A DNA stretch of 64,000 bases from an uncultured delta proteobacterium (GTDB taxonomy: Bacteria > Desulfobacterota > Desulfovibrionia > Desulfovibrionales > Desulfovibrionaceae). The DNA lies in contig CAILNX010000014.1 in the NCBI GenBank assembly GCA_903835685.1, forward strand, positions 1 to 64,000, written 5' to 3'. Position 1 is the first letter of the stretch, and every line of letters starts with the position of its first letter. Position numbers and translations under genes: made by a program. Positions 1 through 64,000 of this stretch are shown here, piece by piece. Under the pieces are notes generated by a model. That model ran no database searches. It was not told the DNA's origin and saw only the letters and a program-made list of their open reading frames with translations.

Positions 1-68
1 GCACTCACCATGAGGAGGTCCATGCTGGTTAAATATCCATTTTCTAGAGTTTGTCTAGATCCCCGTGA

Positions 69-1028
69 GCCCTTACCGAAAGTATTGCATCTTTTGCTGA
101 TATAGGTGAGCACCTAGACCAACCAGTCAAGACATACTCTACCGGAATGCTTGTTCGCTTAGCGTTTGCCACACAAGTCCATGTTGATCCAGATATATTA
201 ATAATTGATGAGGCGCTAGCAGTTGGAGATGCATTATTTCAAAAGCGTTGTTATCAGAAAATTGAGCAAATACTTTCAAGGGGTACTACAGTAATTATTG
301 TATCACATGATCAAGAACTGATTAGAACGCTAACAAATCGTTCATTATTGCTTGTAGAAGGCAAACAATGGGCATATGGGAAATCTTCAGAAGTTATACT
401 CGAATATCGCAAAAGGCTTCACGAAGAAGAAAGTATATATTATGCCAATATACTAGATAGCGCTTCAAAAAAGTCAAACAAAACCAATAGAATGCCTTTA
501 TCAACAGATGATATTGTTTTACTACAGAATTATTCACATGTTTTTTCATTTGGGAATGGTGAAGCAAAAATTTTGCACGTCGAAACCTTCGATCAAGCAA
601 AGAATCCATGCGCAAACTTTTATTCTGGGGAAGTAATATATATTAAAATTACTTGCAAAGCTCACGCGGTTTTAAATAATTTAAATATTGGTATACGTAT
701 AAGAAACAAGGAAGGTTATAAAATTTACTCTTGGGGTACACTTAACCAAGACATGCACAGATATTTAAGCAAAACATCTGAACAAATTTTTTGGGAACGT
801 CACTTCGATCCAAATGATATTTTTGATGTTGAATTCCAATTTATATGTAATGTTGGTGCTAATTTTTATGAAATACAGGCATCCATTTCACATGAATGCA
901 GTTGTGACTATAAAAACCAGCATATATTACATTGGATCGACGAGGCTGCGTTTTTCCAAGTGCTTGTTAACAAAGATGATCATTTTTTTGGCGGCTTAAT
1001 TGACCTAAAGATGCGAGCTACATGGTAG
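69..1028 (+). pseudogene. 5'-truncated Wzt-type polysaccharide ABC transporter ATPase
   Basis: This is the C-terminal part of the ATPase of an ABC exporter for O-antigen-type polysaccharide. The open frame begins after a TGA at 66-68 and reads through the ABC signature YSTGM (just before the ATG at 147), Walker B (LIIDEALAVGD) and the switch His (VSHD). About 200 residues of Wzt-C-like carbohydrate-recognition sequence follow. The Walker A half is missing: in-frame stops precede residue 69 and the first 66 bases do not encode it. The ATG at 147 lies inside the signature motif and cannot be a native start. The gene is much richer in A+T than the rest of the window, as transferred O-antigen loci often are. 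A frameshift rather than a deletion is possible, because the missing half would lie beyond the window edge. Confidence 0.75.
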
Positions 1029-1408
1029 ATTTGTAATAATTATTCCTAACATTTAGACCTATTTGAAAATAATAATAGTCGATGGGCTTTTTTAGTGGTT
1101 AACATAATTGATATTTTGATGAATTACACATTAATCACCAACGAACAACGTTTCTAATTCAATATTCAATCTTGGAACGAAGTATGCAAAATGCCACCTA
1201 GACATGCGAATCAATGTGTCAACAATACCAATATATACGAATACTACGTGAACGATATTTATGAAGCAGACTCAAGGCAAAATAGGTTATTTGTACACAC
1301 AAATAATCTTGAGCAATTAGACATTCAGGCTGTTCAACAAATTTGGGGGAGTTTGGTAGGCAATACAATAGCATTTTCAATCCAAGACAAAGAACTGCTA
1401 CTTAACGC
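1029..1408. other. AT-rich intergenic stretch
   Basis: About 380 AT-rich bases lie between the broken ABC ATPase and the GC-rich lipoprotein gene. An open frame running from 1191 into the lipoprotein covers most of it, but its first 70 or so residues resemble no protein I know and look like read-through of non-coding DNA. I see no clear promoter, RNA or terminator. It probably holds the promoter of the following gene and the end of the transferred segment. Confidence 0.4.
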
Positions 1409-2252
1409 ATGCAGAGCATTTATCTTTTTTCGACTGCTTCTCCTCCTGGCGGGCCTGGCCCTGCTCACCGGATGTCCGGCCAGCATCCTGGGCGGGCGGG
1501 TGGTGGCCCAGGACCTGGCGGCCCGCGGAGGGTTCAAGCCCATAGAAATCGAGACCGCACCCTTTGTGCTGTCCGGCTGGCTGCGGCCAGGGACCGGCCA
1601 GACCCTGCATGTCTATTTCGAAGGGGACGGCCTGGCCTGGCGTTCGCGCACCCGCCCGGCCATGGACCCCACCCCCTCCAACCCCGTGAGCCTGCGCCTG
1701 GCTCTGACGGACCCGACCGCAGAGCCCGTACTGTATCTGGCCCGGCCCTGCCAGTACACGGAAGGGGAGGCGCGCCGGGGCTGTTTCACCCCGGTCTGGA
1801 CCCATGAAAGATTCTCGGAGCAGGTGGTGGCTGCGGAAAACGAGGCTGTGGACCAGATCAAGGCCCGCCTGGCCGCACGGTCAACGGCCCTGTACGGATA
1901 TTCCGGAGGAGGGTCCGTGGCCGTGCTGGTGGCCGCCCGCAGGAGCGACGTGGTGTTCCTGGCCACTGTGGCTGGCGATCTCGACCATGAACTCTGGACC
2001 CGGACCCACGGGGTCTCCCCGTTGACCGGCTCCCTCAATCCGGCCGATGTTGCGCGGGCCGTGGCCCATATCCCCCAGTTGCACGTGACCGGGGGCGCTG
2101 ACGAGATCATTCCTCCGGAGATCGCGGATTCCTATTGCGCCCGCCTCGGAGGGGCGCAGGTCATCCGGGAAACCTTGCCTGGCCTCGGCCATGACGGGGC
2201 TTGGGAGAAATCCTGGCCAGGCCTGCTGAGCCGGTATCGTTCGGGGAATTGA
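1409..2252 (+). CDS. Alpha/beta-hydrolase lipoprotein with an apparent frameshift at the start
   Basis: A probable periplasm-facing serine hydrolase anchored as a lipoprotein. The lipobox is LTGC, after a Leu-rich hydrophobic stretch. The nucleophile elbow is GYSGGG, the likely acid is the Asp in GGADEI, and the likely His is in GLGHDG, so a full triad can be proposed. The open frame has no convincing start: it runs upstream into AT-rich DNA to an ATG at 1191. An ATG at 1409 is out of frame by one base. Removing one T from the T6 run at 1425-1430 would join it to the frame and give a short normal lipoprotein signal (MQSIYLFRLLLLLAG). I therefore place the intended start at 1409 and infer a slip or sequencing error in the T-run. 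Substrate unknown. Confidence 0.6.
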
Positions 2253-2351
2253 CCCCAGGCCTCCCGGGGGCTATTTCCAGGGGCCAAAGATTCTCGTCAT
2301 TGCCGGACGATTGGGCTGGAGATGTAACCGGGGTTTGGCATCCAACACACC

Positions 2352-4235
2352 ATGCAGAAAACCATCCCTTCCGAACGTCCCTTCGACTGGCAGAATCCGC
2401 CGGTATGGCTGTCCCTCCTGCTCCTCGTCGGGCTCATCGCCCTGGCCTATGGCAACAGTCTCCAGGGCGCACCGCTTCTGGACGACAACCGGTTGCTGCC
2501 GGAATACGCCCGGATGTCCTTTCCCCCGTCCCTGGCCGAGATCCGCCAGAGCAGCCTGGCCGGGCGGCCTCTGGCGGCCTTCACCTTTGCGGCCAATACT
2601 GCCCTGTTCGGCCTGTCCCTGCCTGCCTTTCATGCGGTCAACATCGCCATCCACATGCTGGCCGCCCTGGCTTTTTTCGGGGTGGTCCGCCGCACGGCCC
2701 TCCTGCCCGGGCTTGGCCCGGAACTGAACCGCAAGGCCCTGGGCCTGGCCCTGTTCGCCTCGGCCTTGTGGGCCCTGCATCCTCTCCAGACCCAGGCCGT
2801 GACCTACATCACACAGCGCTGCGAGTCGCTGATGGGCCTGTTCTACTTCTCTGGACTGTACTGCTGGATTCGCGGGTTCCAGGCCAGATACCGATACCTC
2901 TGGCAGTTCTTGTCCCTGGTGTGCCTAGTGGCCGGATTCTTGGTCAAGGAAACCATATTCACGCTGCCTCTGGTCATCGTTCTCTCCGATCTTTCTTTCT
3001 ACAGGGCGGATGTCAAAGGCCGGATCAAGTCTCGGGGTCCGGCTTACGGGATTTTCATCCTGTTCACCATTTTCGGCGGGGTCCATCTGCACGAACGTAT
3101 TCTTGGAGCCTTGGCCGACCCGGACCTTCTGTCTCCCCTGGCCTATGCCACAAACCAGCCCAAAATCATTTTTCATTATCTTCTTCTGTTTCTGTATCCG
3201 GTGCGCTTGTGCTTTGATTATGCTTGGCCGATCTCCACCTTTCTGGAGTCATGGCCATACATCTTCATGCTGTCCCTTGTTGTCGGCCTGGCCGTGTACG
3301 GGCTCCTGAAGCGGAGTGTGTATGGGCTCCTGGGATGCCTGTTCTTCATCCTGTTATTCCCTACATCGAGTTTCATCCCCATCCAGGACCTGCTGGTGGA
3401 ACACCGCATGTACCTTCCTTCGGCAGCGCTCTCGCTCATGCTCTGCATTGGCGGGGCGGCCTGGGCCCGGAAGGGCTTGTTTGGACCGGATCACGGCGCG
3501 GGAAAGAGGCTGCGCCTGCTGTTCCTCCTGCTTGTCCTGGGTCTTGCGGGCCTGACCTTTCTGAGAAATGAGGACTACCGGCTCGGTCCTTTGCATATGT
3601 GGCAGGATGTGCTTGCAAAACGCCCGGAGAACCGGCGGGCCAACGCCATGGTCGGGTCCATGTTCCTGGCTTCGGGAAAATGGGGGGAGGGCATACCCTT
3701 GCTCTCCAGGGCGATCACCGGCCCTGGCCCCATTCCTCCGGCTTCATACGCCTTGGCCGCCTCGGATTATTCCAGGGCCATACATCAGGTCGGGAAGGAT
3801 CAGGAAGCGTTCCGGGTCTTCATGCAGGCCGCATCGGAAAACAGGAAGGACGCGGTGGCCATTGAAAATGCCGGAATGATTCTGGTGAGGGCCGGGCAAT
3901 TTCAAATGGCCCTGGATATCCTGCCCGCGGCCGTGAGCCTCCATCCCAAGAGCATCCCCCTGCATTTCAGCCTGGCCCAGGCCCTGGCCGCTGTTCAGCG
4001 CTACCAGGAGGCCATCGGGCACATGCAATCAGCCCTGGATCTGTACGATGCCCTCTCCAGTCCCGGCCTGGTCGTTCTGCCCGGAAAATATGAGCTCTAT
4101 CTGCATCTGGGGGATTATTTCCTGGCCGCAGGCGACCGCAATCAGGCCAGGGCGGCCTATATGAAGGGCCTGAGCCACGGCCCATCGACCGCGGGGCAGA
4201 CGCATATCCTGGAACAACTGCGCACGATGCCGTGA
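2352..4235 (+). CDS. GT-C membrane glycosyltransferase-like protein with C-terminal TPR repeats
   Basis: A multi-pass inner-membrane protein. The N-terminal two thirds have about ten hydrophobic segments. A short acidic motif (LLDDNRL) lies in the first periplasmic loop, where GT-C enzymes such as TMTC and PMT proteins keep catalytic Asp residues. The last 200 residues or so look like TPR helices (for example ALAASDYSRAIHQ and HFSLAQALAAVQRY). This layout matches bacterial TMTC-like proteins, suggesting transfer of a sugar from a polyprenyl-phosphate donor to a protein or glycan. The acceptor is unknown. The start at 2352 is an ATG in CACACCATGCAG without a strong ribosome-binding site. It is one of at least four GT-C type proteins in the window. 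Confidence 0.65.
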   Translation: MQKTIPSERPFDWQNPPVWLSLLLLVGLIALAYGNSLQGAPLLDDNRLLPEYARMSFPPSLAEIRQSSLAGRPLAAFTFAANTALFGLSLPAFHAVNIAIHMLAALAFFGVVRRTALLPGLGPELNRKALGLALFASALWALHPLQTQAVTYITQRCESLMGLFYFSGLYCWIRGFQARYRYLWQFLSLVCLVAGFLVKETIFTLPLVIVLSDLSFYRADVKGRIKSRGPAYGIFILFTIFGGVHLHERILGALADPDLLSPLAYATNQPKIIFHYLLLFLYPVRLCFDYAWPISTFLESWPYIFMLSLVVGLAVYGLLKRSVYGLLGCLFFILLFPTSSFIPIQDLLVEHRMYLPSAALSLMLCIGGAAWARKGLFGPDHGAGKRLRLLFLLLVLGLAGLTFLRNEDYRLGPLHMWQDVLAKRPENRRANAMVGSMFLASGKWGEGIPLLSRAITGPGPIPPASYALAASDYSRAIHQVGKDQEAFRVFMQAASENRKDAVAIENAGMILVRAGQFQMALDILPAAVSLHPKSIPLHFSLAQALAAVQRYQEAIGHMQSALDLYDALSSPGLVVLPGKYELYLHLGDYFLAAGDRNQARAAYMKGLSHGPSTAGQTHILEQLRTMP

Positions 4236-4285
4236 ATGGAAGGGCTTGCGCTGCTGCGGCAAGGTCTTGGATGGGTCGGCCCGGA

Positions 4286-6193
4286 TCAGCCGCTCGTAAC
4301 GGTCACGCCGCGTCCTTTGCGGCCAAAGGTGAACTTGGCGTTGGACAAGGCGTCGGTGACCTTCAGGACCCGGCCACCGAATTTGACCACCACCCCGGGA
4401 TAGACCGCGCCGCTTACGGTGATTCTGGCCGCTTCCAGGGCGCGCAGCCGCTCTTCCTGTTCAGCGGCAAGGATGTCGGAGATTTCCTGAAGCCGGGTCT
4501 GGTCCCGGATTCTGGCCTTGAGGACTTCTGCCACGGCCTGACGTTTTGCCGCAGGGGTGCGGGTCAGGATGGTCTTGGGGTCGGACACCCCCAGAATTTC
4601 GTTGACCCTGCGTATTCTTCTGCGCAGCTTGCTCTTTTCCTTGAGCAGTTCGGTGTGTTGCGTGTCCTTGGCGCTGATGGCCACCACCGTAAGCGCCCCA
4701 AAGGAAGACCCGAGCTCGTTGACATGGATTCCGGTCCCGCTCACGATCTCGCAACCCTGGACGATGCCGGTCCCCTTGGTGGCGATGAACTTGCCCCCGG
4801 CCTGGATGGTGGAGTTGCTGACTTCATTGGCGATGATGACATCCCCTCCGGCGACGATGCGCGCATTGATGGCGTACTGGGCCACCACATTCCCGCCCGC
4901 CTTCACGACTCCCCCGCCGGGCATGAGGATTCCCCCCCGGACATGGACGTCTCCGCAGGTCTCGACATTGGCGCTTTCGATCACATCCTCGACCACGATA
5001 TGCCCTGGCGCACAGACCGCAAATCCCTTGGTCACCGCCCCCCTGATCTTGACCGAGCCTTTCTCGACCCGGATATTGCCCGTGGCGTAGCCGACATCGC
5101 GTTTCACCTCCAGGCAGTCGGTCACCATCAGGGTGTTCCGTTCATACACCACCATGCCCGGGGCAATGGCCTTGTAGCTGATCCCGTCGGGCAGGAGTTC
5201 AACATTCTCACCGGCGAAAACTTCCGCTGGCTTGCCTTCCCTGGCCGGGTGCGGCCTTCCGTAAACATCCAGGCCTGGCACGCCGCGAGAGGGCGGATGG
5301 AGCACGGCCACGGTCATCTCCGCCTCGACCGAAGGGAAAGCCCCTCTCTCGCTGTAGTCGATCTTGCCCTCCACCTCGACTGGTCCTGACTCCCGGACCT
5401 TGACCAGCAGTTCCAGCCAGCCGTCATTGCCCGGACTGGGGGCTGTGCCCTGGACAAGGACCACATCCTGGGGCTTTTTTGTTTCAGCTGCCTTGGCCAG
5501 GGCGTGCTGAACAGCCGTGGAATTGAGTTTCAAGACCACGGACAGCCGTTTGAGTTCCTCATCCAGCATGTTCGTGGTCAGGGCCTGCCCGAGAAAGTCG
5601 GCCGGGTATAACGTAGCAGTCACCTGGAAGTGGTCGGGGGCCACCTGGATCAGCGGTTCGACGAAGACCTCTTCCTCGGTGACGCGGACGAGTCCGTATA
5701 CCGAGGATTTTAGGCTGAGATTCCCTTGATCGAGTTGGATATTGTCGCTGGCTTTGAGGTTTTTTGGAATGCTCTGGCTGTGAGGGGACAAGACCTTGCC
5801 GTCTGCGGTCAGGCCATTTACCGCCTGCGCGGCTGGCAGCATCTTGCCGATGAGCATGCCCGGCAGAACGGGGCAGTTCGGGTCACCCTTCAAATCGACC
5901 GAAGCGTCCCGGGGTTCAACTGCCGGACGGCCTTGGGCGATGATCAGCTTTCCAACGTCACCGCCAGCCGTCAGGATTTCGCAGGCTTTCTTCGCGGCCA
6001 AGGGATCCAGTTCAGCCGTGACCCCGGCTTCCCGCAGTTGTTTCAAAATCAAGGAGGGGGAAAGGGGGAGCCCTTTACCCGTGGGGGGGGAGTATCGGCT
6101 GATGCCTACTTTCATGCCGCTTTTGTTCATGACAAAGCGGACTTTGGCGTCACTGTCCTTGGAGGATACGGAGTTCTGGTCTGGAGCGGGCAT
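4286..6193 (-). CDS. FapA/DUF342 family protein
   Basis: A 635-residue protein of the DUF342 (FapA, 'flagellar assembly protein A') family. The family has an N-terminal domain followed by a right-handed beta-helix. Here the helix region shows the expected repetitive Gly/Val/Asn pattern (VRGGILMPGGGVVKAGGNVV and similar, roughly residues 330-480), then a charged helical stretch (KEKSKLRRRIRRVNEI) and a short C-terminal beta domain. The molecular role of the family is poorly settled; proposals include polymerising scaffolds tied to motility or envelope. A small acidic ORF lies just upstream on the same strand, with a gap of 7 bases, so the two are probably co-transcribed. No flagellar genes are nearby. 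Confidence 0.85.
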   Translation of the reverse strand: MPAPDQNSVSSKDSDAKVRFVMNKSGMKVGISRYSPPTGKGLPLSPSLILKQLREAGVTAELDPLAAKKACEILTAGGDVGKLIIAQGRPAVEPRDASVDLKGDPNCPVLPGMLIGKMLPAAQAVNGLTADGKVLSPHSQSIPKNLKASDNIQLDQGNLSLKSSVYGLVRVTEEEVFVEPLIQVAPDHFQVTATLYPADFLGQALTTNMLDEELKRLSVVLKLNSTAVQHALAKAAETKKPQDVVLVQGTAPSPGNDGWLELLVKVRESGPVEVEGKIDYSERGAFPSVEAEMTVAVLHPPSRGVPGLDVYGRPHPAREGKPAEVFAGENVELLPDGISYKAIAPGMVVYERNTLMVTDCLEVKRDVGYATGNIRVEKGSVKIRGAVTKGFAVCAPGHIVVEDVIESANVETCGDVHVRGGILMPGGGVVKAGGNVVAQYAINARIVAGGDVIIANEVSNSTIQAGGKFIATKGTGIVQGCEIVSGTGIHVNELGSSFGALTVVAISAKDTQHTELLKEKSKLRRRIRRVNEILGVSDPKTILTRTPAAKRQAVAEVLKARIRDQTRLQEISDILAAEQEERLRALEAARITVSGAVYPGVVVKFGGRVLKVTDALSNAKFTFGRKGRGVTVTSG

Positions 6194-6200
6194 GGGGCAT

Positions 6201-6380
6201 TCAGGAAGGGTGAGATGGCGCCTTCAAACGGTGACTGCCGCCTTTTTGCTCCTCGTGGGTGCGGTCTTCAGGCAGATCGTCGGCCGGAGCGCACCCCAAG
6301 AGCGGGTCGTCCTCCGGGAAAAAATCGTCAGGCACGAGATCAAGAAGGAGGTCCGAAACGGGATGAGTTTTTTTGTTCAT
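6201..6380 (-). CDS. Small acidic hypothetical protein upstream of the DUF342 gene
   Basis: A 59-residue ORF starting MNKKTHPVSD, with an acidic centre (LVPDDFFPEDDP). I chose the ATG at 6380 because a GAGAG-like ribosome-binding site lies just upstream; the longer frame (to 6440) adds unlikely sequence. It ends 7 bases before the DUF342 gene on the same strand, which supports a real small gene in that operon. No family recognised and no membrane or signal segment. Confidence 0.45.
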   Translation of the reverse strand: MNKKTHPVSDLLLDLVPDDFFPEDDPLLGCAPADDLPEDRTHEEQKGGSHRLKAPSHPS

Positions 6381-6474
6381 AGTGTCTCTCTGCCTTTGAT
6401 CGGAACTGTACTTGGTGCAGGTCTGGAAGGCAACAAGCAAATCTATCCCTGGCCGGCCCCTTCCCCCCGAAGGA

Positions 6475-7944
6475 TCAACGCGTTTCGGGCTTTGCTCTCC
6501 GTCTTTTCTTCACGGATTCAATGAGATCCACCAGCATCATGGGCTGGGTCAGGGCCTCGGGGGTGATCAGCCGAGTCAATTCCTCGGCGTCGAGGAGGCC
6601 CTTTTCCAGCACCAGTTCCCGCACGGTCCGGCCGGTGGCCAGGGCTTCCTTGGCCACGGTCGAGGCGTTTTCGTATCCGATGTAGGGATTTAAGGCTGTG
6701 GCCAGGGCCGCAGACTGGTCCAGGTGCTCGCGCATGACCTCGGCATTGGCCTCGATGCCTCGGACGCAGCGATCGGCCAGGATGCGGCAGGCCCGCCGCA
6801 AATGGTTCACACTCTTGAACAGGGAGTGGGCCATTATGGGCTCAAAGGCGTTGAGCTGGAGCTGGCCGCCCTCGGCCGCCATGGTCACGGTCACGTCGTT
6901 GCCGATGACCTCAAAGGCCACCTGGTTGACCATTTCCGGGATGATGGGGTTGATCTTGCCAGGCATGATGCTGGACCCGGCGGCCTGGGCCGGCAGGCGG
7001 ATCTCATTGAAACCCGCCCGAGGGCCGCTGGAGAGCAGACGCAGGTCATTGCAGATCTTGGATATCTTGGTGGCGAAGCGCTTGAGCACGCCCGAGACCT
7101 GGACGAGAGCGCCCGTGTCCTGGGTGGCTTCCACCAGGTAGGCAGCGGGCACGATGTCCAGGTCCGAGAGTTCGGCCAGGTGGCGGCAGGCCAGCCCGGC
7201 GTACTGGGGATGGGCGTTGATCCCTGTGCCGATGGCCGTGGCCCCCAGGTTGACCTCGGAGATGAGGGTCAGGGACTCCAGGATGCGCTTCTCGTCCTCG
7301 CCGATCATGATGGCAAAGGCCCGGAACTCCTGGCCCAGGGTCATGGGCACGGCGTCCTGCAATTGTGTGCGCCCCACCTTGAGCAGGGGCATGAACTCTT
7401 CGCTCTTGTCCTCAAAGGCTTGGCGCAGACCGGCCATGGCCTCGAGCAAGCCGAGCACGGCGAAATGCAGGCCCAGGCGAAGGGCCGTGGGGTAGACGTC
7501 ATTGGTGCTCTGGGCCAGGTTCACGTCCTCGATGGGGTGGAGCAGGCCGTACTCGCCCTTGGCCCGACCCATGAGCTCCAGGCCCCGGTTGGCGATGACC
7601 TCGTTGGCGTTCATGTTCGTGGACGTGCCCGCCCCGCCCTGGATCACGTCCACCACGAACTGGTCGTGCAAGTCCCCGTTCATGATCTCGTCGCAGGCAG
7701 CCAGAATGGCCTGGGCCTTGGGGGCCTCGAGGAGCCCAAGCTCCAGGTTGGCCATGGTTGCGGCCTTTTTCACCAGGGCCAGGGCCTTGATCAGCTCCGG
7801 GTAGGTGCTGATGGGGATGCCCGAGATGGGAAAATTTTCCAGAGCCCGCAGGGTGTGGATGCCCCAATAGGCGTCGGCGGGAATGTCCCGGGCGCCGAGG
7901 AGGTCTTTTTCCGTGCGGGTCTGGGGCGTGGGGGTGGGGTTCAA
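6475..7944 (-). CDS. aspA: Aspartate ammonia-lyase
   Basis: Cytoplasmic fumarase/aspartase-superfamily enzyme that interconverts aspartate with fumarate and ammonia. The family signature is clear: SSIMPGKINP contains the SSxMPxKxN loop with its catalytic Ser. GRTQLQDAVP and TSTNMNANEV are conserved active-site segments. The length (489 residues) fits AspA. Class II fumarase belongs to the same superfamily, but QGGAGTSTNMNANEV and the overall match favour aspartase. Aspartase is common in anaerobic sulfate reducers that dispose of fumarate. It is a stand-alone gene on the minus strand, with the Doc/AbrB pair upstream on the same strand. Confidence 0.93.
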   Translation of the reverse strand: MNPTPTPQTRTEKDLLGARDIPADAYWGIHTLRALENFPISGIPISTYPELIKALALVKKAATMANLELGLLEAPKAQAILAACDEIMNGDLHDQFVVDVIQGGAGTSTNMNANEVIANRGLELMGRAKGEYGLLHPIEDVNLAQSTNDVYPTALRLGLHFAVLGLLEAMAGLRQAFEDKSEEFMPLLKVGRTQLQDAVPMTLGQEFRAFAIMIGEDEKRILESLTLISEVNLGATAIGTGINAHPQYAGLACRHLAELSDLDIVPAAYLVEATQDTGALVQVSGVLKRFATKISKICNDLRLLSSGPRAGFNEIRLPAQAAGSSIMPGKINPIIPEMVNQVAFEVIGNDVTVTMAAEGGQLQLNAFEPIMAHSLFKSVNHLRRACRILADRCVRGIEANAEVMREHLDQSAALATALNPYIGYENASTVAKEALATGRTVRELVLEKGLLDAEELTRLITPEALTQPMMLVDLIESVKKRRRAKPETR

Positions 7945-8040
7945 GAATATTCCTCCTGCATGGACACCTTTTTGTTGGGCTCACCGCGCTCAGCGGAAAT
8001 TGGTGTATGCTCAGCCCGCGAAGGTCAGCCTGTTGCCGTC

Positions 8041-8433
8041 TTATCCTTCTTTGTGGGGAATGGACTGGTCTCGGAGCCAAGTCGAGAATTCCACCTCGCC
8101 GAACTCCCGCTTGGCCAGGGCCAGGATGACGGCCACGGCCTCAGCTTCTGGGGCCGCCAACTCCCACCCGTTGAGGTACAGGAATACGTAGGCGGCAAGC
8201 AATCCTGTGCGTTTGTTGCCATCAAGAAAGGGGTGGTTGCGGATGATGCCAAAGGCATACGCGGCGGCCAAGTCGAACACGGTCGGGTCGCCATAGGCGC
8301 TTTGATGCTGAGGGCGGGCAAGCGCTGCGGACAAAAGTCCGGTGTCGCGGATGTCCGTGACCCCACCATGCTCGGAAATTTGTTCGTCGTGCATGGCAGT
8401 GATAACCGTCTTCTCAATCCATCGCCAGGTCAT
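8041..8433 (-). CDS. doc: Doc-type toxin (Fic fold)
   Basis: A 130-residue death-on-curing toxin. The Fic motif HPFLDGNKRTG is intact, so it should be active. Doc of phage P1 phosphorylates and inactivates elongation factor Tu, and this protein probably acts the same way. The start overlaps the end of the antitoxin gene by 4 bases (8430-8433), the usual antitoxin-first order with translational coupling. Length and the downstream helix (LNGWELAAPEAEAV) match chromosomal Doc proteins. Confidence 0.9.
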   Translation of the reverse strand: MTWRWIEKTVITAMHDEQISEHGGVTDIRDTGLLSAALARPQHQSAYGDPTVFDLAAAYAFGIIRNHPFLDGNKRTGLLAAYVFLYLNGWELAAPEAEAVAVILALAKREFGEVEFSTWLRDQSIPHKEG

Positions 8434-8654
8434 TTCTTGGAAAGCTCGTGCAAGGCGTTCCGGTAGCGGGACATGCCGCGTCGGGCAGCTTCCATCTGAC
8501 CCTCAAATTCGGGATCGTACGGCGTCACGGTATAGCCGTCCGGCGTCTCCGTGAGAAAGACGCTGTCGCCCTTTTTCACCTTAAGCCGGGCAGCGGCCTC
8601 CTTCGGCAGAATAAGGCCGGTGGAATTGCCGATTTGCGTTACAGTGGCTCGCAT
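8430..8654 (-). CDS. AbrB/MazE-type antitoxin of the Doc toxin
   Basis: A 74-residue protein with an N-terminal swapped-hairpin DNA-binding domain (VTQIGNSTGLILPKEA, a standard AbrB/MazE pattern) and a short charged C-terminal tail that should bind the toxin. It probably neutralises Doc and represses the pair. P1 Doc uses a Phd antitoxin, so this is the AbrB-antitoxin variant of the module. I chose the ATG at 8654, preceded by AGGAGGGG; a GTG one codon earlier is possible. Confidence 0.88.
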   Translation of the reverse strand: MRATVTQIGNSTGLILPKEAAARLKVKKGDSVFLTETPDGYTVTPYDPEFEGQMEAARRGMSRYRNALHELSKK

Positions 8655-8865
8655 CACCCCTCCTTGTTAAAACATATGTTAGAACATGGAACGGACCAAG
8701 TCAAGAGGGGGTCTGGAAGCGGGATCTTCGCATGCCCCAGCATTCCGCCGGGCCCGTGTGTCTGCTCAAGCTGGCCCTCCCCCTGGACAGAACAGGACTT
8801 TTGGACCATACTTTCAATGGAGTTGAACCCTTCAGACTTGTATCCACATGCTTGGGAGGCCCCTC

Positions 8866-9207
8866 ATGAAAAACGCGTTTCGATGTCTTGGCTTGATCAC
8901 CTTGCTGGTTGGCGTCCTGGTCACTTCCTCACTGGCGGCCGGCCCTTCGGCCCCCCCCAATTCGGCGGCCGTGGGCGCGGCCATCATGGGCTCGCAGTCC
9001 CGGGCGACGGTGGCCGCCATCCAGGCCGGAAAACCCGCTGTGGTCAAGGTGCAAAATCCCGAGAGCCTCAAGGCCCTGGGCCTGACCGGCCTGAAGCAGG
9101 GGGACAAGGTGGAGATCACCCCGGTTGGCGACAACGCCTGGAAGATCAAGAATCCCAAGACCAATGAAGTCATCCAGGTGAACGTGCAGGTGCAGAAGGT
9201 CGAGTAG
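8866..9207 (+). CDS. Small secreted protein of unknown function
   Basis: A 113-residue protein starting MKNAFRCLGL, with a typical Sec signal peptide that probably ends near SSLAAG. The mature part is about 90 residues: an Ala/Gly/Ser-rich start (AAVGAAIMGSQSRATV) and a C-terminal basic/beta-rich half. No Cys and no N-X-S/T sequon were seen in the mature part. The ATG at 8866 is preceded by GGGAGG; an ATG 18 bases earlier lacks such a site. It lies about 275 bases before an oligosaccharyltransferase-like gene on the same strand, which may be coincidence. Not recognised. Confidence 0.65.
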   Translation: MKNAFRCLGLITLLVGVLVTSSLAAGPSAPPNSAAVGAAIMGSQSRATVAAIQAGKPAVVKVQNPESLKALGLTGLKQGDKVEITPVGDNAWKIKNPKTNEVIQVNVQVQKVE

Positions 9208-9482
9208 GGGCTTCGCCTTCCAAAAGACGGACCGCCCGGATCATCCCCTGAGGTGGGGTCCTCCAGGCCAGAGGGAATTGCATTCCCCTTCGCCATCGTT
9301 CGTCGTCGGCCTCCACAAGGCCCGTGTTCATCATGGCGGCCTTCTCATGGCCGAACTGTGGCTGGCCTTGAGGTTTGGGCTGATTTCGGGAGCATGGAGT
9401 GGCGCGAGGGGTCAAAAAAAAACACGGTGCTGGCCAGTCCCCAAACCCTGATTCTCACCAGATCGGGGGGGGAGGGCGGCCC
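9208..9482. other. Spacer before the STT3-like gene
   Basis: I see no gene here. The stretch ends in a G-rich ribosome-binding site (GGGGGGAGGGCGG) just before the ATG at 9483. A GTG at 9399 opens the same frame earlier but lacks such a site and would add a basic, low-complexity extension. Confidence 0.4.
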
Positions 9483-11504
9483 ATGCTTCCGGCTGCGCTT
9501 GCGGCCGTCTGCCTGACCGCCCTGGTCGTGGCCTTCGGCCTGCTGTGCGGCCCGGCTGACCCGGAGCAGCCCGGGGAGCGGTTCTATCACCAGTCGGCCA
9601 TACCCATGCTCACCAGCAATGACGGGTATTATTTTCTCCGGCTGACCCAGGACTTTCTCGACGGCCGCTATGCGGAGCAGGACGAACTGAACGGCCGTTC
9701 CAGGCCCATGCCCCCGCGCCTGATCGTGCTGCTGACCGCTGGGGCGGCCCGGGCCCTGCATCTTCCGGCCGAGCTGGTCGCCTATTACCTGCCTGCGATC
9801 CTTTCCCTGCTCATGGCGGCGGTCTACATCGCCTGGGGGGCTGCCCTGGGCCGGGGCCTCACCGTGTTCTTCGCCGCCCTGGCCGGGGCCAGCGCCCCCT
9901 TTTGGCTGGAAGAGGTCGGCCCCGGCCTTTTCGACCTGCACGTCCTGACCCCGTTCTTCTTTTTCCTGACCGCCTTTTTCCTGTACCGCTTCGCCGTGGA
10001 CACCGCGCCCCGCCGCTGGGCGCACCTGGTCCTGTTCCTGGTCGCGGGCGCTCTCTTCGTGAGCTGGTGGTGGCCCGGGGTGGTGCTGTGCGGACTGCTC
10101 GGGCTCGGGTACGCCCTCTCGCTGCCCCTGCCCGTGCCGCGTTGGGAACAGCGGTTCAAGGTCAGCCTCCTCGGCCTGACCCTGCTCGGCGTACTGGCCG
10201 TGGCCGCGATTCCCAATGCTTTCCTGCCTTCCTGGCTGGTCAACGGGGTGCGCGTCATCATCGACCACCTGAACCTGGCCTTCAAGCTCAGCCCGGACAG
10301 CGCGGCCGTGGGCCATTCCATCGATGAGTTGCGAGTGGTGTCCCTGGAGTACGTGGCCCGCAAGGTCAGCGGGCATCCAGCGGTCTTTTGCTTCGCGCTT
10401 TTCGGACTCGGGGCCATGCTCTGGCGGAACCGCGCGGCCTCTTTCTTCCTGTTCCCGGCCATGCTCATGGCCCTTTGCTCCCTGAGGGCGGAGCGCTTCA
10501 TCCTCTTGAGTTTCTCGCTGTTCGCCCTGGGTCTGGGCTTCGGGGCGGAGTTCGTCGTGGAGCGCGTGGCCGGATATGCCGGGACGAAACGGCGACGGCA
10601 GGTCAAATGGGGCACGGTTGTTCTCCTCCTGGGCCTCCTGGTCCCCAGCGCCATGAACCTCCAGGCCCATGCACCACCCCAGCCCTTCACGGCCCGGGAC
10701 GACGCCTTCATGGCCGACATCCGGAACCAGACCCAGGCCCGAAGCACGGTCTGGACCTGGTGGGATTATGGATATTTCGTGCAGTATCGGGCTGGCCGGG
10801 CCACCCCTTTCGACGGGGGGATGCAGACCACCCGGAACCTGTTCGTGGACGCCTTCCCCCTGGTGTGCGCCGACCCGGACCTGGCCGCCAACTGGATGCA
10901 CTTTTTCGCTGCCCACGGGTTGGGCGAGTTCGAGAACCTGGCCAGACGGCTGGGCTCAGACGCCCAGGTGGCCACGTTTTTGGTCCAGGCTCTGTCCGGC
11001 GGGGATGTCCAGGCCCTGGGCCGGAGGTATGATCTGACCTGGATGCCCGAGGCCCAGGCCTATCTTTTTCCCCGAAACCAGGTCTCGCTGTACCTGCCTG
11101 CCGGGTTCTTCGCCAGCAACAAGCATTGGTACTGGTTCGGCCGCCAATACCTGGAGGACGATCCTCCGCAGCGCAACCATCTCAATGTGTTTCCCCAGGC
11201 ATTGCTGGCTATTGACCGCAAAGGCCGGAGAGTGATCGTGCCTGAAAAATACATCCAAGGCGGCCAAGCCGACTACGGGACCCTGGTCGATTTGCGAGAT
11301 TCGCTCTCCCTGGAATCGACCACAGCGGGCCGGGAGGGGCCGTATCTGGTGGTCCCGGCCAGGGGACCTCAGGCCTATCTGGCCGATTCACTGGTGGCCG
11401 GGACCCTGGCCTTTCGACTCCTGGCGCCCGTGGGTTTTTCCCACCCCCGTTTTCGGGAAATGGCCTTTGTCCCGGGGGTGGGCGGGGTGTGGGCCGTGGA
11501 ATGA
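9483..11504 (+). CDS. Divergent STT3/PglB-family oligosaccharyltransferase
   Basis: A large GT-C inner-membrane protein of 673 residues: about 12 hydrophobic segments, then a soluble C-terminal domain. The STT3 hallmark WTWWDYGYF is intact (WWDYG at residues 426-430), as is the first-loop acid (SNDGYY, Asp47). The second-loop DxD is altered: LFDLHVL keeps the first Asp (151) but has His153 for the second. A likely external-loop-5 acid is in IDELRVVSLE. In PglB the metal is held by the first-loop Asp, the first Asp of the second motif and the loop-5 Glu, so catalysis may survive. It would transfer a lipid-linked glycan to Asn. It is quite unlike the second oligosaccharyltransferase at 36356. 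Acceptors are unknown. Confidence 0.8.
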   Translation: MLPAALAAVCLTALVVAFGLLCGPADPEQPGERFYHQSAIPMLTSNDGYYFLRLTQDFLDGRYAEQDELNGRSRPMPPRLIVLLTAGAARALHLPAELVAYYLPAILSLLMAAVYIAWGAALGRGLTVFFAALAGASAPFWLEEVGPGLFDLHVLTPFFFFLTAFFLYRFAVDTAPRRWAHLVLFLVAGALFVSWWWPGVVLCGLLGLGYALSLPLPVPRWEQRFKVSLLGLTLLGVLAVAAIPNAFLPSWLVNGVRVIIDHLNLAFKLSPDSAAVGHSIDELRVVSLEYVARKVSGHPAVFCFALFGLGAMLWRNRAASFFLFPAMLMALCSLRAERFILLSFSLFALGLGFGAEFVVERVAGYAGTKRRRQVKWGTVVLLLGLLVPSAMNLQAHAPPQPFTARDDAFMADIRNQTQARSTVWTWWDYGYFVQYRAGRATPFDGGMQTTRNLFVDAFPLVCADPDLAANWMHFFAAHGLGEFENLARRLGSDAQVATFLVQALSGGDVQALGRRYDLTWMPEAQAYLFPRNQVSLYLPAGFFASNKHWYWFGRQYLEDDPPQRNHLNVFPQALLAIDRKGRRVIVPEKYIQGGQADYGTLVDLRDSLSLESTTAGREGPYLVVPARGPQAYLADSLVAGTLAFRLLAPVGFSHPRFREMAFVPGVGGVWAVE

Positions 11505-11545
11505 CAACACTTCTGTTGACAAAATTATACCAAACACTTATGTTG
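11505..11545 (+). promoter_or_regulatory. hicAB promoter with two palindromic operators
   Basis: A -35 box TTGACA (11516-11521) and a -10-like TATGTT (11539-11544) are 17 bases apart. Two matching palindromes straddle them: CAACA-CTTC-TGTTG at 11505-11518 and AACA-CTTA-TGTT at 11533-11544. They share the 13-base AACACTTnTGTTG on the same strand at a 27-base interval. HicB-type antitoxins repress their own promoter, and this is the natural binding array. The start codon of hicA follows only 6 bases after the -10, so the transcript may be leaderless. Confidence 0.6.
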
Positions 11546-11550
11546 TATAT

Positions 11551-11739
11551 ATGACCGCCAAGGAATTCCAACGCTGGCTTCGCAAGCAGGGCTGCACCTT
11601 TGGGAACAGTCGGGGAGGCAGTGGGCATGTGACGGTACGCATGGGCAGTCGGAAATCCATCTTGCCCATGCACGGCCAGGGCAAGGAAATGGGCATCGGG
11701 CTGATCGACAAAATCAAGAAAGACCTTGGGCTCAAGTAG
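11551..11739 (+). CDS. hicA: HicA toxin, mRNA interferase
   Basis: A 62-residue HicA with a double-stranded-RNA-binding-like fold. It begins MTAKEFQRWLRKQG and has the conserved catalytic His in GGSGHVTVRMG (His26), followed by the usual basic end (GLIDKIKKDLGL). HicA cleaves mRNA and blocks growth until bound by HicB. The ATG at 11551 matches the family length; the longer frame from 11467 would run through the end of the upstream gene and the promoter. hicB follows 9 bases later. Confidence 0.92.
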   Translation: MTAKEFQRWLRKQGCTFGNSRGGSGHVTVRMGSRKSILPMHGQGKEMGIGLIDKIKKDLGLK

Positions 11740-11748
11740 GAGGCTTTC

Positions 11749-12165
11749 ATGCTGGCATACCCCATTGAAGTTACCCCGGACAGCAACGGGACGTTCCTGG
11801 TCACCTGCCCGGACATCCCTGAAGTGACCACTTTCGGGGATGATCTGGCGGATGCAACCATGCGCGCTGTGGATGCTATTGAGGAGGCCCTGGCAGCCCG
11901 CATCGCTGACCGCGAGGAGATTACCTCCCCCTCTCCGGCCCTTGGTCGCCCGGTGGCCCTGCTCCCGGCTCTGACCACCCTCAAGGTGGCTTTGTACCAG
12001 GCCATGCGCGAAACCGGCACACGCAAGGCTGACTTGGCCCGCAGACTTTCCGCTCACGGTCCCCAGGTTGACCGGCTTTTGGATTTGCGTCACGCTTCCC
12101 GGCTGGAGCAGATGGAAGCGGCCTTCCATGCCCTTGGCAAGAATTTTGAAATTCTGGTTCGCTGA
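11749..12165 (+). CDS. hicB: HicB antitoxin with C-terminal helix-turn-helix
   Basis: A 138-residue antitoxin. The N-terminal HicB domain (YPIEVTPDSNGTFLVTCPDIP) is a partially degraded RNase H-like fold that binds HicA. The C-terminal part (TGTRKADLARRLSAHGPQVDRLLD) is a helix-turn-helix that should bind the twin operators upstream of hicA. It is preceded by AGGAGG. Toxin-first order is normal for this family. Confidence 0.92.
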   Translation: MLAYPIEVTPDSNGTFLVTCPDIPEVTTFGDDLADATMRAVDAIEEALAARIADREEITSPSPALGRPVALLPALTTLKVALYQAMRETGTRKADLARRLSAHGPQVDRLLDLRHASRLEQMEAAFHALGKNFEILVR

Positions 12166-12250
12166 TTTCCTCTCCGACCTGAAAACAGGGGATTTCAAGC
12201 TGGGCCTTTGCTCTCGCGTATCCTGACCCTGAAACTGGCAAAGAACACCC

Positions 12251-13462
12251 ATGATCGCATTCCTGCGGAAGAAAATAAGCCACAAGGAGCGCCCCTTCCT
12301 GGGCAAGAAGAAGCTCCTGGTGGCCGCCCTGGCCGTCGTGGTGATCGGCTTGGCCGTTTTTTGGTCCCTCACCAGGCATCGCGTGTCCACGGACGACGCC
12401 TTTGTGGACGGCCACATCCATCAGGTCTCCCCGCGCATCTCCGGCTTTGTCACCGAGGTGCTGGTGGAGGACAACCAGGTGGTGGAGGCCGGGCAGACCC
12501 TGGCCGTGCTCGATCCAACGGACTACAAGGTGGCCCTGGCCCAGGCCAAGGCCGATCTGGCTTCGGCCAAAAGCACCCTGGTCGGCCAGCAGCTCGGGGT
12601 GCCCCTGGAGCTCAACCAGACGTCCTCCCGGGTGGCCAGCGCCAAGGCCCAGCTGGCCAGTCTGCTCAAGACCCTGAACCAGCTCCGCAAGGAAGGGGAG
12701 GCGGCCCGCAAGGTGGTGGCCCAGAACCAAGCCGACTTCGAACAGGCCCGGCTCGACCTGGAGCGGTACGACTCCCTGCGCGCCCGGGAGGTAGTGGCCC
12801 AGGCCGACCTGGACACGGCCCGGACCCGCTATCGGACCACCCAGGCCGTGGTTCAGCAGAACCAGGCCCGGTCCGTGGCCCTGGATCACAACCTGGCCTC
12901 CACCGAGGCCCAGGTGGCCCGGCTCCAGGCCGAGATCGACTTGGCCGTCACCGGAGAGAGTCAGGCCGTCATCATGTCCAAGGACGCCGAAGCCCAAGCC
13001 GCCCGGGTGGACCTGGCCCAGGAGCGGCTACGCCAGGCCGAATTGAACCTCCAGTACACCAAGATCCACGCCCCGGTGGCCGGGCAGGTCACCAGGAAGC
13101 TGGTGGAGACCGGGCAGTACGTGGCCGCCGGGCAGCCGCTTCTGGCCGTGGTTCCCATGGCGGCCAAGGATTTGTGGATCACGGCCAATTTCAAGGAGTC
13201 CCAGCTTACCGACATGCGCCCGGGGCAGGAGGCGGTCATCACCGTGGACACCTATCCCGACCTGGAGATCAGGGGGAAGGTGGAGTCCATCATGGCCGGG
13301 ACCGGATCGGTTTTCACCCTCTTTCCGCCGGAAAACGCGGCCGGGAACTATGTCAAGGTCGTGCAGCGCATTCCGGTCCGGATCGTCTTCGATCCCGGGA
13401 CCCGCGACCTCCCGCCGCTGCGCCTGGGCATGAGCGTGGTGCCCACGGTCCTGACCCGGTAG
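12251..13462 (+). CDS. emrA: EmrA/HlyD-type membrane fusion protein
   Basis: Periplasmic adaptor of a tripartite drug efflux pump. One N-terminal membrane anchor (LLVAALAVVVIGLAVFW, about residues 22-40) is followed by RVSTDDAFVDGHIHQVSPRI, the classic EmrA beta segment. A long Ala/Gln-rich coiled coil follows (about residues 95-220), then the second half of the lipoyl-like domain (IHAPVAGQVTRKLVETGQYV) and a beta-barrel. It should link the EmrB transporter to an outer-membrane TolC protein, which is not encoded here. emrB follows after 4 bases, so the two are one operon. Confidence 0.92.
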   Translation: MIAFLRKKISHKERPFLGKKKLLVAALAVVVIGLAVFWSLTRHRVSTDDAFVDGHIHQVSPRISGFVTEVLVEDNQVVEAGQTLAVLDPTDYKVALAQAKADLASAKSTLVGQQLGVPLELNQTSSRVASAKAQLASLLKTLNQLRKEGEAARKVVAQNQADFEQARLDLERYDSLRAREVVAQADLDTARTRYRTTQAVVQQNQARSVALDHNLASTEAQVARLQAEIDLAVTGESQAVIMSKDAEAQAARVDLAQERLRQAELNLQYTKIHAPVAGQVTRKLVETGQYVAAGQPLLAVVPMAAKDLWITANFKESQLTDMRPGQEAVITVDTYPDLEIRGKVESIMAGTGSVFTLFPPENAAGNYVKVVQRIPVRIVFDPGTRDLPPLRLGMSVVPTVLTR

Positions 13463-13466
13463 ACGC

Positions 13467-15023
13467 ATGGCCCGCGCAGACACCAACAAATGGATCATCA
13501 CCTTGAGCGTGATGGTCCCCACCTTGCTTGAGATCCTGGACACCAGCATTGCCAACGTGGCCCTGGGCCACATCCAGGGCAGCCTTTCGGCCGGGCAGGA
13601 CGAGGTGACCTGGGTGCTCACCTCCTACCTGGTCTCCAACGCCGTGATCATTCCCATGAGCGGATGGCTGTCCCGGGTCATGGGCCGCCGCAACTACCTC
13701 ATGGCCTCGGTGGCTCTGTTCGTGGTCTCCTCCATGCTCTGCGGCCTGGCGGGCAGCCTGGGAACCCTGGTCTTCTTCCGGGTGGTCCAGGGCATCGGCG
13801 GGGGCGGCCTGCAACCCATGTCCCAGGCCATCCTCCTGGAGACCTTTCCGCCCAGCCAGCGCGGCCTGGCCATGGCCATCTTCGCCATGGGTGCGGTACT
13901 GGGGCCCATCCTGGGACCTCTTTTGGGCGGCTACATCACGGACAATTTCTCCTGGCGCTGGATATTCTTCATCAACGTGCCTATCGGCGCCCTGGCCCTG
14001 TTCATGATCTGGTCCTTCGTGCAAGACCCGCACTATCTCGAACGCCGCACCAGGGGCGAGGCCATCGATTATGTGGGCCTGGCCCTTTTGACCGTGGGCC
14101 TGGGCTGTCTGCAGATCGTTCTGGACAAGGGCCAGCAGGATGACTGGATGGAGTCGCCGTTCATCCTGACCCTGACCATCGTCTCCGGGGCTTGCCTCAT
14201 CTTTCTGGTCTTCTGGGAGCTCAGGTCCAAGAACCCCATCGTGAACCTGCGGGCCTTTGCGGACCGCAGTTTCGCCACCGGAAACCTGGTCATGTTCTTC
14301 GGCTTCTTCGCCTTTTTCGGGTCCATCGTCATGCTGCCCCTGTTCCTGCAGAACCTCATGGGCTACACGGCCTTTCTGGCCGGGGTGGTCCTGGGGCCGG
14401 GCGGGCTCATCATGCTGGTCTGCCTGCCGGTGGTGGGGAAATTGACCCAGAAGATGGACGCCCGCATCCTGCTCTCCATCGGCATGGCCGTCAGCGCCTC
14501 TTCCCTGTTCTCCATGTCCGGGTTCAGCCTCCAGGTGGACATGAACACGGCCATCATGACCCGCAACATCCAGGCCATCGGCATCTCCTGCTTCTTCGTT
14601 CCCCTGTCCTACCTGACCATGGCCTATGTCTCCAAGGAGGGCATGAACAACGCCTCGGCCATCTTCAACCTGCTGCGCAACCTGGGCGGATCCTGCGGCG
14701 TGGCCTTCGTGAGCACGCTTCTGGCCCGGCGGGCCCAGTTCCACCAGGCCCGGCTGGCCGAGCACTTAAGCCCCTTCGATCCGGCCTTCAACCTGGCGGT
14801 CCAGAAGGCCAAGGCCTTCCTGACCACCCAGGCCGGGGTCCTGGGCGATGCGACCAGCATGGCCAAGGGGGCGATCTATCTGCTGCTCCAGAGGGAGACC
14901 GCGGCCCGGGCCTTTGCCGATGTCTTCCACGTCCAGGCCGTGCTGTTCATCCTGCTCATCGCCCTGACCTGGGTCATCAGGAGACCCCGGCATTCAGCTG
15001 AGGTCGGGGCGGGCATGCATTGA
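13467..15023 (+). CDS. emrB: EmrB-type multidrug efflux transporter (MFS, DHA2 family)
   Basis: A 518-residue, 14-helix major facilitator transporter that exchanges protons for hydrophobic drugs. Family landmarks are LDTSIANVALGHIQGSL in helix 1 (motif D1, LDxTxxNVAL-like), GWLSRVMGRRNYL (motif A), the helix-4 Arg in FFRVVQGIGGGGLQP (motif B), and GAVLGPILGPLLGGYI (motif C of drug antiporters). It pairs with the EmrA gene immediately upstream. No local regulator such as EmrR/MarR is seen; the operon may share transcription with hicB about 85 bases upstream or have its own promoter. Confidence 0.93.
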   Translation: MARADTNKWIITLSVMVPTLLEILDTSIANVALGHIQGSLSAGQDEVTWVLTSYLVSNAVIIPMSGWLSRVMGRRNYLMASVALFVVSSMLCGLAGSLGTLVFFRVVQGIGGGGLQPMSQAILLETFPPSQRGLAMAIFAMGAVLGPILGPLLGGYITDNFSWRWIFFINVPIGALALFMIWSFVQDPHYLERRTRGEAIDYVGLALLTVGLGCLQIVLDKGQQDDWMESPFILTLTIVSGACLIFLVFWELRSKNPIVNLRAFADRSFATGNLVMFFGFFAFFGSIVMLPLFLQNLMGYTAFLAGVVLGPGGLIMLVCLPVVGKLTQKMDARILLSIGMAVSASSLFSMSGFSLQVDMNTAIMTRNIQAIGISCFFVPLSYLTMAYVSKEGMNNASAIFNLLRNLGGSCGVAFVSTLLARRAQFHQARLAEHLSPFDPAFNLAVQKAKAFLTTQAGVLGDATSMAKGAIYLLLQRETAARAFADVFHVQAVLFILLIALTWVIRRPRHSAEVGAGMH

Positions 15024-15087
15024 GGGCGGAGAGGGAAATTGGCGCAGGTTTGCTGAAAGCAGAAGGCTTTGGCGGGGCGGGGCGGGA

Positions 15088-15531
15088 TTAAAACGGCACG
15101 GTGATGCCTACGCCCCCACCTGATCCCTTGCCCTTGGAATCGATGGTCCCCTCTGGCCGGATGTTCATCTTGACCGGGTCCGCGGGCTTGGTCACCTTCT
15201 TCGTGGCGTTGGGCGTCTGGTCGGTTCCGCCCAGGGTGACCGGGATGTTCATCCCAGCCGACACGCCGCCGGACATGGAGGATGAATCGTAGCGAGGGGT
15301 CACGGAAAGGCTGTCCTTGGCCGAGTCCCATGTTCCTTTTTCCTGGGGCGGGCTCGTTTTTTGGACGTTCTGGGCCGTTGCGTTGGCCCTCGTGCTGTTT
15401 TGGCGCAGGGCGCGCCACTTGGCTCGTTCCGGGTCATTGTCCTGGAGATATTTTACCTCTCCCCTGGCCAGCGTGGGCAGAGCCATGCAGGCCATCAGCC
15501 AGAGGCAGACGCAGGTCCGCAATTTGTTCAT
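15088..15531 (-). CDS. Secreted hypothetical protein with N-glycosylation sequons
   Basis: A 147-residue exported protein with a clear signal peptide (CVCLWLMACMALPTLARG). The mature part is Ser/Thr/Gly-rich and probably disordered (SSSMSGGVSAGMNIPVTLGG), ending GGGVGITVPF. It holds three N-X-S/T sequons (QNST, ANAT and PNAT) in about 125 mature residues, a density like that of the glyco-acceptor candidates at 28-48 kb. It is encoded just downstream of the barrel protein gene on the same strand, with a terminator between them. Function unknown. Confidence 0.6.
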   Translation of the reverse strand: MNKLRTCVCLWLMACMALPTLARGEVKYLQDNDPERAKWRALRQNSTRANATAQNVQKTSPPQEKGTWDSAKDSLSVTPRYDSSSMSGGVSAGMNIPVTLGGTDQTPNATKKVTKPADPVKMNIRPEGTIDSKGKGSGGGVGITVPF

Positions 15532-15549
15532 GTCCGCTCCGCAGGGTCG

Positions 15550-15584
15550 AAAAAATAGGGGGACGGGTACAGACCCGTCCCCCT
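15550..15584 (-). terminator. Rho-independent terminator of the barrel-protein gene
   Basis: A perfect 12-bp stem (AGGGGGACGGGT at 15557-15568 with ACCCGTCCCCCT at 15573-15584) and an ACAG loop. On the minus strand it is followed by a T-rich tract (complement of the A-run at 15550-15555). It lies about 20 bases beyond the stop of the gene at 15604. Confidence 0.85.
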
Positions 15585-15603
15585 GCTATGTGCGCGAAGA
15601 GGC

Positions 15604-16731
15604 CTAGAAGGAGTAGCGCACGTTCAGCATGCCCCGGGTGTTCTGGCTCCGGTTGCGGTCAAAGCTGTTCGCGCCTTCCACAGTGAAGATCAGATGGTCG
15701 GAGAAGAAGTAGTTCACGCCCAGGATGCCTTCGATTTCGTCCCGGTCAGCGCCCACCGCGTTGCTCATGGTGTAGTCATAGAGATAGGCGGCGCCGAGGT
15801 ACGGCTGGAAACGTTCCCAGTAGTATGCGGCCTTGCCTTCGATCCGCCACTCGCCCAGGTAGTTCGCGCTTTTGCCCACCTGGGTGCCGTCGCTCTCAGT
15901 GTAGGAGTTCTTCTGCTCATTGACGTACATATGGCCAAGCTGGCCGCTGAAGGTCCAGTTGTTCAACTGGTAGTACTGGTTCAGGCTGACGTTGATCATG
16001 GCCCGGACAGCGTCCTGGGAGCCGGAGATGTTCATCCTGATGTTGCGGTAGTTCAGGAAGGTCCAGCCGCCCATGACGTCCACCGTGGTGGTGTCCGTGA
16101 TCTTGTAGCTGGCGTAAGGCGTGATCGAGTAGCCGTCGTCGGCGATGTTTCCGTTGTTGTATTTGGTGATCAGATATCCGTGCTCATACCCGCCGACGAT
16201 GCCCACGAGCAGGCTGTCCAGGGGCTTGTAGTCCGCGCCGATCATGGTGGTGTAGATGTTGCCGTCAAAGCGGGTGGCCGAACCCGTGTTGCCCAGCCAG
16301 GACACCTGCCCCATGCCCCACACCCCGAACTTGTCCGGCTCGTTACCGGCGCTCAAACCCGAGGTGGAGCCTGCATCGGATGTGGGCTTATCGCCACCGC
16401 CAGTGCCGCCGCCTCCACCAGTTCCACCCCCGCCAGAGCCGCCGCCGACAAGTCCCGGGGGCAGGGGGGCCATGATGGCGGCAACGCGGCCCGTAACGAT
16501 GCTGACCTGGGTGGTCGCGGAGCTTTTGGTCACTTCACCTTCCACGGTGGACTTGGCCGCCTGGGTGGCCGCCGCGTTCGCCTGGTTGGCCGTCGTGGCC
16601 GCCTGGGTAGCAGAGGAGGTGTCAGAGGTGTTGGATGCCTGCGCCTGGACGGAGTTCAAACAGATGAGAGCGACGCTCAAGGTGACTGTAATGGCTAACA
16701 TCATGGAAAAAGAGGAAAATTTTGCTTTCAC
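15604..16731 (-). CDS. Autotransporter-type outer-membrane beta-barrel protein with a very short passenger
   Basis: A 375-residue protein. A signal peptide (MMLAITVTLSVALICLNSVQA) is followed by an Ala/Thr/Gln-rich helical stretch, a Gly-rich linker around residues 95-115 (GGGSGGGGTGGGGGTGGG) and a C-terminal barrel of about 250 residues. The barrel alternates aromatic residues and ends in Phe (MLNVRYSF), the usual signal for outer-membrane assembly. That is the autotransporter barrel pattern, but the N-terminal part before the linker is only about 70 residues. The GTG start at 16731 is preceded by AGGAGT. A handful of N-X-S/T sequons occur, for example MNIS, INVS and NNWT. Its own terminator lies downstream. 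Confidence 0.75.
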   Translation of the reverse strand: MKAKFSSFSMMLAITVTLSVALICLNSVQAQASNTSDTSSATQAATTANQANAAATQAAKSTVEGEVTKSSATTQVSIVTGRVAAIMAPLPPGLVGGGSGGGGTGGGGGTGGGDKPTSDAGSTSGLSAGNEPDKFGVWGMGQVSWLGNTGSATRFDGNIYTTMIGADYKPLDSLLVGIVGGYEHGYLITKYNNGNIADDGYSITPYASYKITDTTTVDVMGGWTFLNYRNIRMNISGSQDAVRAMINVSLNQYYQLNNWTFSGQLGHMYVNEQKNSYTESDGTQVGKSANYLGEWRIEGKAAYYWERFQPYLGAAYLYDYTMSNAVGADRDEIEGILGVNYFFSDHLIFTVEGANSFDRNRSQNTRGMLNVRYSF

Positions 16732-17010
16732 AGCATTGACTCCTGTTGGGCGATGATATCCATTCTACGACCCATTGTGGGTGAACAAGCAACGATATTG
16801 AACTGTTAATGATAAATATTTCCTCTTGTCAAGGGGTAAAGTACAATTTTTTTGACCATCACTTTCCTGGGACAGAAGTGAGTCAAGTTTCCGGGTGTGG
16901 CCAGGGGACCGACCCCATCGATGATCACCAGTATTCTCAGATGAATTCAGTGTGTACTTACCCGTAAAGAGGGTCAGGCCGACCAGGATCAGGAATCAGG
17001 CCGGACCTGG
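16732..17010. other. Intergenic region upstream of the barrel-protein gene
   Basis: This should hold the promoter of the minus-strand barrel gene. A TTGACA on the minus strand lies in the complement of the AT-rich patch near 16830, but I cannot find a good -10 at the right distance. I see no RNA gene or repeat. Confidence 0.3.
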
Positions 17011-17700
17011 TCAGGCCAACAGATTATAACGCAGGATGCAGTACAGGGCGTGCAGGCCGTCGCGCCAGGTGATCTTCTTGCCCTCGGCATAGGTCCGTCC
17101 GTGATAGGGGATTCCGATCTCATACACCCGACGCCCGCTCCGGGCGAGCTTGGCCGTGACCTCGGGCTCGAACCCGAACCTGTCTTCCTGCAGGTGCAGG
17201 GACTGCAAAACCTCGGTCCGGAAAGCCTTACATCCGGTTTCCATGTCAGTCAGGTTCAAATCGGAGAAAAGGTTGGACACGAAGGTCAGCAGGCGGTTGC
17301 CCAGATAATGGCGGAAATACATACAGCGGTGCGGCCCGGGCCCGATAAACCGGGACCCGAACACCGCGTCGGCCAGGTCTTCGACGATGGGCTTCACCAG
17401 CCGGGGATAGGCCTCGGGGTCGTATTCCAGATCCGCGTCCTGGATGATGACTATCTGGCCCGTGACCTGGGCCAGTCCAGTGCGCACGGCAGCGCCTTTG
17501 CCTCGGTTGTCCGGGTGGAACACCACCTGGTCAGCCCGGGAGGCCAGATCGCCCCGGAGGAGTTCGGCCGTGCCATCCGTGGACCCGTCGTCCACCACGA
17601 TGATTTCCTTGTCCGGCCAAGGTGCGGACTGGACCCGGTGCAGCACTTTTTCGATGGTGGCCACCTCATTGTAGCAGGGAATCAGGATGGATAGCTTCAT
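17011..17700 (-). CDS. Family 2 glycosyltransferase, polyprenyl-phosphate-sugar synthase type
   Basis: A 229-residue GT-A enzyme resembling dolichol-phosphate mannose synthase. It has ILIPCYNEVATI at the start, VVDDGSTDGT, and the metal-binding motif QDADLEYDP (DAD). There are no membrane segments, so it resembles soluble DPM1-type enzymes. It would move a sugar from a nucleotide donor onto a polyprenyl phosphate. Its start overlaps the stop of the GT-C-like gene by 4 bases (17697-17700), so the two are translationally coupled. The pair looks like a charging enzyme plus membrane transferase. Confidence 0.88.
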   Translation of the reverse strand: MKLSILIPCYNEVATIEKVLHRVQSAPWPDKEIIVVDDGSTDGTAELLRGDLASRADQVVFHPDNRGKGAAVRTGLAQVTGQIVIIQDADLEYDPEAYPRLVKPIVEDLADAVFGSRFIGPGPHRCMYFRHYLGNRLLTFVSNLFSDLNLTDMETGCKAFRTEVLQSLHLQEDRFGFEPEVTAKLARSGRRVYEIGIPYHGRTYAEGKKITWRDGLHALYCILRYNLLA

Positions 17701-19010
17701 GGGTCTGAGGGGTCTTCCCCGCGCAGGAATTGGATGTCGGAAAAGTCCCAGACCCGGTCCGGGGCCTCATCCACGTTGATGGGCCTGTGGTTCCATCTAT
17801 ACACGCCCCAATGAAAGGCTCCCCGGAAATGAATAGCAAAGCTGAGCGCAATGCTCAGGGCAAAGGCGAGGACAAGGGGTTTGCTCAGAGACAACTCCAC
17901 CCGTTGCAGGAAAAAAACCAGGAAATAGAGATAATAGGGAACCATGTCCGTGAAGAAGCGAGGACCGTAGGAATGTCCTGAATTCCAGAAAGGCAAGAGC
18001 AGCACGATGACGAAGTGGAGGAAAACAGCCGATATGACGGCCCAGTCGAGCAGAGTCAGTCGGGAATGACGGGCTTTTAAATACAATCCGATCAGGGAAA
18101 AGAAAAAGACCGGGCAATAGACGAAGAGGCCCCGGGAAGGGCTGAGGAGGTGGGTGGCTGCGGTCTTGAGCCAAAGGCGGTTGGAGAAAAGTTCGGCCCG
18201 GATATGATACAGGGGGGGCATGAACTCTCCATAGAAATGATGGTTGAGAGCGAAATATGCCGCGCCCACAGCCAGGCCCAGACCGCAGAAAAACGGGAAA
18301 TTGCTCCGGTGCCGGGCCAGCACAAAGAAGGAGAAAGGCAGGATGGCGGCCACGTTGGAGGGGCGGACGGTGAATGACAGGGCCAGGGGCAGGGCCATCC
18401 AGATGATGAAGGCGGGCTGCTCTTCGGATCGCAAGGCGAAATACAGGCTCATGGCCAAAAGCAACATGGTGGGACCGTGCTGCCACAGTCCACGGCTGGC
18501 CGTGGACCAGGCCGGAGTGCAGAAGGCGAAGACAAAGACCAGGAGCAGGGCTTTGGGGATGCTCCCGAGAAGGCGCAGCCCGATAAGATAGATGAACACT
18601 GCGCACAAGGCGGTGAAGACCGAGGCGGCCAGCACCTCCACCCCAGAAGGGAGTACCTTGGCGATGAAAATCTTCAAATCAATGTGGAGGAGACGGCTCA
18701 AGGTCTGGTCCACCAGCCACACCACGGGAGCGGCCAGCACGTAAGTCCCTAGCGGGTATACGGTGTACAAGTGGCCGTTGACCCGCGTGATCGCGTAATA
18801 CTCGTTATTGGCGATGATTTCTTCATACTCGTCCAGGGCGATGTCTCCGTTCCGGACCAGGGACAGGGCCGTATGCACAGACCAGCGGGAGTCAAAGGGG
18901 GTATCCACGGGACTGAAGAAATGGACCAGGAACACGGCCAGGAACACGATCGTGATCATAAAGCGATGCAGGGTAAGCCCGCGCTCGATCCGTTCCTTCC
19001 ATCCGTCCAT
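17697..19010 (-). CDS. GT-C fold polytopic membrane protein, putative sugar transferase
   Basis: An integral membrane protein of about 437 residues with some ten hydrophobic segments. The first periplasmic loop has acidic residues (DTPFDSRWS and later DIALDEYEE), the layout used by GT-C transferases of the ArnT/PMT type. I chose the ATG at 19010 because GGGAG lies 6 bases upstream; starts at 19031 and 19034 are weaker. The neighbouring DPM-like enzyme probably supplies its polyprenyl-phosphate sugar. The acceptor (lipid A, polysaccharide or protein) cannot be told from sequence. Confidence 0.65.
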   Translation of the reverse strand: MDGWKERIERGLTLHRFMITIVFLAVFLVHFFSPVDTPFDSRWSVHTALSLVRNGDIALDEYEEIIANNEYYAITRVNGHLYTVYPLGTYVLAAPVVWLVDQTLSRLLHIDLKIFIAKVLPSGVEVLAASVFTALCAVFIYLIGLRLLGSIPKALLLVFVFAFCTPAWSTASRGLWQHGPTMLLLAMSLYFALRSEEQPAFIIWMALPLALSFTVRPSNVAAILPFSFFVLARHRSNFPFFCGLGLAVGAAYFALNHHFYGEFMPPLYHIRAELFSNRLWLKTAATHLLSPSRGLFVYCPVFFFSLIGLYLKARHSRLTLLDWAVISAVFLHFVIVLLLPFWNSGHSYGPRFFTDMVPYYLYFLVFFLQRVELSLSKPLVLAFALSIALSFAIHFRGAFHWGVYRWNHRPINVDEAPDRVWDFSDIQFLRGEDPSDP

Positions 19011-19034
19011 GTTTCGCTCCCGCCCGTCCATCAA

Positions 19035-19529
19035 GGGGTCTGCTCACGAAAAGGGAAAAATCATACGTTAAGCCGTAGATGCTCTCGTAAACCCTCGCTG
19101 TTGAGGCTCGACATGAGAGAACCCGGGGCAAGGTCTCCGGGTTCTCGTTTTCCTGTCTCAAAATTCTGGCCCGGGCCACCCGGGTTTCGAGAAGCCCGCA
19201 GGCTTAGTGGGTGAAATTCCGTTTCGTGTTTTGCTCCCTTTAGAGCTTGGAGAGCATGCAAAGTCAGGGGAGGCTAAGCAGCGGCTTTGAGTTTTTCATC
19301 ACCCCCCCACCAACGCAACAAACTAGTATAACTCATATTGTTTTGTTCATCGCTGATGATTGATAAGGCAAAATCACCAGTTCTCAAAATGCCTCCCCGG
19401 TTTGCAGCTCTCCAAGATGGCCCTGAACCTGATGGGCAAAACAATTTCTGACCAGAGCACTCAATCATGGGGGCGGCTCGGAAACGGGTCGCCCCTCTCT
19501 TGTGTATCGCACCCGGTTTGCATGTTCCC
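19035..19529. other. Intergenic region between the GT-C gene and brnA
   Basis: About 495 bases without a convincing gene; the open frames here look like shadows. It holds one strong hairpin at 19117-19146 (listed separately). The part near 19300-19340 is AT-rich and may include the end of the brnTA transcript. Confidence 0.4.
19117..19150 (+). terminator. Strong hairpin, possible terminator
   Basis: A perfect 10-bp inverted repeat (GAGAACCCGG at 19117-19126 with CCGGGTTCTC at 19137-19146) is followed by GTTTTCCT. The T-run is short, so termination is uncertain. No plus-strand gene lies directly upstream, so it may be a leftover of a lost gene. Confidence 0.35.
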
Positions 19530-19940
19530 CTACTTCTTGGCACCCTGAAGGTGTTTGGATACCTTGAAGGCCGCAACACCTCGCAGGAGTTGTTTCTGCT
19601 GTTCTTGCTCAACGTAATAATCCAACAAAGCACTTATCTTCGTTTGGTACCCTCTGCCTTTGCCCTTGAAAAAATCTAGCGTGGTTGGCTTGAGGCGTAT
19701 GGTCACCGACTGCTTACGTCGATTTTGCTGAGCGATTAACTCTTCCAGCGTTACCGCTTGACTCAAATCCCAAGGAGCATCTGCGGGCGAACTGTCAGGA
19801 TCCGACAAAGCATTTTGGGTGAGTTCTTCGTCGGACATCGCATCAACGCGAGCCCAATCGCTCTCGTCTGGGAGGTGAATAACCTCTTCCTTTGTGTACT
19901 GAGCAATGATCCTGTCGCCTTTCTTAAATCTGGGTGCCAT
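19530..19940 (-). CDS. brnA: BrnA antitoxin
   Basis: A 136-residue antitoxin of the BrnT/BrnA module. The C-terminal half has a ribbon-helix-helix pattern (KQSVTIRLKPTTLDFFKGKG, then YQTKISALLDYYVEQEQ) that binds DNA; the acidic N-terminal half likely wraps the toxin. I chose MAPRFKKGD at 19940 because the strong site GGGAGGAGGTGG precedes it. The gene starts inside the end of brnT (17-base overlap), consistent with coupled translation. BrnA represses the pair with BrnT as corepressor. Confidence 0.85.
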   Translation of the reverse strand: MAPRFKKGDRIIAQYTKEEVIHLPDESDWARVDAMSDEELTQNALSDPDSSPADAPWDLSQAVTLEELIAQQNRRKQSVTIRLKPTTLDFFKGKGRGYQTKISALLDYYVEQEQQKQLLRGVAAFKVSKHLQGAKK

Positions 19941-20193
19941 AAACCACCTCCTCCCGACCATTCACCTTCCGAAGAGAAATGATGCGCACTGCTTCATCGC
20001 GCAACACGAAAGTCGTCATGACCAACCGACCCGCTAACCGCCAACACAAGTTAAAGCGGTTCTCCCCATAGTTTTTCCTTGCATCCTGAAAAATGAGATG
20101 CGGCCCCTCAAACATCAATCTGCAAGCGGAAAAATCAAGCCCGTGTTTGGCTAGGTTCGTCTTCCGCTTGTTTTCATCCCACTCGAACTTCAT
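19924..20193 (-). CDS. brnT: BrnT toxin, ribonuclease
   Basis: An 89-residue BrnT. It begins MKFEWDENKRKTNLAKHGLDF, the diagnostic start of the family, and ends RIISLRKVNGREE in the place of the usual 'RIISARKA' motif. BrnT is a RelE-fold ribonuclease induced by stress. The start is set by family length; an ATG three codons earlier is possible. The open frame runs far upstream without a stop, but that part is the remains of an insertion sequence. Confidence 0.88.
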   Translation of the reverse strand: MKFEWDENKRKTNLAKHGLDFSACRLMFEGPHLIFQDARKNYGENRFNLCWRLAGRLVMTTFVLRDEAVRIISLRKVNGREEVVYGTQI

Positions 20194-20272
20194 GGGGATC
20201 ATGTATGTACATTCCGTGCGTACGTCAAGGGGGGGGCGGGAAGTCGTTAACTGGGCCCATTGACATCCACCC

Positions 20273-20286
20273 CGGCCTGAAGGCCG
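20273..20286. repeat. Hairpin at the right end of an IS200/IS605-type element
   Basis: CGGCCT-GA-AGGCCG is a perfect 6-bp hairpin placed about 20 bases beyond the end of the TnpB remnant. IS200/IS605 elements carry a subterminal hairpin just there, and it is also where the TnpB guide-RNA scaffold is encoded. The flanking TTGACATCCACC resembles the usual end sequence of these elements. Confidence 0.5.
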
Positions 20287-20306
20287 AGGATTCCAAGCGA
20301 GGCCGC

Positions 20307-20900
20307 TCATGCGGCCACCCTGGCGGGTTCCTGCTTCATTGCGGTGGCCAACGCCGCCTCTCCACAGGCTGACACGGCCTGCCCGGCCGCCAAAATGTTC
20401 AGGGCACCAACAAAGTCGGCGTGTTCCGCAAAGCCACAAGCCAGGCACTCGAATTTGGCCTGGGTCTTCCGGTTCTCCGGGGAGACATGCCCACACTCGG
20501 GACAGGTCTGGGAGGTCTACTGCGCCGGGACCTGGAGGAGAACCCCGCCTCGCTCCTTGAGCTTGTACTCCAGTATGAGCCGGAAGTTTCCCCATCCCTG
20601 GTCCAGTATCGCCTTGTTCAGCCCGGATTTGGCCCTCACGTTGCGGCCTGGGGCTTCCTGCGTGCCAGAGGCAGACCTTCATGTTCGAGACCTGCAAAGC
20701 CTCCAGAACGACCGTGCCGTGTTTTTTGGCCATGGTCGTGCTGTGCTTGTGCAGATAGTCGTTCCGAGCATCGGCAATCTGAGTATGGAGCTTGGCGATC
20801 TTGGCCTTCTGCTTCTTCCAGTTTGGGGGTACCCCAACCTTTGTCACCAGCCGCAAATCAAACCTGATCACGGTGCGTAATTCCCTTAAATTGCACAGTT
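20307..20900 (-). pseudogene. TnpB (IS605 OrfB) C-terminal remnant
   Basis: The minus strand encodes the end of a TnpB RNA-guided nuclease: LHTQIADARNDYLHKHST, then after a frameshift DQGWGNFRLILEYK and KERGGVLLQVPAQ, then the zinc ribbon with TCPECGHVSPENRK and ECLACGFAEHADF, ending with an NILAAG-type RuvC motif. The gene is dead in at least three ways: the N-terminal half is missing, the frame shifts near 20680, and a TAG interrupts it just before the zinc ribbon (VPAQ-stop-TSQTC) where a Tyr codon is expected. No tnpA is present. Confidence 0.8.
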
Positions 20901-20956
20901 GATTCAATGTCCCGATGGCGGTGGGCGATGCCCATGACGGTATTGGGGCTGAACCC

Positions 20957-22180
20957 TTACCGGGCCAGCAACTCCCGCACCCTGCCCAAGGCCTGGTCCA
21001 TGTCTTGGCGCATGGCCGCCAGAGCCTCCTGGAGTCGTCCGGCGATGCGCACCCTCTGCTCCACGGTCCGATCCACGGCCAAGTCGCATTCCCGGTCCCC
21101 GGCATTCAAGGGGTCCAGCAACTGATCGGCGCACCCCGCCTCCCTCAAGAAGTTCCGGATCTTGGCCCCGATGTCCAGGGCCAGCACGGTCGCGCCGCCC
21201 AGGACCGCGAAACTGGTGGCGTGGTGGCGCATGGATAGCACCAGATCGCAGTGCCGGTAAACCCGCATGGCCTGAAGGGGCGAAAGCCCTTCCGGGAGGA
21301 TATCCACCTGGTCCGGATGCCCGATGCCCTCGGCCACCAGCCGGGCGATGTCCGCATCGGGCCGGATGACCTGTTCGGCCCGGGGCAGGAAATGGTGGGG
21401 CACGAAGACCAGCCGTGCGCCGTGGACCTCGATGAGCCGTCGGCCCATGCGGGCCAGTCGAGCAATGACCGTCTCCATCCGGGGATGGCCCACACTCCGG
21501 ACCGCATCCCTGCGGACCAACCGGAAGCGCAGGGGATCAAAGCGGAAAGGCGCGTCGAAATAATCCCTGATCCCAAATCCGACCAGGAGGCCGCCGTGTC
21601 TGTCCGAGTCGGCTTTTTCAGGAACGCTGGTATTGGTCTCCAGTATCTCAGAGGCTTCCAGGCACAGGGCCGGTTCACATCCCACCACAACTTTGCGGGC
21701 TGGCAGGCCCAGGGCGGCCAGGTTGTCCGCCGAGACCCGGTTGCGCACCACGAAAAGATCGGCGGTCAGGCCCAGAAGCCTGGCGGCCAGACGATTGGAG
21801 GGCCGTTGCAGCGCTTCGGCCTCGATGCCGAAAAAGATGATCTTCTTGCCCAGAATCCAGGCCGGAAGAATCTTCACGGCCCAGTACACGGGCAGGAAGG
21901 AGACCACGGTCTCGCTCAAGGCGATATCCCCGCAGACAACATAGGCATCCACGGCCAAGAGTCCACGCAGGCCCGGGAAAAGTCCCTCCTGCTCCACGGC
22001 CTGGATGTCCGGCTCCTGGGCTAGTATTTTCCGGATGCGGTCGGGCTTCCAGGCCGATACGAAGAAGCGCGTCGGCCCAAGTGCGCGCCGGAACAACCGG
22101 ACCATGGCCAGCACGATGGACTCGGCACCGATGTTGCCCTTGCCCCCGGCCCCGGCCAGATGAATGACGACCGGCCTCAC
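20957..22180 (-). CDS. Polysaccharide pyruvyl transferase family protein
   Basis: A protein of about 407 residues of the polysaccharide pyruvyl transferase family (CsaB/WcaK-like), which adds ketal pyruvate to surface sugars. Clues are GGKGNIGAESIVLAMVRLF near the N terminus, VVCGDIALSET in the middle, and SMRHHATSFAVLGGATVLA near the C terminus, equivalent to the usual 'R.H..IFA...G.P'. The start is the GTG at 22180, overlapping the TGA of asnB (22177). It is therefore coupled to asnB, which often sits in polysaccharide loci. Confidence 0.75.
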   Translation of the reverse strand: MRPVVIHLAGAGGKGNIGAESIVLAMVRLFRRALGPTRFFVSAWKPDRIRKILAQEPDIQAVEQEGLFPGLRGLLAVDAYVVCGDIALSETVVSFLPVYWAVKILPAWILGKKIIFFGIEAEALQRPSNRLAARLLGLTADLFVVRNRVSADNLAALGLPARKVVVGCEPALCLEASEILETNTSVPEKADSDRHGGLLVGFGIRDYFDAPFRFDPLRFRLVRRDAVRSVGHPRMETVIARLARMGRRLIEVHGARLVFVPHHFLPRAEQVIRPDADIARLVAEGIGHPDQVDILPEGLSPLQAMRVYRHCDLVLSMRHHATSFAVLGGATVLALDIGAKIRNFLREAGCADQLLDPLNAGDRECDLAVDRTVEQRVRIAGRLQEALAAMRQDMDQALGRVRELLAR

Positions 22181-24078
22181 GAGGCCACCCGGTTGCGGCG
22201 CAGCCAGAGCACCAGATTGAGCAGGGCCCAAAGGCCGTGGGCGTTGTTCTCCCGGCCAGTCTCGTGGCGGTCCAGCAGACCCTGCACCGCCGTGGGCTCG
22301 AAGATGCCCAGGGGGGCCAGGCTGGCCGGGGCAAGGCAGTCGTGGAGTTGCTCCCGCCAAGGCCCGGCCTTGAACCATTTCTGGTAGGGCATGTTCAGCC
22401 CCATCTTGGGCCGGGTGCGGATGGCCTCGGGGAGCAGCCCGGGCACGGCCCGGCGCAGGATGCGCTTGGTCCCGAAAAAGTTCAGCTTGAACCGGGAGGG
22501 AATGGAAAAGGCGTGCTCCACCAGGTCAAGGTCCAGGAAGGGGACCCGGATTTCCAGGGTATGGGCCATGCCCATGCGGTCGGCCCGGGCCAGGAGGTCG
22601 TCCACCAAGTGCAGGCCGCAGTCGCAGGCCATAAGCCGGTTGAGCACGTCCTTGGAGCCCAGGGCGGCAAAAGCCTGTTCATAGAGTTCGGCCGTTTCCG
22701 GCTGCCGGACCTGGGCCAGGAAGTCCGGATGCAGGAGCGGGTGCTTGTCCCGGTCGTTGAGACAGGACCGCCACCAGAAATGGGCCGTGGCTGGCGGAAA
22801 CCCGGCCCCCTCCGTGAACCGCCGAAGCTTCAGGTCCAGGCTGACCTTGCGGTCCGAGACCGGAAGCCGCCGGATGAGCCGGGCCAGAAGTGCTCGCAGC
22901 CCGGCCGGAAGCCTCTGGTAGGGATCGGCGAACAGGCGGGCGGCATATGTTTCATACCCACCGAAAATCTCGTCCGCGCCCTCGCCGGACAGAAGCACCG
23001 TGACCTGCTCCCGGGCCAGTTCGCAGATGTGGAACAGGGGGAAGGCCGAGCCCTCGCAAAAGGGCTGGTCCAGAAAATAATGGGCTCGCTCCAAGCCGTC
23101 CAACACGATCCCGGAGTCCAGGACCAGTTCGTGATGGCGGCTGCCCAGGTGGCGGGCCATGAGCCGTGACTGGGGACTTTCGTCGAAACTGGCTTCCTTG
23201 AACACAATGGAATAGGTGGTGATGGGACTGGGGCTCTCAGCCGCGGACAGGGCGGCCACCAGGCTGGAGTCCAGGCCGCCACTGAGCAGAAAACCCACCG
23301 GAACATCAGCGCGCAGCCGCCGCCGCACCGCCTGCTTGAGCAACTCCAGGGTCCGGGCGGCCAGTTCGGACTCCGTGGCCTGGCAGTGGTCCGAGGTGAT
23401 GCCCAGGTTCCAGAACCGGCGAACCGTCTCGGTCCTTCCGTCAAAAACCAGAACCGAGGCCGGGGGTAGGCTGCGCACGCTCTCGAACACAGTTTGCGGG
23501 CCAGGGATGAACTGCAGGGACAGATAGTCGGAAAGGGCCTGGGGGTTCAGCCGGGCGCAGAAGTCCGGATGTACGCGCAGGGCCTTGATCTCTGAGGCGA
23601 ACAGGAAGGCCCGGGCCGTTCGGGTGTAATAGAGAGGTTTGACCCCCAGGTGGTCCCGGACCAGATACAGACGGCCGGTTAGGCGATCATGGAGGGCCAG
23701 GGCAAACTTGCCGCGAATCCGGGAAAAGGCCTCCTCCTCCTGCTCCTCGAACAGATGAAGCACGCATTCCAAATCGCCGAGGGTGGAAAATTCATGCCCC
23801 TGGGCCACCAGTCTGGCTCGGAGCTCATCGGAGTTGTAAATCTCCCCGTTGCCCACCAGAATCAGGTTCCGGTCCTCACTGAACAGGGGCTGGGCGGAAA
23901 GGGCCAAATCCACGATGGGCAGGCGGCGAGAACAGAGGGCTACGCCCCTTTCGGTCCATATTCCGTCCTGGGTCCCCCGATGCCCGATGGCCGCCAGCAT
24001 GGTCTGGGCCGTGACGGCCAGGTCCGGATTCAGCGCCACCTCAGGAGCCAGAAGATACATTCCACAGATTCCGCACAT
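22177..24078 (-). CDS. asnB: Asparagine synthase (glutamine-hydrolysing)
   Basis: A class II glutamine amidotransferase of about 633 residues. I chose MCGICGMYLL at 24078 so that Cys2 becomes the N-terminal nucleophile. The glutaminase domain (GHRGTQDG, VGNGEIYN) is followed by the synthetase domain with its ATP-binding loop (FLLSGGLDSSLVAALS). It converts aspartate to asparagine, or, as in many surface-polysaccharide loci, amidates a sugar acid; the coupled pyruvyl transferase makes the second role possible. Length and motifs are normal. Confidence 0.9.
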   Translation of the reverse strand: MCGICGMYLLAPEVALNPDLAVTAQTMLAAIGHRGTQDGIWTERGVALCSRRLPIVDLALSAQPLFSEDRNLILVGNGEIYNSDELRARLVAQGHEFSTLGDLECVLHLFEEQEEEAFSRIRGKFALALHDRLTGRLYLVRDHLGVKPLYYTRTARAFLFASEIKALRVHPDFCARLNPQALSDYLSLQFIPGPQTVFESVRSLPPASVLVFDGRTETVRRFWNLGITSDHCQATESELAARTLELLKQAVRRRLRADVPVGFLLSGGLDSSLVAALSAAESPSPITTYSIVFKEASFDESPQSRLMARHLGSRHHELVLDSGIVLDGLERAHYFLDQPFCEGSAFPLFHICELAREQVTVLLSGEGADEIFGGYETYAARLFADPYQRLPAGLRALLARLIRRLPVSDRKVSLDLKLRRFTEGAGFPPATAHFWWRSCLNDRDKHPLLHPDFLAQVRQPETAELYEQAFAALGSKDVLNRLMACDCGLHLVDDLLARADRMGMAHTLEIRVPFLDLDLVEHAFSIPSRFKLNFFGTKRILRRAVPGLLPEAIRTRPKMGLNMPYQKWFKAGPWREQLHDCLAPASLAPLGIFEPTAVQGLLDRHETGRENNAHGLWALLNLVLWLRRNRVAS

Positions 24079-24198
24079 AGTTGCCTGCTTCAACGTTGCT
24101 TCTATCTGTCATTTTGGACTATTTAACATGACCCTTAATTTTGACAGTCTATTCCAACAGACAAAACCATGTGTGCATGGTGACGATCCGGATTGCGG

Positions 24199-24765
24199 TC
24201 ATGGGCTGCTTTGCCGTTCCGAAGCCGGGAGCCAGCGGTACAAGGTGGGAATGGACACGCCCAGGTTCTGGGCCACCTCCCTGGGCGGCAGGCCTCCGGC
24301 CAGGAGTTGCCGGGCCGAGGCCACCTTGCTGTCGGTCATTTTGCGCCTGCGGCCGCCGATGCGGCCCTTGCGTCGGGCAGCCTCAAGGCCAGCCCGGGTG
24401 CGCTCCACGATGAGTTCGCGCTCCATCTGGGCCAGGCTGGCCATGACATGGAAAAAGAAGCGGCCGGCCGGGGTGGTGGTCTCGATCTGATCGGTAAGGC
24501 TTTCAAATTGAATGTCCCGGGAGGCAAGTTCCAAGACCAGGTCCACCAAGCCCTTGACTCCCCGACCCAGGCGGTCCAGCTTCCAGACCACCAGGGTATC
24601 CCCGGCACGCAAATGGGAAAGGGCGTCACTGAGCCCGGGCCGGTCAGATCGGGTCCCGCTCATACGGTCTGTGAACAGACGTTCGCAGTTGGCCTGCATC
24701 AGGGCATGGGTTTGCAGGGCCAGTTCCTGGTCCTCGCGGGACACGCGGGCATATCCGATGCGCAT
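24199..24765 (-). CDS. Serine recombinase (resolvase/invertase family)
   Basis: A 188-residue small serine recombinase. The catalytic Ser is in GYARVSREDQ, with conserved Arg residues in VVWKLDRLGRG and the E-helix segment ASLAQMERELIVERTRAGL. A helix-turn-helix at the C terminus (PPREVAQNLGVSIPTLYRWLP) binds the crossover site. It is similar to Tn3-type resolvases and Pin/Hin invertases. No transposase accompanies it, so it is either a remnant or acts on nearby sites (see 24780-24842). Confidence 0.9.
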   Translation of the reverse strand: MRIGYARVSREDQELALQTHALMQANCERLFTDRMSGTRSDRPGLSDALSHLRAGDTLVVWKLDRLGRGVKGLVDLVLELASRDIQFESLTDQIETTTPAGRFFFHVMASLAQMERELIVERTRAGLEAARRKGRIGGRRRKMTDSKVASARQLLAGGLPPREVAQNLGVSIPTLYRWLPASERQSSP

Positions 24766-24779
24766 GAAGGGTGTCCTCC

Positions 24780-24842
24780 TTCTCGAAACTTGTCTTCAGC
24801 ATACCGAATCGAGATTTTTCAATCAAGAATAGTTTTCGAGAA
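24780..24842. repeat. Inverted repeat upstream of the recombinase, possible crossover site
   Basis: TTCTCGAAAC (24780-24789) and GTTTTCGAGAA (24832-24842) form an imperfect inverted repeat with about 42 bases between. It lies just upstream of the recombinase start, where resolvase res sites normally are. The AT-rich centre would suit strand exchange. Confidence 0.4.
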
Positions 24843-24895
24843 CCAGAAAATCCTGAAACACGGTCAGGCAGAAGAGTGCCCCCGGGTCTAATTAA

Positions 24896-24907
24896 AAACG
24901 TACGTTT
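24896..24907. promoter_or_regulatory. Perfect 12-bp palindrome upstream of the aminotransferase gene
   Basis: AAACGTACGTTT, in an AT-rich 200-base gap before the aminotransferase/dehydratase pair. It has the form of a dimeric repressor site. No matching regulator is visible. Confidence 0.3.
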
Positions 24908-25072
24908 GTAAGAATATATTTACACTCTTTTTTGTGTCACTGGTTTATGTTGATTTATGCTAATCATTGACTTCCTCCTTGGGATTCATCCGGGGAGGAA
25001 TGAAATACCGCTTGATCTTTTAGACTAAATCTAGAAAAATTGCCCGCATATTGATTGCTGTTCGAGGTGAAC

Positions 25073-26218
25073 GTGCCCCTGCCAGACAAACCCGCCAAGC
25101 GCCTGTTCCTCTCTCCCCCGCACATGGGTGGGGCCGAGCGCACCTTTGTGGATGAGGCCTTTACCAGCAACTATATCGCGCCTCTGGGACCCCAGGTGGA
25201 CGCCTTTGAACAGGAGTTCGCCCAGGTCTGCGGTCTGCCCCATTGTCTGGCCCTGTCCAGCGGCACCGCAGCCATGCACCTGGCCCTGCGCCTCCTCGGG
25301 ATACAGCCCGGGGACCTGGTGCTGGCCTCCACCCTGACCTTCATCGGCAGCGTGACGCCCGTGACCTTCCTGGACGGCCGCCTGCTGTTCGTGGACAGCG
25401 ACCGCAAGACCTGGAACATGGACCCGGACCTCCTGGCCCAGGCCATTGAGGACTGCCTGAAAAAGGGTCTGCGCCCCAAGGCGGTCATTCCCACGGACCT
25501 GTACGGCCAGTGCGCGGACTACGACCGCCTCTCGGCCATCTGCGAGCCCCAGGGCATCGCCTTGGTCATTGACGCGGCCGAGTCCGTGGGGGCCTTCTAT
25601 CGCGGACGTTTTGCCGGTGATGCGGGCCAGGCGGCCATCTATTCCTTTAATGGAAACAAGATCATCACCACGGGCGGCGGCGGGCTTCTGGCCTCCCGGG
25701 ACAAGGGTCTCATCGAACAGGCCCGCAACCTGTCCCAGCAGGCCCGGGACCCGGCCCCGCATTATGAGCACACCCGCATCGGGTACAATTACCGGATGAG
25801 CAACATACTGGCTGGCATCGGCCGCGGCCAGCTTCAGGTTTTAGCCGACCGGGTGGACCGTCGTCGGGAGATTTTCGCATATTATAAAAACGCCCTGGCC
25901 GACTGCCCGGGTATTTCCTTCATGCCCGAGGCAGGGTATGGCCGGTCCAACCGCTGGCTCTCCGTGCTGCTCATCAATCCGGCAGCGTTCGGCGCGGATC
26001 GCGAGACCGTGCGCCTGGCCCTGGAGGCGTACAACATCGAGTCCAGGCCGCTGTGGAAGCCCATGCACTTGCAACCTGTTTTCAAGGATTGTGCGAAGGT
26101 GGGCGGGGCGGTCAGCGAAGCGCTGTTCGAACAGGGCCTGTGCCTGCCTTCGGGCACGGCCATGACCGCCCAGGAGTTGGACCAGGTGGTGGACATCGTG
26201 CGAGGATGCGGCGGATAA
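25073..26218 (+). CDS. DegT/DnrJ/EryC1-family sugar aminotransferase (PglE-like)
   Basis: A PLP-dependent aminotransferase that adds an amino group to a nucleotide 4-keto sugar. Features: PPHMGGAERTFVDEAF near the start, SSGTAAMHLALRLLG, and the PLP Lys in SFNGNKIITTGGGG. I chose the GTG at 25073, placed 2 bases after GAGGTGA; the frame opens with a TTG at 25055. The NDP-sugar 4,6-dehydratase follows after 3 bases. Dehydratase plus aminotransferase is the PglF/PglE step of bacillosamine synthesis in Campylobacter N-glycosylation; other amino sugars are possible. Confidence 0.87.
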   Translation: MPLPDKPAKRLFLSPPHMGGAERTFVDEAFTSNYIAPLGPQVDAFEQEFAQVCGLPHCLALSSGTAAMHLALRLLGIQPGDLVLASTLTFIGSVTPVTFLDGRLLFVDSDRKTWNMDPDLLAQAIEDCLKKGLRPKAVIPTDLYGQCADYDRLSAICEPQGIALVIDAAESVGAFYRGRFAGDAGQAAIYSFNGNKIITTGGGGLLASRDKGLIEQARNLSQQARDPAPHYEHTRIGYNYRMSNILAGIGRGQLQVLADRVDRRREIFAYYKNALADCPGISFMPEAGYGRSNRWLSVLLINPAAFGADRETVRLALEAYNIESRPLWKPMHLQPVFKDCAKVGGAVSEALFEQGLCLPSGTAMTAQELDQVVDIVRGCGG

Positions 26219-26221
26219 GGC

Positions 26222-28129
26222 ATGTGGCATAGCTTCAGGAACATCAAATTCTATTTCATGCTGGCGGCAGACCTGGTTCTGTTCGCCCTGGCCTTCTATT
26301 GCGCCTATCTGTTCCGCTTTGATTTCGGCCTGTCCGAATTCCGCCTCACCCAGTATCTGGAACTGCTCAAATACGTCCTATCCATCAAGGTGGCCGTGTT
26401 TTTCGGCCTGGGGCTGTACCGCGGGATGTGGCGGTACACCAGCCTTTCAGACATCTGGAAGATATTCGAGGCCACTTTTCTGCAGTCCGTGATCCTGGTC
26501 ACCGTGGTCCTGTACAAATTCGGATTCGGCGGTTTTTCCCGGGGCATCTTCATCATCGACTGGATCCTGGCCTTTCTCTTTACCGGTGGCTTGCGCATCT
26601 GCATCCGCTCGGCCTACAGCCTCCAGGGTGCGCCCAAGGGCGAGACCAACGGGCCAATGCGAAACCTGCGGCTTTTGATCATCGGGGCCGGGCGGGCCGG
26701 GGAAAAAATCACCCGGGAGATCAAGGAGAATCCGGCCCTGCGCTATGACCAGGTAGGATTCGTGGATGACGACCCGGCCAAGCAGGGCCGCACCATGCAT
26801 GGCAAGCCGGTGCTGGGGCAGGTCAGCGATCTGGCCCGGATCGTGGCCAAGCATCAGGTGGATGAAATCCTCATCGCCATCACCGAGGTCTCGGCCTTGG
26901 ACATGCGCCGCATCGTGGAGGCCTGCACCCGGACGGGCTTAAAGCACAAGATTCTCCCAGGCATGGGGGAGATCCTGGGCGGCAAGCTCACGCTCAAGGC
27001 CCTGCGCGAGGTGAACTACCTGGACCTGCTGGGCCGCGCGCCCGTGGCCCTGGATGACGCCGGAATCCGGGAGTACGTCACCGGCCAGACCATCCTGGTC
27101 ACTGGCTGCGGCGGATCCATCGGCTCGGAACTGTGCCGCCAGCTCGTGTCCTTTGCTCCTGGCTGTCTCGTGCTCGTGGACGCCAGCGAATACAATCTCT
27201 ATCAGATAGAAATGGAGCTGCGCCACGAGCTGGCCTGCACCAACTACGTGACCGTGCTGGGCAACATCGCTGACCGAGCCCTCATGGACCGGGTTTTCGC
27301 CCAGCACAGGCCCCACACCGTGTTCCACGCCGCAGCCTACAAGCATGTGCCCATGCTCGAGCGCAATCCCTGGCAGGCCGTGACCAACAACATCCTGGGC
27401 ACCCGCGCGGTGATGGAGGCGGCCGTGGCCAGTGGGACCGAGCGTTTCGTGGTGGTGTCCACGGACAAGGCCGTGCGGCCCACCAATGTCATGGGCGCGA
27501 GCAAGCGGGTCACGGAACTGCTCATGCAGTGCTTCGCCGGAAGTCGGACCCAGTTCATGGCCGTGCGCTTCGGCAATGTGGTGGGGTCTTCGGGCTCGGT
27601 CATCCCCCTGTTCCGCCGCCAGATCGAAATGGGCGGGCCGGTCACCGTGACTCACCCTGAGGTCACCCGCTATTTCATGAGCATCGCCGAAGCAGCCCAG
27701 CTCATCCTCCAGGCCGGGGCCATGGGCCGGGGCGGGGAGATCTTCGTCCTGAAAATGGGCCAACCGGTCAAGATCGCGGACATGGCCAAGGACCTGATCC
27801 GGCTCTCGGGCAAGGAGCCCGGCGTGGACATCGAGATCGTGTACACCGGCCTGCGCGAAGGGGAGAAGCTGTACGAAGAACTCATCACCGGGGGCGAGGG
27901 GATCGTACGCACGGCCCATGAGAAGATCATGGTCCTGCAACGGACCTGCGCGGTGGAGGACATCTGCGGACCTGAGGCCCTGGCCAAATCCATTGCCGAC
28001 ATGGCCGAGGCGGCCGCCCGTTACGATGCCCGGGCTGTGCGCGATCTGCTTGGCGTCCTGGTCCCTGAATACCGACCGAATCCCGACGCTCCGCCCGCAT
28101 CGGGGCCTGTCACGCCCGACGCCCGCTGA
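26222..28129 (+). CDS. Membrane-bound NDP-sugar 4,6-dehydratase (PglF/WbpM/CapD type)
   Basis: A 635-residue protein. Four membrane helices occupy about residues 10-130, a first Rossmann-like domain begins at LLIIGAGRAGEK, and the catalytic SDR domain starts at GCGGSIGSELCRQL. The family stretch VSTDKAVRPTNVMGASKR contains the active-site region. It turns a UDP-HexNAc into a 4-keto-6-deoxy sugar for the aminotransferase encoded just upstream. Together they would make the first two steps toward a bacillosamine-like reducing-end sugar of an N-glycan. No PglD or PglC is seen next to them. Confidence 0.92.
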   Translation: MWHSFRNIKFYFMLAADLVLFALAFYCAYLFRFDFGLSEFRLTQYLELLKYVLSIKVAVFFGLGLYRGMWRYTSLSDIWKIFEATFLQSVILVTVVLYKFGFGGFSRGIFIIDWILAFLFTGGLRICIRSAYSLQGAPKGETNGPMRNLRLLIIGAGRAGEKITREIKENPALRYDQVGFVDDDPAKQGRTMHGKPVLGQVSDLARIVAKHQVDEILIAITEVSALDMRRIVEACTRTGLKHKILPGMGEILGGKLTLKALREVNYLDLLGRAPVALDDAGIREYVTGQTILVTGCGGSIGSELCRQLVSFAPGCLVLVDASEYNLYQIEMELRHELACTNYVTVLGNIADRALMDRVFAQHRPHTVFHAAAYKHVPMLERNPWQAVTNNILGTRAVMEAAVASGTERFVVVSTDKAVRPTNVMGASKRVTELLMQCFAGSRTQFMAVRFGNVVGSSGSVIPLFRRQIEMGGPVTVTHPEVTRYFMSIAEAAQLILQAGAMGRGGEIFVLKMGQPVKIADMAKDLIRLSGKEPGVDIEIVYTGLREGEKLYEELITGGEGIVRTAHEKIMVLQRTCAVEDICGPEALAKSIADMAEAAARYDARAVRDLLGVLVPEYRPNPDAPPASGPVTPDAR

Positions 28130-28192
28130 GATTTCGCCGCGGAACTCTTGCGGTTTGGCTCGCTCTCATCTCCTCTGTCCCTTGAATCAACC

Positions 28193-28250
28193 AAAAGTGT
28201 ACCCGATGCGATACACTTTCTTTGTAAAGTGTATCGCGTGAGACACTTTT
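28193..28250. repeat. Nested palindromes with four copies of AAAGTGT
   Basis: The core is a perfect 12-bp inverted repeat (GCGATACACTTT at 28208-28219 with AAAGTGTATCGC at 28226-28237, 6-base loop). It is flanked by a second, outer pair (AAAAGTGT at 28193-28200 and ACACTTTT at 28243-28250). The same 7-mer thus occurs four times in alternating orientation. It lies about 65 bases after the dehydratase gene. It could be a terminator-like structure (no T-run), a protein-binding array, or the scar of a mobile element. Confidence 0.55.
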
Positions 28251-28835
28251 CCCCCCTCTTTCCGGGCCATGCCCTGATTCAAAGTCTGAATCCCATCCCC
28301 TTGGCCCTGTTTTTCACCCTCAGACAAACTCGGGGCGGGTCTTCCCGAACCTCCCACTTGAAAAGATGTTTCGAGCCTGGATCGCGTCCTTTCGCGCGGG
28401 ATGCGAATGTTTGGTATATTATGTGCATAGCAAAGTTCGACTCAATTCCTCGACCGGCCCGGGTTTTTCCCAAGCTGGGCAGAGGGAGACGCGATGCGGC
28501 AGAAAGTCTTTGCATATCGGCATGTTGAAGCGTCACCAGGGGCCAGGTCAAATCCGTGACACGGTCCTTGGGGATGGCAGTCAGGCGGTAAAAGTGTCCA
28601 CCTCAAAACGGACACAAGGGACAGAACGTCGAGGGGAAAAGGCCAGGGCTGCGAGAATGAAACGCCAAACGACTAAAGATTTCACGAACGCCTCCGATAA
28701 CGTCCTTGGTCACCTCTTTTTGTCCGCAGACCACAGGAGGACATGCATGGGACAAAACAGCCGGTTATGGCCGGTCGATTCCGATGAATGCATCCGAATC
28801 GGCGAACTGGAACCTCAGCGGCGTGAATCCTCGGT

Positions 28836-28994
28836 CAGAGCCTCGGAACAGGCTCTGGTCCAAGGAAGGACCGTCGGCGAGACTCATATATTTTCCCCTG
28901 TCCTCCTGGAAGGGGATGGTGTTTTATGAAACCCTCTTGCGTCAACGCAAAGTGCATCCGCAAGGGTGAAGCAGACAATCACAAAGGAGTGGAT
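28836..28994 (+). promoter_or_regulatory. Structured 5' leader of the first sequon-rich gene
   Basis: Two stable hairpins lie in a row: CAGAGCCT/AGGCTCTG (28836-28857) and GGTCC/GGACC (28857-28872). Nearer the start codon, TTGCGT can pair with ACGCAA directly after it, or TTGCG with the later CGCAAG, so two structures exclude each other. The leader ends with AAAGGAG before the ATG at 28998. I could not match it to a known riboswitch class. Confidence 0.35.
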
Positions 28995-28997
28995 TGT

Positions 28998-31900
28998 ATG
29001 AACAGGAAAATGCGTCGAACGTTCGGCCTGCTGCTCAGCTTCGCGCTGGTCGTAGGCATGGCCGCACAAGCCATGGCCGTGACTCTTACACTGCCATTGA
29101 TGAACAACACCAGGTGGGGACAAGGCAACGCTTCCGCCAGCCAACCCTATAACTTGTATGCCCCGCTGAACGGGACCGAGCATACAACGGCCGGCTGGCT
29201 GGCCACTGCGGTTGGTCAGATCTTCAACTATTACGGTTGGCCGACCCTGGGCACTGGCACCATTACAGCCTACACCAGCGGAGGCATCACTGTCCCGGCG
29301 GTTTCTCTCACCACCACCACCACCACTGGACGCCCCTACCTCATGAGCAACGCCAGCGCCATGGCGCCGCTGATGCTCAATGCCTCCACCAATTCAAAGT
29401 ACACACAATCCATTGCCCGCATGCTCGCCGACATCGGCGCTGCCTTTGGCACGACCTACAGGAACGCCACCTATCATGGCGGACAGAGCAATGCCCGGTC
29501 CGTTGGTTCTTTCATCAACGGGTCCCTGTCTGCAGCCCCCTTTACTGCCAATTTCTATTATAAAAACACCGCTCAGGTTGTTTACGGCAAGGATTATGGT
29601 CCGGGCAGATCGCGCGGTTCCGCCTGGATGCGCCTGATCGAAGGTGAAGTGAATGCTGGTCGCCCGGTCATCGTCCGTCTGGGCAACGATTCCAACACCT
29701 TCAGTTTTACGGACTACCCGAAGAACTACATCTTCGTGGTTGACGGGTACGACAAGAACGCGAACCCCCCTGTGGCCCACATCAACTGGGGCAATGGTTC
29801 GAACACGAACATGGGCTGGTATAAGTTGAACTACACCAGCCAGCTGCCTGCCCACCTGAGATGGGGCGGGGCCAACGTGACCAACATGTCGGCCATCATC
29901 GGCATTGCGCCCAAGTACACCAACGTGACCCTGCTCAACCCGGTGAACGCTTCCACCTCTTCGTCTCACCCGGACAGCGACATCCCCAAGACTCCGTACT
30001 TGGGTGGCCCCTTCCGGTTCTCCGGCGGCGCTGGCGCGAGCAATGACTACAACTACTATGAGATCACACTTGCCAGCCCTGGCCAACCAATCAGTGCGGG
30101 CGCCCTCCAGTATTGGCCGTCCAGCTATTGCAATGCCACGACCCATGGCTCCAATATCTGTACGGCTCTGTTGCATCCCTCCGTCTCTTGGACCACCGGC
30201 GTTTACCAGTGGCGCGTGAGAGGCCTGTATTACAATGCTTCTGGAAATACTGCTACCTATGGCGGGTATTCCACGACCAGAAAGTTCAATGCGACCATGA
30301 ACACGACCCTGGCCCAGAGGAAGGCCGTGCGTCTGCGCACGCCGAACGGATCCATCTCGGCGAATCCCACCGCCTTTACTTGGTTCAGAGTCCCTGGAGC
30401 AAGCTACTACAAGTTGGAGCTTTTCAAGGGGACTGAGGTCCTGAATGACGCGGTTGTCGGAGCTACCGGTCACCCCGCCATTCAGCAGTGGTACAACGCC
30501 TCCGGACCTGGCAACAGCAATGCGTCACTGTCCGCCTGGGGCGGCCAGGATGTGGACTGCAACACCGACAAGAACATCTGCTCGCTGCCCATGTCTGCGA
30601 TCGCCAATGGTGGAAGTCTGGACTTGACCGTGACCAGCACGACCGCCCATACCGGATTGGGCAACTACTTCTGGCGGGTGACGCCCTTCGGCGCCGGTGT
30701 TGGACCTTCCAACTCCACGAGCTTCTTCATGAACGGAACGAACGCTCCGACGAAGGCCCCGACCATCTCTTGCCCGCATGCCCCGGATGTGCGGAAGCCC
30801 GGAGCCTACTCCTCTCTGGCTGCCCGGTGCAACGTGACTTCGGCCAGCCCGATATGGGGATGGACGGACACCACCACGAACGCCAACGATGCTTATGAAA
30901 TTGCTTATGGTCCTGCTGCCAACAACCCTTCAACCTACTTCAGGGCCTTTATCCTGCGGAACAGTTCCAAGTTCCAGGACTTCTACACCGGCATCGCCTA
31001 TAAGACCCTGCCCAACGCCACGTCCAAGGTGCAAACCGGGCCTTGCGACGGGAATCACTGCAACGCGAGTATCGGCACCACCTCGGTGGCCGGATCAATC
31101 CTGACCGGTACCGGGATGCATCGCCTGTACATGCGCGGGTGGAACAAGGACGCCAGCAATAACTTCCAGAGCGGCGACTGGGCGAACTTCACCTTCTATG
31201 TGGCCACTCCCGGCCTTGGAAAGGTGGCCAACAAGACCCCGAACAGCGTTGCCCTCACTCGTGGCAACGGCCAGTGGACCTTGCAGGATCGCCAGATGTT
31301 CTACCCCCAGTTGCACTTCAATGGCGCCAGAAACGCCAGTTGGTACGGGGTGGAATTCAGTGCGACGCCCACGTTGTCCACTACGCGCACAACCTTCATC
31401 AAGTACTTCTCCAAGCGTGAAATATGCAATGCCTCTGACACGGGCTCTACCCCTCGCTGCTATGTGAATGCGACAACGGTGAGCAACGCCACGGCCTACT
31501 ACGGCCTTGTTCCCTCCTTCTCCTACAACATCTACTCGTTCGCGCCTGGCCACGTGAGCGATATCTCCAGCTTCAAGAGTGGCAACACTACGGCCGGTTC
31601 CTCGGCCATGCCGGGGGTGCCCGCGTCGATCTCTCCGGTCAGCTACAGCTCGACTCCGGGATCGTACTCCTGGAACAGCAGTCTGAGGAGCGGCAACGCC
31701 ACGTACTTTGAAATGTACATCTGCAAGAAGGCCATCCTCACTGGTGGAACCGTGGCCACGCTGTGCCCCTATCATGACTTCATTCCGGTCGATAACTCCA
31801 ACTATGCCGCAACCAACAACACCGTAACGAGGACCAGTGCGTTCCATGGGACCACTGCGGCGGCTGCCTCTGTGTCCGGTAATAGCTGGGTCTACACCGT

Positions 31901-32054
31901 GACCGTCCCGGACAGCAACATGAGCAAGGGTTCCGACAGCGGCGCGCCTTGGACTGCTGGCCAGTACATCTGGGGCGTCCGCGGCATCAACCCCAACGGT
32001 TACAACGCCGGCAGCGGCTTTGCCCAGTTTGGCTTGGGCAACTTCACCAAGTAA
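28998..32054 (+). CDS. Exported sequon-rich protein with an inactive C10-peptidase-like domain
   Basis: A protein of 1018 residues. A signal peptide (residues 1-27, ending AAQAMA) is followed by a domain of about 270 residues with the streptopain (C10) layout: WGQ...PYN, then AGWLATAVGQIFNYYGWP, then YIFVVDGYD and HINWG. The catalytic Cys position is Trp67 and the catalytic His position is Tyr244, so it should lack peptidase activity. The rest consists of Fn3-like beta-sandwich units (for example YYKLELFKG, AYEIAYGP, GVEFSATP, YFEMYICKK). By hand I count about 39 N-X-S/T sequons, only a few with an acid at -2 (one is PDSNMSKG). It is a probable N-glycosylated substrate of the neighbouring oligosaccharyltransferase and type II system. 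The start is fixed by AAAGGAG. Confidence 0.7.
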   Translation: MNRKMRRTFGLLLSFALVVGMAAQAMAVTLTLPLMNNTRWGQGNASASQPYNLYAPLNGTEHTTAGWLATAVGQIFNYYGWPTLGTGTITAYTSGGITVPAVSLTTTTTTGRPYLMSNASAMAPLMLNASTNSKYTQSIARMLADIGAAFGTTYRNATYHGGQSNARSVGSFINGSLSAAPFTANFYYKNTAQVVYGKDYGPGRSRGSAWMRLIEGEVNAGRPVIVRLGNDSNTFSFTDYPKNYIFVVDGYDKNANPPVAHINWGNGSNTNMGWYKLNYTSQLPAHLRWGGANVTNMSAIIGIAPKYTNVTLLNPVNASTSSSHPDSDIPKTPYLGGPFRFSGGAGASNDYNYYEITLASPGQPISAGALQYWPSSYCNATTHGSNICTALLHPSVSWTTGVYQWRVRGLYYNASGNTATYGGYSTTRKFNATMNTTLAQRKAVRLRTPNGSISANPTAFTWFRVPGASYYKLELFKGTEVLNDAVVGATGHPAIQQWYNASGPGNSNASLSAWGGQDVDCNTDKNICSLPMSAIANGGSLDLTVTSTTAHTGLGNYFWRVTPFGAGVGPSNSTSFFMNGTNAPTKAPTISCPHAPDVRKPGAYSSLAARCNVTSASPIWGWTDTTTNANDAYEIAYGPAANNPSTYFRAFILRNSSKFQDFYTGIAYKTLPNATSKVQTGPCDGNHCNASIGTTSVAGSILTGTGMHRLYMRGWNKDASNNFQSGDWANFTFYVATPGLGKVANKTPNSVALTRGNGQWTLQDRQMFYPQLHFNGARNASWYGVEFSATPTLSTTRTTFIKYFSKREICNASDTGSTPRCYVNATTVSNATAYYGLVPSFSYNIYSFAPGHVSDISSFKSGNTTAGSSAMPGVPASISPVSYSSTPGSYSWNSSLRSGNATYFEMYICKKAILTGGTVATLCPYHDFIPVDNSNYAATNNTVTRTSAFHGTTAAAASVSGNSWVYTVTVPDSNMSKGSDSGAPWTAGQYIWGVRGINPNGYNAGSGFAQFGLGNFTK

Positions 32055-32083
32055 CCCTGCACTGAAATAACCCAACCTGAACA

Positions 32084-32113
32084 ACCGGCCCGTGCAAACG
32101 GGCCGGTTTTTTT
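32084..32113 (+). terminator. Rho-independent terminator after the first sequon-rich gene
   Basis: A perfect 10-bp stem, ACCGGCCCGT (32084-32093) with ACGGGCCGGT (32098-32107), a 4-base loop GCAA, and a run of seven T. It lies 27 bases past the stop codon. It separates the two tandem sequon-rich genes into different transcripts. Confidence 0.92.
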
Positions 32114-32271
32114 GTGTGGAGACCATGCTGGATTTGGCAGCCATCAAACACGGGCCGACCTTTTTCGCGATAGCGTCAGGCCCATACCAGTGATTATTGA
32201 TAAACATTCCGGAAAAAGCTCCACCGGGCTTAAGCTCGGCCCTATTTTCGCCGAAAAGAAAATGGGGTAGA

Positions 32272-32288
32272 GGAGGTTGAGAACCTCC
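32272..32288 (+). promoter_or_regulatory. Hairpin that hides a Shine-Dalgarno-like sequence
   Basis: GGAGGTT-GAG-AACCTCC is a 7-bp perfect hairpin that buries the only strong AGGAGG in this leader. It lies 24 bases before the ATG at 32313. If the TTG at 32277 or another early codon were used, the hairpin would block it. It may control translation, or be chance. Confidence 0.35.
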
Positions 32289-32312
32289 GGGACACATGAT
32301 GGGAAAATCCGA

Positions 32313-34118
32313 ATGAGACACGTTGCGTTGGTATTGTTGATTCTGCTGACATTGGCAGCGTGGATGGGCGTGGGAATCGGCCCCGTCTCACGGCCCCTTT
32401 GTCTCGCGCCATTCGAGCGATCCCTCAAACACGTTCCCACTGGCGCTCAGGACATCTTGGCTCACTTGGCAGAGCTTGCTTCAGCGTTTCTGACCTCCAA
32501 CGCCTATGCCCAGAGCGACGTGATCCTGACCACCCAACCGACCTCGTACAGTTGGACAGCCTCGGAAGGCGCTACCTATTACAAGTTCGAACTCTACAAG
32601 GACCGGGTCCTCGGGCAGTTGGTCACCGGCACCAGCGGGCACACCAATCTGCCCTATTGGTATAACGCCTCACGGACAGGGTCTGTCGTTGCAGACTACG
32701 ATGTGGACTGCTCGACCAATCCAGGGACGTGCACCCTGCCCTGGATGGCCATCACCAACAACGCCACTGTTGATTTGAGCACGGTCAGCAGCGCAGCACA
32801 CACCGGACCCGGGACCTATGAATGGGTGATCACACCCTGGGCGGCAGGACCGGGGACCCCTGTCAGCTCCACCTTTTATTTGAACAACGGGACCAATCCG
32901 CCCCCTCCAAAGCCCACCTTGTTCTGTCCAGGGCAGATCATGCCTACCGATGTGATCTATGGTCGGGCCGGAGCATGCAACATCACCAGTTCCAACCCAA
33001 CTTTCCGATGGAACGACGTCGCCAATGGCGCCAACGATGCATATGAAATCTATTATGGACCAATCACATCCTCAATAGCCAACTATTTTCATGCCTACAT
33101 CTTGCGCAACTCATCGGTCATGTACGCAGGGCCGACTCTTTCCGTACAGCCAGTTGACGCCTATGGGTGTGACGGCACGACCTGCACGGCTGCCACGGGG
33201 ACAACAGCGGTGACCAGCTCCATCCTGCTTTCTCCAGGAACGTATAAATGGTATCTGCGAGGGTTGAACAGAGACACTTCAGGCGCTCTTCAGTTCACCG
33301 GGGTATGGGGGAACAATACCTTGGTCCTCAGTCCCGACAAACTGACACCCCCGGCAAACCTTTTCACGAACACCCTGACCAACGAGGCATTTTATCCAAA
33401 ATTCCAGTGGGTGCGGGGGACAAACGCCAGTTGGCACAATGTGGAGTTGACCGCCAAACCTTTACTTTCCGCAGCTGCGGTTACCAAAAACGCGTGGTTG
33501 CCTTCGGCCAGGATTTGCAATGCCTCCCTGGAGTGCCAGGTGGGTCCGGATCAGGTGGATACAACCTTTGCCTATGGCGTCAACCCTTCGGCCATCACCT
33601 GGAAGGTCACCCCGTTCAACGCTGAAGTCACGCCCACCTATACGACCTTGGCCCAGATCGGCTATTACAATGGCTCCCCCTTGGCGCCGACCGTGCCCAG
33701 GGCCAATTCGCCAACCACACTCGCTAACGGTATCTGGAACTTCTCCTGGAACGCCACCACAGGCTCAGGAAGCGCGTCTTATGTGGAGATGTACATATTC
33801 CGGTATCCCTTCACTTCGCCCTTCACCTGGCTCTATCATGAATACATGCCCATTGATCCCAGCAATTATCCGCCCACCTCTGGTGCAGGAACTCGCAAAG
33901 GGGTTCTCTTCAGTGGACCTGCGGCACGCTGCACCCCGATCACCCCGAACTGGGCATGTTCGGCACTGGTCCCTGATGCGAATATGACCAAGGGAGACGC
34001 CACGGATACGAACTGGGGCCATGGAGTCTATGGGTGGGCCATTCGGGCGGTGAATCCCATCGGGTACAACCCTGGGACTGGCCTGGAGCAGTGGGGGATC
34101 GGCTACTTCTCCAAATAG
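32313..34118 (+). CDS. Exported sequon-rich protein, paralogue of the C-terminal half of the protein at 28998
   Basis: A 601-residue protein starting MRHVALVLLILLTLAAW. A hydrophobic export segment is followed by a spacer and a likely mature start near SNAYAQSDV. The rest matches the Fn3-like units of the upstream protein in the same order: YYKFELYKD, then AYEIYYGP, then NVELTAKP, then YVEMYIFR. Also shared are the Cys pair in DVDCSTNPGTC and the ending (GLEQWGIGYFSK versus GFAQFGLGNFTK). It lacks the C10-like domain. I count about 12 N-X-S/T sequons. One (PDANMTKG) sits at the place of PDSNMSKG in its paralogue and has an acid at -2. A TTG at 32277 is a less likely start. Probably secreted by the same route. 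Confidence 0.65.
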   Translation: MRHVALVLLILLTLAAWMGVGIGPVSRPLCLAPFERSLKHVPTGAQDILAHLAELASAFLTSNAYAQSDVILTTQPTSYSWTASEGATYYKFELYKDRVLGQLVTGTSGHTNLPYWYNASRTGSVVADYDVDCSTNPGTCTLPWMAITNNATVDLSTVSSAAHTGPGTYEWVITPWAAGPGTPVSSTFYLNNGTNPPPPKPTLFCPGQIMPTDVIYGRAGACNITSSNPTFRWNDVANGANDAYEIYYGPITSSIANYFHAYILRNSSVMYAGPTLSVQPVDAYGCDGTTCTAATGTTAVTSSILLSPGTYKWYLRGLNRDTSGALQFTGVWGNNTLVLSPDKLTPPANLFTNTLTNEAFYPKFQWVRGTNASWHNVELTAKPLLSAAAVTKNAWLPSARICNASLECQVGPDQVDTTFAYGVNPSAITWKVTPFNAEVTPTYTTLAQIGYYNGSPLAPTVPRANSPTTLANGIWNFSWNATTGSGSASYVEMYIFRYPFTSPFTWLYHEYMPIDPSNYPPTSGAGTRKGVLFSGPAARCTPITPNWACSALVPDANMTKGDATDTNWGHGVYGWAIRAVNPIGYNPGTGLEQWGIGYFSK

Positions 34119-34140
34119 CCTCGCTCAGCAAGCTTCGTTA

Positions 34141-35409
34141 TTATGCCTGCTCTGCATCCGGGCCGTGGAATTCTTGCACCATGCGCATGTCTGCATAAGG
34201 GATGCGTATGGACACTTCGAGTCCGGAAGAGCCACCAAGGGATGTGTTCCTCGCCTCGAAGGAAAATCCCATGCTTTCTCCAAAAAATTTGACAAAGATG
34301 GTCCCCTGACCAAAGGCCTTTCCACCCCTCTTTTTCGAAGGGATAGGCCGCTTGAAGAGGTTGACCAGGTGCTCCAATGGCACGCCGCCTCCAGCGTCCC
34401 TGACCAGAATTTGAGCACCTATTTCATTGGAATCCAATACTATCTCAATAAGAGGCTGAAAGGCTTTTAAGGCGCCAGGATCTTGCTTTATCAACTCTAT
34501 CTGGCGCAATTCTATAGCCGTCTGACTGTTCCGTACAAGGTTCAAGAGGATTTCCCAGGTCTTGCCGGGATCAACGACAATCTTCTTTGAACAGTTTACC
34601 CAACCTGCATCCCGCAAAACAACTCTGGTCCGTCCGGATTTAAACCGTTGTTCCTGGGAGAGCCGCTCCTGAAGCCAGCGGTGTAACTCATTCATGGCCA
34701 TGGGCGCCGGATTGAAGGCCAATCGTTCTTCAAGCCCACGCAGATGTCGCAGAATATCATCTTGGAAGGGTTTGACCACGCTCTCGTGAAACTCTCTTTC
34801 TTTAACCGGCGAGAGGTCATTGACGATGGAGTGGATCTGGGATTTCCAGGAGCTCTGGAGAAGCAGCAATTCGTCCTTGACCCGATTGGCCTGACGAATA
34901 ACGTCGTCGGTCAGTTTCTGGGTGGCCACCATGAGCTCAAGCTGCTGGCGCATCCTGCGTTCTGCATTGATGCCTTCGTCCCTTTTTCGTCGCTTGATGT
35001 CAGCAGGGGATTCCTTGGTCATCATGATGACCATGAACACAAGAATAACGAGGTAAAGTACCAGAAAAGATTTTCCGGTAAAAAGTTGAGTGGATATAAC
35101 GCTGGACACGGCAAAAAGACGGGCGAAGACAAAGGCGAAAAATAGATTGAAAAAAGCGACATACAGCATGGTTTCGCGCCCGCCCAAGGACCAAGAAAAA
35201 TAAAGGCTGGACACGATAAGCAGATTGCAGAAAATGAAATACCGATTGATGTTGTCGACCATCTGGTCAAAAAGGATGAAGGCCGCCACATAGGCCACGG
35301 CCAACAGGGGGAGTTTCCAATTCTTGATGAAAGTACGCACCGGCGCCAGACCGTGTAGCTCGACTTGCCCGGGCGCTGTGTCATTGTTTTGCTCTAGTTT
35401 CTGGCTCAA
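34141..35409 (-). CDS. Atypical membrane sensor histidine kinase
   Basis: A 422-residue protein. About five or six hydrophobic segments occupy residues 30-150, then a long helical linker (INAERRMRQQLELMVATQ) and a C-terminal GHKL ATPase-like domain: N box ILLNLVRNSQTAI and G box DAGGGVP, with a further Gly-rich lid (GGKAFGQGTIFVKFFG). A canonical H box is not evident; the best candidate His is in QIHSIVNDLSP. It is the last gene of the secretion/glycosylation run, right after a response regulator, and so is probably its partner. The TTG start at 35409 is preceded by AGAGGA. It faces the sequon-rich gene tail to tail with a 22-base gap. Confidence 0.75.
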   Translation of the reverse strand: MSQKLEQNNDTAPGQVELHGLAPVRTFIKNWKLPLLAVAYVAAFILFDQMVDNINRYFIFCNLLIVSSLYFSWSLGGRETMLYVAFFNLFFAFVFARLFAVSSVISTQLFTGKSFLVLYLVILVFMVIMMTKESPADIKRRKRDEGINAERRMRQQLELMVATQKLTDDVIRQANRVKDELLLLQSSWKSQIHSIVNDLSPVKEREFHESVVKPFQDDILRHLRGLEERLAFNPAPMAMNELHRWLQERLSQEQRFKSGRTRVVLRDAGWVNCSKKIVVDPGKTWEILLNLVRNSQTAIELRQIELIKQDPGALKAFQPLIEIVLDSNEIGAQILVRDAGGGVPLEHLVNLFKRPIPSKKRGGKAFGQGTIFVKFFGESMGFSFEARNTSLGGSSGLEVSIRIPYADMRMVQEFHGPDAEQA

Positions 35410-35472
35410 AACAGAGTTCCTCTGAGATCTGGTGCTGTTAATCTCCTGCTGCTCTGTAAGATAAAAAATGTA

Positions 35473-36369
35473 TTAATCAGCGTAGCTTTCGTAGTTGTTC
35501 TTCAGCCATTTATCCATCCGTTTGTTGTCATGCACGGTATCAAGCCGCAATAACTTCTTCTTAGCTGACTTAGGAGAACGGTAATAATAGAGGCGAACCT
35601 TGACCGAAAGGCGAGCAGTGTAGATATGTTCTGTTCCTTTGTGCTTATGTATGTCCAAGCCAGGGTTGCTTGAATCGGACACATCAAAACGGACAAGAGT
35701 CTCGATGACCTTTTTAAACATATTGAACTGTGTATTATAAATATTTTGTAAGTCTTCGACCATGGAGGGAAGAATTTCACTTTGAACCAGAAGGGAGGAC
35801 AGAATCTCCTGGATTTTTCCAAAGGATTTGGCTGGGCCTTTATCTTTGGTAACGGCAAGCGCTTCAGGGCTCTCGTGTTGCAGATCGCACAGTTCATTTT
35901 CCAGGAGGAGCTGGTATTCTTGTGAATCCTTGATTTCAGACTTGAGCTGCTCAACAAGAGTTCCAGCCTTTTGGCTCTTGCGCATGTAGAACTTGATCAT
36001 GCGCACAAGTTGGTCCGGGCTCACGGGCTTGGGAATGTAGTAGGTGAACTCGTCGTCCCCGGCCTCCTGCATGGCGTCAGCATCCATGCCCGTGAGCAGA
36101 ATGACCGGGAGCTTCTGATGGTCTTCCCGTATAAATGGCAGTATATCAACTCCCGACAGGCCAGCATTCTCAAAATGAACATCCAGAAGAATCAGATCTG
36201 GTTCATCTTCGCCAGACTTGAGAAACTCCAAAAAGCTGACCGGATCCTGGAAAGAATGGCGGCGGTTGAGCAATCCAGCGTTACTCAGAATCGCAGCAAC
36301 GGTTTCATGAATCCGCAGTTCATCATCCACCAGTGCAATGACATAGGAGGGCTGCTCAGAGGACTTCAT
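35473..36369 (-). CDS. Response regulator with N-terminal receiver domain
   Basis: A 298-residue protein. The receiver domain has the acid pair in ALVDDE (Asp15, Asp16), phospho-acceptor Asp63 in LILLDVHFE, Thr93 in LLTGMDA and Lys114 in YIPKPV. The C-terminal part (about residues 125-298) is partly coiled coil and partly a basic segment (RSPKSAKKKLLRLD). It matches no DNA-binding output domain I know, so the output may be protein binding or RNA binding. I chose the ATG at 36369, which overlaps the end of the oligosaccharyltransferase gene by 14 bases; the open frame extends a little further upstream. Likely partner: the kinase encoded next. Confidence 0.8.
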   Translation of the reverse strand: MKSSEQPSYVIALVDDELRIHETVAAILSNAGLLNRRHSFQDPVSFLEFLKSGEDEPDLILLDVHFENAGLSGVDILPFIREDHQKLPVILLTGMDADAMQEAGDDEFTYYIPKPVSPDQLVRMIKFYMRKSQKAGTLVEQLKSEIKDSQEYQLLLENELCDLQHESPEALAVTKDKGPAKSFGKIQEILSSLLVQSEILPSMVEDLQNIYNTQFNMFKKVIETLVRFDVSDSSNPGLDIHKHKGTEHIYTARLSVKVRLYYYRSPKSAKKKLLRLDTVHDNKRMDKWLKNNYESYAD

Positions 36370-38512
36370 AGATGCGCACCTCCGGGAATCCTTCCCAGAT
36401 GAGATGGAAATAGGGAGTGAAACGGGGATCATTCACATCGGCCAATAGGAGTTGGACGGCCATGCTATTGTAGGCGTCGTCATCCATGAGAAAACCATTC
36501 TGGACATACTCATTGTAAACGAAATGAGGGCCTGAGGAGGTGGGATAGGGTTGTTTCACCTTGCCCTGCGGGGTGATACGATCATAGGAACTCAAGACGA
36601 TGGGCTGTCTCCCTTTCATGGTAATGACGCCAACCTTTTCGTCCAGGGTATAGGCCTGGGTAATTTCAATGCACTGCGCGTGGCCACCGCTTTTGACCTT
36701 GAAATTCCAGGATCCGTAGAAAGAAATCCAATATAACAGCCGAAAATTTTCCCAGGTCACAACTAGATACTGCTTGTTTGACTTTGGGAAAGAATATTTC
36801 ACCGTAGCCAGGCTATCGATGAAACCCTGCACTTCTGCCGGGGGCTGCTTGCTCATCTCCTCGCTGCCGTCACTTCCGTTCTTTGATGCGGCCGAAATGT
36901 ACCGGATGATCTGGTTCGACTGCAGCGGAGAAGGCGTTATCAGAGCCAAACCAACAGGGAAGACGCGAGAGCCGCTGTGCTTGCCGCCGTCGGCAAAACT
37001 TTTCCGTTTGGCATAATAGTCTGTTGCGTATCCCCAGTCCCACCAGGTCCAGACCTGGCTGTTCGGGGTCGTGAGATCCGCTAGGCTTGTCAAGGCCATG
37101 GCGTGGGATTTGTTCAGGACCGGTGTTGGCGGTGTCCAGAGATAGAGTTGAAGCCAAGGAACAAGCAAGCACAGGCCCAGCACGGTCGGGCACAGGACCT
37201 CGGTCCAATGGTTCCAGAGCCTCTTGGGCAAGTACCAGCGCAACAGCCACAGAAACAGGGCACCAAGACCCAAGGCCACCCCTGGGCCCCCGAACATGGT
37301 CATGCGTGCGCCCATTTTGACACTCAAGAAGCCGAGCACCACCAGGGGGACCAGGAACATCACCACAGGGCGTACCACCAGGAGCAGAGCAAGGCCGACC
37401 ATGCCCACAATGGACAGCCAGGACCAGGGCATCATGCGCTCCAAAATGTCCTGTATTTGGACATTTTGAGCTTCAACCACACTCTGGGTGATCGAAGGGT
37501 AGACCAACGTCCCTGAAGAACCAACTTCCTGGGTGATGGGTTTCATGTAGGCCAAGATTTTGGCGGAAATGTACTGGGCGGGAGAGAGGAGGTTTCCGGT
37601 AGCCGTGAGGGCCAACAGCACAAGGATGGCTGGAATCCAGAAATTCGGCATGATGGGCGCATACCACTGGGGTCGCGTTCGCATAGACCAGGCCATAACC
37701 AAGGCGGCCAGCATGCCGGGCCATCCACCGAGAGCGGCCAGGGTGAACACCACCAGGCCAAGCAGGGATTGTCCCCGGAGTTCTCTTCGCACCACAGCCA
37801 AAATCAAAAAGAAGGCCACCCAGATGGCCACCAAATTGAATTTGCCGATATCATTGTGCCACCAAGCCCCGAAGGCGCTGAAAAGGCCCAGCCAGAAAAG
37901 GGAATACGGACCGGCCATCGGGGATACCACGTCCGTATCCAGGTTCTTGAACCAGGGAATCCTGATACCGGGTTGCAGCCAGAAGGCCAGGCCGAATCCC
38001 ACGGCCAGGGGAAAAAAGAGGGTGGCGATATCGGTGTCATAATAGCCCAGGCGGGTGCGGAAATAGAACCCTGGGAAAAGTCCGCTGAGAAGGGCTGTAA
38101 ACAACCCGACGCCTGTTCCTCCCACGAGTCGCCCCCAAAGAAAACCAACGACCGCCACGAGACTGGAGGCCACAGCCGGGGCCCAAAAAGCCAGGATTCC
38201 ATCCGGAACCTTGGAGATGCGAGAGGCCACATCCAAAAAGATGGACATGGCGCTGTCCGTGGCGCTGCCTATGCGTTCGGCACCGGCAAGCCAATAATAG
38301 GCATCATGGGTTCCCATGATGTATTCAGTATCCGTGGTATAGTTATACCCAGGGACCTCCATGGTAAGGGCTGGATGACCCCATTGCCGGACGTCCAGAC
38401 AGCGGACAGTCAGGGTGAACAGAAATGAAAGCAGGCAAAAGAGAAGGATGATCCGCTTTTTGCTGCCAAATGGTTCCAGTTCAAGAACAGCTTTTACATT
38501 TGATCTGGTCAT
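36356..38512 (-). CDS. pglB: PglB/STT3-family oligosaccharyltransferase inside a type II secretion operon
   Basis: A 718-residue GT-C enzyme that moves a glycan from a polyprenyl-diphosphate carrier to Asn in N-X-S/T. About 12 or 13 membrane helices are followed by a periplasmic domain. Catalytic features: first-loop Asp70 (GTHDAYYW), second-loop Asp159/Asp161 (GYYDTD), a loop-5 Glu in SVVEAQ (Glu347), and WTWWDWGY (residues 488-495). The usual WWDYG has Trp for Tyr. The gene starts 6 bases after the stop of gspF and overlaps the response regulator gene, so it is translated with the secretion genes. It is flanked by three exported proteins with unusually many sequons, which I take as its substrates. 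Confidence 0.88.
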   Translation of the reverse strand: MTRSNVKAVLELEPFGSKKRIILLFCLLSFLFTLTVRCLDVRQWGHPALTMEVPGYNYTTDTEYIMGTHDAYYWLAGAERIGSATDSAMSIFLDVASRISKVPDGILAFWAPAVASSLVAVVGFLWGRLVGGTGVGLFTALLSGLFPGFYFRTRLGYYDTDIATLFFPLAVGFGLAFWLQPGIRIPWFKNLDTDVVSPMAGPYSLFWLGLFSAFGAWWHNDIGKFNLVAIWVAFFLILAVVRRELRGQSLLGLVVFTLAALGGWPGMLAALVMAWSMRTRPQWYAPIMPNFWIPAILVLLALTATGNLLSPAQYISAKILAYMKPITQEVGSSGTLVYPSITQSVVEAQNVQIQDILERMMPWSWLSIVGMVGLALLLVVRPVVMFLVPLVVLGFLSVKMGARMTMFGGPGVALGLGALFLWLLRWYLPKRLWNHWTEVLCPTVLGLCLLVPWLQLYLWTPPTPVLNKSHAMALTSLADLTTPNSQVWTWWDWGYATDYYAKRKSFADGGKHSGSRVFPVGLALITPSPLQSNQIIRYISAASKNGSDGSEEMSKQPPAEVQGFIDSLATVKYSFPKSNKQYLVVTWENFRLLYWISFYGSWNFKVKSGGHAQCIEITQAYTLDEKVGVITMKGRQPIVLSSYDRITPQGKVKQPYPTSSGPHFVYNEYVQNGFLMDDDAYNSMAVQLLLADVNDPRFTPYFHLIWEGFPEVRIYEVL

Positions 38513-38518
38513 TGTGGC

Positions 38519-39727
38519 TCACTTTACCAAGGTACTCAGGCTGAAGATCGGCCCCATTATGGCCAGCACGATGAAGGCGATCATGACGCCCACGACCAGG
38601 ATCAGCAGCGGCTCAGCCAGAGCGACCAGCCTTTTAACCGTGTTATCGACCTCGCGCTCCAATATCTTGCCCAAACGAAGCAAAAATTCCCCGAGTTGGC
38701 CAGCTTTTTGTCCGGTGGCCAATGTCATGATGTAGAGATCTGGGAAAATATTCAGTTTGGCCAGCACCCGATCCAACGGTTGTCCCTGGGCCACTTCGAT
38801 CCGGGCCTTTTGGATGATGTTACGGAAATATGCCGAGTTGATGGCCCCTGCCGAGGCGTCCATGGCCTGGACCAAAGGGATGCCAGCCTCAAGTTGGAAC
38901 CCAAGAAGTCCGGAAAACCTGGCAAGAAGGTGCTTCTGGGTCAGGGGCAGCCGCCACATGAAGCGATCCACCTTCTCCTGTACCTTCGGTGATCGCCGAT
39001 ACAGGGCTATAGCGCCGAGCAAGAGGAGAAAGGGAACAAGCACCCCGGCCAAGCCCAGGGAAGAGAAAAACTCTCCCAGGGACAGCAGCATCTTGGTATT
39101 CCAGGGCAAATCTTTTTGCATGTTGGTGAAAACCTTGGTGATCTTTGGCAACACCTGGGAAAGCAGGAAGTACACCGCGCCAAACCCAACCACGCAGATG
39201 ACCCCAGGGTAGACCATGGCGTTGAGCAATTTGCCTGACACCTCAGCCCGGTTTTCCTCATAGCGGGCGATCTGCTCCAGGACTGGACCCAATCGGCCCA
39301 CACTTTCCGCCACCTTGACCATGCCCACATAGACGGCCGGAAAGGTTCTGCCATGCAGGATCATGCTCTGGGAAAAGGGCAGTCCAGATTCAACATTGTC
39401 GCGGATATCCATCCAGATCTTGGCGGATTTGCCCGATGACATCCGGCCAAGGAGATCCAGAGACTGCGAAAGCGGCGTTCCGGATTGGAGCAGCATGCCC
39501 AGGTAATAGAAAGACTCACTGATATTGAGACTCGGAGAAGGAATAAATTGACTGAAGGAAAAGTGATGAAGCTTTTTTAATCCCTTGTCGCGGACCGGAG
39601 CGATGCTCACCGGGGTGAGGCCTTTCGAGGCCAATTGAGTCATGGCTTTGGTCTGGCTTTCCGAGTCGATAAAGCCTTTTTTGCTTCTCCCATTTGAATC
39701 TATGGCAACATACTGATAACTAGGCAT
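38519..39727 (-). CDS. gspF: Type II secretion inner-membrane platform protein GspF
   Basis: A 402-residue GspF/PilC-family protein. It has an N-terminal YQYVAIDSNGRSKKGFIDSE segment, two repeated T2SSF domains (roughly residues 60-185 and 270-395) and three membrane helices (around residues 165, 220 and 375). It links the GspE ATPase to the growing pseudopilus. It lies between gspE and the oligosaccharyltransferase gene. Length and features are normal. Confidence 0.9.
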   Translation of the reverse strand: MPSYQYVAIDSNGRSKKGFIDSESQTKAMTQLASKGLTPVSIAPVRDKGLKKLHHFSFSQFIPSPSLNISESFYYLGMLLQSGTPLSQSLDLLGRMSSGKSAKIWMDIRDNVESGLPFSQSMILHGRTFPAVYVGMVKVAESVGRLGPVLEQIARYEENRAEVSGKLLNAMVYPGVICVVGFGAVYFLLSQVLPKITKVFTNMQKDLPWNTKMLLSLGEFFSSLGLAGVLVPFLLLLGAIALYRRSPKVQEKVDRFMWRLPLTQKHLLARFSGLLGFQLEAGIPLVQAMDASAGAINSAYFRNIIQKARIEVAQGQPLDRVLAKLNIFPDLYIMTLATGQKAGQLGEFLLRLGKILEREVDNTVKRLVALAEPLLILVVGVMIAFIVLAIMGPIFSLSTLVK

Positions 39728-39941
39728 AACTTATCCTGTGGACTGCGCGTTGTTTGGCGTTCCCTGTTGAGGTCAGGGATGGCAGGAGAAGGAGGTGTGG
39801 CAAGTATGAAAATATCCCTCCCGGGACACCTGAATTCAACTTGGCTGGCCAGGGAAGCCGGAAATCGATACAAAGGGCAATCCGCAAGGTAGATCCAAGA
39901 GGATACGAAATCCCCCTTGAGGGCCCTGGAATAATCCGGGT
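39728..39941. other. Gap between gspE and gspF
   Basis: A 214-base gap in an otherwise tight operon. No gene, terminator or pseudopilin fragment is recognised. A 63-codon plus-strand frame here looks like chance. Confidence 0.35.
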
Positions 39942-41426
39942 TTAAAGCCGAGTCACGCGGATAACTTCCTCCAGCAGGGTTTTCCCCTCTCGTACCAGGG
40001 AAAGGCCATGCTCAAGCATGGTCCGGAAACCGCCGTCCTTGGCCTTGGCCTTGATTCTGTCCACCGAAGCCTTCTCCATGATCAAAGCCCGGACTTCCTC
40101 GTCCACAGGCAAGAATTCAAAGATCCCACGCCGTCCACGAAATCCGGTCTGGAGGCATTTCTCGCATCCCTTGCCTTTGAGTTGAGTGTGGCCAAAGCTT
40201 GAGACATCCAGGCCGACCTGGGCCAGCGCAGCCTCGCTGATGGCCACCTCCCGGATGCAATGGGGACAGTTCAGGCGCACCAACCGCTGGCCCATGACCA
40301 AGGACAGGGACGAGGCCAGGAGGAAAGGCTCTATACCCATTTCCAGCAGGCGCGAAACAGCAGTGGCCGCATCATTGGTATGCAAGGTAGTCAGCACGAG
40401 ATGCCCGGTAAGCGAAGCCTGCACGGCCGTGCTGGCTGTCTCTTGATCGCGCACCTCGCCCACCAGGATGATGTCCGGATCCTGACGCAAAAAAGCCCGG
40501 ATGGAACTGGCAAATGTAACGCCAGCCGCCCGGTTGACCTGAACCTGGTTGACTCCACCAAGATGGTATTCAACAGGATCTTCGACGGTCATGATATTGG
40601 TGGTTTCATTGACCAGTTCGCTCAACCCTGCATAGAGCGTGGTCGTTTTACCGGAACCAGTGGGGCCGGTCACCAGGACAATGCCGTGGGGTTGGGAAAT
40701 GGCCTGCCGGAAAATGGCCAGATCCTGCCCCTCCATTCCGAGATCAGGGAGGGACAAGATGTTTTTGCTCCGGTCGAGAATGCGCAGGACAGCCTTTTCG
40801 CCGTTCATGGTGGGCATGGTGGATACACGGATATCCACGTTTTTCTGGCCGAGTTTCACCTGGATGCGGCCATCCTGGGGCACGCGGCTTTCGGCCACGT
40901 CCATGTCCCCCATGACCTTGATGCGCGCGATGATGGTAGTCTGAAGAGACTTATCGAGCATTTTCAGGGTATTCAGCTCGCCATCCAAACGAAAGCGGAT
41001 CATGAAGGCGTTGTCCTGGCCCTCGAAATGGATATCGCTCGCCCCTTGGGAAATGGCCTGATGCAGGGTTTTGTTCACAAGACGGACAATGGGCGCATCA
41101 TCGTGAGACCAGCCAAGCAATTCCTGGCCTGAGAAGTCCTCGGCCTCGCCCTGTCTATCCTCATCGGCATGAGTGTCCTCTTCCCAGAGGGCGAGGGCTT
41201 GTTCAAAGAGGGGGTAAAACCGGGTCTCCTCCACCTGTTCCGTGCGAATCTTTTGATGAACGATCCAGGCTAGATAGTCGGCAAAGACCCTGGCCCGATC
41301 CGTGATGGTCCAGACCGTCAACACGCCAGCATCGCTGCCAACCGGTATGAATTCATTGCGTTGAGGGAACTGCAAATACGTAGCGACAACGTCTTTTGGC
41401 AAAGCTTGTAAATTTATTTCAGACAT
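39942..41426 (-). CDS. gspE: Type II secretion ATPase GspE
   Basis: A cytoplasmic hexameric ATPase of about 494 residues that powers the pseudopilus. Walker A is GPTGSGKTTT, the Asp box includes QDPDIILVGEVRD, and the His box is TTLHTNDAATA. The tetracysteine zinc site is intact (NCPHC and GCEKC). The N1 domain at the front is short. I chose the ATG at 41426 over the GTG at 41435 because of the AGGAT before it. As an internal control for the sequon counts, this 494-residue protein has only two N-X-S/T sites. Confidence 0.93.
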   Translation of the reverse strand: MSEINLQALPKDVVATYLQFPQRNEFIPVGSDAGVLTVWTITDRARVFADYLAWIVHQKIRTEQVEETRFYPLFEQALALWEEDTHADEDRQGEAEDFSGQELLGWSHDDAPIVRLVNKTLHQAISQGASDIHFEGQDNAFMIRFRLDGELNTLKMLDKSLQTTIIARIKVMGDMDVAESRVPQDGRIQVKLGQKNVDIRVSTMPTMNGEKAVLRILDRSKNILSLPDLGMEGQDLAIFRQAISQPHGIVLVTGPTGSGKTTTLYAGLSELVNETTNIMTVEDPVEYHLGGVNQVQVNRAAGVTFASSIRAFLRQDPDIILVGEVRDQETASTAVQASLTGHLVLTTLHTNDAATAVSRLLEMGIEPFLLASSLSLVMGQRLVRLNCPHCIREVAISEAALAQVGLDVSSFGHTQLKGKGCEKCLQTGFRGRRGIFEFLPVDEEVRALIMEKASVDRIKAKAKDGGFRTMLEHGLSLVREGKTLLEEVIRVTRL

Positions 41427-41479
41427 ATCCTGCACGCAATGAAAGCAAAGTTATTCAATCGTCGAACCGGGACAGAGGA

Positions 41480-43543
41480 TCAATACGGGCTGCCCTCCAC
41501 CCCCGAGGGCTGCTGGCCTGGGGCTGAACCGCGCTCGACCTTGCCCGAAACGCCGTAGAATTCCTTCTCAATGATGGTGTTGGCGCGATCATGATCGGAT
41601 TTGACCTTGTCCATCTTTTCGCGGCCCAGGGCTTCATTGTTTTCCAGGGTACGAATGATGCGAGCCGAAAGAAAGACCATGAGCGTCTTCTTATTATCCG
41701 AAGTGGTTCGATCCTTGAAAAGCCAGCCGAGCAGGGGGAGTTGAGAAAGTCCAGGGACTGAATCCTGGTTTCGGGTCTGGCTGTTCTCCACCAATCCGCT
41801 GATGACCATGGTGGACCCGTCCAACAATTGGACGGCGGTCTTGGTCACCCGGTTGCTGGTGGTGGGCAGTCCAACAGTGCCGCCGGAAACCTGTTTGTAT
41901 TCCTGTCGGATATCCATGCGGATAAGACCGCTTTGCGTGTTCACGTGCGGGTTCACCACCAACTTGATGCCCACGTCCCGGAAATCGTAAGCGATCTGTG
42001 TGCTGCCGCCCTGGGTGGTCTGGGAACCGGTTTGAAAGGGAATATTGTCGCCCACGAAAATTTCCGCCTCGGAATTATCCAGGGTCATGATCTGTGGCGC
42101 GGAAATCAGGTTGAAGTCGCCAACGGTCTTGGTAAAGTTGATGAGGGCCCCCAGGGTGGGAAAGTATGTCCCCTTGTAATTGACCATGTTGCCGAGAATT
42201 CCCATGGAGAAACCAGGGGGTGAAGAGGCAATGTTTGGACCGCCGGTCCCTTTCATGACCGGATCAGCGTAAGTAAAAATTCTGCTGTCTTGGCTCTTGG
42301 TAAAACCCATGGTCCCAACATAGGTGTTCTGGCTGCCAGCCCCTGACATCCATTCCACTCCAAAAGACTGGGAATTGGAAAGCGTGGTCTCCAGGACCAG
42401 CCCTTCAATATACACTTGGTCCAGGGGACGGTCGAGTTGAGAAACAATTTCGTCTACTTTGGGGATGAATTCGGCATCGGCCATGATCAGGAGGGAATTG
42501 GTTCCCTTGTCAGCGGAAACCATGAATTTGTCGCCGGAGCCGAATGAGCTTGCCCCTGGCAACCCCAGCCCAGTTGCAGCCCCTGAACTCCCGGCAGCAC
42601 CCCCAGCGGAACTGCTCTCTGCCTTTTTTTCCGCCTGACGCCCAATGAGGGCCTGGAGGACCATGGCGGCAGAATCCGCTTTGGCGTTCTGCAGTCGGTA
42701 GACCTTCAATTTCTGGTCTGCGGAGACATCGCTGATCACGTCGACTTGATGCAAAAGCGCCTTTACAGTCTGGAGGGAATCGGCGCTTCCGGCCACCAGA
42801 AGGCTGTTGGTCCAATCAATAGGGGAAATGAGCGGCAGTTCGCCGACCTGACCGCGCTCCATGAGCACTTTAAAAAAATCTGTCAATTTCGCAGCAGCGC
42901 CCGAAGCTCTGGCCTGACGCAAGGCGATGACTTCTGTCTTCCATGTGGGTTTGATGCTCTGCATGGTGCTCAAAATTTGTCCCATCTTGTCAATTCGATC
43001 ACGCCTGTCCCGGATAATGATAGACTGTGCTTGAGGTATCGGCTGCACTTGTCCATATTTTGAGGCGAAAGGCTGCAAGAGCTGGGAGGCCATTTGAGGC
43101 GACACATCATTTTTTAATCGATGAACCGTGGTCACCAACTCATCATCGACGCCCTGTGGAGCTTTAAGCTCTGACTCCATGCCCTGTGCTTCGGCCTGGT
43201 TCAAGACATACAAAACAGACCCTCGAGAGACGGAGTAGAGACTGGCGCTGTTCAGGACCTGCTCGAAGACCGCCATGAGCTCAGGCTCATTCATGGACTG
43301 GTTGGAATAGATTGTAACCGTGGTCGCCGGAATCTTGGCTTCTTGGAAGACAATGTTCCGCCCGGTATAACTGGCTACAAATTTGATGAAATCCTTGAGT
43401 TGGATATTCTCAAGATTCGCAGTCATGGCTGAGGTTGGCTGTGTCGTCTGGGCTCTTGCCGTTTGCGTACCCAGAGCAAGCACTGCAACCGCGATGAGAA
43501 AACCCAGCACAATCATTTTGAAAGAAGCAGAAAATGGTTTCAT
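41480..43543 (-). CDS. gspD: Type II secretion outer-membrane secretin GspD
   Basis: A 687-residue secretin with a signal peptide (FLIAVAVLALGTQTARAQ). The N0 domain (LENIQLKDFIKFVASYTGRNIVF) is followed by N1-N3 repeats, with a Ser/Gly-rich insert near residues 305-325 (SSSAGGAAGSSGAATGLGLP) in N3. The secretin domain has VPGLSQLPLLGWLFKDRT, the family signature. It forms the outer-membrane channel that would export the sequon-rich proteins. gspC is immediately upstream. The C-terminal tail past the signature is about 85 residues. Confidence 0.93.
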   Translation of the reverse strand: MKPFSASFKMIVLGFLIAVAVLALGTQTARAQTTQPTSAMTANLENIQLKDFIKFVASYTGRNIVFQEAKIPATTVTIYSNQSMNEPELMAVFEQVLNSASLYSVSRGSVLYVLNQAEAQGMESELKAPQGVDDELVTTVHRLKNDVSPQMASQLLQPFASKYGQVQPIPQAQSIIIRDRRDRIDKMGQILSTMQSIKPTWKTEVIALRQARASGAAAKLTDFFKVLMERGQVGELPLISPIDWTNSLLVAGSADSLQTVKALLHQVDVISDVSADQKLKVYRLQNAKADSAAMVLQALIGRQAEKKAESSSAGGAAGSSGAATGLGLPGASSFGSGDKFMVSADKGTNSLLIMADAEFIPKVDEIVSQLDRPLDQVYIEGLVLETTLSNSQSFGVEWMSGAGSQNTYVGTMGFTKSQDSRIFTYADPVMKGTGGPNIASSPPGFSMGILGNMVNYKGTYFPTLGALINFTKTVGDFNLISAPQIMTLDNSEAEIFVGDNIPFQTGSQTTQGGSTQIAYDFRDVGIKLVVNPHVNTQSGLIRMDIRQEYKQVSGGTVGLPTTSNRVTKTAVQLLDGSTMVISGLVENSQTRNQDSVPGLSQLPLLGWLFKDRTTSDNKKTLMVFLSARIIRTLENNEALGREKMDKVKSDHDRANTIIEKEFYGVSGKVERGSAPGQQPSGVEGSPY

Positions 43544-43554
43544 TGACCTACCTA

Positions 43555-44337
43555 CTAATTCATCTCGACGATGAGGGACATCAAATCCCCGCCACGTTTA
43601 ATATCCAGGTTCATGGCCTGTGCAGATTGCAAGCCCGAGTAGAGTTGCATCATTTTAGCCGGTCCATCAATAGCATCCCCGTTCACGCGCACCAAAATGT
43701 CGCCATTCTGGAAACCAAGTTTCTTGAGGATTGAATTCTCCTGGATATTATCGATCCGGTATCCGACGGTTTTCCCCGCTTCCTGAGCTGGTTTGAACAA
43801 TGCCTGTTGGAGCAGGTTCCCTGGATCAGCCAGAACTGGGGCGATTTCGGATTTCGAGAGAGAGACCTTGTTCTTGGACCCACTCTTTGGAAGAGTAGCA
43901 GGCACCCCGTCCTTGAAGAGCGTCAGTGTCCGCTCCAGCGCCCCAGATCTGAAAACAGCGGTATTTGACTGGACAGTCTCAAGCGTCCAACCGCTCTCCT
44001 GCTCGCCCACCTTCAGGGTCTTGCTTTTTCCTTCAATAAACAGAAGGACCATGGGGCGCGTACTTGAAAATATTCCCAAGAGCTTCCAGCCACTCGGGTC
44101 GGGCCCGACGCCTGGCAGTTGAGGCGCTGGGTTGTCCAGGCTGAGAATATTTCTGCTGGAGATAAGTTCAAGTTTGGACGTATCCGCAGCTGTCGCCTGA
44201 CTTATTGTGTTGATCAGGTCCCGCGAGACATGCGTCGCGCTTCCCCAAAGTCCGGCCAAAAACCAGGCGAGAGAAAGGCCTAGAAAGAAAGGCCAAAGGC
44301 CCTTCGCGGCTATCGTGATTTTTGCGATTGAGTTCAT
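43555..44337 (-). CDS. gspC: Type II secretion protein GspC
   Basis: A 260-residue inner-membrane protein. One N-terminal helix (GLWPFFLGLSLAWFLAGLW) is followed by the periplasmic HR domain (LLGIFSSTRPMVLLFIEGKS) and a C-terminal PDZ-like domain (IQENSILKKLGFQNGDILVR). GspC binds the secretin and helps choose substrates. I chose the ATG at 44337; a TTG at 44352 opens the frame earlier. It is the first gene of the run. The region upstream is full of insertion-sequence remains, so its original promoter or upstream genes may have been lost. Confidence 0.88.
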   Translation of the reverse strand: MNSIAKITIAAKGLWPFFLGLSLAWFLAGLWGSATHVSRDLINTISQATAADTSKLELISSRNILSLDNPAPQLPGVGPDPSGWKLLGIFSSTRPMVLLFIEGKSKTLKVGEQESGWTLETVQSNTAVFRSGALERTLTLFKDGVPATLPKSGSKNKVSLSKSEIAPVLADPGNLLQQALFKPAQEAGKTVGYRIDNIQENSILKKLGFQNGDILVRVNGDAIDGPAKMMQLYSGLQSAQAMNLDIKRGGDLMSLIVEMN

Positions 44338-44487
44338 GGGGGTGTCGGCCAAATAAAAAAGATTTTAACCATTTTTATCCGGCCGTACAAGGAGAAAAGA
44401 GACGCACGGCCAAATCGCGGCAATCAAAAGCCTAAGGCATCTTTTGTGTACTCGTTGGATTGGCTTGTACCCGCTAATAATTCTGAC

Positions 44488-44844
44488 CTACCAGGTTTCT
44501 TCGGACCACTCATAATTGAGGACGGCCCCGAGGTTGTGATTCTCTCCGGAGGCCATTCGGAAGGCGTCCGATGTCATGTTCGCCAGGCTTGAGTGCGGCC
44601 GTACCGAGTTGTAGTGGCTGCGCCAGCCTCCAATGACTGCCTTTGCTTCCGCCCGGCATCGAAACCATTCCATCGACAGACACTCGTCTTGAAATTTGCC
44701 GTTGAAGCTATCAGCGGTTCCATCCTGCCATGGCTTGCCAGGATCGATCAATGCCATTCCCAGTGAATCCTTCACGGCCCAGGACGACAGCGCCTTCGAC
44801 ACGAACTCAAGGGGCCTGTCTTCAGTTTTTGTACCAGGATCTAT
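44488..44844 (-). pseudogene. IS3-family transposase OrfB, C-terminal fragment
   Basis: About 118 residues of the integrase-core end of an IS3-type transposase: EFVSKALSSWAVK, IDPGKPWQDGTADSFNGKFQ with the last DDE acid region, and WRSHYNSVRPHSSLANMT. The frame continues upstream but the similarity stops near 44844, so the first two thirds are missing. It lies just upstream of gspC on the same strand. Confidence 0.82.
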
Positions 44845-44927
44845 GTTAGAGCGCATCTCAAAAACGAGCCCACCTGATTCATAGAAAATCTCTAGACATC
44901 TGGCTTTGTTTCGGCGAATGGGCTTCC

Positions 44928-45333
44928 ATGACCCTGACAAATGAGCAATGGGAACTGATCGCGCCCCTGATTCCTCCCTCCAATGACCGGGAGGACGGCA
45001 AAGGTAGGCCCACCCGAAACCCGCGTGAAGTGCTGGACGGCATTCTTTGGGTTTTAAGGACGGGCGCACCCTGGAAAGACATGCCGGAGCGGTATCCGCC
45101 ATACCAGACATGCCATCGCTGGATGCAACGCTGGCAGAGCGAGGGGGTATTTGAGCGCATCCTCTGCGCTTTAGCGGAGGACTTGCGAGACCGAGGCGGC
45201 ATCGACCTGCGGGAGGCTTTCATTGACGGGACATTCGCTCCCGCAAAAAGGGGGGCGCTGGGGTTGGCAAAACCAAGCGAGGCAAGGGCACCAAGATCAT
45301 GGCGATTGCGGATGACGTTTCCAATACCACATA
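44928..45333 (+). pseudogene. IS5-family (IS427-like) transposase, truncated and frameshifted
   Basis: MTLTNEQWELIAPLIPPSND and REVLDGILWVLRTGAPWKDMPERYPP are the typical N-terminal domain of IS5/IS427-type transposases. It runs to IDGTFAPAKRGALG, where the frame changes at a slippery A5G6 and GGGG region. The second frame continues with GKTKRGKGTKIMAIADD and stops at 45331-45333. Members of this group can use a programmed frameshift, but here the catalytic half is gone, so the copy is dead. Confidence 0.78.
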
Positions 45334-45467
45334 GAGCCGCTGGCCAGCCCGTGCTCCTGGCAATACTCCTCCTGGGGCCGCCCGCTACAGGTCCACTGCT
45401 CAAGATGCTCCTTCCAGAACCGAGCCTTGCCAGACGGAGAGAGTTTTTTCGGGTCAATCGGTCGCAT
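45321..45467 (-). pseudogene. IS66-type accessory gene (tnpA-like) 5' fragment
   Basis: The minus strand encodes MRPIDPKKLSPSGKARFW, then EQWTCSGRPQEEYCQEHGLA, ending SGSMWYW, the N-terminal half of the small IS66 TnpA protein. A good ribosome-binding site (CAGGAGGTACATC) precedes it. The similarity is cut off at the IS5-type remnant, so one element interrupted the other. Confidence 0.6.
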
Positions 45468-45623
45468 GATGTACCTCCTGAATGAATGGACATCATACCC
45501 TCGGGGCCAGGGGCGGGGAAGAAGGGGTCAATCTCCCGGTTACTTCGGATCGATCATTCGCATGATGCACCTCCTGGATGAGGAGGCATCATGCCATCTG
45601 GGAGAGGGGCGAGGAAGATGGGG
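45451..45623. repeat. Two diverged 77-base direct repeats
   Basis: Segments 45451-45527 and 45547-45623 are related at a 96-base interval. Both contain GCATGATGYACCTCCTG followed by a similar run ending GGCGRGGAAGAWGGGG. On the minus strand each is a ribosome-binding site plus ATGCG start; the second copy hits a TAA after seven codons (MRMIDPK). They look like two copies of the left part of an IS66-type element, inserted or duplicated in tandem. Confidence 0.55.
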
Positions 45624-45650
45624 CTAAATTCCTGCTTACGTAATGAACAT

Positions 45651-45873
45651 AAAAAAGAGGGCCGACCATTGCCTAGCCGTTCAACAAAGGTGTGGGCAGC
45701 CCCGGCATGGCGGCCCAAAAACATCCGGGGGGCCTGGGTATGAAGGATCGGACCACCCCGGAAAAAATCCTTCCGTCAAAAAAAGGCCCGCAACCCCATG
45801 AGGGGTGCGGGCCTTCATCTTTTCGTCAACACCTTACCTGAACGGCTAGGACCATTGCTGGTCGGCCCCTTTT
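45651..45873. repeat. Large imperfect inverted repeat around the terminator
   Basis: The left arm (about 45651-45693: A-run, GGGCCGACCATTGCCTAGCC, GTTCA, AAGGTGT) is mirrored by the right arm (about 45829-45873: ACACCTT, TGAACGGCTAGG, TGGTCGGCCC, TTTT). The right arm has about six extra bases. Between the arms are two smaller hairpins, one of them the terminator at 45785-45813. It could be a small mobile element of about 220 bases with terminal repeats, or a duplicated 3' end. Confidence 0.5.
45778..45813 (-). terminator. Rho-independent terminator of the third sequon-rich gene
   Basis: The stem GGCCCGCAACCCC (45785-45797) pairs with GGGGTGCGGGCC (45802-45813) with one bulged base and an ATGA loop. 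On the minus strand it is followed by seven T (complement of the A-run at 45778-45784). It lies about 90 bases past the stop codon of the gene at 45903. Confidence 0.85.
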
Positions 45874-45902
45874 CAATCAAGCGGGAAAGGAAGGATCAAT
45901 CA

Positions 45903-47957
45903 CTACTTCTTGATGCGGCTACGGATGATGCCGAGCGCCGGAGCGATCAGCAGGAGCAGCCATTCCAGACCGAAGCCAGCGGTCGGGTTGAACACACAAC
46001 CCGTGCTGCTGCTGGAGCCGGTGCCGGCGACAATCAGATTTTCGCCGAACACCTGCGGGTCAGTGACGAACTTGGCGGTGTAGTTGCCGTCATAGCCGCC
46101 AGCAGTCGCCTTGTTGTTATCCTTCACGATGAAGTTCACGTAGTAGACGCTCTGGGGGTTCAAGGTCTGGGAGGACAGGAGCACGTTCAGACCAGCGGCA
46201 TCAGTGGAAACCCACCAACGGCCATCGGACTGGCCAAAGCCATCATTGGCGTAGCTGAACTGACGGGTGGCGTTGGTAGCTTCAGCCGAGTAATCCTTGC
46301 CCACGCGACGAATCAACTTGTACAGGCCCAGGTTGGCCACGGGGCCGCCCCATCCAGTGAAGGAGTAGTTGAAGGCCGTGTAGTTGGCGGCGTGCTGGGT
46401 GCCAGCGCCGGTGTCGGAGCAGGTGAAGGTGGCGTTGAAGCGGCGCGCGTCGCCAAACGGCCGGAAGTTAGTGTCCGTAAGCGTGGTCGCATAACGCTTC
46501 TTTTCAGCCGCCCATGTGAAGGACTGCAGCGAAGGAGTATTGATCGTGATGTTCTTGCTGCCGCCCATGGCGCTTACACCGGCCATGCTCACGCCGTTGA
46601 TGGCGCCCAGGGTCGGGGTGGCGGGCACGAAGATTACAATGCTACCCTTGGAGCTGGCAGAGGATTCCTGGGAGTAGCCCACGCCGAACTTCTTGTTCTT
46701 TTCCCACAAAGTCAAATAGCTCGTTGTGTAACCAGTGCTGTTGTAGATGGTGATGTTGTCCATGCCGCCGGTGCGGGAATAAAGCGGAACACCGAACAGC
46801 TTGGTGGCCCGGCTGTACGTGACCTTAGCGGAACCACCAGGACGAATGGTCGTGTATCCCAACTGGGTTGCGGCCGTCTTGTTGTAAACGGTCAGGTTGC
46901 CGTAAGCAAAGTTGCTGCTGGCGTCAGTGGAGATCGTGCCGAGGGTAGCAATGGTTTGGTTGAGTTTGGTAAAGCCAACACCAACCACGTTGTAGGTCTT
47001 GCTCACCCAATCAGAAGCGCTGCCTTCGATGGCATCCTTCAGACCAATGGTCAGCTTGGTGTTATTGCTGCTTTCGCCGAAGAAGGAGGAGTTGCTCAAA
47101 GCCAAGGTAGCGTTTTCAATCAGAGAACTCGTGCCCTTTCTCACACCAAATGCGTAGGTGCTCAGCTGGGTCGTATAGTTCCCGATGACCGGGGTGACGG
47201 AGTTGTTCAGGGCATAAACGTACGCGTTACCGTTGGAACGGTTGAAGACGATCTTGCCAGCGCTCAGAGTGCCAGGTCCCATGGTGAAAAAAGCCCAGGT
47301 AGAGCTGTTGGCCAAACCATTGGCGCCACCAAAGTTGTACCGGTTGGCGGCAAGAGGCGTACCGGAACTGGCCAGGGTGTTCTGGGGCTGCATGGTCAGG
47401 AAGGTAAAACCGTCAATGGCATTGGAGGCATTGGACAGGCGCGAACCGTTGATGGAACGGCTGGCCAGACCGAACGCGGCCGTATAGCCGCTGGTGGGAA
47501 CCATGTAAAGTCTCATGGTGCCGTTCCCGGAGCGGCCGGGAAGAGAAGTGGTGTTCATGTTCAAGTACAACAGGCTGCGAGGATACCCGGAAGGACCGTT
47601 GGCCTGGTCAATGTAGACCTGGCTGGTACCGCCGGTGCTGGTGTAGTTGTCTGCGGCCCCGCCAGGAAGGTTCTTGCTAATCATGATAGTGGCGTTGGCA
47701 CTCATGTTGCCCAGGCTTTGCCTGTAGCCGGTCATGTAAGTCTTGAAATTAGAGTTTTTGTCTCCCACCGTCGAGGAGTTAATGATGCCGATATAACCCT
47801 GCCCTGCCGTGCGCGAGGCGTTGCTGGTCATACCGAAAACAGTCCAGGTGTTGTTCATGCTGACAGGCCAGTTGGTGATGCTGCCGGCCATCGCCTGCCC
47901 GACCCCGAAGGCCAGAAGCAAGGCGAAGACGGTCAGGACTGTAAACCGTTTCATCAT
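45903..47957 (-). CDS. Exported sequon-rich protein with a Cys-containing C-terminal sorting tail
   Basis: A protein of about 684 residues. A signal peptide (MMKRFTVLTVFALLLAFGVG, cut after QAMA) is followed by a beta-rich Ser/Thr/Asn-rich body. The end reads SSSSTGCVFNPTAGFGLEW, then a hydrophobic helix (LLLLIAPALGII), then RSRIKK. That Gly-Cys, helix, basic-end plan resembles the Synergist-, MYXO- and JDVT-CTERM sorting tails; related tails are tied to type II secretion. I count about 28 N-X-S/T sequons, nearly all without an acid at -2 (one exception is YDGNYTA). The two ATG codons at 47957 and 47954 follow CGGAG. No close relative of the body is recognised. Likely a glycosylated surface protein handled by the adjacent machinery. 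Confidence 0.7.
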   Translation of the reverse strand: MMKRFTVLTVFALLLAFGVGQAMAGSITNWPVSMNNTWTVFGMTSNASRTAGQGYIGIINSSTVGDKNSNFKTYMTGYRQSLGNMSANATIMISKNLPGGAADNYTSTGGTSQVYIDQANGPSGYPRSLLYLNMNTTSLPGRSGNGTMRLYMVPTSGYTAAFGLASRSINGSRLSNASNAIDGFTFLTMQPQNTLASSGTPLAANRYNFGGANGLANSSTWAFFTMGPGTLSAGKIVFNRSNGNAYVYALNNSVTPVIGNYTTQLSTYAFGVRKGTSSLIENATLALSNSSFFGESSNNTKLTIGLKDAIEGSASDWVSKTYNVVGVGFTKLNQTIATLGTISTDASSNFAYGNLTVYNKTAATQLGYTTIRPGGSAKVTYSRATKLFGVPLYSRTGGMDNITIYNSTGYTTSYLTLWEKNKKFGVGYSQESSASSKGSIVIFVPATPTLGAINGVSMAGVSAMGGSKNITINTPSLQSFTWAAEKKRYATTLTDTNFRPFGDARRFNATFTCSDTGAGTQHAANYTAFNYSFTGWGGPVANLGLYKLIRRVGKDYSAEATNATRQFSYANDGFGQSDGRWWVSTDAAGLNVLLSSQTLNPQSVYYVNFIVKDNNKATAGGYDGNYTAKFVTDPQVFGENLIVAGTGSSSSTGCVFNPTAGFGLEWLLLLIAPALGIIRSRIKK

Positions 47958-48324
47958 GGAATTAGCTCCGTTTTTTTTGAAAGTTCCTATTGGCGTTGAT
48001 CTCAAACGACATCCCCAGCCGCGTTAGAAGTGACATCATCCTTTCCCACGACAACCAAGGCGCAGCAAGGCTTTGCCCCGATCATCGCCTTGACTTCAAA
48101 TCATGTCTCGAAATAAATGTCAAGTCTGGGGGAGCGCTTGATGTAAAATTTCTCACGAGATAATCCGAGGAGATGAAGACATCCATTGTGGCCAGAGACA
48201 GCGGCGAAGCCCGCAGGTAGTGCATGCACGCCAAACCCAAAAAGCACCGACCGCCTCGGGCATCGTGCGGCGACGCTACGAATTGTGAACAAACCCAGAC
48301 CCATGAAGTGTGCGGGTTACACAA
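47958..48324. other. Leader region of the third sequon-rich gene
   Basis: About 370 bases without a gene. On the minus strand a TTGACA (48123-48118) could be a -35 box, but no good -10 is spaced correctly. A 7-bp hairpin (CAAGGCG/CGCCTTG, around 48057-48092) encloses a GGGGCAAAGCC segment. I could not assign it to a riboswitch class. Confidence 0.35.
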
Positions 48325-48822
48325 TTACTCCAGATCGCAAAATACAATCATATCCTCGACTCGTGAGTTGTCGTAGATGCTTCCAAGGTCATTGTTGCCG
48401 ACCCGGCCGCATTCTTTTCCCGAGCTGTCATACGCAACATTATATCCTACTCCGATATCAATAGAAGAGTTGGAAGCATAGAATTTGAAGCTGTAGATAT
48501 ATTTCATCGACTCTGTCCGATCAATGGCGTTGATTTTCTTTATTGCCAATGCACTTTCCTCATCGACCTGACGACGAATTCTGTTCTTATACGAAAGAAC
48601 GAGGTCACCCTTCAATGTGCATTCCGCAGAAATTTGCTTCACCTCTTCATGCGAATCGTGAGCCGACCATTTCACGTCCGAAAAGAATTTATTCTCGCCA
48701 AATGCCTTGCCAATAGCCTTTGTTTTGTAAAGAAATATGTATCCATCCATTACTTTATCAACATCTGTTTGCCCACAAGCGGCTAGAGACAAAACGACGA
48801 GAAACGATAAGAGTGTTTTCAT
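48325..48822 (-). CDS. Small lipoprotein of unknown function
   Basis: A 165-residue lipoprotein: MKTLLSFLVVLSLAACGQTD has a textbook lipobox (LAAC). The mature part is mixed alpha/beta with three further Cys (ECTL, ECGR and FCDLE) and ends at DLE. The base composition is lower in G+C than its neighbours, suggesting transfer. I chose the ATG at 48822 because the signal peptide starts there; the open frame extends upstream to 48873. Not recognised. Confidence 0.6.
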   Translation of the reverse strand: MKTLLSFLVVLSLAACGQTDVDKVMDGYIFLYKTKAIGKAFGENKFFSDVKWSAHDSHEEVKQISAECTLKGDLVLSYKNRIRRQVDEESALAIKKINAIDRTESMKYIYSFKFYASNSSIDIGVGYNVAYDSSGKECGRVGNNDLGSIYDNSRVEDMIVFCDLE

Positions 48823-48851
48823 ACCTGTCATCCTCCAGAAATTCTGGCCTG

Positions 48852-49772
48852 TCACCCAACAATTCGAAAACAACTGCGCACCAGAGCCTTGATCTTGGAA
48901 AGACTACTGCCCATCATCCCTTTCCACAGGCATGGATTGGCCAAGCCGGTGATGGGATCACCCCAGAATATCTTTCCCGCATATCTGAGCCCTTCCCTCT
49001 TCCTGCCCAACCCCCACAACATGGCCGCCCGCCGCAATCCCGCCGCCTGCCGGGAGGTCCGACTGATCCCGGGCAGGTCCATCATCCGTTTGGCCAGCCG
49101 CAGGTTGTCCTCAAGCCGCACGGACCGCAGCCGCGCATCCCGCGTGGCCTGCGTCAGATGCACCCTGAGTTTCACCAATATTTCCTTGAGATTGGCCACC
49201 CGATGCCGGGTCGCTAACTCTAGCCACAGGGCCAGATCCTGGGCGTAGGTGAACTTTGCGTCGTACCCCCCGGCCGCCATGACCGCTTCATGCCGATACA
49301 TCACCGAGGAGTGCGCGAACTGGTTGCCCAAAGGAAAGGCGTTGATGATGTCCTGGTGGCTGGACGGGAAATTCGTGCAGGACAGGGCCAGGCCCGCCGG
49401 GTTGATCCACAGGGCGTCGGTGCCGAGCAGGGCCACTTCCAGATGGGCGTCCAGAAAAGCGACCTGCCGGGCCAGGCGGTCGGGCAGGCACACGTCGTCG
49501 GCGTCCATGCGAGCCACGTACGGCGTGTCTATGCGGGACAGGCCCTGGTTCAGGGCCCCGGTCTGGCCGATGTCCTGGGGCAGTTCGACAAGGTCGATGC
49601 GCGCATCGTTGAAGGCTCTGATGGTCTCCCGGGTGCTGTCCGTGGAGGCGTTGTCCAGGATGAAAAAGCGAAAATCGCCATGGGTCTGGGCCAGGACGCT
49701 GGCCACGGCCTCGGCCACATAGGGCTCGCCGTTCTTCACGGACATGAGCACCGTGACCTTGGATCCGGACAT
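48852..49772 (-). CDS. Family 2 glycosyltransferase
   Basis: A 306-residue GT-A enzyme: KVTVLMSVKNGEPYVAEAV at the start, LDNASTDSTRE, and ARMDADDVCLPDRLARQ with the DxD metal site. A C-terminal helical region without membrane segments follows. It starts at 49772, overlapping the TGA of the reductase gene (TGATG), and is the last gene of the long sugar operon. It probably transfers the deoxysugar made by the preceding enzymes. The open frame extends upstream antisense-like through the reductase gene, but that part is not coding. Confidence 0.85.
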   Translation of the reverse strand: MSGSKVTVLMSVKNGEPYVAEAVASVLAQTHGDFRFFILDNASTDSTRETIRAFNDARIDLVELPQDIGQTGALNQGLSRIDTPYVARMDADDVCLPDRLARQVAFLDAHLEVALLGTDALWINPAGLALSCTNFPSSHQDIINAFPLGNQFAHSSVMYRHEAVMAAGGYDAKFTYAQDLALWLELATRHRVANLKEILVKLRVHLTQATRDARLRSVRLEDNLRLAKRMMDLPGISRTSRQAAGLRRAAMLWGLGRKREGLRYAGKIFWGDPITGLANPCLWKGMMGSSLSKIKALVRSCFRIVG

Positions 49773-50641
49773 CAGGCCTTTCCTCCGACCAAGTGGCGCA
49801 CGTAGGCCCCCAGGCTCTCCCGCCAGTCCGGCAGGCCGGGGATTCCGGCATAGCCCAGGTTCCAGCTTTCCAGGATCTCGCAGGCGGGCACGCCGGCCCG
49901 GCGGGGAAAGGAGCTGGAATCCACGGGCTCCACCCGGGCGGACAGCCCGGCAGCCGCGAGGATGGCGGCCACGTACTCGGCCCGGGAGCACCCGCCAGCC
50001 CCGGCCACGTGGTACAGCCCAAAGGCCCCGGCCTCCATGAGCCGGTCCAGGAGCTCGGCCACGTCGGCGGCGCACACCGGGGAGCCGAATTTGTCCTTGG
50101 CGCTCTCCAGCACATCCTTGCCCTTGGCCTCTTCCAACCGGGCGGCCACGAAGTCCCGCCGACCGTCCAGGCCGCCGCCGTACAGCCATCCCAGGCGCAG
50201 GATGAAATGCCAGGGGCAGATGGCCCGGACCTGTTCCTCGCCCGCGAATTTGGAGCGAGCGTACTCGGTCTTGAGCACTACCGGATCGTATTCGTTGTAG
50301 GGCCGGACCTCGTCGCCGAACAGGCCGCCGGAGCTGATCTGGACCAGGGCGGCCTCGTTCTCGGCGCAGGCCAGGGCCAGATTGCGCGGCCCCCAGGCAT
50401 TGATGCGAAAGGCCTCGCGCGGATCGGCCTCGCAGGGCTCCACGAGCAGGGCGGCGGTGTTGATGACCACGGTGGGAGCCAGGTCCCGCACCGCAGCCAG
50501 CACCGCGTCTTCGTCGGTGATGTCCAACTCGGCACGGCCCGGAGTGAGGACCGTGGTGTGGGGCTGGCTCGAAAAATGGGCCTTGAGCCGCCCGGCCAGC
50601 ATGCCGGACCCGCCGGTGATGAGAATGGTGCGCTCGGCCAT
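49772..50641 (-). CDS. RmlD-like NDP-4-keto-sugar reductase
   Basis: A 289-residue extended SDR of the dTDP-4-dehydrorhamnose reductase (RmlD) type: TGGSGMLAGRLKAHF at the start, VVINTAALLVEPCEADPREA, and YARSKFAGEE with the catalytic YxxxK. It would reduce the 4-keto group of the epimerised sugar as the final step. The ATG at 50641 overlaps the stop of the epimerase gene. Given RfbF and RfbG upstream, its natural substrate is probably a CDP-sugar rather than a dTDP-sugar. Confidence 0.82.
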   Translation of the reverse strand: MAERTILITGGSGMLAGRLKAHFSSQPHTTVLTPGRAELDITDEDAVLAAVRDLAPTVVINTAALLVEPCEADPREAFRINAWGPRNLALACAENEAALVQISSGGLFGDEVRPYNEYDPVVLKTEYARSKFAGEEQVRAICPWHFILRLGWLYGGGLDGRRDFVAARLEEAKGKDVLESAKDKFGSPVCAADVAELLDRLMEAGAFGLYHVAGAGGCSRAEYVAAILAAAGLSARVEPVDSSSFPRRAGVPACEILESWNLGYAGIPGLPDWRESLGAYVRHLVGGKA

Positions 50642-51090
50642 CACTCCTCCCAGCCAAAGGGGATGCGCGGATCGTCCAGGCCGGCCCGCTCGGACTCAAC
50701 CGGATCATGGGCCAGATCCGCGCAGTTGCAGACCAGGGCCGGGACCGGACCCACGGCCGTGAACCCGTACCAGACGAGCGGGGGAATGCGCAGGAGCCGG
50801 TAGTGGTCCGGCCTGCCCAGGAGGTATTCGGCCGTGGAGCCCCGGGTGGGGGAGTCGGGCCGGTCGTCGTGCAGCACCACCTTGAGCAGGCCCACGGGCA
50901 CGGCGAAATGCTGGGTCATGCGCAGGTGCCGCTTCCAGGCCTTGACCGCACCCGGCTCGACCTCGGAGAAATAGATCTCGCCCAGGCCCATGAACAGCGG
51001 GGAATCGGCCCGCAGCATGTGCAGCACCGGCCCGCCTGGGGTAGGGATGACCTTCAAGTCCGCCAGCACGGCCCCGGCTATCTGGTCCAC
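50641..51090 (-). CDS. RfbC-like (dTDP-4-dehydrorhamnose 3,5-epimerase family) cupin protein
   Basis: A 149-residue cupin. It contains LKVIPTPGGPVLHMLRADSP, FGLGEIYFSE-type sequence (LGEIYFSEVEPGAVKAWKRH) and TQHFAVPVGLLKVVLHDDR, the usual RmlC pattern with the active-site His in WKRH. It is shorter than RmlC (about 180). The start is the GTG at 51090, which overlaps the end of rfbG by 13 bases; no ATG is available before the core. It would epimerise C3 and/or C5 of the CDP-4-keto-6-deoxyglucose made by RfbG. Confidence 0.8.
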   Translation of the reverse strand: MDQIAGAVLADLKVIPTPGGPVLHMLRADSPLFMGLGEIYFSEVEPGAVKAWKRHLRMTQHFAVPVGLLKVVLHDDRPDSPTRGSTAEYLLGRPDHYRLLRIPPLVWYGFTAVGPVPALVCNCADLAHDPVESERAGLDDPRIPFGWEE

Positions 51091-52169
51091 GCCAGCCCCT
51101 TGGCCCGGGCCTGGGCCACATACCGATCGATCTGCCCGGCTGTGTACACGAACATGTCCGAGGCCAGGGCCTTGGAAAGGGTCTTGTACCACTCGGCCGT
51201 GAACTTGATGGTGTCCTCGAAATCCAGGGCCGCCTTCCAGGACAGGTGGGCCAGGGCCTTGTCGCAGCAGAGCTTGAGCAGGGTGCATTCCTTTTTCTGG
51301 ACGCAGGCTTCAGCCTCGATCTCGGTGGTGAACCCGGGCCAGTGCCGGGCCAGGGCGGCAGCCACCTCGCCCACATTGTGGTTCACGTCCGCGGCCGGGC
51401 CGAAATTGAAGGGCTCCTGGTCCAGGCCCTCGGGGTCGGACAGGAGGCGCGCGCCCAGCCAGAGATAGCCGCTCAGGGGCTCCAGCACGTGCTGCCAGGG
51501 CCGGGTGGCCCAAGGGCTGCGGATGTTCACGGCCTCGCCCTTGACCCAGGCCCGGGCGCAGTCGGGCACGATGCGATCCTCGGCCCAGTCCCCGCCGCCG
51601 ATGACGTTCCCGGCCCGGGTGGTGGCGCAGCGCGGCCCGTTCTTGAAAAAGGACTTCATGTAGGACTTGGCGATGATCTCGGCGCAGCCCTTGGACGCGC
51701 TGTACGGATCGTCCCCGCCCAGGGCGTCGGTCTCCCGGTAGCCAAAGACCCATTCGTCGTTGCGGTAGCATTTGTCGCTGGTGATGAGCACTGCGGCCTG
51801 AACCGAGGGCGTGACCCTTAAGGATTCCAGGATGTTCAGGGTGCCCATGGCGTTGGTCTGAAAGGTGACCGCAGGCTCGGCATAGGAGCGGCGCACCAGG
51901 GCTTGGGCGGCCAAGTGAAAGACCACCTCGGGCTTGAAGGCCGCGAAGGCCGCGCGCAGGCCGTCCAGGTCCCGGATGTCGCCAGTGATGTGCCGGATGC
52001 GGTTCTCCAGGCCCAAGACCTCGAAATTCGAAGGCTGGGTGGGGATGTCCAGGGAAAATCCGGCCACTTCCGCGCCCAGGCCCAGGAGCCAGGCCGTGAG
52101 CCAGGAGCCCTTGAACCCGGTGTGGCCAGTGACCAGGACCCGCTTGCCCGCGTATGCGTCGTCGAACAT
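51078..52169 (-). CDS. rfbG: CDP-glucose 4,6-dehydratase
   Basis: A 363-residue extended SDR. It starts AYAGKRVLVTGHTGFKGSWL, the RfbG version of the nucleotide-binding loop (TGHTGFKGSWL), and has ITSDKCYRNDEW and YSASKGCAEII with the catalytic YxxxK. It turns CDP-glucose into CDP-4-keto-6-deoxyglucose. rfbF, which makes CDP-glucose, lies 3 bases upstream. The pair feeds 3,6-dideoxyhexoses or other 6-deoxysugars; the downstream epimerase and reductase favour a 6-deoxyhexose. Confidence 0.93.
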   Translation of the reverse strand: MFDDAYAGKRVLVTGHTGFKGSWLTAWLLGLGAEVAGFSLDIPTQPSNFEVLGLENRIRHITGDIRDLDGLRAAFAAFKPEVVFHLAAQALVRRSYAEPAVTFQTNAMGTLNILESLRVTPSVQAAVLITSDKCYRNDEWVFGYRETDALGGDDPYSASKGCAEIIAKSYMKSFFKNGPRCATTRAGNVIGGGDWAEDRIVPDCARAWVKGEAVNIRSPWATRPWQHVLEPLSGYLWLGARLLSDPEGLDQEPFNFGPAADVNHNVGEVAAALARHWPGFTTEIEAEACVQKKECTLLKLCCDKALAHLSWKAALDFEDTIKFTAEWYKTLSKALASDMFVYTAGQIDRYVAQARAKGLAWTR

Positions 52170-52172
52170 GGT

Positions 52173-52946
52173 CTACCCCTTCACCCAGGGCCGCTGCCCT
52201 TTTTGCCACATGGCGTTCAGGCTCTGCCAGTCGCGCAGGGTGTCCATGCACTGCCAAAATCCCTCGTGCCGGTACATGGACAGCTTCCCGGCGTCGGCCA
52301 GCCGCTCCAGGGGGGCGGTCTCCAGGTCGCAGTCCTCGTCCTCGGTGAGGGAATCCAGGAACTCCCGCTTGAACACGAAGAACCCGCCGTTGATGTACTC
52401 GTTCAGGACCGGCTTCTCCTTCCAGGACAGGATGCGGCCGACCTCGTCCGTGGTCACGGCCCCGAACCGGGAGGGCATACGCACCCCGGTGAAGGTGCCC
52501 GTGGCCCCGGACTTCTTGTGGAAATCTACCAGGGCGGCCAGATCCACGTCAGCCAGACCATCGCCGTAGGTGACCATGAACCGATCCGTGTCGATGTACT
52601 TGGCCACCTTCTTGATGCGCGCCCCTTTGAGGGTCTCCTGGCCGGTATCCACCAGGGTGATCTTCCAGTTGGTGCAGGCGCAGTCGGTGTGCGTGGTCAC
52701 GGCCCCGGACCCCAGGTCCACGGTGAAGTCGCAGTTCTGGATCTTGTAGTTGTAGAAATATTCCTTAATCTTCTCGCCCTTGTATCCCAGCGGGAGCACG
52801 AAGTCCGTGTACCCGGCCGCGGCATAGATGTTCATGATGTGCCAGATGACCGGACGGCCGCCGATCTCCACCATGGGCTTGGGCTTGACCTCGGTCTCTT
52901 CGCGCAAGCGGGTGCCCTTGCCGCCGCACAGGATGATGACTTTCAT
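52173..52946 (-). CDS. rfbF: Glucose-1-phosphate cytidylyltransferase
   Basis: A 257-residue nucleotidyltransferase: MKVIILCGGKGTRLREETEV, KPMVEIGGRPVIWHIM, and VTYGDGLADVDL with the metal Asp. Length and motifs match RfbF. It makes CDP-glucose from CTP and glucose-1-phosphate. It overlaps the preceding gene by 4 bases. Confidence 0.95.
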   Translation of the reverse strand: MKVIILCGGKGTRLREETEVKPKPMVEIGGRPVIWHIMNIYAAAGYTDFVLPLGYKGEKIKEYFYNYKIQNCDFTVDLGSGAVTTHTDCACTNWKITLVDTGQETLKGARIKKVAKYIDTDRFMVTYGDGLADVDLAALVDFHKKSGATGTFTGVRMPSRFGAVTTDEVGRILSWKEKPVLNEYINGGFFVFKREFLDSLTEDEDCDLETAPLERLADAGKLSMYRHEGFWQCMDTLRDWQSLNAMWQKGQRPWVKG

Positions 52947-54475
52947 GGTGCTGTTCTCCCCAGCGGTTGTTCGTCCAGGTCAAAGGCCGCGACAATATGT
53001 TCTTCGTCCGGCCTTTGGAAAAGGGTGGCCCGATACTGTTCAGCCACGTCGGCCAAGGTGGCCGGATCGTGCTCAAGCCGGGTCTGGATGCGGGCCAGGG
53101 CCTCGGAAAGCTCTTCGGGTGTGGCCGCCGCGTCCCAGATGACCCCCCGTCCCAGGTCCGGCAGATAATTATGCGTAAATTTCCCCGGATATTCAACGGT
53201 AATGACTGGCACTCCCAGGGCCGCCGCCTCCACCAGACTTCCAGTGAAAGCCCCGATCACCACCCGGGCCTTTTGAAACAGGGCATACACGTCCTCTGTG
53301 ACAACGGTCATGTCCGGGGAGAGAAGACCGGCAAATTTTCCGGCCTCCGTGGCCGGATGGAATTTGACCAGCACCGGCCTGTCAAAACGCACCTGGGAGA
53401 CGAGGCGCAGGACAGCCGCCACCTCCGGCTCGAAATAGGGCAGAAGGATCAGGATATTCCCGGATTTCCAGGGCTCAAGGCAGGGGCCGAACAGGTGAGC
53501 GTAGCGCAAGGAAGGTCCCATGGCCACTGCCAGCCCGGGGCTGTCCGCAGGACAATGCCCGCCATTGACCAGGATCCGATCCGGGACCAGGCCACGGCCT
53601 ATTTCCGCTGGGTCCGGGCGGTAGAAAAGCATGCTGGAAGGCACGATGAACAACTGGGCTCCGTAGATGACCACCTTGCCCGGAACATCGCGCAATCCCT
53701 TGTAGAAATTCTTGTCGATGGTCTGGTTCTCGTACCAGCTGATGCATTTCAGGGTCGCGAATTCGGATCGGCTCAAATGGCGGCCATAGAGATGGCGGGC
53801 GTATCCGGAGATCACCACCTGATCCATGGTGTCCCAGAGGGCCGCGTGGACCAGGCGCTCGTCCGTGTCCGAACCCAGGGAGGCCATGAACCGCAAGAGG
53901 ACCAGGGGATAGATCAGCACCGCTCCCAGGAGGCGAAGAGAGTCCGAGGCCCTGAACAGTTGATATGCGGTCAAGACCCGGACCTGGTCCCGTTGCAGGA
54001 TGCGCAAGGCCCGGTACAGGGCCAGGGGGTTGTGCGAGCCATAGAATTTCGGAGTGAAGAAAAAGGGAACGCCCTGCTTCTCCAGCACCGGATACAGTCC
54101 CGGAAAGTATTTCTCCGTGAACCCGTCCTGTTTCAGAATGGAGGGGATCAGGAAATAGACATCAACGGCAACGGCCTGCCCCATGATCCCGTTGGAATCG
54201 AAGCGCTGGCCGGATAGCCGCCAGGCGAGGTGCTTGAGTCCGTGCAGGAGGACCCAGGCCAGATTCCTGGTCAGATACAGGCCGAGTTTGCCGATTTTGG
54301 CTGGCCAACTCAGGGGTGGCTTCGAAGGACCGGACAGAAAGTCGTCGAAAAAATCCCCAAGCAGGATGTTCTTGGCCAGTATCTGGTTGGACAGGAGAAG
54401 GATGCTGCGGGTCCTGCCGCTCATGGCGGACAGGAGGGAGAAAAGATGTTCGATGCGCGCGTGATGCTCTGACAT
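52943..54475 (-). CDS. Putative GT-B-type surface polysaccharide protein
   Basis: A 510-residue soluble protein without a signal peptide. The N-terminal half is mixed helix with a short hydrophobic patch (LLGAVLIYPLVLLRFM). The C-terminal half looks like a GT-B nucleotide-binding domain: VLVKFHPATEAGKF, VTEDVYALFQKARVVIGAFTG, then SLVEAAALGVPVITVEYPGK. This last pattern is common in capsule and CDP-glycerol-type transferases. The partial gene at the right edge has a comparable ending, so the two may be of related type. Donor and acceptor are unknown. It starts 6 bases after the HAD gene. Confidence 0.55.
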   Translation of the reverse strand: MSEHHARIEHLFSLLSAMSGRTRSILLLSNQILAKNILLGDFFDDFLSGPSKPPLSWPAKIGKLGLYLTRNLAWVLLHGLKHLAWRLSGQRFDSNGIMGQAVAVDVYFLIPSILKQDGFTEKYFPGLYPVLEKQGVPFFFTPKFYGSHNPLALYRALRILQRDQVRVLTAYQLFRASDSLRLLGAVLIYPLVLLRFMASLGSDTDERLVHAALWDTMDQVVISGYARHLYGRHLSRSEFATLKCISWYENQTIDKNFYKGLRDVPGKVVIYGAQLFIVPSSMLFYRPDPAEIGRGLVPDRILVNGGHCPADSPGLAVAMGPSLRYAHLFGPCLEPWKSGNILILLPYFEPEVAAVLRLVSQVRFDRPVLVKFHPATEAGKFAGLLSPDMTVVTEDVYALFQKARVVIGAFTGSLVEAAALGVPVITVEYPGKFTHNYLPDLGRGVIWDAAATPEELSEALARIQTRLEHDPATLADVAEQYRATLFQRPDEEHIVAAFDLDEQPLGRTAP

Positions 54476-54481
54476 GATGAC

Positions 54482-55135
54482 CTAGGGCCGCATAGGCCCC
54501 TGGCGCAACAGGTCCACATGGGCGCCCAACCCGGTCAGGTCCAGCCCCCAGGGCCAGGCGGAGTCCGCGAATTCCCGGCCCCGGCCATAGAAGAGGGTCC
54601 CCACGGCCTGGGCGGCCTGAAGGTCCGTGGAACTGTCCCCCACCATCAGGACCGTACCCGGCTCGACCCCGAAGTCCCGGACGATCCCGGCCAGAAGTTC
54701 GGTCTTCCCGGGCGGGGTGCCCCGCACCGTTCTGAAATATCCATGGAGGTCCCGCGCCCTGAAGATTTCCGTCAGTTCCTCATGCGGGGTGCCCGAGGCC
54801 ACGCACAGGGGCAGGACCTGGTGATAGGTCTGAATGAACTCCCGGGCTCCGGGAACGAAAGGCGCGGCCAGGACGCCCTCCAGGCAATATCGGGTGAAGC
54901 GCTCGCCCAATTCGTGGCTCTCCTCAACGGTGATTTCCCGGCCCAGGACTTCGCGATAATACCAGGCGAACTTCTCGAACCGGCTCACCCCTCCGTGGGC
55001 CTGATGGAACTCCACGAACCACTGCACGGATTCCGGGCCGTGGGCCTTAAAAAGCCGGGCAAAGGCCTGAGTCTTCACCTCCACGGATTCGAGAATGACC
55101 CCGTCGCAGTCCAGGACAATGAGCTCCAGAGACAT
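54482..55135 (-). CDS. HAD-family phosphatase
   Basis: A 217-residue haloacid dehalogenase-type hydrolase: motif I LDCDGVI (nucleophile Asp), motif II ASGTPHEEL, the Lys in GKTELLAG, and motif IV GDSSTDLQAA. The cap domain between is helical, as in phosphoglycolate/beta-phosphoglucomutase types. In this operon it probably removes a phosphate from a sugar precursor. It lies 1 base after the hydroxyacid dehydrogenase gene. Confidence 0.85.
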   Translation of the reverse strand: MSLELIVLDCDGVILESVEVKTQAFARLFKAHGPESVQWFVEFHQAHGGVSRFEKFAWYYREVLGREITVEESHELGERFTRYCLEGVLAAPFVPGAREFIQTYHQVLPLCVASGTPHEELTEIFRARDLHGYFRTVRGTPPGKTELLAGIVRDFGVEPGTVLMVGDSSTDLQAAQAVGTLFYGRGREFADSAWPWGLDLTGLGAHVDLLRQGPMRP

Positions 55136-55136
55136 T

Positions 55137-56057
55137 TCAGCCCTTCCCCAGGCTGGCCAGGAGGTTCTTGACCGCGTCCACCTCCATGGTGATCCGGGAC
55201 TCCATGGCGTAGGATCCGATGTGGGGGGTCAGGATCACGCTGTCCAGATCCTTGAGTGGACCGACATAGGGTTCGGCCTCGAACACGTCCAGGGCCGCGC
55301 CAGCCAGGCGTCCCTCGGCCAGGGCCGCGTGCAGGGCCGTCTCGTCCACCAGCCCGCCTCGGGCGCAGTTGATGAGCCAGGACCCACGCGGCATGAGCCG
55401 CAGTTCCCGGTCGCCGATGAGATGGCCGCCTTCCTTGGGCTTGGAACAGTGCAGGGTGAGGATGTCGGCCCAGACCAGAAGCTCGTCCAGGGATTTTTTC
55501 GGGGTGTCCAGGCCATCCACAAAGGGATCGAAATAGGCGATATCCACCCCAAGCGGGGCAAAGGCCCGGGCCACGGCCCGGCCGATCCGTCCGAAACCCA
55601 CCACGCCCAGCCGCTTGCCTTGAAGCGTGCGGCCCATGCGCTTTTTCCAGATTCCCGAGCGCAGTTCCCGATCCATGCGGGTGACATCGCGCACCAGATC
55701 CAGGGCCAGCCCCAGGGTCAATTCGACCACGGCCAGGGTGGGGCCGTCCGGGGTGTTGGTCACGGCCATGCCCAGTTCCCGGGCCGCTTCCTGGTCCACG
55801 TTGTCCATGCCCGTGCCGCAGCGGGCAATGGCCTTGAGCCCGGACAGGGCGGTGAGCACCCGACGGGTGAGGGGTTCGGTGCCGGCCACCACGCCAACGC
55901 AACCGGACAGGACCTCGATGGCCTCGTCCTCGGTGAGCTTGCGGCCGTGCGGGTTCAGCACCGGGGCATACCCGGCCGCAGTCATCAGGCGCATGGGCTC
56001 CTGGCTGAATTTGGCGAAAGAGGAGGTGGTCACGGCAATGCGCGGCTGATCAGTCAT
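55137..56057 (-). CDS. D-2-hydroxyacid dehydrogenase (phosphoglycerate dehydrogenase-like)
   Basis: A 306-residue NAD-dependent dehydrogenase. The Rossmann loop is GVVGFGRIGRAVA, with catalytic Arg in INCARGGLVDE, Glu in FEAEPY and His in LTPHIGS. I chose MTDQPRIAVT at 56057, which overlaps the stop of the epimerase gene by 8 bases; upstream ATGs would extend it into that gene. In a sugar cluster it may oxidise or reduce a 2-keto acid precursor of an unusual sugar. Confidence 0.85.
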   Translation of the reverse strand: MTDQPRIAVTTSSFAKFSQEPMRLMTAAGYAPVLNPHGRKLTEDEAIEVLSGCVGVVAGTEPLTRRVLTALSGLKAIARCGTGMDNVDQEAARELGMAVTNTPDGPTLAVVELTLGLALDLVRDVTRMDRELRSGIWKKRMGRTLQGKRLGVVGFGRIGRAVARAFAPLGVDIAYFDPFVDGLDTPKKSLDELLVWADILTLHCSKPKEGGHLIGDRELRLMPRGSWLINCARGGLVDETALHAALAEGRLAGAALDVFEAEPYVGPLKDLDSVILTPHIGSYAMESRITMEVDAVKNLLASLGKG

Positions 56058-56958
56058 GCTCGGCTTCCCCGGCTGTTTCATGATGAATTTCCTCAATGAG
56101 GTCCAGGATGCCCTGGCCAAGGTCGATGAATACCGAAGGAACCATCTTCTTCCCCTGGCGCGGCGTGTACCGGTAGGGGGTCAGGGCGTAATGGGACATG
56201 GAATAGTCCGAACCCTCGGTGGTGAAGTCCATCTCGATCCGCCGGCTGGAAATCTCCTGGATCATGGTCAGCACTTCCCGGATGGAGAGCACCTGGGTCC
56301 CGGTCAGGGTCAGGTGCTGGTTGGCGAACTCCGGCCGCAAGGCCTCCACGCTCAAGCGCACCGCGTCCAGGACGTGGATGTATTCGCGGCGCTCCTCCCC
56401 GGTGCCCGGATACAGAATCCGCTGGCCCTGCACGGCCTGGGACACCCAGCGCTTGAGGCCGTTCCAGACCTGGGCTCGGGGTCCGTAGAGGGAGCCGTAG
56501 CGCAGCACGGTGTATTCCAGCCCATACTCCGCGCCGTAGGCCTCGATGATGGACTCCACAGCCTGCTTGCTCACCCGGTAGAAAGAGCCCTTGTCGCTGT
56601 ACACGTACACCGTGGAGGCGAACAGCAGGCGGCGGACCTTGGCGGCCACGCAGGCCTCAATGACATTGGTGCTGCCCAGGATGTTCCGCTCGATGGTCGT
56701 GCGCGGATTGGCTGCCGCCTGCCCGATGTCGGCCACGCCCGCCAGATGGTAGACATAGGCCGAGCCCCGGACCACGTCCTGGATCTTCTCGAACTCCAGG
56801 ACATCCCCGCAGACCATGTGCTGGTCCTTGCGCAGCCAGGGGGAGACGTTCAGGTCGTAGATGGTGACCGCAAATCCCTGGTCCGAAAGGCAATCAGCCA
56901 GATGGCTGCCCAGAAATCCCGAGCCGCCGATGACCACGACCTTCTCGCCGCTATTCAT
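56050..56958 (-). CDS. NAD-dependent nucleotide-sugar epimerase/dehydratase
   Basis: A 302-residue extended SDR: VVIGGSGFLGSHLADCLSDQ, YHLAGVADIGQAA, and FYRVSKQAVES with YxxxK. Similar to GalE-type and UDP-GlcNAc epimerases, but the sugar is not identifiable. It overlaps both neighbours by 8 bases. Confidence 0.85.
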   Translation of the reverse strand: MNSGEKVVVIGGSGFLGSHLADCLSDQGFAVTIYDLNVSPWLRKDQHMVCGDVLEFEKIQDVVRGSAYVYHLAGVADIGQAAANPRTTIERNILGSTNVIEACVAAKVRRLLFASTVYVYSDKGSFYRVSKQAVESIIEAYGAEYGLEYTVLRYGSLYGPRAQVWNGLKRWVSQAVQGQRILYPGTGEERREYIHVLDAVRLSVEALRPEFANQHLTLTGTQVLSIREVLTMIQEISSRRIEMDFTTEGSDYSMSHYALTPYRYTPRQGKKMVPSVFIDLGQGILDLIEEIHHETAGEAEHD

Positions 56959-57793
56959 GATAGACCCGCCAGGCGTCGAAGCGGTGGGCCAGTTCGTTCA
57001 GTTTCTCCATGCCCAGGTCGGCCATGTTCCGCCGGTCCGCGCTGTAATAGGACCAGAAAATGTCCGTCTCGAAGTTCTGCCGGTAGGTCCCGCCGTTCTG
57101 GTTCTCCACCCGGGGGAACCGGGTCTTGAGCAGGGCCTCGGTCTCCTCCCAGAAGGTTCCGCAGCGGTTGTCCGGGATGTCCACGGAAGACAGCCCCAAC
57201 TTGGTGCGCAGCATGTTCACGTAGGCCGTGTTCACCCGGCCGTAGGTGTAGTTGCCGTCGTCAATGGCCACCATGCCGCCCTTGACCATGAGCGGGCACA
57301 CGGCCGCCACTTCACTCTTCAGGTTGTCCCAGGTGTGGTCGCTGTCCAGGAAGCAGCCCACCACGGTGCGGCCCAGTTCGGCCAGCATGGGGATGCCCAC
57401 GTAGGGTGACTTGCTGTCGTAGGCCACGTACTTCCAGTGGTTGAAGATGTTCTTCTCGCTGAAGTGGCGCAGAAGGGTGTCCGTGAGCATGGCCCGCAGA
57501 TAGGACAGCTTGTTCCCGCTGATATCCCAGGTGTAGAGTTCGGTGTCCCATTTCAGGGAGAAATAGAGCAGGACGATGGTGGAGGCCCCGCTGCCGGTCT
57601 CCACCAGGACCATTTTCCGGTCCCGCTGAAAGGTTCCGTCCGCTTCCAGCGCGGTGAGCTGGTCATAGATGGCCAGGAACTCCGTGTCCGGAATCCCGTT
57701 GGGCCAGCGGGGCAGCATCCGCTTGATGGTGATGAGCCACTGCTTGGGGTCCTTTTCAATGGACTCCTTGTCGCCGAAATAGAAATCGTACAT
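56951..57793 (-). CDS. SAM-methyltransferase-like protein
   Basis: A 280-residue protein starting MYDFYFGDKES at 57793; the longer open frame overlaps the upstream gene. It has a class I methyltransferase-like core: VLVETGSGASTIVLLYFSLK (a loose GxGxS loop), then FLDSDHTWDNLKSEVAAVC and MVKGGMVAIDDGNY, typical of Methyltransf_24/cephalosporin-hydroxylase-like proteins. It probably methylates a sugar or a sugar acid in this pathway, though binding of SAM is not certain from the degenerate loop. Confidence 0.6.
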   Translation of the reverse strand: MYDFYFGDKESIEKDPKQWLITIKRMLPRWPNGIPDTEFLAIYDQLTALEADGTFQRDRKMVLVETGSGASTIVLLYFSLKWDTELYTWDISGNKLSYLRAMLTDTLLRHFSEKNIFNHWKYVAYDSKSPYVGIPMLAELGRTVVGCFLDSDHTWDNLKSEVAAVCPLMVKGGMVAIDDGNYTYGRVNTAYVNMLRTKLGLSSVDIPDNRCGTFWEETEALLKTRFPRVENQNGGTYRQNFETDIFWSYYSADRRNMADLGMEKLNELAHRFDAWRVYHE

Positions 57794-57810
57794 TGGTTTC
57801 TCCCGTATGC

Positions 57811-58587
57811 TTAGAGCCAGTCGCCGCCGGTGACGGCGAACATCTGCCCGGTGATGAACCGGGCCCATCCGGACAAAAGATACACGATCAGAGCGGCGAC
57901 CTCTTCCGGTCGTCCGGCCCGTTTCAACGGCACGTACCCGGCGCGTTTCTCCAGATCATCCCCGGTCTTGCCCTGCCAGCGTTCATGAAAGCCACTGGCG
58001 ATGAACCCCGGGCGCACCCCGTTGACCAGGATGCCACTGGCCGCGCCCTCGCGGGCCAGTCCCTGCACCAGACATTCGACGCCCCGCTTGGCCACCCCGT
58101 AAGGAAAGGCCGTGGGGCTGCCCCCGTGCAGGGCGGATTCCGTGCCCATGAGGACCACGGCGCCTCCCTGGGTTGGCATGGCGGCCATGGCCGCGCGAGC
58201 CAGGAAAAAAGGGATGTTCAGGTTGATGTCCAGGTCCGCCTTCCACTCGGCCTCGGTCAGGTCCTTCCAGTGGGCATTGCGCGCGATGCCCCCGCAGAGC
58301 ACCACCAGCCCGTCGATGCCGCCCGCCTGGGCGCAAAATTCGTTCACGATTCTTCGACAGTCCGCCTCGCCGCAGAGTTGACCGGGCAAGTCGAACACCT
58401 GATGGCGGGCGTCACCCGCGGCGGCCTGGGCGGAGCGGCCCCGGTGGAACCCGATGGAGCATTCCGGCCCGGCCAGGAGCATGTCCACCACGGCCCGGCC
58501 AATGCCGCCGCTGGCCCCGATCACCAGAATCCTCGAACCGGCCGCTACCTGCGGGGTCCAATCGGGTGAGGTGAAAGGCGTGTTCAT
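57811..58587 (-). CDS. Short-chain dehydrogenase/reductase
   Basis: A 258-residue classical SDR: LVIGASGGIGRAVVDML, VLCGGIARNAHW, a Ser in VLMGTESALHGG and the catalytic FPYGVAKRG (YxxxK). The end GQMFAVTGGDWL is typical. The ATG at 58587 overlaps the stop of the upstream gene (TGATG). In the Campylobacter Ptm pathway an SDR works with a CMP-sugar synthetase, which fits the neighbourhood loosely. Confidence 0.85.
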   Translation of the reverse strand: MNTPFTSPDWTPQVAAGSRILVIGASGGIGRAVVDMLLAGPECSIGFHRGRSAQAAAGDARHQVFDLPGQLCGEADCRRIVNEFCAQAGGIDGLVVLCGGIARNAHWKDLTEAEWKADLDINLNIPFFLARAAMAAMPTQGGAVVLMGTESALHGGSPTAFPYGVAKRGVECLVQGLAREGAASGILVNGVRPGFIASGFHERWQGKTGDDLEKRAGYVPLKRAGRPEEVAALIVYLLSGWARFITGQMFAVTGGDWL

Positions 58588-59396
58588 CAGTAGCATTCCT
58601 CCATGACCTTCAGGCTGGCCCGGATGGGGCCGAGCACATCGTCCGGATCGAGCATCCGCTGCTCCAGGGACACGAACCCGGAATACCCGATGTCCCGCAG
58701 CAGCCCTCCCAACCGGGCATGGTCCACCGTTCCGGTGCTTCCCAGCAGGCCCAGCCCGGGATCGTTGGCGTGGAAGTGGACCAGGGTGGGGGCCATCTCC
58801 TGGAACAGGTCCGGGGTGTCCTCCCCAGCCTCGGCCACGGCCTTGGCGTCCAGATGCCCCTGGAGTTCCGGCCGATCCACACGGCGGGCAATGGCCAAGG
58901 CCTGGGCTGCGGTGTGGATGTAATCCGCCTCCTGTCGCCCCAGGGCCTCAATCAGGAAAGCGGTTCCGTGCCCGGCCGTCAGGCCCGACAATTCCTGGAA
59001 AAAAGCCACGGTCTCGATATCGCATTCATCCACAGACCGGTCTCCGCGCCGCCGGGCCGGAGGGGAGCCGAAAACCAGGAACCGGCCCCCGAGATCAGCG
59101 CAGAGACGGGAAAGTCCGGTAAGAAATTCCAAGGTCTGTTTTCGGACCTCCGGCCCCCGGAAAAGCCCCAGGTCCGGGCGGTCAAAGAACAGGGAATGCA
59201 GACCGACCACCCGCAACCCTGCCTGTTCCACCTGCTGGCGATAGTTGCGCGCCTGGGCAGGGGAGACGGTCGAGGTGTTCTCCCAGACCTTGCTGGGGGC
59301 CACTTCCAACCCCTCGAAGCCCAGGTCGGCTAGGGCCTTGAGCTCCGGTTCATGCCCAAAGGAGGGGAGGGCGATGTTGGATACGGCAAGGTGCAT
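58587..59396 (-). CDS. Sugar phosphate isomerase/epimerase-like TIM barrel protein
   Basis: A 269-residue protein of the AP-endonuclease-2/xylose-isomerase-like superfamily: MHLAVSNIALPSFGHEPELK, LADLGFEGLEVAPSKVW, HLDAKAVAEAGEDTPD and VHFHANDPGLGLLGST provide the usual metal-binding acids and His. I chose the ATG at 59396; the open frame upstream runs into the gene before it. The substrate is unknown, probably a sugar or keto acid of this pathway. Confidence 0.8.
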   Translation of the reverse strand: MHLAVSNIALPSFGHEPELKALADLGFEGLEVAPSKVWENTSTVSPAQARNYRQQVEQAGLRVVGLHSLFFDRPDLGLFRGPEVRKQTLEFLTGLSRLCADLGGRFLVFGSPPARRRGDRSVDECDIETVAFFQELSGLTAGHGTAFLIEALGRQEADYIHTAAQALAIARRVDRPELQGHLDAKAVAEAGEDTPDLFQEMAPTLVHFHANDPGLGLLGSTGTVDHARLGGLLRDIGYSGFVSLEQRMLDPDDVLGPIRASLKVMEECY

Positions 59397-59434
59397 GTTC
59401 GTACCGCCGGAACCAGGCACTGATCGCGCCCGGA

Positions 59435-60427
59435 TCAGCGGGAGCCCTCGCGCTCCCGTTTTTTCAGAATCTGGGTGGTGCGCCAGGGACAACCGTTGCA
59501 GTCCGACACCTCGTGCGACCGGCCAGCCCTGTGGAGTTCCCTGGCCCGCTCCACCACCGGAGCGCGCCAGCACTCGCTGACCGTCATTTCCCGGAGGTTG
59601 CCGGGTGAAAGATGACGAAAATCGTCGTTGTTGCAGGGCATGACGGTCCCGTCGCATTCCACGGTCATGCGCTGCCAGAGCTGGGGACAGGCCCAGTCGG
59701 TTTCCACCAGGGTCTGGTTGCGGCCGACCACGTCCTTGTAGTCAATGGCTGCGGTCTCGTCGCAGTGAGGCGCCCAGAACCGGGCGTACTCCGCGAGGTC
59801 CAGGCCGGGCAGGGCCACGGTCTGGATGCGCACCTTGGGATAGGTGGCCCCGGCCTTGGCCTTGAGCTCCTGGAGCCGGTCCACGTTCTCCATGACCTTG
59901 TGGAACTTGGCCCCCACCCGCTCACGCTCAAAGGGCTCGGCCCGGGTCCCTTCCACGGACACCGAGATGCGGTTCAGCCCGGCGTCGATGAGGCCCTGGG
60001 TCTTTTTCTCCGTGAGCAGCATGCCGTTGGTGTTGAAATACACGTCCAGGATGCCGCGTTTCTTGGCGTGGGCCACCATGTCCACGATGTGCGGGTGGAG
60101 CAGGGGTTCCCCCCGGTAGCTGAGCTTGACCCCGCACAGCCCTTTTTCCGCGCCCTCGTCCACGATCCTCTTGTACAGCTCGAAATCAATGTCGCAGAAC
60201 TGCTCCGGGGTGAGCAGGGGCAGCTTGTCGCAGAAGGTGCATTTCAAGTTGCAGCGGTTGGTGGCCTCGATGTCCAGGTGGATGGGGAAATCCCGGACCA
60301 CGAAGTCGCGGGGATTCTCCATCCACATCCGGCGATATTCGCGGTAGCGGGGGTCATCGGACTCGTGCACCGACACCCCGGACAGGGCGGTGAAATTGGC
60401 GTTGGGGACCGCCTTGACCTCGCTCAC
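59435..60427 (-). CDS. Radical SAM protein with SPASM-like C-terminal domain
   Basis: A 330-residue enzyme. The radical SAM cluster motif is CNLKCTFC (CxxxCxxC), preceded by LDIEATNR, with KLSYRGEPLLHPH after it. The C-terminal region has further Cys groups (WACPQLW, GTVMPCNND, ECWRAP, SDCNGCPW) that fit a SPASM auxiliary-cluster domain. It would carry out a radical step such as epimerisation, dehydration or C-C bond change on a sugar. It overlaps the CMP-sugar synthetase gene by 4 bases. Confidence 0.88.
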   Translation of the reverse strand: MSEVKAVPNANFTALSGVSVHESDDPRYREYRRMWMENPRDFVVRDFPIHLDIEATNRCNLKCTFCDKLPLLTPEQFCDIDFELYKRIVDEGAEKGLCGVKLSYRGEPLLHPHIVDMVAHAKKRGILDVYFNTNGMLLTEKKTQGLIDAGLNRISVSVEGTRAEPFERERVGAKFHKVMENVDRLQELKAKAGATYPKVRIQTVALPGLDLAEYARFWAPHCDETAAIDYKDVVGRNQTLVETDWACPQLWQRMTVECDGTVMPCNNDDFRHLSPGNLREMTVSECWRAPVVERARELHRAGRSHEVSDCNGCPWRTTQILKKREREGSR

Positions 60428-61221
60428 GCCGGGCTCTCCTCATCATACGGAGTCGCGGTCTCCGTGAAGCCCAGCTTCTGAAGACGGAAGATCACGCCGG
60501 GAAGCTGCCATTCGTAGTCGATGTCCCCGGCTCCCCACTGCTTCAAGGGGTAAATGTTCTGGCCCATCCACTTCTGGGGCAGGAGCCCGGATTCCAGGTC
60601 GTCCAGGTTCCGGGGCCGGACAATGGACACGTCCATGTCCGCGAACCACACGTCGCCTTGGGAATCCCGGTCGCAGTTCAGGGTCTTGGGGTCGCCAAAG
60701 GTCTCGAAGGGCACGAAGGGGTGCAGAAGTCCGTCCGGGCCGATGGTGCGCGCCCGCAGGGGGCTCCACATATTGTAGCAGGACACGGTGACGGCCGAAT
60801 CGCGCTTGGGGTCGGCCCGCAAGGCCTCCACGCCCTGGTCAATGGTCTGGGCGGTGATGGTGGCCGCGTTGCACATGAGCAGCACCAGCTGCTCCAGCTC
60901 CTCACCTGCCGGAAGAGAGCGGTCCTTGATGACCTGGTAGGCATGCACGTAGGCGTGTTCGCCCAAGGCCTGCTTGGTGGCCAGCTCGGCCGGGCGATGG
61001 ATGATCTCGGCCCCGTGCTCACGGCCAATGGCCATGATCTCCTCGTCGTCCGTGGAGAGGAACAGCTGGTCCACGTAGCGGGAATGCCGGGCCGCCAGCA
61101 TGGGGTAGGCGCACAGCGGCCGACCCAGCACCGACAGGACGTTCTTCCCCGGAAAACCTGTGCTTCCCTTTCTTCCAATCAAGATGGCGGCGATCACACG
61201 CTTCTCCTTGGCTGGGCTCAA
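60424..61221 (-). CDS. Acylneuraminate/KDO cytidylyltransferase-like protein
   Basis: A 265-residue nucleotidyltransferase with the CMP-sugar synthetase signature: ILIGRKGSTGFPGKNV, then GRPLCAYPML, and DQLFLSTDDEEIMAI. It would activate a nonulosonic acid or similar keto sugar with CMP. The middle and end (WFADMDVSIVRPRNLDD) fit the family less closely, so the substrate may be unusual. It overlaps both neighbours by 4 bases. Confidence 0.82.
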   Translation of the reverse strand: MSPAKEKRVIAAILIGRKGSTGFPGKNVLSVLGRPLCAYPMLAARHSRYVDQLFLSTDDEEIMAIGREHGAEIIHRPAELATKQALGEHAYVHAYQVIKDRSLPAGEELEQLVLLMCNAATITAQTIDQGVEALRADPKRDSAVTVSCYNMWSPLRARTIGPDGLLHPFVPFETFGDPKTLNCDRDSQGDVWFADMDVSIVRPRNLDDLESGLLPQKWMGQNIYPLKQWGAGDIDYEWQLPGVIFRLQKLGFTETATPYDEESPA

Positions 61222-62375
61222 GCCCCGAGCACGGCCCGGGCTATGGTTTCCTGATTCTTTTCAACCAGATAAGGGTGCATGGGCAGGCTGAAGATGCGCG
61301 TGGCGATGCCCTCGCTGACCGGGAAATCCCCGGCGGCATACCCGAGGAAGGCAAAGGCCGGTTGCCGATGCAGGGGCTTGGGATAATGCACGGCGTAGGG
61401 GACTCCCGCGGCCGCCATCCGTCCGAAAATCTCCTGGCGGTGTCCTTCGTCCCGGGCCAGCAAAGAATACTGGGCCCAAACCGATTCGTACCCGGCCGGG
61501 ACCGTGGGTCGAACCAATTCCGAAGAAGCGGCAAAAAGGCTGGAGTAGCGCGCGGCCACCTGGTTTCGCAGATCCACTTCTTCCGGGAAAATGTCGAACT
61601 TGGCCTGCAGAATCGCAGCCTGCATGGTGTCCAGACGGCCGTTCAGCCCGATGCGCACATGCTCGTAGCGCTCGGTCCCCATGCCGTGGTTCAGGAAAGA
61701 GCGCATGAGGGCGGCAAGGTCAGCGTCATTGGTGAAGCACATGCCGCCGTCACCGTAGCAGCCCAACGGCTTGGCCGGGAAAAAGGAGGTGCAGGCGATG
61801 TGACCGAAGGAACAGGCTTTTTTGTCCTGGAAGGTGGCCCCAAAACTCTGGGCGCCGTCCTCCACCAGCCACAGGCCGTTTTTCGCGGCGATGTCCGCCA
61901 AGCGGTCATACTCGGCGCAGAGGCCGAACATGTCCACGGCTATGATCCCTTTGAGCGGTCCCTGGGCCGTGGTCGGCAGGGGATACCCCCCGCTCCGGCC
62001 CTGGTAGGCCGCGATGGCCTGTTCCAAGGCGGTGGGATCGATATTGTAGGTGCTCGGGTCGATGTCCACAAAAACCGGGACAGCCCCCAAAAGGGCGATG
62101 ACCTCGGCCGTGGCGATAAAGGTGAAGGGGGTGGTCAGCACGGCGTCGCCGGGTTTCACGCCCAGGGCCATGAGGGCCAGAAGCAGGGCGTCCGTGCCCG
62201 AGGAGCAGGCCACCCCGTGGCCCAGGCCGCAATACCCGGCCAAGCGTTTTTCCAGAACGTTGATCTCAGCTCCGCCTATGAACCGGCAATGGTCAAGCAC
62301 CGCGTCCAGATTGGCGCGCAGAGTTGACTCGATGCGCCGGAATTGGGCTTTCAGATCAACAAAGGGGATGGACAT
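61218..62375 (-). CDS. DegT/DnrJ/EryC1/StrS-family sugar aminotransferase
   Basis: A 385-residue PLP enzyme: MSIPFVDLKAQFRRIESTLR, CSSGTDALLLALMALGV, EDGAQSFGATF and the PLP Lys in FFPAKPLGCYGDGG. It adds an amino group to a keto sugar. It is the first gene of the long minus-strand operon, 15 bases after the winged-helix gene. It is clearly distinct from the aminotransferase at 25073. Confidence 0.92.
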   Translation of the reverse strand: MSIPFVDLKAQFRRIESTLRANLDAVLDHCRFIGGAEINVLEKRLAGYCGLGHGVACSSGTDALLLALMALGVKPGDAVLTTPFTFIATAEVIALLGAVPVFVDIDPSTYNIDPTALEQAIAAYQGRSGGYPLPTTAQGPLKGIIAVDMFGLCAEYDRLADIAAKNGLWLVEDGAQSFGATFQDKKACSFGHIACTSFFPAKPLGCYGDGGMCFTNDADLAALMRSFLNHGMGTERYEHVRIGLNGRLDTMQAAILQAKFDIFPEEVDLRNQVAARYSSLFAASSELVRPTVPAGYESVWAQYSLLARDEGHRQEIFGRMAAAGVPYAVHYPKPLHRQPAFAFLGYAAGDFPVSEGIATRIFSLPMHPYLVEKNQETIARAVLGA

Positions 62376-62390
62376 GACATGATTTCCTTT

Positions 62391-62915
62391 TCAAATGATC
62401 TTCCAATGCGGCCGCTTGAGATAAACGTCCTTGGAAAAGGCGAATTCCGCGCTGCTAATGACCAGGGGGCGGACCTTCCGCTTCAGTTTCTTTTCGGCCG
62501 GGCCACACAAATTGTCGACCTTGCTGCGGTCCACATCGCCCACGATGAGGACATCAATGAGCCCGCTGTCCACACCCTTGGCGTAATCGTCCAGGACATA
62601 GACGCCCTCGACCTTGCCCAAATGGGTCAGTATCTGCTCGACTAGGCTGTCGATGCCCATGTGCTTGCGCACGATGGAACTGATCTCCGGAAAAAAGGGG
62701 TGGGTCGGGTTGGCCTTGAAATAGATGCTCCGCCCCTTCTTTTCTTTTTCCAAATAGCCCGCATCGGATAGCGCATCCAACTCCTCTTTCAAGGCATTGG
62801 GGGACAACTTGAATTCCGTTGCCAGTTCGCGCAGATAGGAGGAAACTTCCGGGTTGAGGAAGAGCTTCAAGAGCAGCTTTATGCGGGTTTTGGAAGTGAA
62901 GAGTTTGTCAAGCAT
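62391..62915 (-). CDS. Winged-helix regulator, possible control gene of the sugar operon
   Basis: A 174-residue protein. The N-terminal 80 or so residues are a winged helix (SKTRIKLLLKLFLNPEVSSY, LRELATEFKLSPNALKEELD, then LEKEKKGRSIYFKANP). The C-terminal half (VYVLDDYAKGVDSGLIDVLI, GDVDRSKVD) resembles the nucleotidyltransferase-like half of some sugar-locus regulators. I chose the ATG at 62915 (MLDKLFTSK); a TTGACA on the same strand lies at 62954-62949, inside the longer open frame, which argues against the upstream start. It directly precedes the operon and may regulate it. Confidence 0.7.
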   Translation of the reverse strand: MLDKLFTSKTRIKLLLKLFLNPEVSSYLRELATEFKLSPNALKEELDALSDAGYLEKEKKGRSIYFKANPTHPFFPEISSIVRKHMGIDSLVEQILTHLGKVEGVYVLDDYAKGVDSGLIDVLIVGDVDRSKVDNLCGPAEKKLKRKVRPLVISSAEFAFSKDVYLKRPHWKII

Positions 62916-62925
62916 GATTTGAGTT

Positions 62926-62954
62926 TCGTAAGGTAAAATTGAACAAAATGTCAA
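62926..62954 (-). promoter_or_regulatory. Candidate promoter of the winged-helix gene
   Basis: On the minus strand a perfect -35 (TTGACA, 62954-62949) is followed after 17 bases by a weak -10 (TTACGA, 62931-62926). The start codon at 62915 would then be almost leaderless. Confidence 0.25.
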
Positions 62955-63026
62955 CATCTGTCCCCGTCACAAAACCTTCAGTCAACACCCCTAAGACTGG
63001 CGGTATGTTGGAAAAATCGTTGACAC

Positions 63027-64000
63027 TTAAGCCATCTGCAACAAGGCATGTAGATTGACTGCTAGTCTGGTTTGGGTCTTCCCATCAAAATAGTAGCCGT
63101 AGAGAGTCTGAAGAATTGTGCTGTCTTGGTTTTCAGACAAAACTCCCTGAGAAGCAAAACGGGATAGGTTTTGTTGTAATTCACTAAAATTATGGCAAAA
63201 ACAATGGAGGCCCAAGTAATCAAAAATATTTTCTATGATAGGGCCCGTGGTCAAGGAATAATCATGGAACAGGACAGGAATACCAGCGGCAAGACATTCA
63301 TCAGCCAACGATGTGTGCCTGGCGATGACCAGATTTGATATCGCTGCAAGTTCATAAGATATGTTCAGTCGTGAATAGTCTGTACTGATGCGAACATTCG
63401 GTCGTTGTAGAAGGTTTTGGTGGACATTGTGAAAAACCTCCAAGGCGCACCAATCTGCGTTTTTCCCACGGATAATGAAAAGTAGATTCGGAAACTGACT
63501 AGCCAGAGTGTCAATGTCTTGATAAAAGGCCAAATTATTCTTCCAGTTTACCAATGGAGATATTTGGTTCGATTCTTTAGAAGTAGGGGAATGGAAGTCT
63601 AGGACAAGCACAACATTCTGGTTGTGTGACAAACCAAGAGCATCTCTAAGTTCGCTTTTTTGCATAATCAACCGATAAAGTGTATCGTATCGCATGCCTC
63701 CAATTGGCATATATCGATCTATGTCGACAAATTTTCTTCGAGATAATTCAGTTTCGACGTAATCACTTATTGAGAAATAGACATCAAAAATGTAGGAAGT
63801 CGAGGGGTAAAAAGCTTGTATGAAACGCTCTTGAGTAGACACTACTCGAATATTATTTTCTTGTAAAGCAAGAGCCATTGATTTAGAGAACAAATAGTCA
63901 TAACCGACCAAAGCAATTTTTGCCTTCGCGTATGTCTTGAAATAATCAACATCACGACGGAAACAAATATAAGCCAAATAAATAAAAATTGCATAGAATG
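63027..64000 (-). CDS. Partial gene for a putative surface-polysaccharide protein
   Basis: The open frame runs to the right edge of the window without a start, so the 5' end is missing. About 324 residues are visible. VALVGYDYLFSK-like beginnings (IALVGYDYLFSKSMALALQ), NVVLVLDFHSPTS, LLFIIRGKNADWCALEVFHN and the end-proximal NLVIARHTSLADECLAAGIP resemble GT-B-type capsule or CDP-glycerol transferases. It is AT-rich compared with the operon to its left, which suggests separate acquisition. Exact function unknown. Confidence 0.55.
   Translation of the reverse strand, partial: FYAIFIYLAYICFRRDVDYFKTYAKAKIALVGYDYLFSKSMALALQENNIRVVSTQERFIQAFYPSTSYIFDVYFSISDYVETELSRRKFVDIDRYMPIGGMRYDTLYRLIMQKSELRDALGLSHNQNVVLVLDFHSPTSKESNQISPLVNWKNNLAFYQDIDTLASQFPNLLFIIRGKNADWCALEVFHNVHQNLLQRPNVRISTDYSRLNISYELAAISNLVIARHTSLADECLAAGIPVLFHDYSLTTGPIIENIFDYLGLHCFCHNFSELQQNLSRFASQGVLSENQDSTILQTLYGYYFDGKTQTRLAVNLHALLQMA

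Follow-up and report, generated by a model that had tools for sequence, protein, structure and literature searches.

Several described systems share parts with the locus reported here. In the MYXO-CTERM/MrtX system of Myxococcus xanthus (PMC11980579), proteins with a C-terminal tail comprising an invariant Cys, a hydrophobic helix and a basic end are paired with an intramembrane protease of the CPBP family and delivered to the surface by a type II secretion system (T2SS). JDVT-CTERM/MrtJ is a two-gene pair of beta- and gammaproteobacteria (PMC11980579); the word stem "glycosyl" is absent from the main text of that paper. A connection between protein glycosylation and T2SS output is known for PglL of Vibrio cholerae (PMC6901666), and the abstract of that study describes neither a shared operon nor a saturated cargo. 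The PglB enzymes of Desulfovibrio, which are single-subunit STT3 proteins, accept AQNAT, QQNAT and SQNAT, i.e. sites without an acidic residue at -2, as tested with engineered acceptor sites in E. coli (PMC4894442); the relevant passages do not tie these enzymes to secretion genes. In the open-licence literature that we searched, no oligosaccharyltransferase tied to a T2SS operon appeared in the search listings. Bacterial N-glycosylation is usually viewed as a general periplasmic modification.

We analyzed a stretch of 64,000 nucleotides from a member of the Desulfovibrionaceae (the window) and compared it with genomes of the same family. The locus has the tail architecture, the protease family and, by inference, the secretion route in common with MYXO-CTERM/MrtX. 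It differs in that the protease is of the MrtJ type and mostly gsp-linked, in the tail itself, and in that an oligosaccharyltransferase and a kinase-regulator pair belong to the set. With JDVT-CTERM/MrtJ it shares the protease, which exceeded the equivalog threshold in three of the four genomes examined, whereas the tail stays below the model cut-off, most genomes searched have several tail proteins and there is linkage to a T2SS and to STT3. Unlike the STT3-type enzyme considered here, PglL of V. cholerae is O-linked, broad-spectrum and acts on chaperones such as DegP. On comparative evidence, with no step shown by experiment, the window is likely to represent one half of a dedicated system for the export and surface display of an N-glycoprotein.

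Type II secretion and oligosaccharyltransferase genes in the window

An earlier reading, based on the sequence alone (the sequence-only reading), had described gspC, gspD, gspE, gspF, an oligosaccharyltransferase, a response regulator and a sensor kinase as running in one direction, with the oligosaccharyltransferase starting 6 bases after gspF and overlapping the regulator gene. All of this held. The seven genes lie on the minus strand from 44352 to 34141 in that order (Table 1), 6 bases separate gspF from STT3, and the overlap is 14 bases with the regulator start at 36369, which is favoured by the orthologue in genome G023, or 77 bases with the first ATG (36432). The claim of one operon is weaker. 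The other intergenic gaps are 11 (gspC-gspD), 44 (gspD-gspE), 214 (gspE-gspF) and 63 bases (regulator-kinase); the 214-base gap counts against a single operon and, as the weakest point of the claim, may possibly break it, and co-transcription is without experimental evidence. Promoter-like and terminator-like sites in the window were at no more than chance level, and an Rfam scan of the window gave nothing at the gathering threshold.

Table 1 Features of the locus, in window coordinates
Feature	Coordinates	Strand	Basis
gspC, inner-membrane clamp with PDZ domain	43555..44352	-	PDZ domain and sub-threshold GspC models
gspD, outer-membrane secretin	41480..43543	-	TIGR02517; orthologue clade in 22/247 genomes
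gspE, secretion ATPase	39942..41435	-	PF00437, 458 bits
gspF, inner-membrane platform protein	38519..39727	-	PF00482, 159 bits
STT3/PglB-type oligosaccharyltransferase	36356..38512	-	PF21436 and PF02516 above cut-off; motifs; 5ogl
Response regulator, receiver and 170-residue C-terminal domain	35473..36369	-	Orthologue-based start; 18/247 genomes
Membrane histidine kinase partner	34141..35409	-	Weak HATPase match; same 18/247 genomes as regulator
Predicted cargo, secreted sequon-rich protein	45903..48005	-	Sequon count; homologues behind STT3
C-terminal sorting tail of predicted cargo	45906..46019	-	Alignment and profile search
Secreted C10-peptidase-like protein, 1042 aa	28926..32054	+	Possible further cargo without tail
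Protein of 613 aa, paralogous to the C-terminal part of that at 28926..32054	32277..34118	+	Possible further cargo

The designation as a type II secretion operon held only in part, as the window contains half a system, gspC to gspF. We found gspG to gspN on contig C35 of the same genome, together with a second STT3 gene and the gene for the intramembrane protease MrtJ. These gspG-N genes, the protease and the C-terminal sorting tail had all been missed by the sequence-only reading. In the window, GspD scored 409 bits with TIGR02517 (NCBIfam cut-off 351), GspE and GspF were far above the Pfam and below the NCBIfam equivalog cut-offs, and the NCBIfam GspC models matched GspC below their cut-offs. 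On C35, GspG reached 165 bits (cut-off 88.85) and GspK 89 bits (cut-off 130), matches of GspL, GspM and GspN were weak, and GspH, GspI and GspJ were assigned by position and N-terminal motif only. With GspC-F in the window and GspG-N elsewhere in the genome, we regard membership in a T2SS as established; its function in export is inferred.

The window STT3 exceeded the cut-offs of PF21436 (76.9 bits) and PF02516 (37.7 bits), keeps the motifs WWDWG and YYDTD and matched the PglB structure 5ogl with 100 bits. In the alignment with 5ogl, both YYDTD and the Glu of EL5 have counterparts; the acidic residues at the positions known from C. lari PglB are those which we take to be the metal ligands, and these are present. 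As the NCBIfam PglB equivalog was missed (116 bits, cut-off 1300), we consider the protein an STT3-family enzyme and not a Campylobacter-type PglB. The source genome has three STT3 genes, and the paralogue on C35 carries YFATD instead. That the window STT3 transfers glycan to Asn is inferred from its sequence and rests on an indirect sequon signature only. It is likewise an inference that this enzyme, rather than a paralogue, acts on the predicted cargo.

Co-inheritance and linkage in the Desulfovibrionaceae

An orthologue of the window GspD (clade GspD) was found in 22 of 247 genomes of the family. STT3 is present in all 22 of these, compared to 104 of the 225 others. In 18 of the 22, from four genera, no more than 10 kb separates it from clade GspD. 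The distance is 1.6-3.0 kb in 17 linked genomes and 6.3 kb in G088, and STT3 directly follows gspE or gspF in 17 genomes. MrtJ is present in 20 of 22 versus 9 of 225 genomes, and at genus level in 5 of 7 versus 5 of 37 (p = 0.004). These counts are dominated by one genus, g8, in which all 15 linked loci have MrtJ, gspD, gspE, STT3 and the cargo gene in this order on the same strand, the protein encoded immediately after STT3 being rich in sequons. Linkage is not universal: STT3 lies 314 kb from gspD in G152, and G015, G020 and G026 carry the two genes on separate contigs. In G128, MrtJ adjoins STT3 though clade GspD was not found there. The MrtJ assignment in G088 rests on a single search, and the open reading frame tested in that genome is an other-frame shadow without a family. 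A tree for a single versus multiple origin of the STT3-T2SS linkage left the backbone unresolved.

The sequence-only reading had named a search for the order gspF-stt3-receiver as a check and conservation across several genera with sequon-rich neighbours as support. The literal order occurs in two genomes only (G000 and G023), and elsewhere the same parts are shuffled; the coupling itself passes with the linkage in four genera and the sequon-rich g8 neighbours. The proposed dedicated "glyco-secreton" is thus supported, by comparative evidence only.

Sequon excess in the predicted cargo

The predicted cargo has a signal peptide and contains 28 N-x-S/T sequons in 700 residues, 26 of them within the first 550, compared to 13 reversed motifs. 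Its 15 homologues in g8 together hold 325 N-x-S/T, 134 reversed and 148 N-x-x-S/T motifs. Of the two plus-strand proteins, the one at 28926-32054 has 39 sequons versus 13 reversed motifs, while that at 32277-34118 is weakly enriched (12 sequons, 7.0 expected, p 0.03; 6 reversed, 10 N-x-x-S/T). The resulting densities are 4.00 (cargo), 3.74 (28926-32054) and 1.96 (32277-34118) sequons per 100 residues; the densest of 152 sampled open reading frames of the same genome, a set selected on length that contains a few spurious frames, reached 1.59. After shuffling that kept the composition, two of the window proteins and the g8 homologues (2.06) retained an approximately two-fold excess, and their reversed and spaced motifs were near expectation. 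L172 of G023 was excluded from the control.

The sequons show biases at neighbouring positions. Ala (34-35%) and Gly (11-25%) are preferred at +1, compared to about 10% each; in g8, the ratio of Thr to Ser at +2 is 254:71, and Asp or Glu occurs at -2 in only 13 of 325 sequons. The +1 bias and the rarity of acidic residues at -2 fit the preferences of Desulfovibrio PglB (PMC4894442). An origin of the excess in DNA repeats was rejected, as the sequons mostly have distinct DNA words (33 of 39 in 28926-32054, 12 of 12 in 32277-34118 and 26 of 28 in the cargo).

The secretion apparatus shows no such excess. Window GspC, GspD, GspE and GspF have 0, 2, 2 and 1 sequons (2.0, 4.9, 1.7 and 1.3 expected), and GspG-N with a lipoprotein on C35 have 6 (10.2 expected). 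Nor is there enrichment in ten further tail proteins of five g8 genomes (76 N-x-S/T, 95 reversed), and the T2SS/MrtJ route would therefore also serve cargo without the signature. The same applies to the tail protein behind STT3 in G152 (13 sequons, 12.5 expected) and to four tail proteins of G016 (6, 7, 0 and 6 sequons; 4.8, 5.4, 3.1 and 5.2 expected). The latter four and L209 (64 residues, at a contig end) were left out of the sequon comparison sets; L205 (147 residues, frame broken upstream) was counted among the other tail proteins of G000 and L215 of G152 among those of g8. A structure model of the cargo (A3, three sequences) was unusable with a mean pLDDT of 31.3.

Sorting tail, MrtJ and the kinase-regulator pair

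The cargo ends in a Ser-rich linker, GCVFNP, a hydrophobic helix and a basic end, and the Cys is invariant. A profile search for this tail in 13 genomes, of which we read a subset of the matches, found several tail proteins in most genomes; the tail was absent only from G015 and G020, both of which have clade GspD but lack MrtJ. Against the JDVT-CTERM model (cut-off 27), the tail of L035 scored 14 bits and the window tail had no match. From these sequences we infer a sorting signal overlooked by the NCBIfam models tested here. MrtJ of the source genome, on C35 beside the second STT3 gene and gspG-N, scored 78.7 with the NCBIfam equivalog (cut-off 75), the proteins of two g8 genomes scored 80.0 and 80.8, and that of G023 stayed below the cut-off (70.3).

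The assignment of the two-component pair to the system held. Both the kinase and the C-terminal domain of the regulator are confined to one set of 18 of the 247 genomes, all 18 among the 22 with clade GspD, and the pair adjoins gspC-gspF in all five g8 loci read there; in G023 the kinase sits on a different contig. The kinase was recognized by a sub-threshold HATPase match alone (22.8, cut-off 26.4), and a g8 orthologue reached 27.7. The 170-residue regulator domain had no Pfam DNA-binding match, and a model of the regulator (A4, two sequences) had a pLDDT of 45.8, on which no structure search was built.

Proposed mechanism and alternative explanations

The sequence data establish the parts and that these are linked and inherited together, as well as the excess of sequons and the conservation of the tail. 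All five steps of the following model are inferred, and glycosylation, secretion and co-transcription lack experimental support. First, the cargo would enter the periplasm via its signal peptide and be held by its C-terminal helix. Second, the linked STT3 would move a lipid-linked glycan onto the many N-A/G-T/S sites. Third, MrtJ would cleave the tail close to its invariant Cys, presumably once this residue is lipidated, as proposed for MYXO-CTERM/MrtX. Fourth, the T2SS, encoded half in the window and half on C35, would export the glycoprotein, already folded, through the outer membrane; the order of glycosylation before export, suggested by the sequence-only reading, is kept here as an inference. 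Fifth, the kinase-regulator pair would set the expression or activity of the system.

The alternative that survives best, though we consider it unlikely, is that STT3 and the gsp genes merely share a surface-polysaccharide island and that STT3 is a general periplasmic enzyme as in Campylobacter. Sugar-nucleotide genes flank the locus on both sides within the window, STT3 occurs without clade GspD in many family genomes, and the two are unlinked or on separate contigs in the four genomes named above. However, the same parts stay together despite rearrangement, with STT3 as the next gene after gspE or gspF in 17 genomes, MrtJ beside STT3 in G128 and the kinase-regulator pair beside gspC-gspF in g8; moreover, the sequon excess in g8 was seen in the STT3-adjacent protein but not in the ten other tail proteins.

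We regard it as very unlikely that surface repeats rich in Asn, Ser and Thr, and not glycosylation, account for the sequon excess. In favour of this explanation, the proteins contain much Asn, Ser and Thr, enrichment is weak in one of the three from the window, and RTX repeats at another locus gave a similar false signal: a sequon-dense open reading frame of 1494 residues near STT3 in G067 was rejected since it has, by eye, RTX-type repeats in which GND[ST] imitates sequons. Against it, the excess outlasts the composition-keeping shuffle with control motifs near expectation, the sequon DNA words are mostly distinct, and the +1 and +2 biases match an oligosaccharyltransferase. That STT3 instead glycosylates the secretion apparatus (pseudopilins, secretin) is also very unlikely: close gsp linkage and the existence of glycosylated pilins elsewhere speak for it, but the Gsp proteins are not sequon-enriched, while the exported protein has about twice the expected number.

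Returning to the dedicated system, we lean towards its fullest form, a glyco-secreton in which a T2SS has its own oligosaccharyltransferase, intramembrane sorting protease, kinase-regulator pair and sequon-saturated surface glycoprotein with a new sorting tail, forming a dense N-glycoprotein coat in the Desulfovibrionaceae. If true, N-glycosylation would form part of a dedicated route for export and anchoring, to which the acceptor protein is adapted. In archaea, STT3 is associated with archaeosortase A, and the coat would be a bacterial counterpart of this association. The model makes testable why a secretion system carries its own oligosaccharyltransferase, and points to a bacterial protein that may be heavily N-glycosylated in nature as well as to candidate cargo of this T2SS.

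Further observations on the sequon-rich proteins

The protein at 28926-32054 matched the C10 domain with 87 bits. A Peptidase C10 with catalytic Cys and His was rejected, as both residues are replaced: in the alignment with interpain A, Trp and Tyr are found opposite the Cys and His which we take to be catalytic in the latter. Sequon positions turn over, with 86 alignment columns containing a sequon, 41 of which are private to one of 17 proteins.

Gene organization and the two gsp loci

On the minus strand of the window, gspC, gspD, gspE, gspF, an STT3/PglB-type oligosaccharyltransferase (STT3), a response regulator, and a histidine kinase follow one another (see table). The sequence-only reading had described seven genes running in one direction, with 6 bases between gspF and STT3 and an overlap of STT3 with the regulator gene. 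This held, with the 14-base overlap depending on a regulator start at 36369, which is backed by the orthologue in the compared genome G023. Its further claim of one operon is merely plausible: since gspE and gspF are 214 bases apart and predicted promoters and terminators are no commoner than chance, a single transcript is conceivable but not demonstrated. Sugar-nucleotide and glycan genes flank the cluster on both sides and might supply the transferred glycan.

The genes gspG-N are absent from the window. Another contig of the source genome (C35) carries a lipoprotein gene followed by gspG-H-I-J-K-L-M-N, an epimerase and gmhA (both identified by eye), and a second STT3. On the strand opposite to this run lies a CPBP intramembrane protease of ~150 residues, which NCBIfam identifies as MrtJ, the protease of JDVT-CTERM sorting (78.7, cut-off 75). 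In G023, one cluster holds the lipoprotein gene, gspG, H, J, K, L, M, N, C, D, E, F, STT3, and the regulator (gspI was taken from the ORF list), with MrtJ ~5 kb past the regulator. In the window, two insertion-sequence remnants (rve_3 integrase, DUF4096 IS4/5 transposase) sit immediately upstream of gspC, between it and a protein rich in sequons (N-x-S/T); by the G023 order, gspN would come next at this site. We infer that the two gsp loci of the source genome probably arose by a rearrangement that split one cluster.

Location of features in the source genome and in compared loci
Feature	Location	Strand	Remark
gspC-F, STT3, regulator, kinase	window 44352 to 34141	-	
Regulator C-terminal domain	window 35473-35985		unknown fold; only in genomes with this T2SS (18/247)
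Insertion-sequence remnants (two)	window 44488-45485		
Predicted cargo	window 45903-48005		sorting tail
Tail-less proteins (two)	window 28926-34118		first 28926-32054; second at 32277
Flanking glycan genes	window 22177-28129, 51078-62375		asparagine synthase, two DegT aminotransferases, PglF-type dehydratase, cytidylyltransferase
Second STT3	L051 1781-3916 (C35)		adjoins MrtJ and gspG-N
Third, divergent STT3-type gene	window 9399-11504	+	PF21436 35.7 bits; apart from the gsp genes
Lipoprotein-like gene before gspG	L051 12308-13693; L230 10217-11593; L172 4420-5799		
Paralogue of C10-like protein	L225 1510-2766 (contig C28)		

STT3 and MrtJ accompany this type of secretin

Among 247 genomes drawn from the family, the GspD type of the window was present in 22 (E 1.8e-132 or better; next match 1.9e-75), counting G020, whose copy has a stop codon. 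All 22 possessed STT3 (E 1e-40 or better) compared to 104 of the 225 others. The distance between STT3 and gspD was at most 10 kb in 18 of the 22, namely the source genome, G023, 15 genomes of genus g8 (Desulfovibrionaceae), and G088; on this comparative basis, the proposed coupling of STT3 with this T2SS held across genera. The two genes are 314 kb apart in G152 and on separate contigs in G015, G020, and G026, the last of which has STT3 head to head with gspF. MrtJ was found in 20 of the 22 genomes compared to 9 of the 225 others; in 19 of the 22 it lay no more than 20 kb from gspD. These counts are dominated by genus g8; the co-occurrence of MrtJ and GspD persists at the genus level (5/7 vs 5/37, p = 0.004). 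In G128, also of g8, MrtJ adjoins STT3, yet this GspD is missing.

Related arrangements occur elsewhere. In genus g29, to which a Humidesulfovibrio MAG belongs, the gsp set is divergent and places STT3 between gspD and a gene that matches gspC only weakly (G028, G176, and G106 were read, G121 and G133 judged by coordinates), and several other Desulfovibrionaceae loci show the order STT3-DegT-gspC-like (e.g. L097, L102, L109).

A sequon-rich predicted cargo with a putative sorting tail

In all 15 linked g8 loci, MrtJ, gspD, gspE, and STT3, in that order, are followed on one strand by a homologue of the predicted cargo of the window. The predicted cargo was matched, over its full length or its last ~120 residues plus tail, in 21 of 247 genomes, comprising all 18 that carry the kinase as well as G088, G016, and G201. 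Eight aligned C-terminal tails gave the consensus S4-6 GCVFNP[AT]A[GS]FGLEWLLL..AP.....RSR.K, with which the 15 g8 tails agree save for one FGMEW. Of 13 genomes searched with a profile of the tail, 11 had it; it was missing from G015 and G020, which are also the only GspD-clade genomes without MrtJ. When 150 genomes sampled across the order were searched, 10 contained the tail, including two from other families whose matches were weak (E 2e-8, 3e-6). The tail resembles sorting tails with an invariant Cys but stays under the JDVT-CTERM cut-off of 27 (14 bits in g8, no match in the window). MYXO-CTERM proteins are similarly built; a related protease cleaves them, and the T2SS takes them to the surface (PMC11980579). 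G016 has MrtJ but a different GspD type; its contig C40 (L222) encodes four closely spaced tail-bearing proteins (tails GCAF[ND]PSAG).

The predicted cargo contains 28 sequons in 700 residues, compared to 13.1 after shuffling and 13 reversed motifs, and its 15 g8 homologues contain 325 compared to 134 reversed and 148 spaced motifs. For 152 ORFs sampled from the source genome, the median was 0.19 sequons per 100 residues (maximum 1.59). The apparatus shows no excess (GspC-F, 5 vs 9.9 expected; GspG-N plus lipoprotein, 6 vs 10.2). Position +1 is Ala in 34-35% and Gly in 11-25% (background ~10% each), T outnumbers S at +2 by 254:71 in g8 and by 45:34 in the window proteins, and D/E occupies -2 in 13/325 and 3/79, respectively. 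Sites of this kind are substrates for Desulfovibrio PglB enzymes: DdPglB preferred AQNAT, QQNAT, and SQNAT, DgPglB accepted nearly every acceptor site, and HmcA of D. gigas bears a glycan at TANGT (PMC4894442). Across 17 aligned homologues, 41 of 86 sequon columns are private to a single protein; sequon number is thus kept while positions drift.

As a point against the pathway proposed below, the enrichment does not extend to every tail protein. No excess was seen in ten others from five g8 genomes (76 vs 95 reversed), in the four of G016, or in the one behind STT3 in G152. It was mild to clear in the source genome (four others, 34 vs 17, the one on contig C30 being at expectation) and in G023 and G026 (four others, 77 vs 33). 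Sorting and export would therefore also serve cargo lacking the sequon signature, and glycosylation is perhaps directed at particular proteins.

Two further window proteins lack the tail and could be released cargo; neither was matched in the other 246 genomes searched. The first has 39 sequons in 1042 residues (17.5 shuffled, 13 reversed), the second a weak excess (12 in 613; 7.0 shuffled, 6 reversed; p 0.03). In the C10-peptidase domain of the first, the catalytic Cys and His are replaced by Trp and Tyr, from which we infer that it is probably not a protease. A 418-residue paralogue of this protein, on contig C28 of the source genome, has 6 sequons compared to ~1.6 expected.

The kinase-regulator pair

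The C-terminal 170 residues of the regulator, which matched no Pfam DNA-binding domain, were found in 18 of 247 genomes (the source genome, G023, and 16 of g8), and the kinase in the identical 18. All fall within the 22 carrying this GspD, leaving G026, G088, G015, and G020 without the pair. Kinase and regulator matches are neighbours in all 16 of these g8 genomes; in the five g8 loci read for gene order (L230-L234), kinase-regulator-gspC-gspF is always divergent from lipoprotein-gspG-N. In G023, the kinase is on a different contig. Given this shared distribution, adjacency, and siting beside gsp genes, the pair is a regular component of the system, variable in position. The earlier claim that it goes with the system is thereby upheld on co-occurrence.

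Proposed mechanism

Taken together, and inferred without experiment, these observations are likely to reflect one pathway. The tail would retain the protein in the inner membrane, STT3 would glycosylate its N-terminal part, MrtJ would free it or give it a lipid anchor, and the T2SS would export the glycosylated product, with the kinase-regulator pair controlling the process. Each part by itself is of a familiar kind; the open-licence literature searched yielded no instance of these parts combined with a saturated acceptor and a new tail subtype. The closest precedents are the MYXO-CTERM/MrtX and JDVT-CTERM/MrtJ sorting systems and Vibrio cholerae, where O-glycosylation affects T2SS output (PMC6901666).

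Additional STT3 copies and a lipoprotein-like gene

A further point against the proposed pathway is that STT3 is present in three copies in the source genome. The STT3 encoded beside gspF in the window groups with the C35 copy (48% identity) and with that of G023 in one clade (support 100/100). In the C35 copy, the first Asp of YYDTD is gone (YFATD); by comparison with known PglB mutants, we infer that this copy may be inactive. In the loci read, a conserved lipoprotein-like gene with weak beta-propeller matches stands directly before gspG and could be an unnamed T2SS component.
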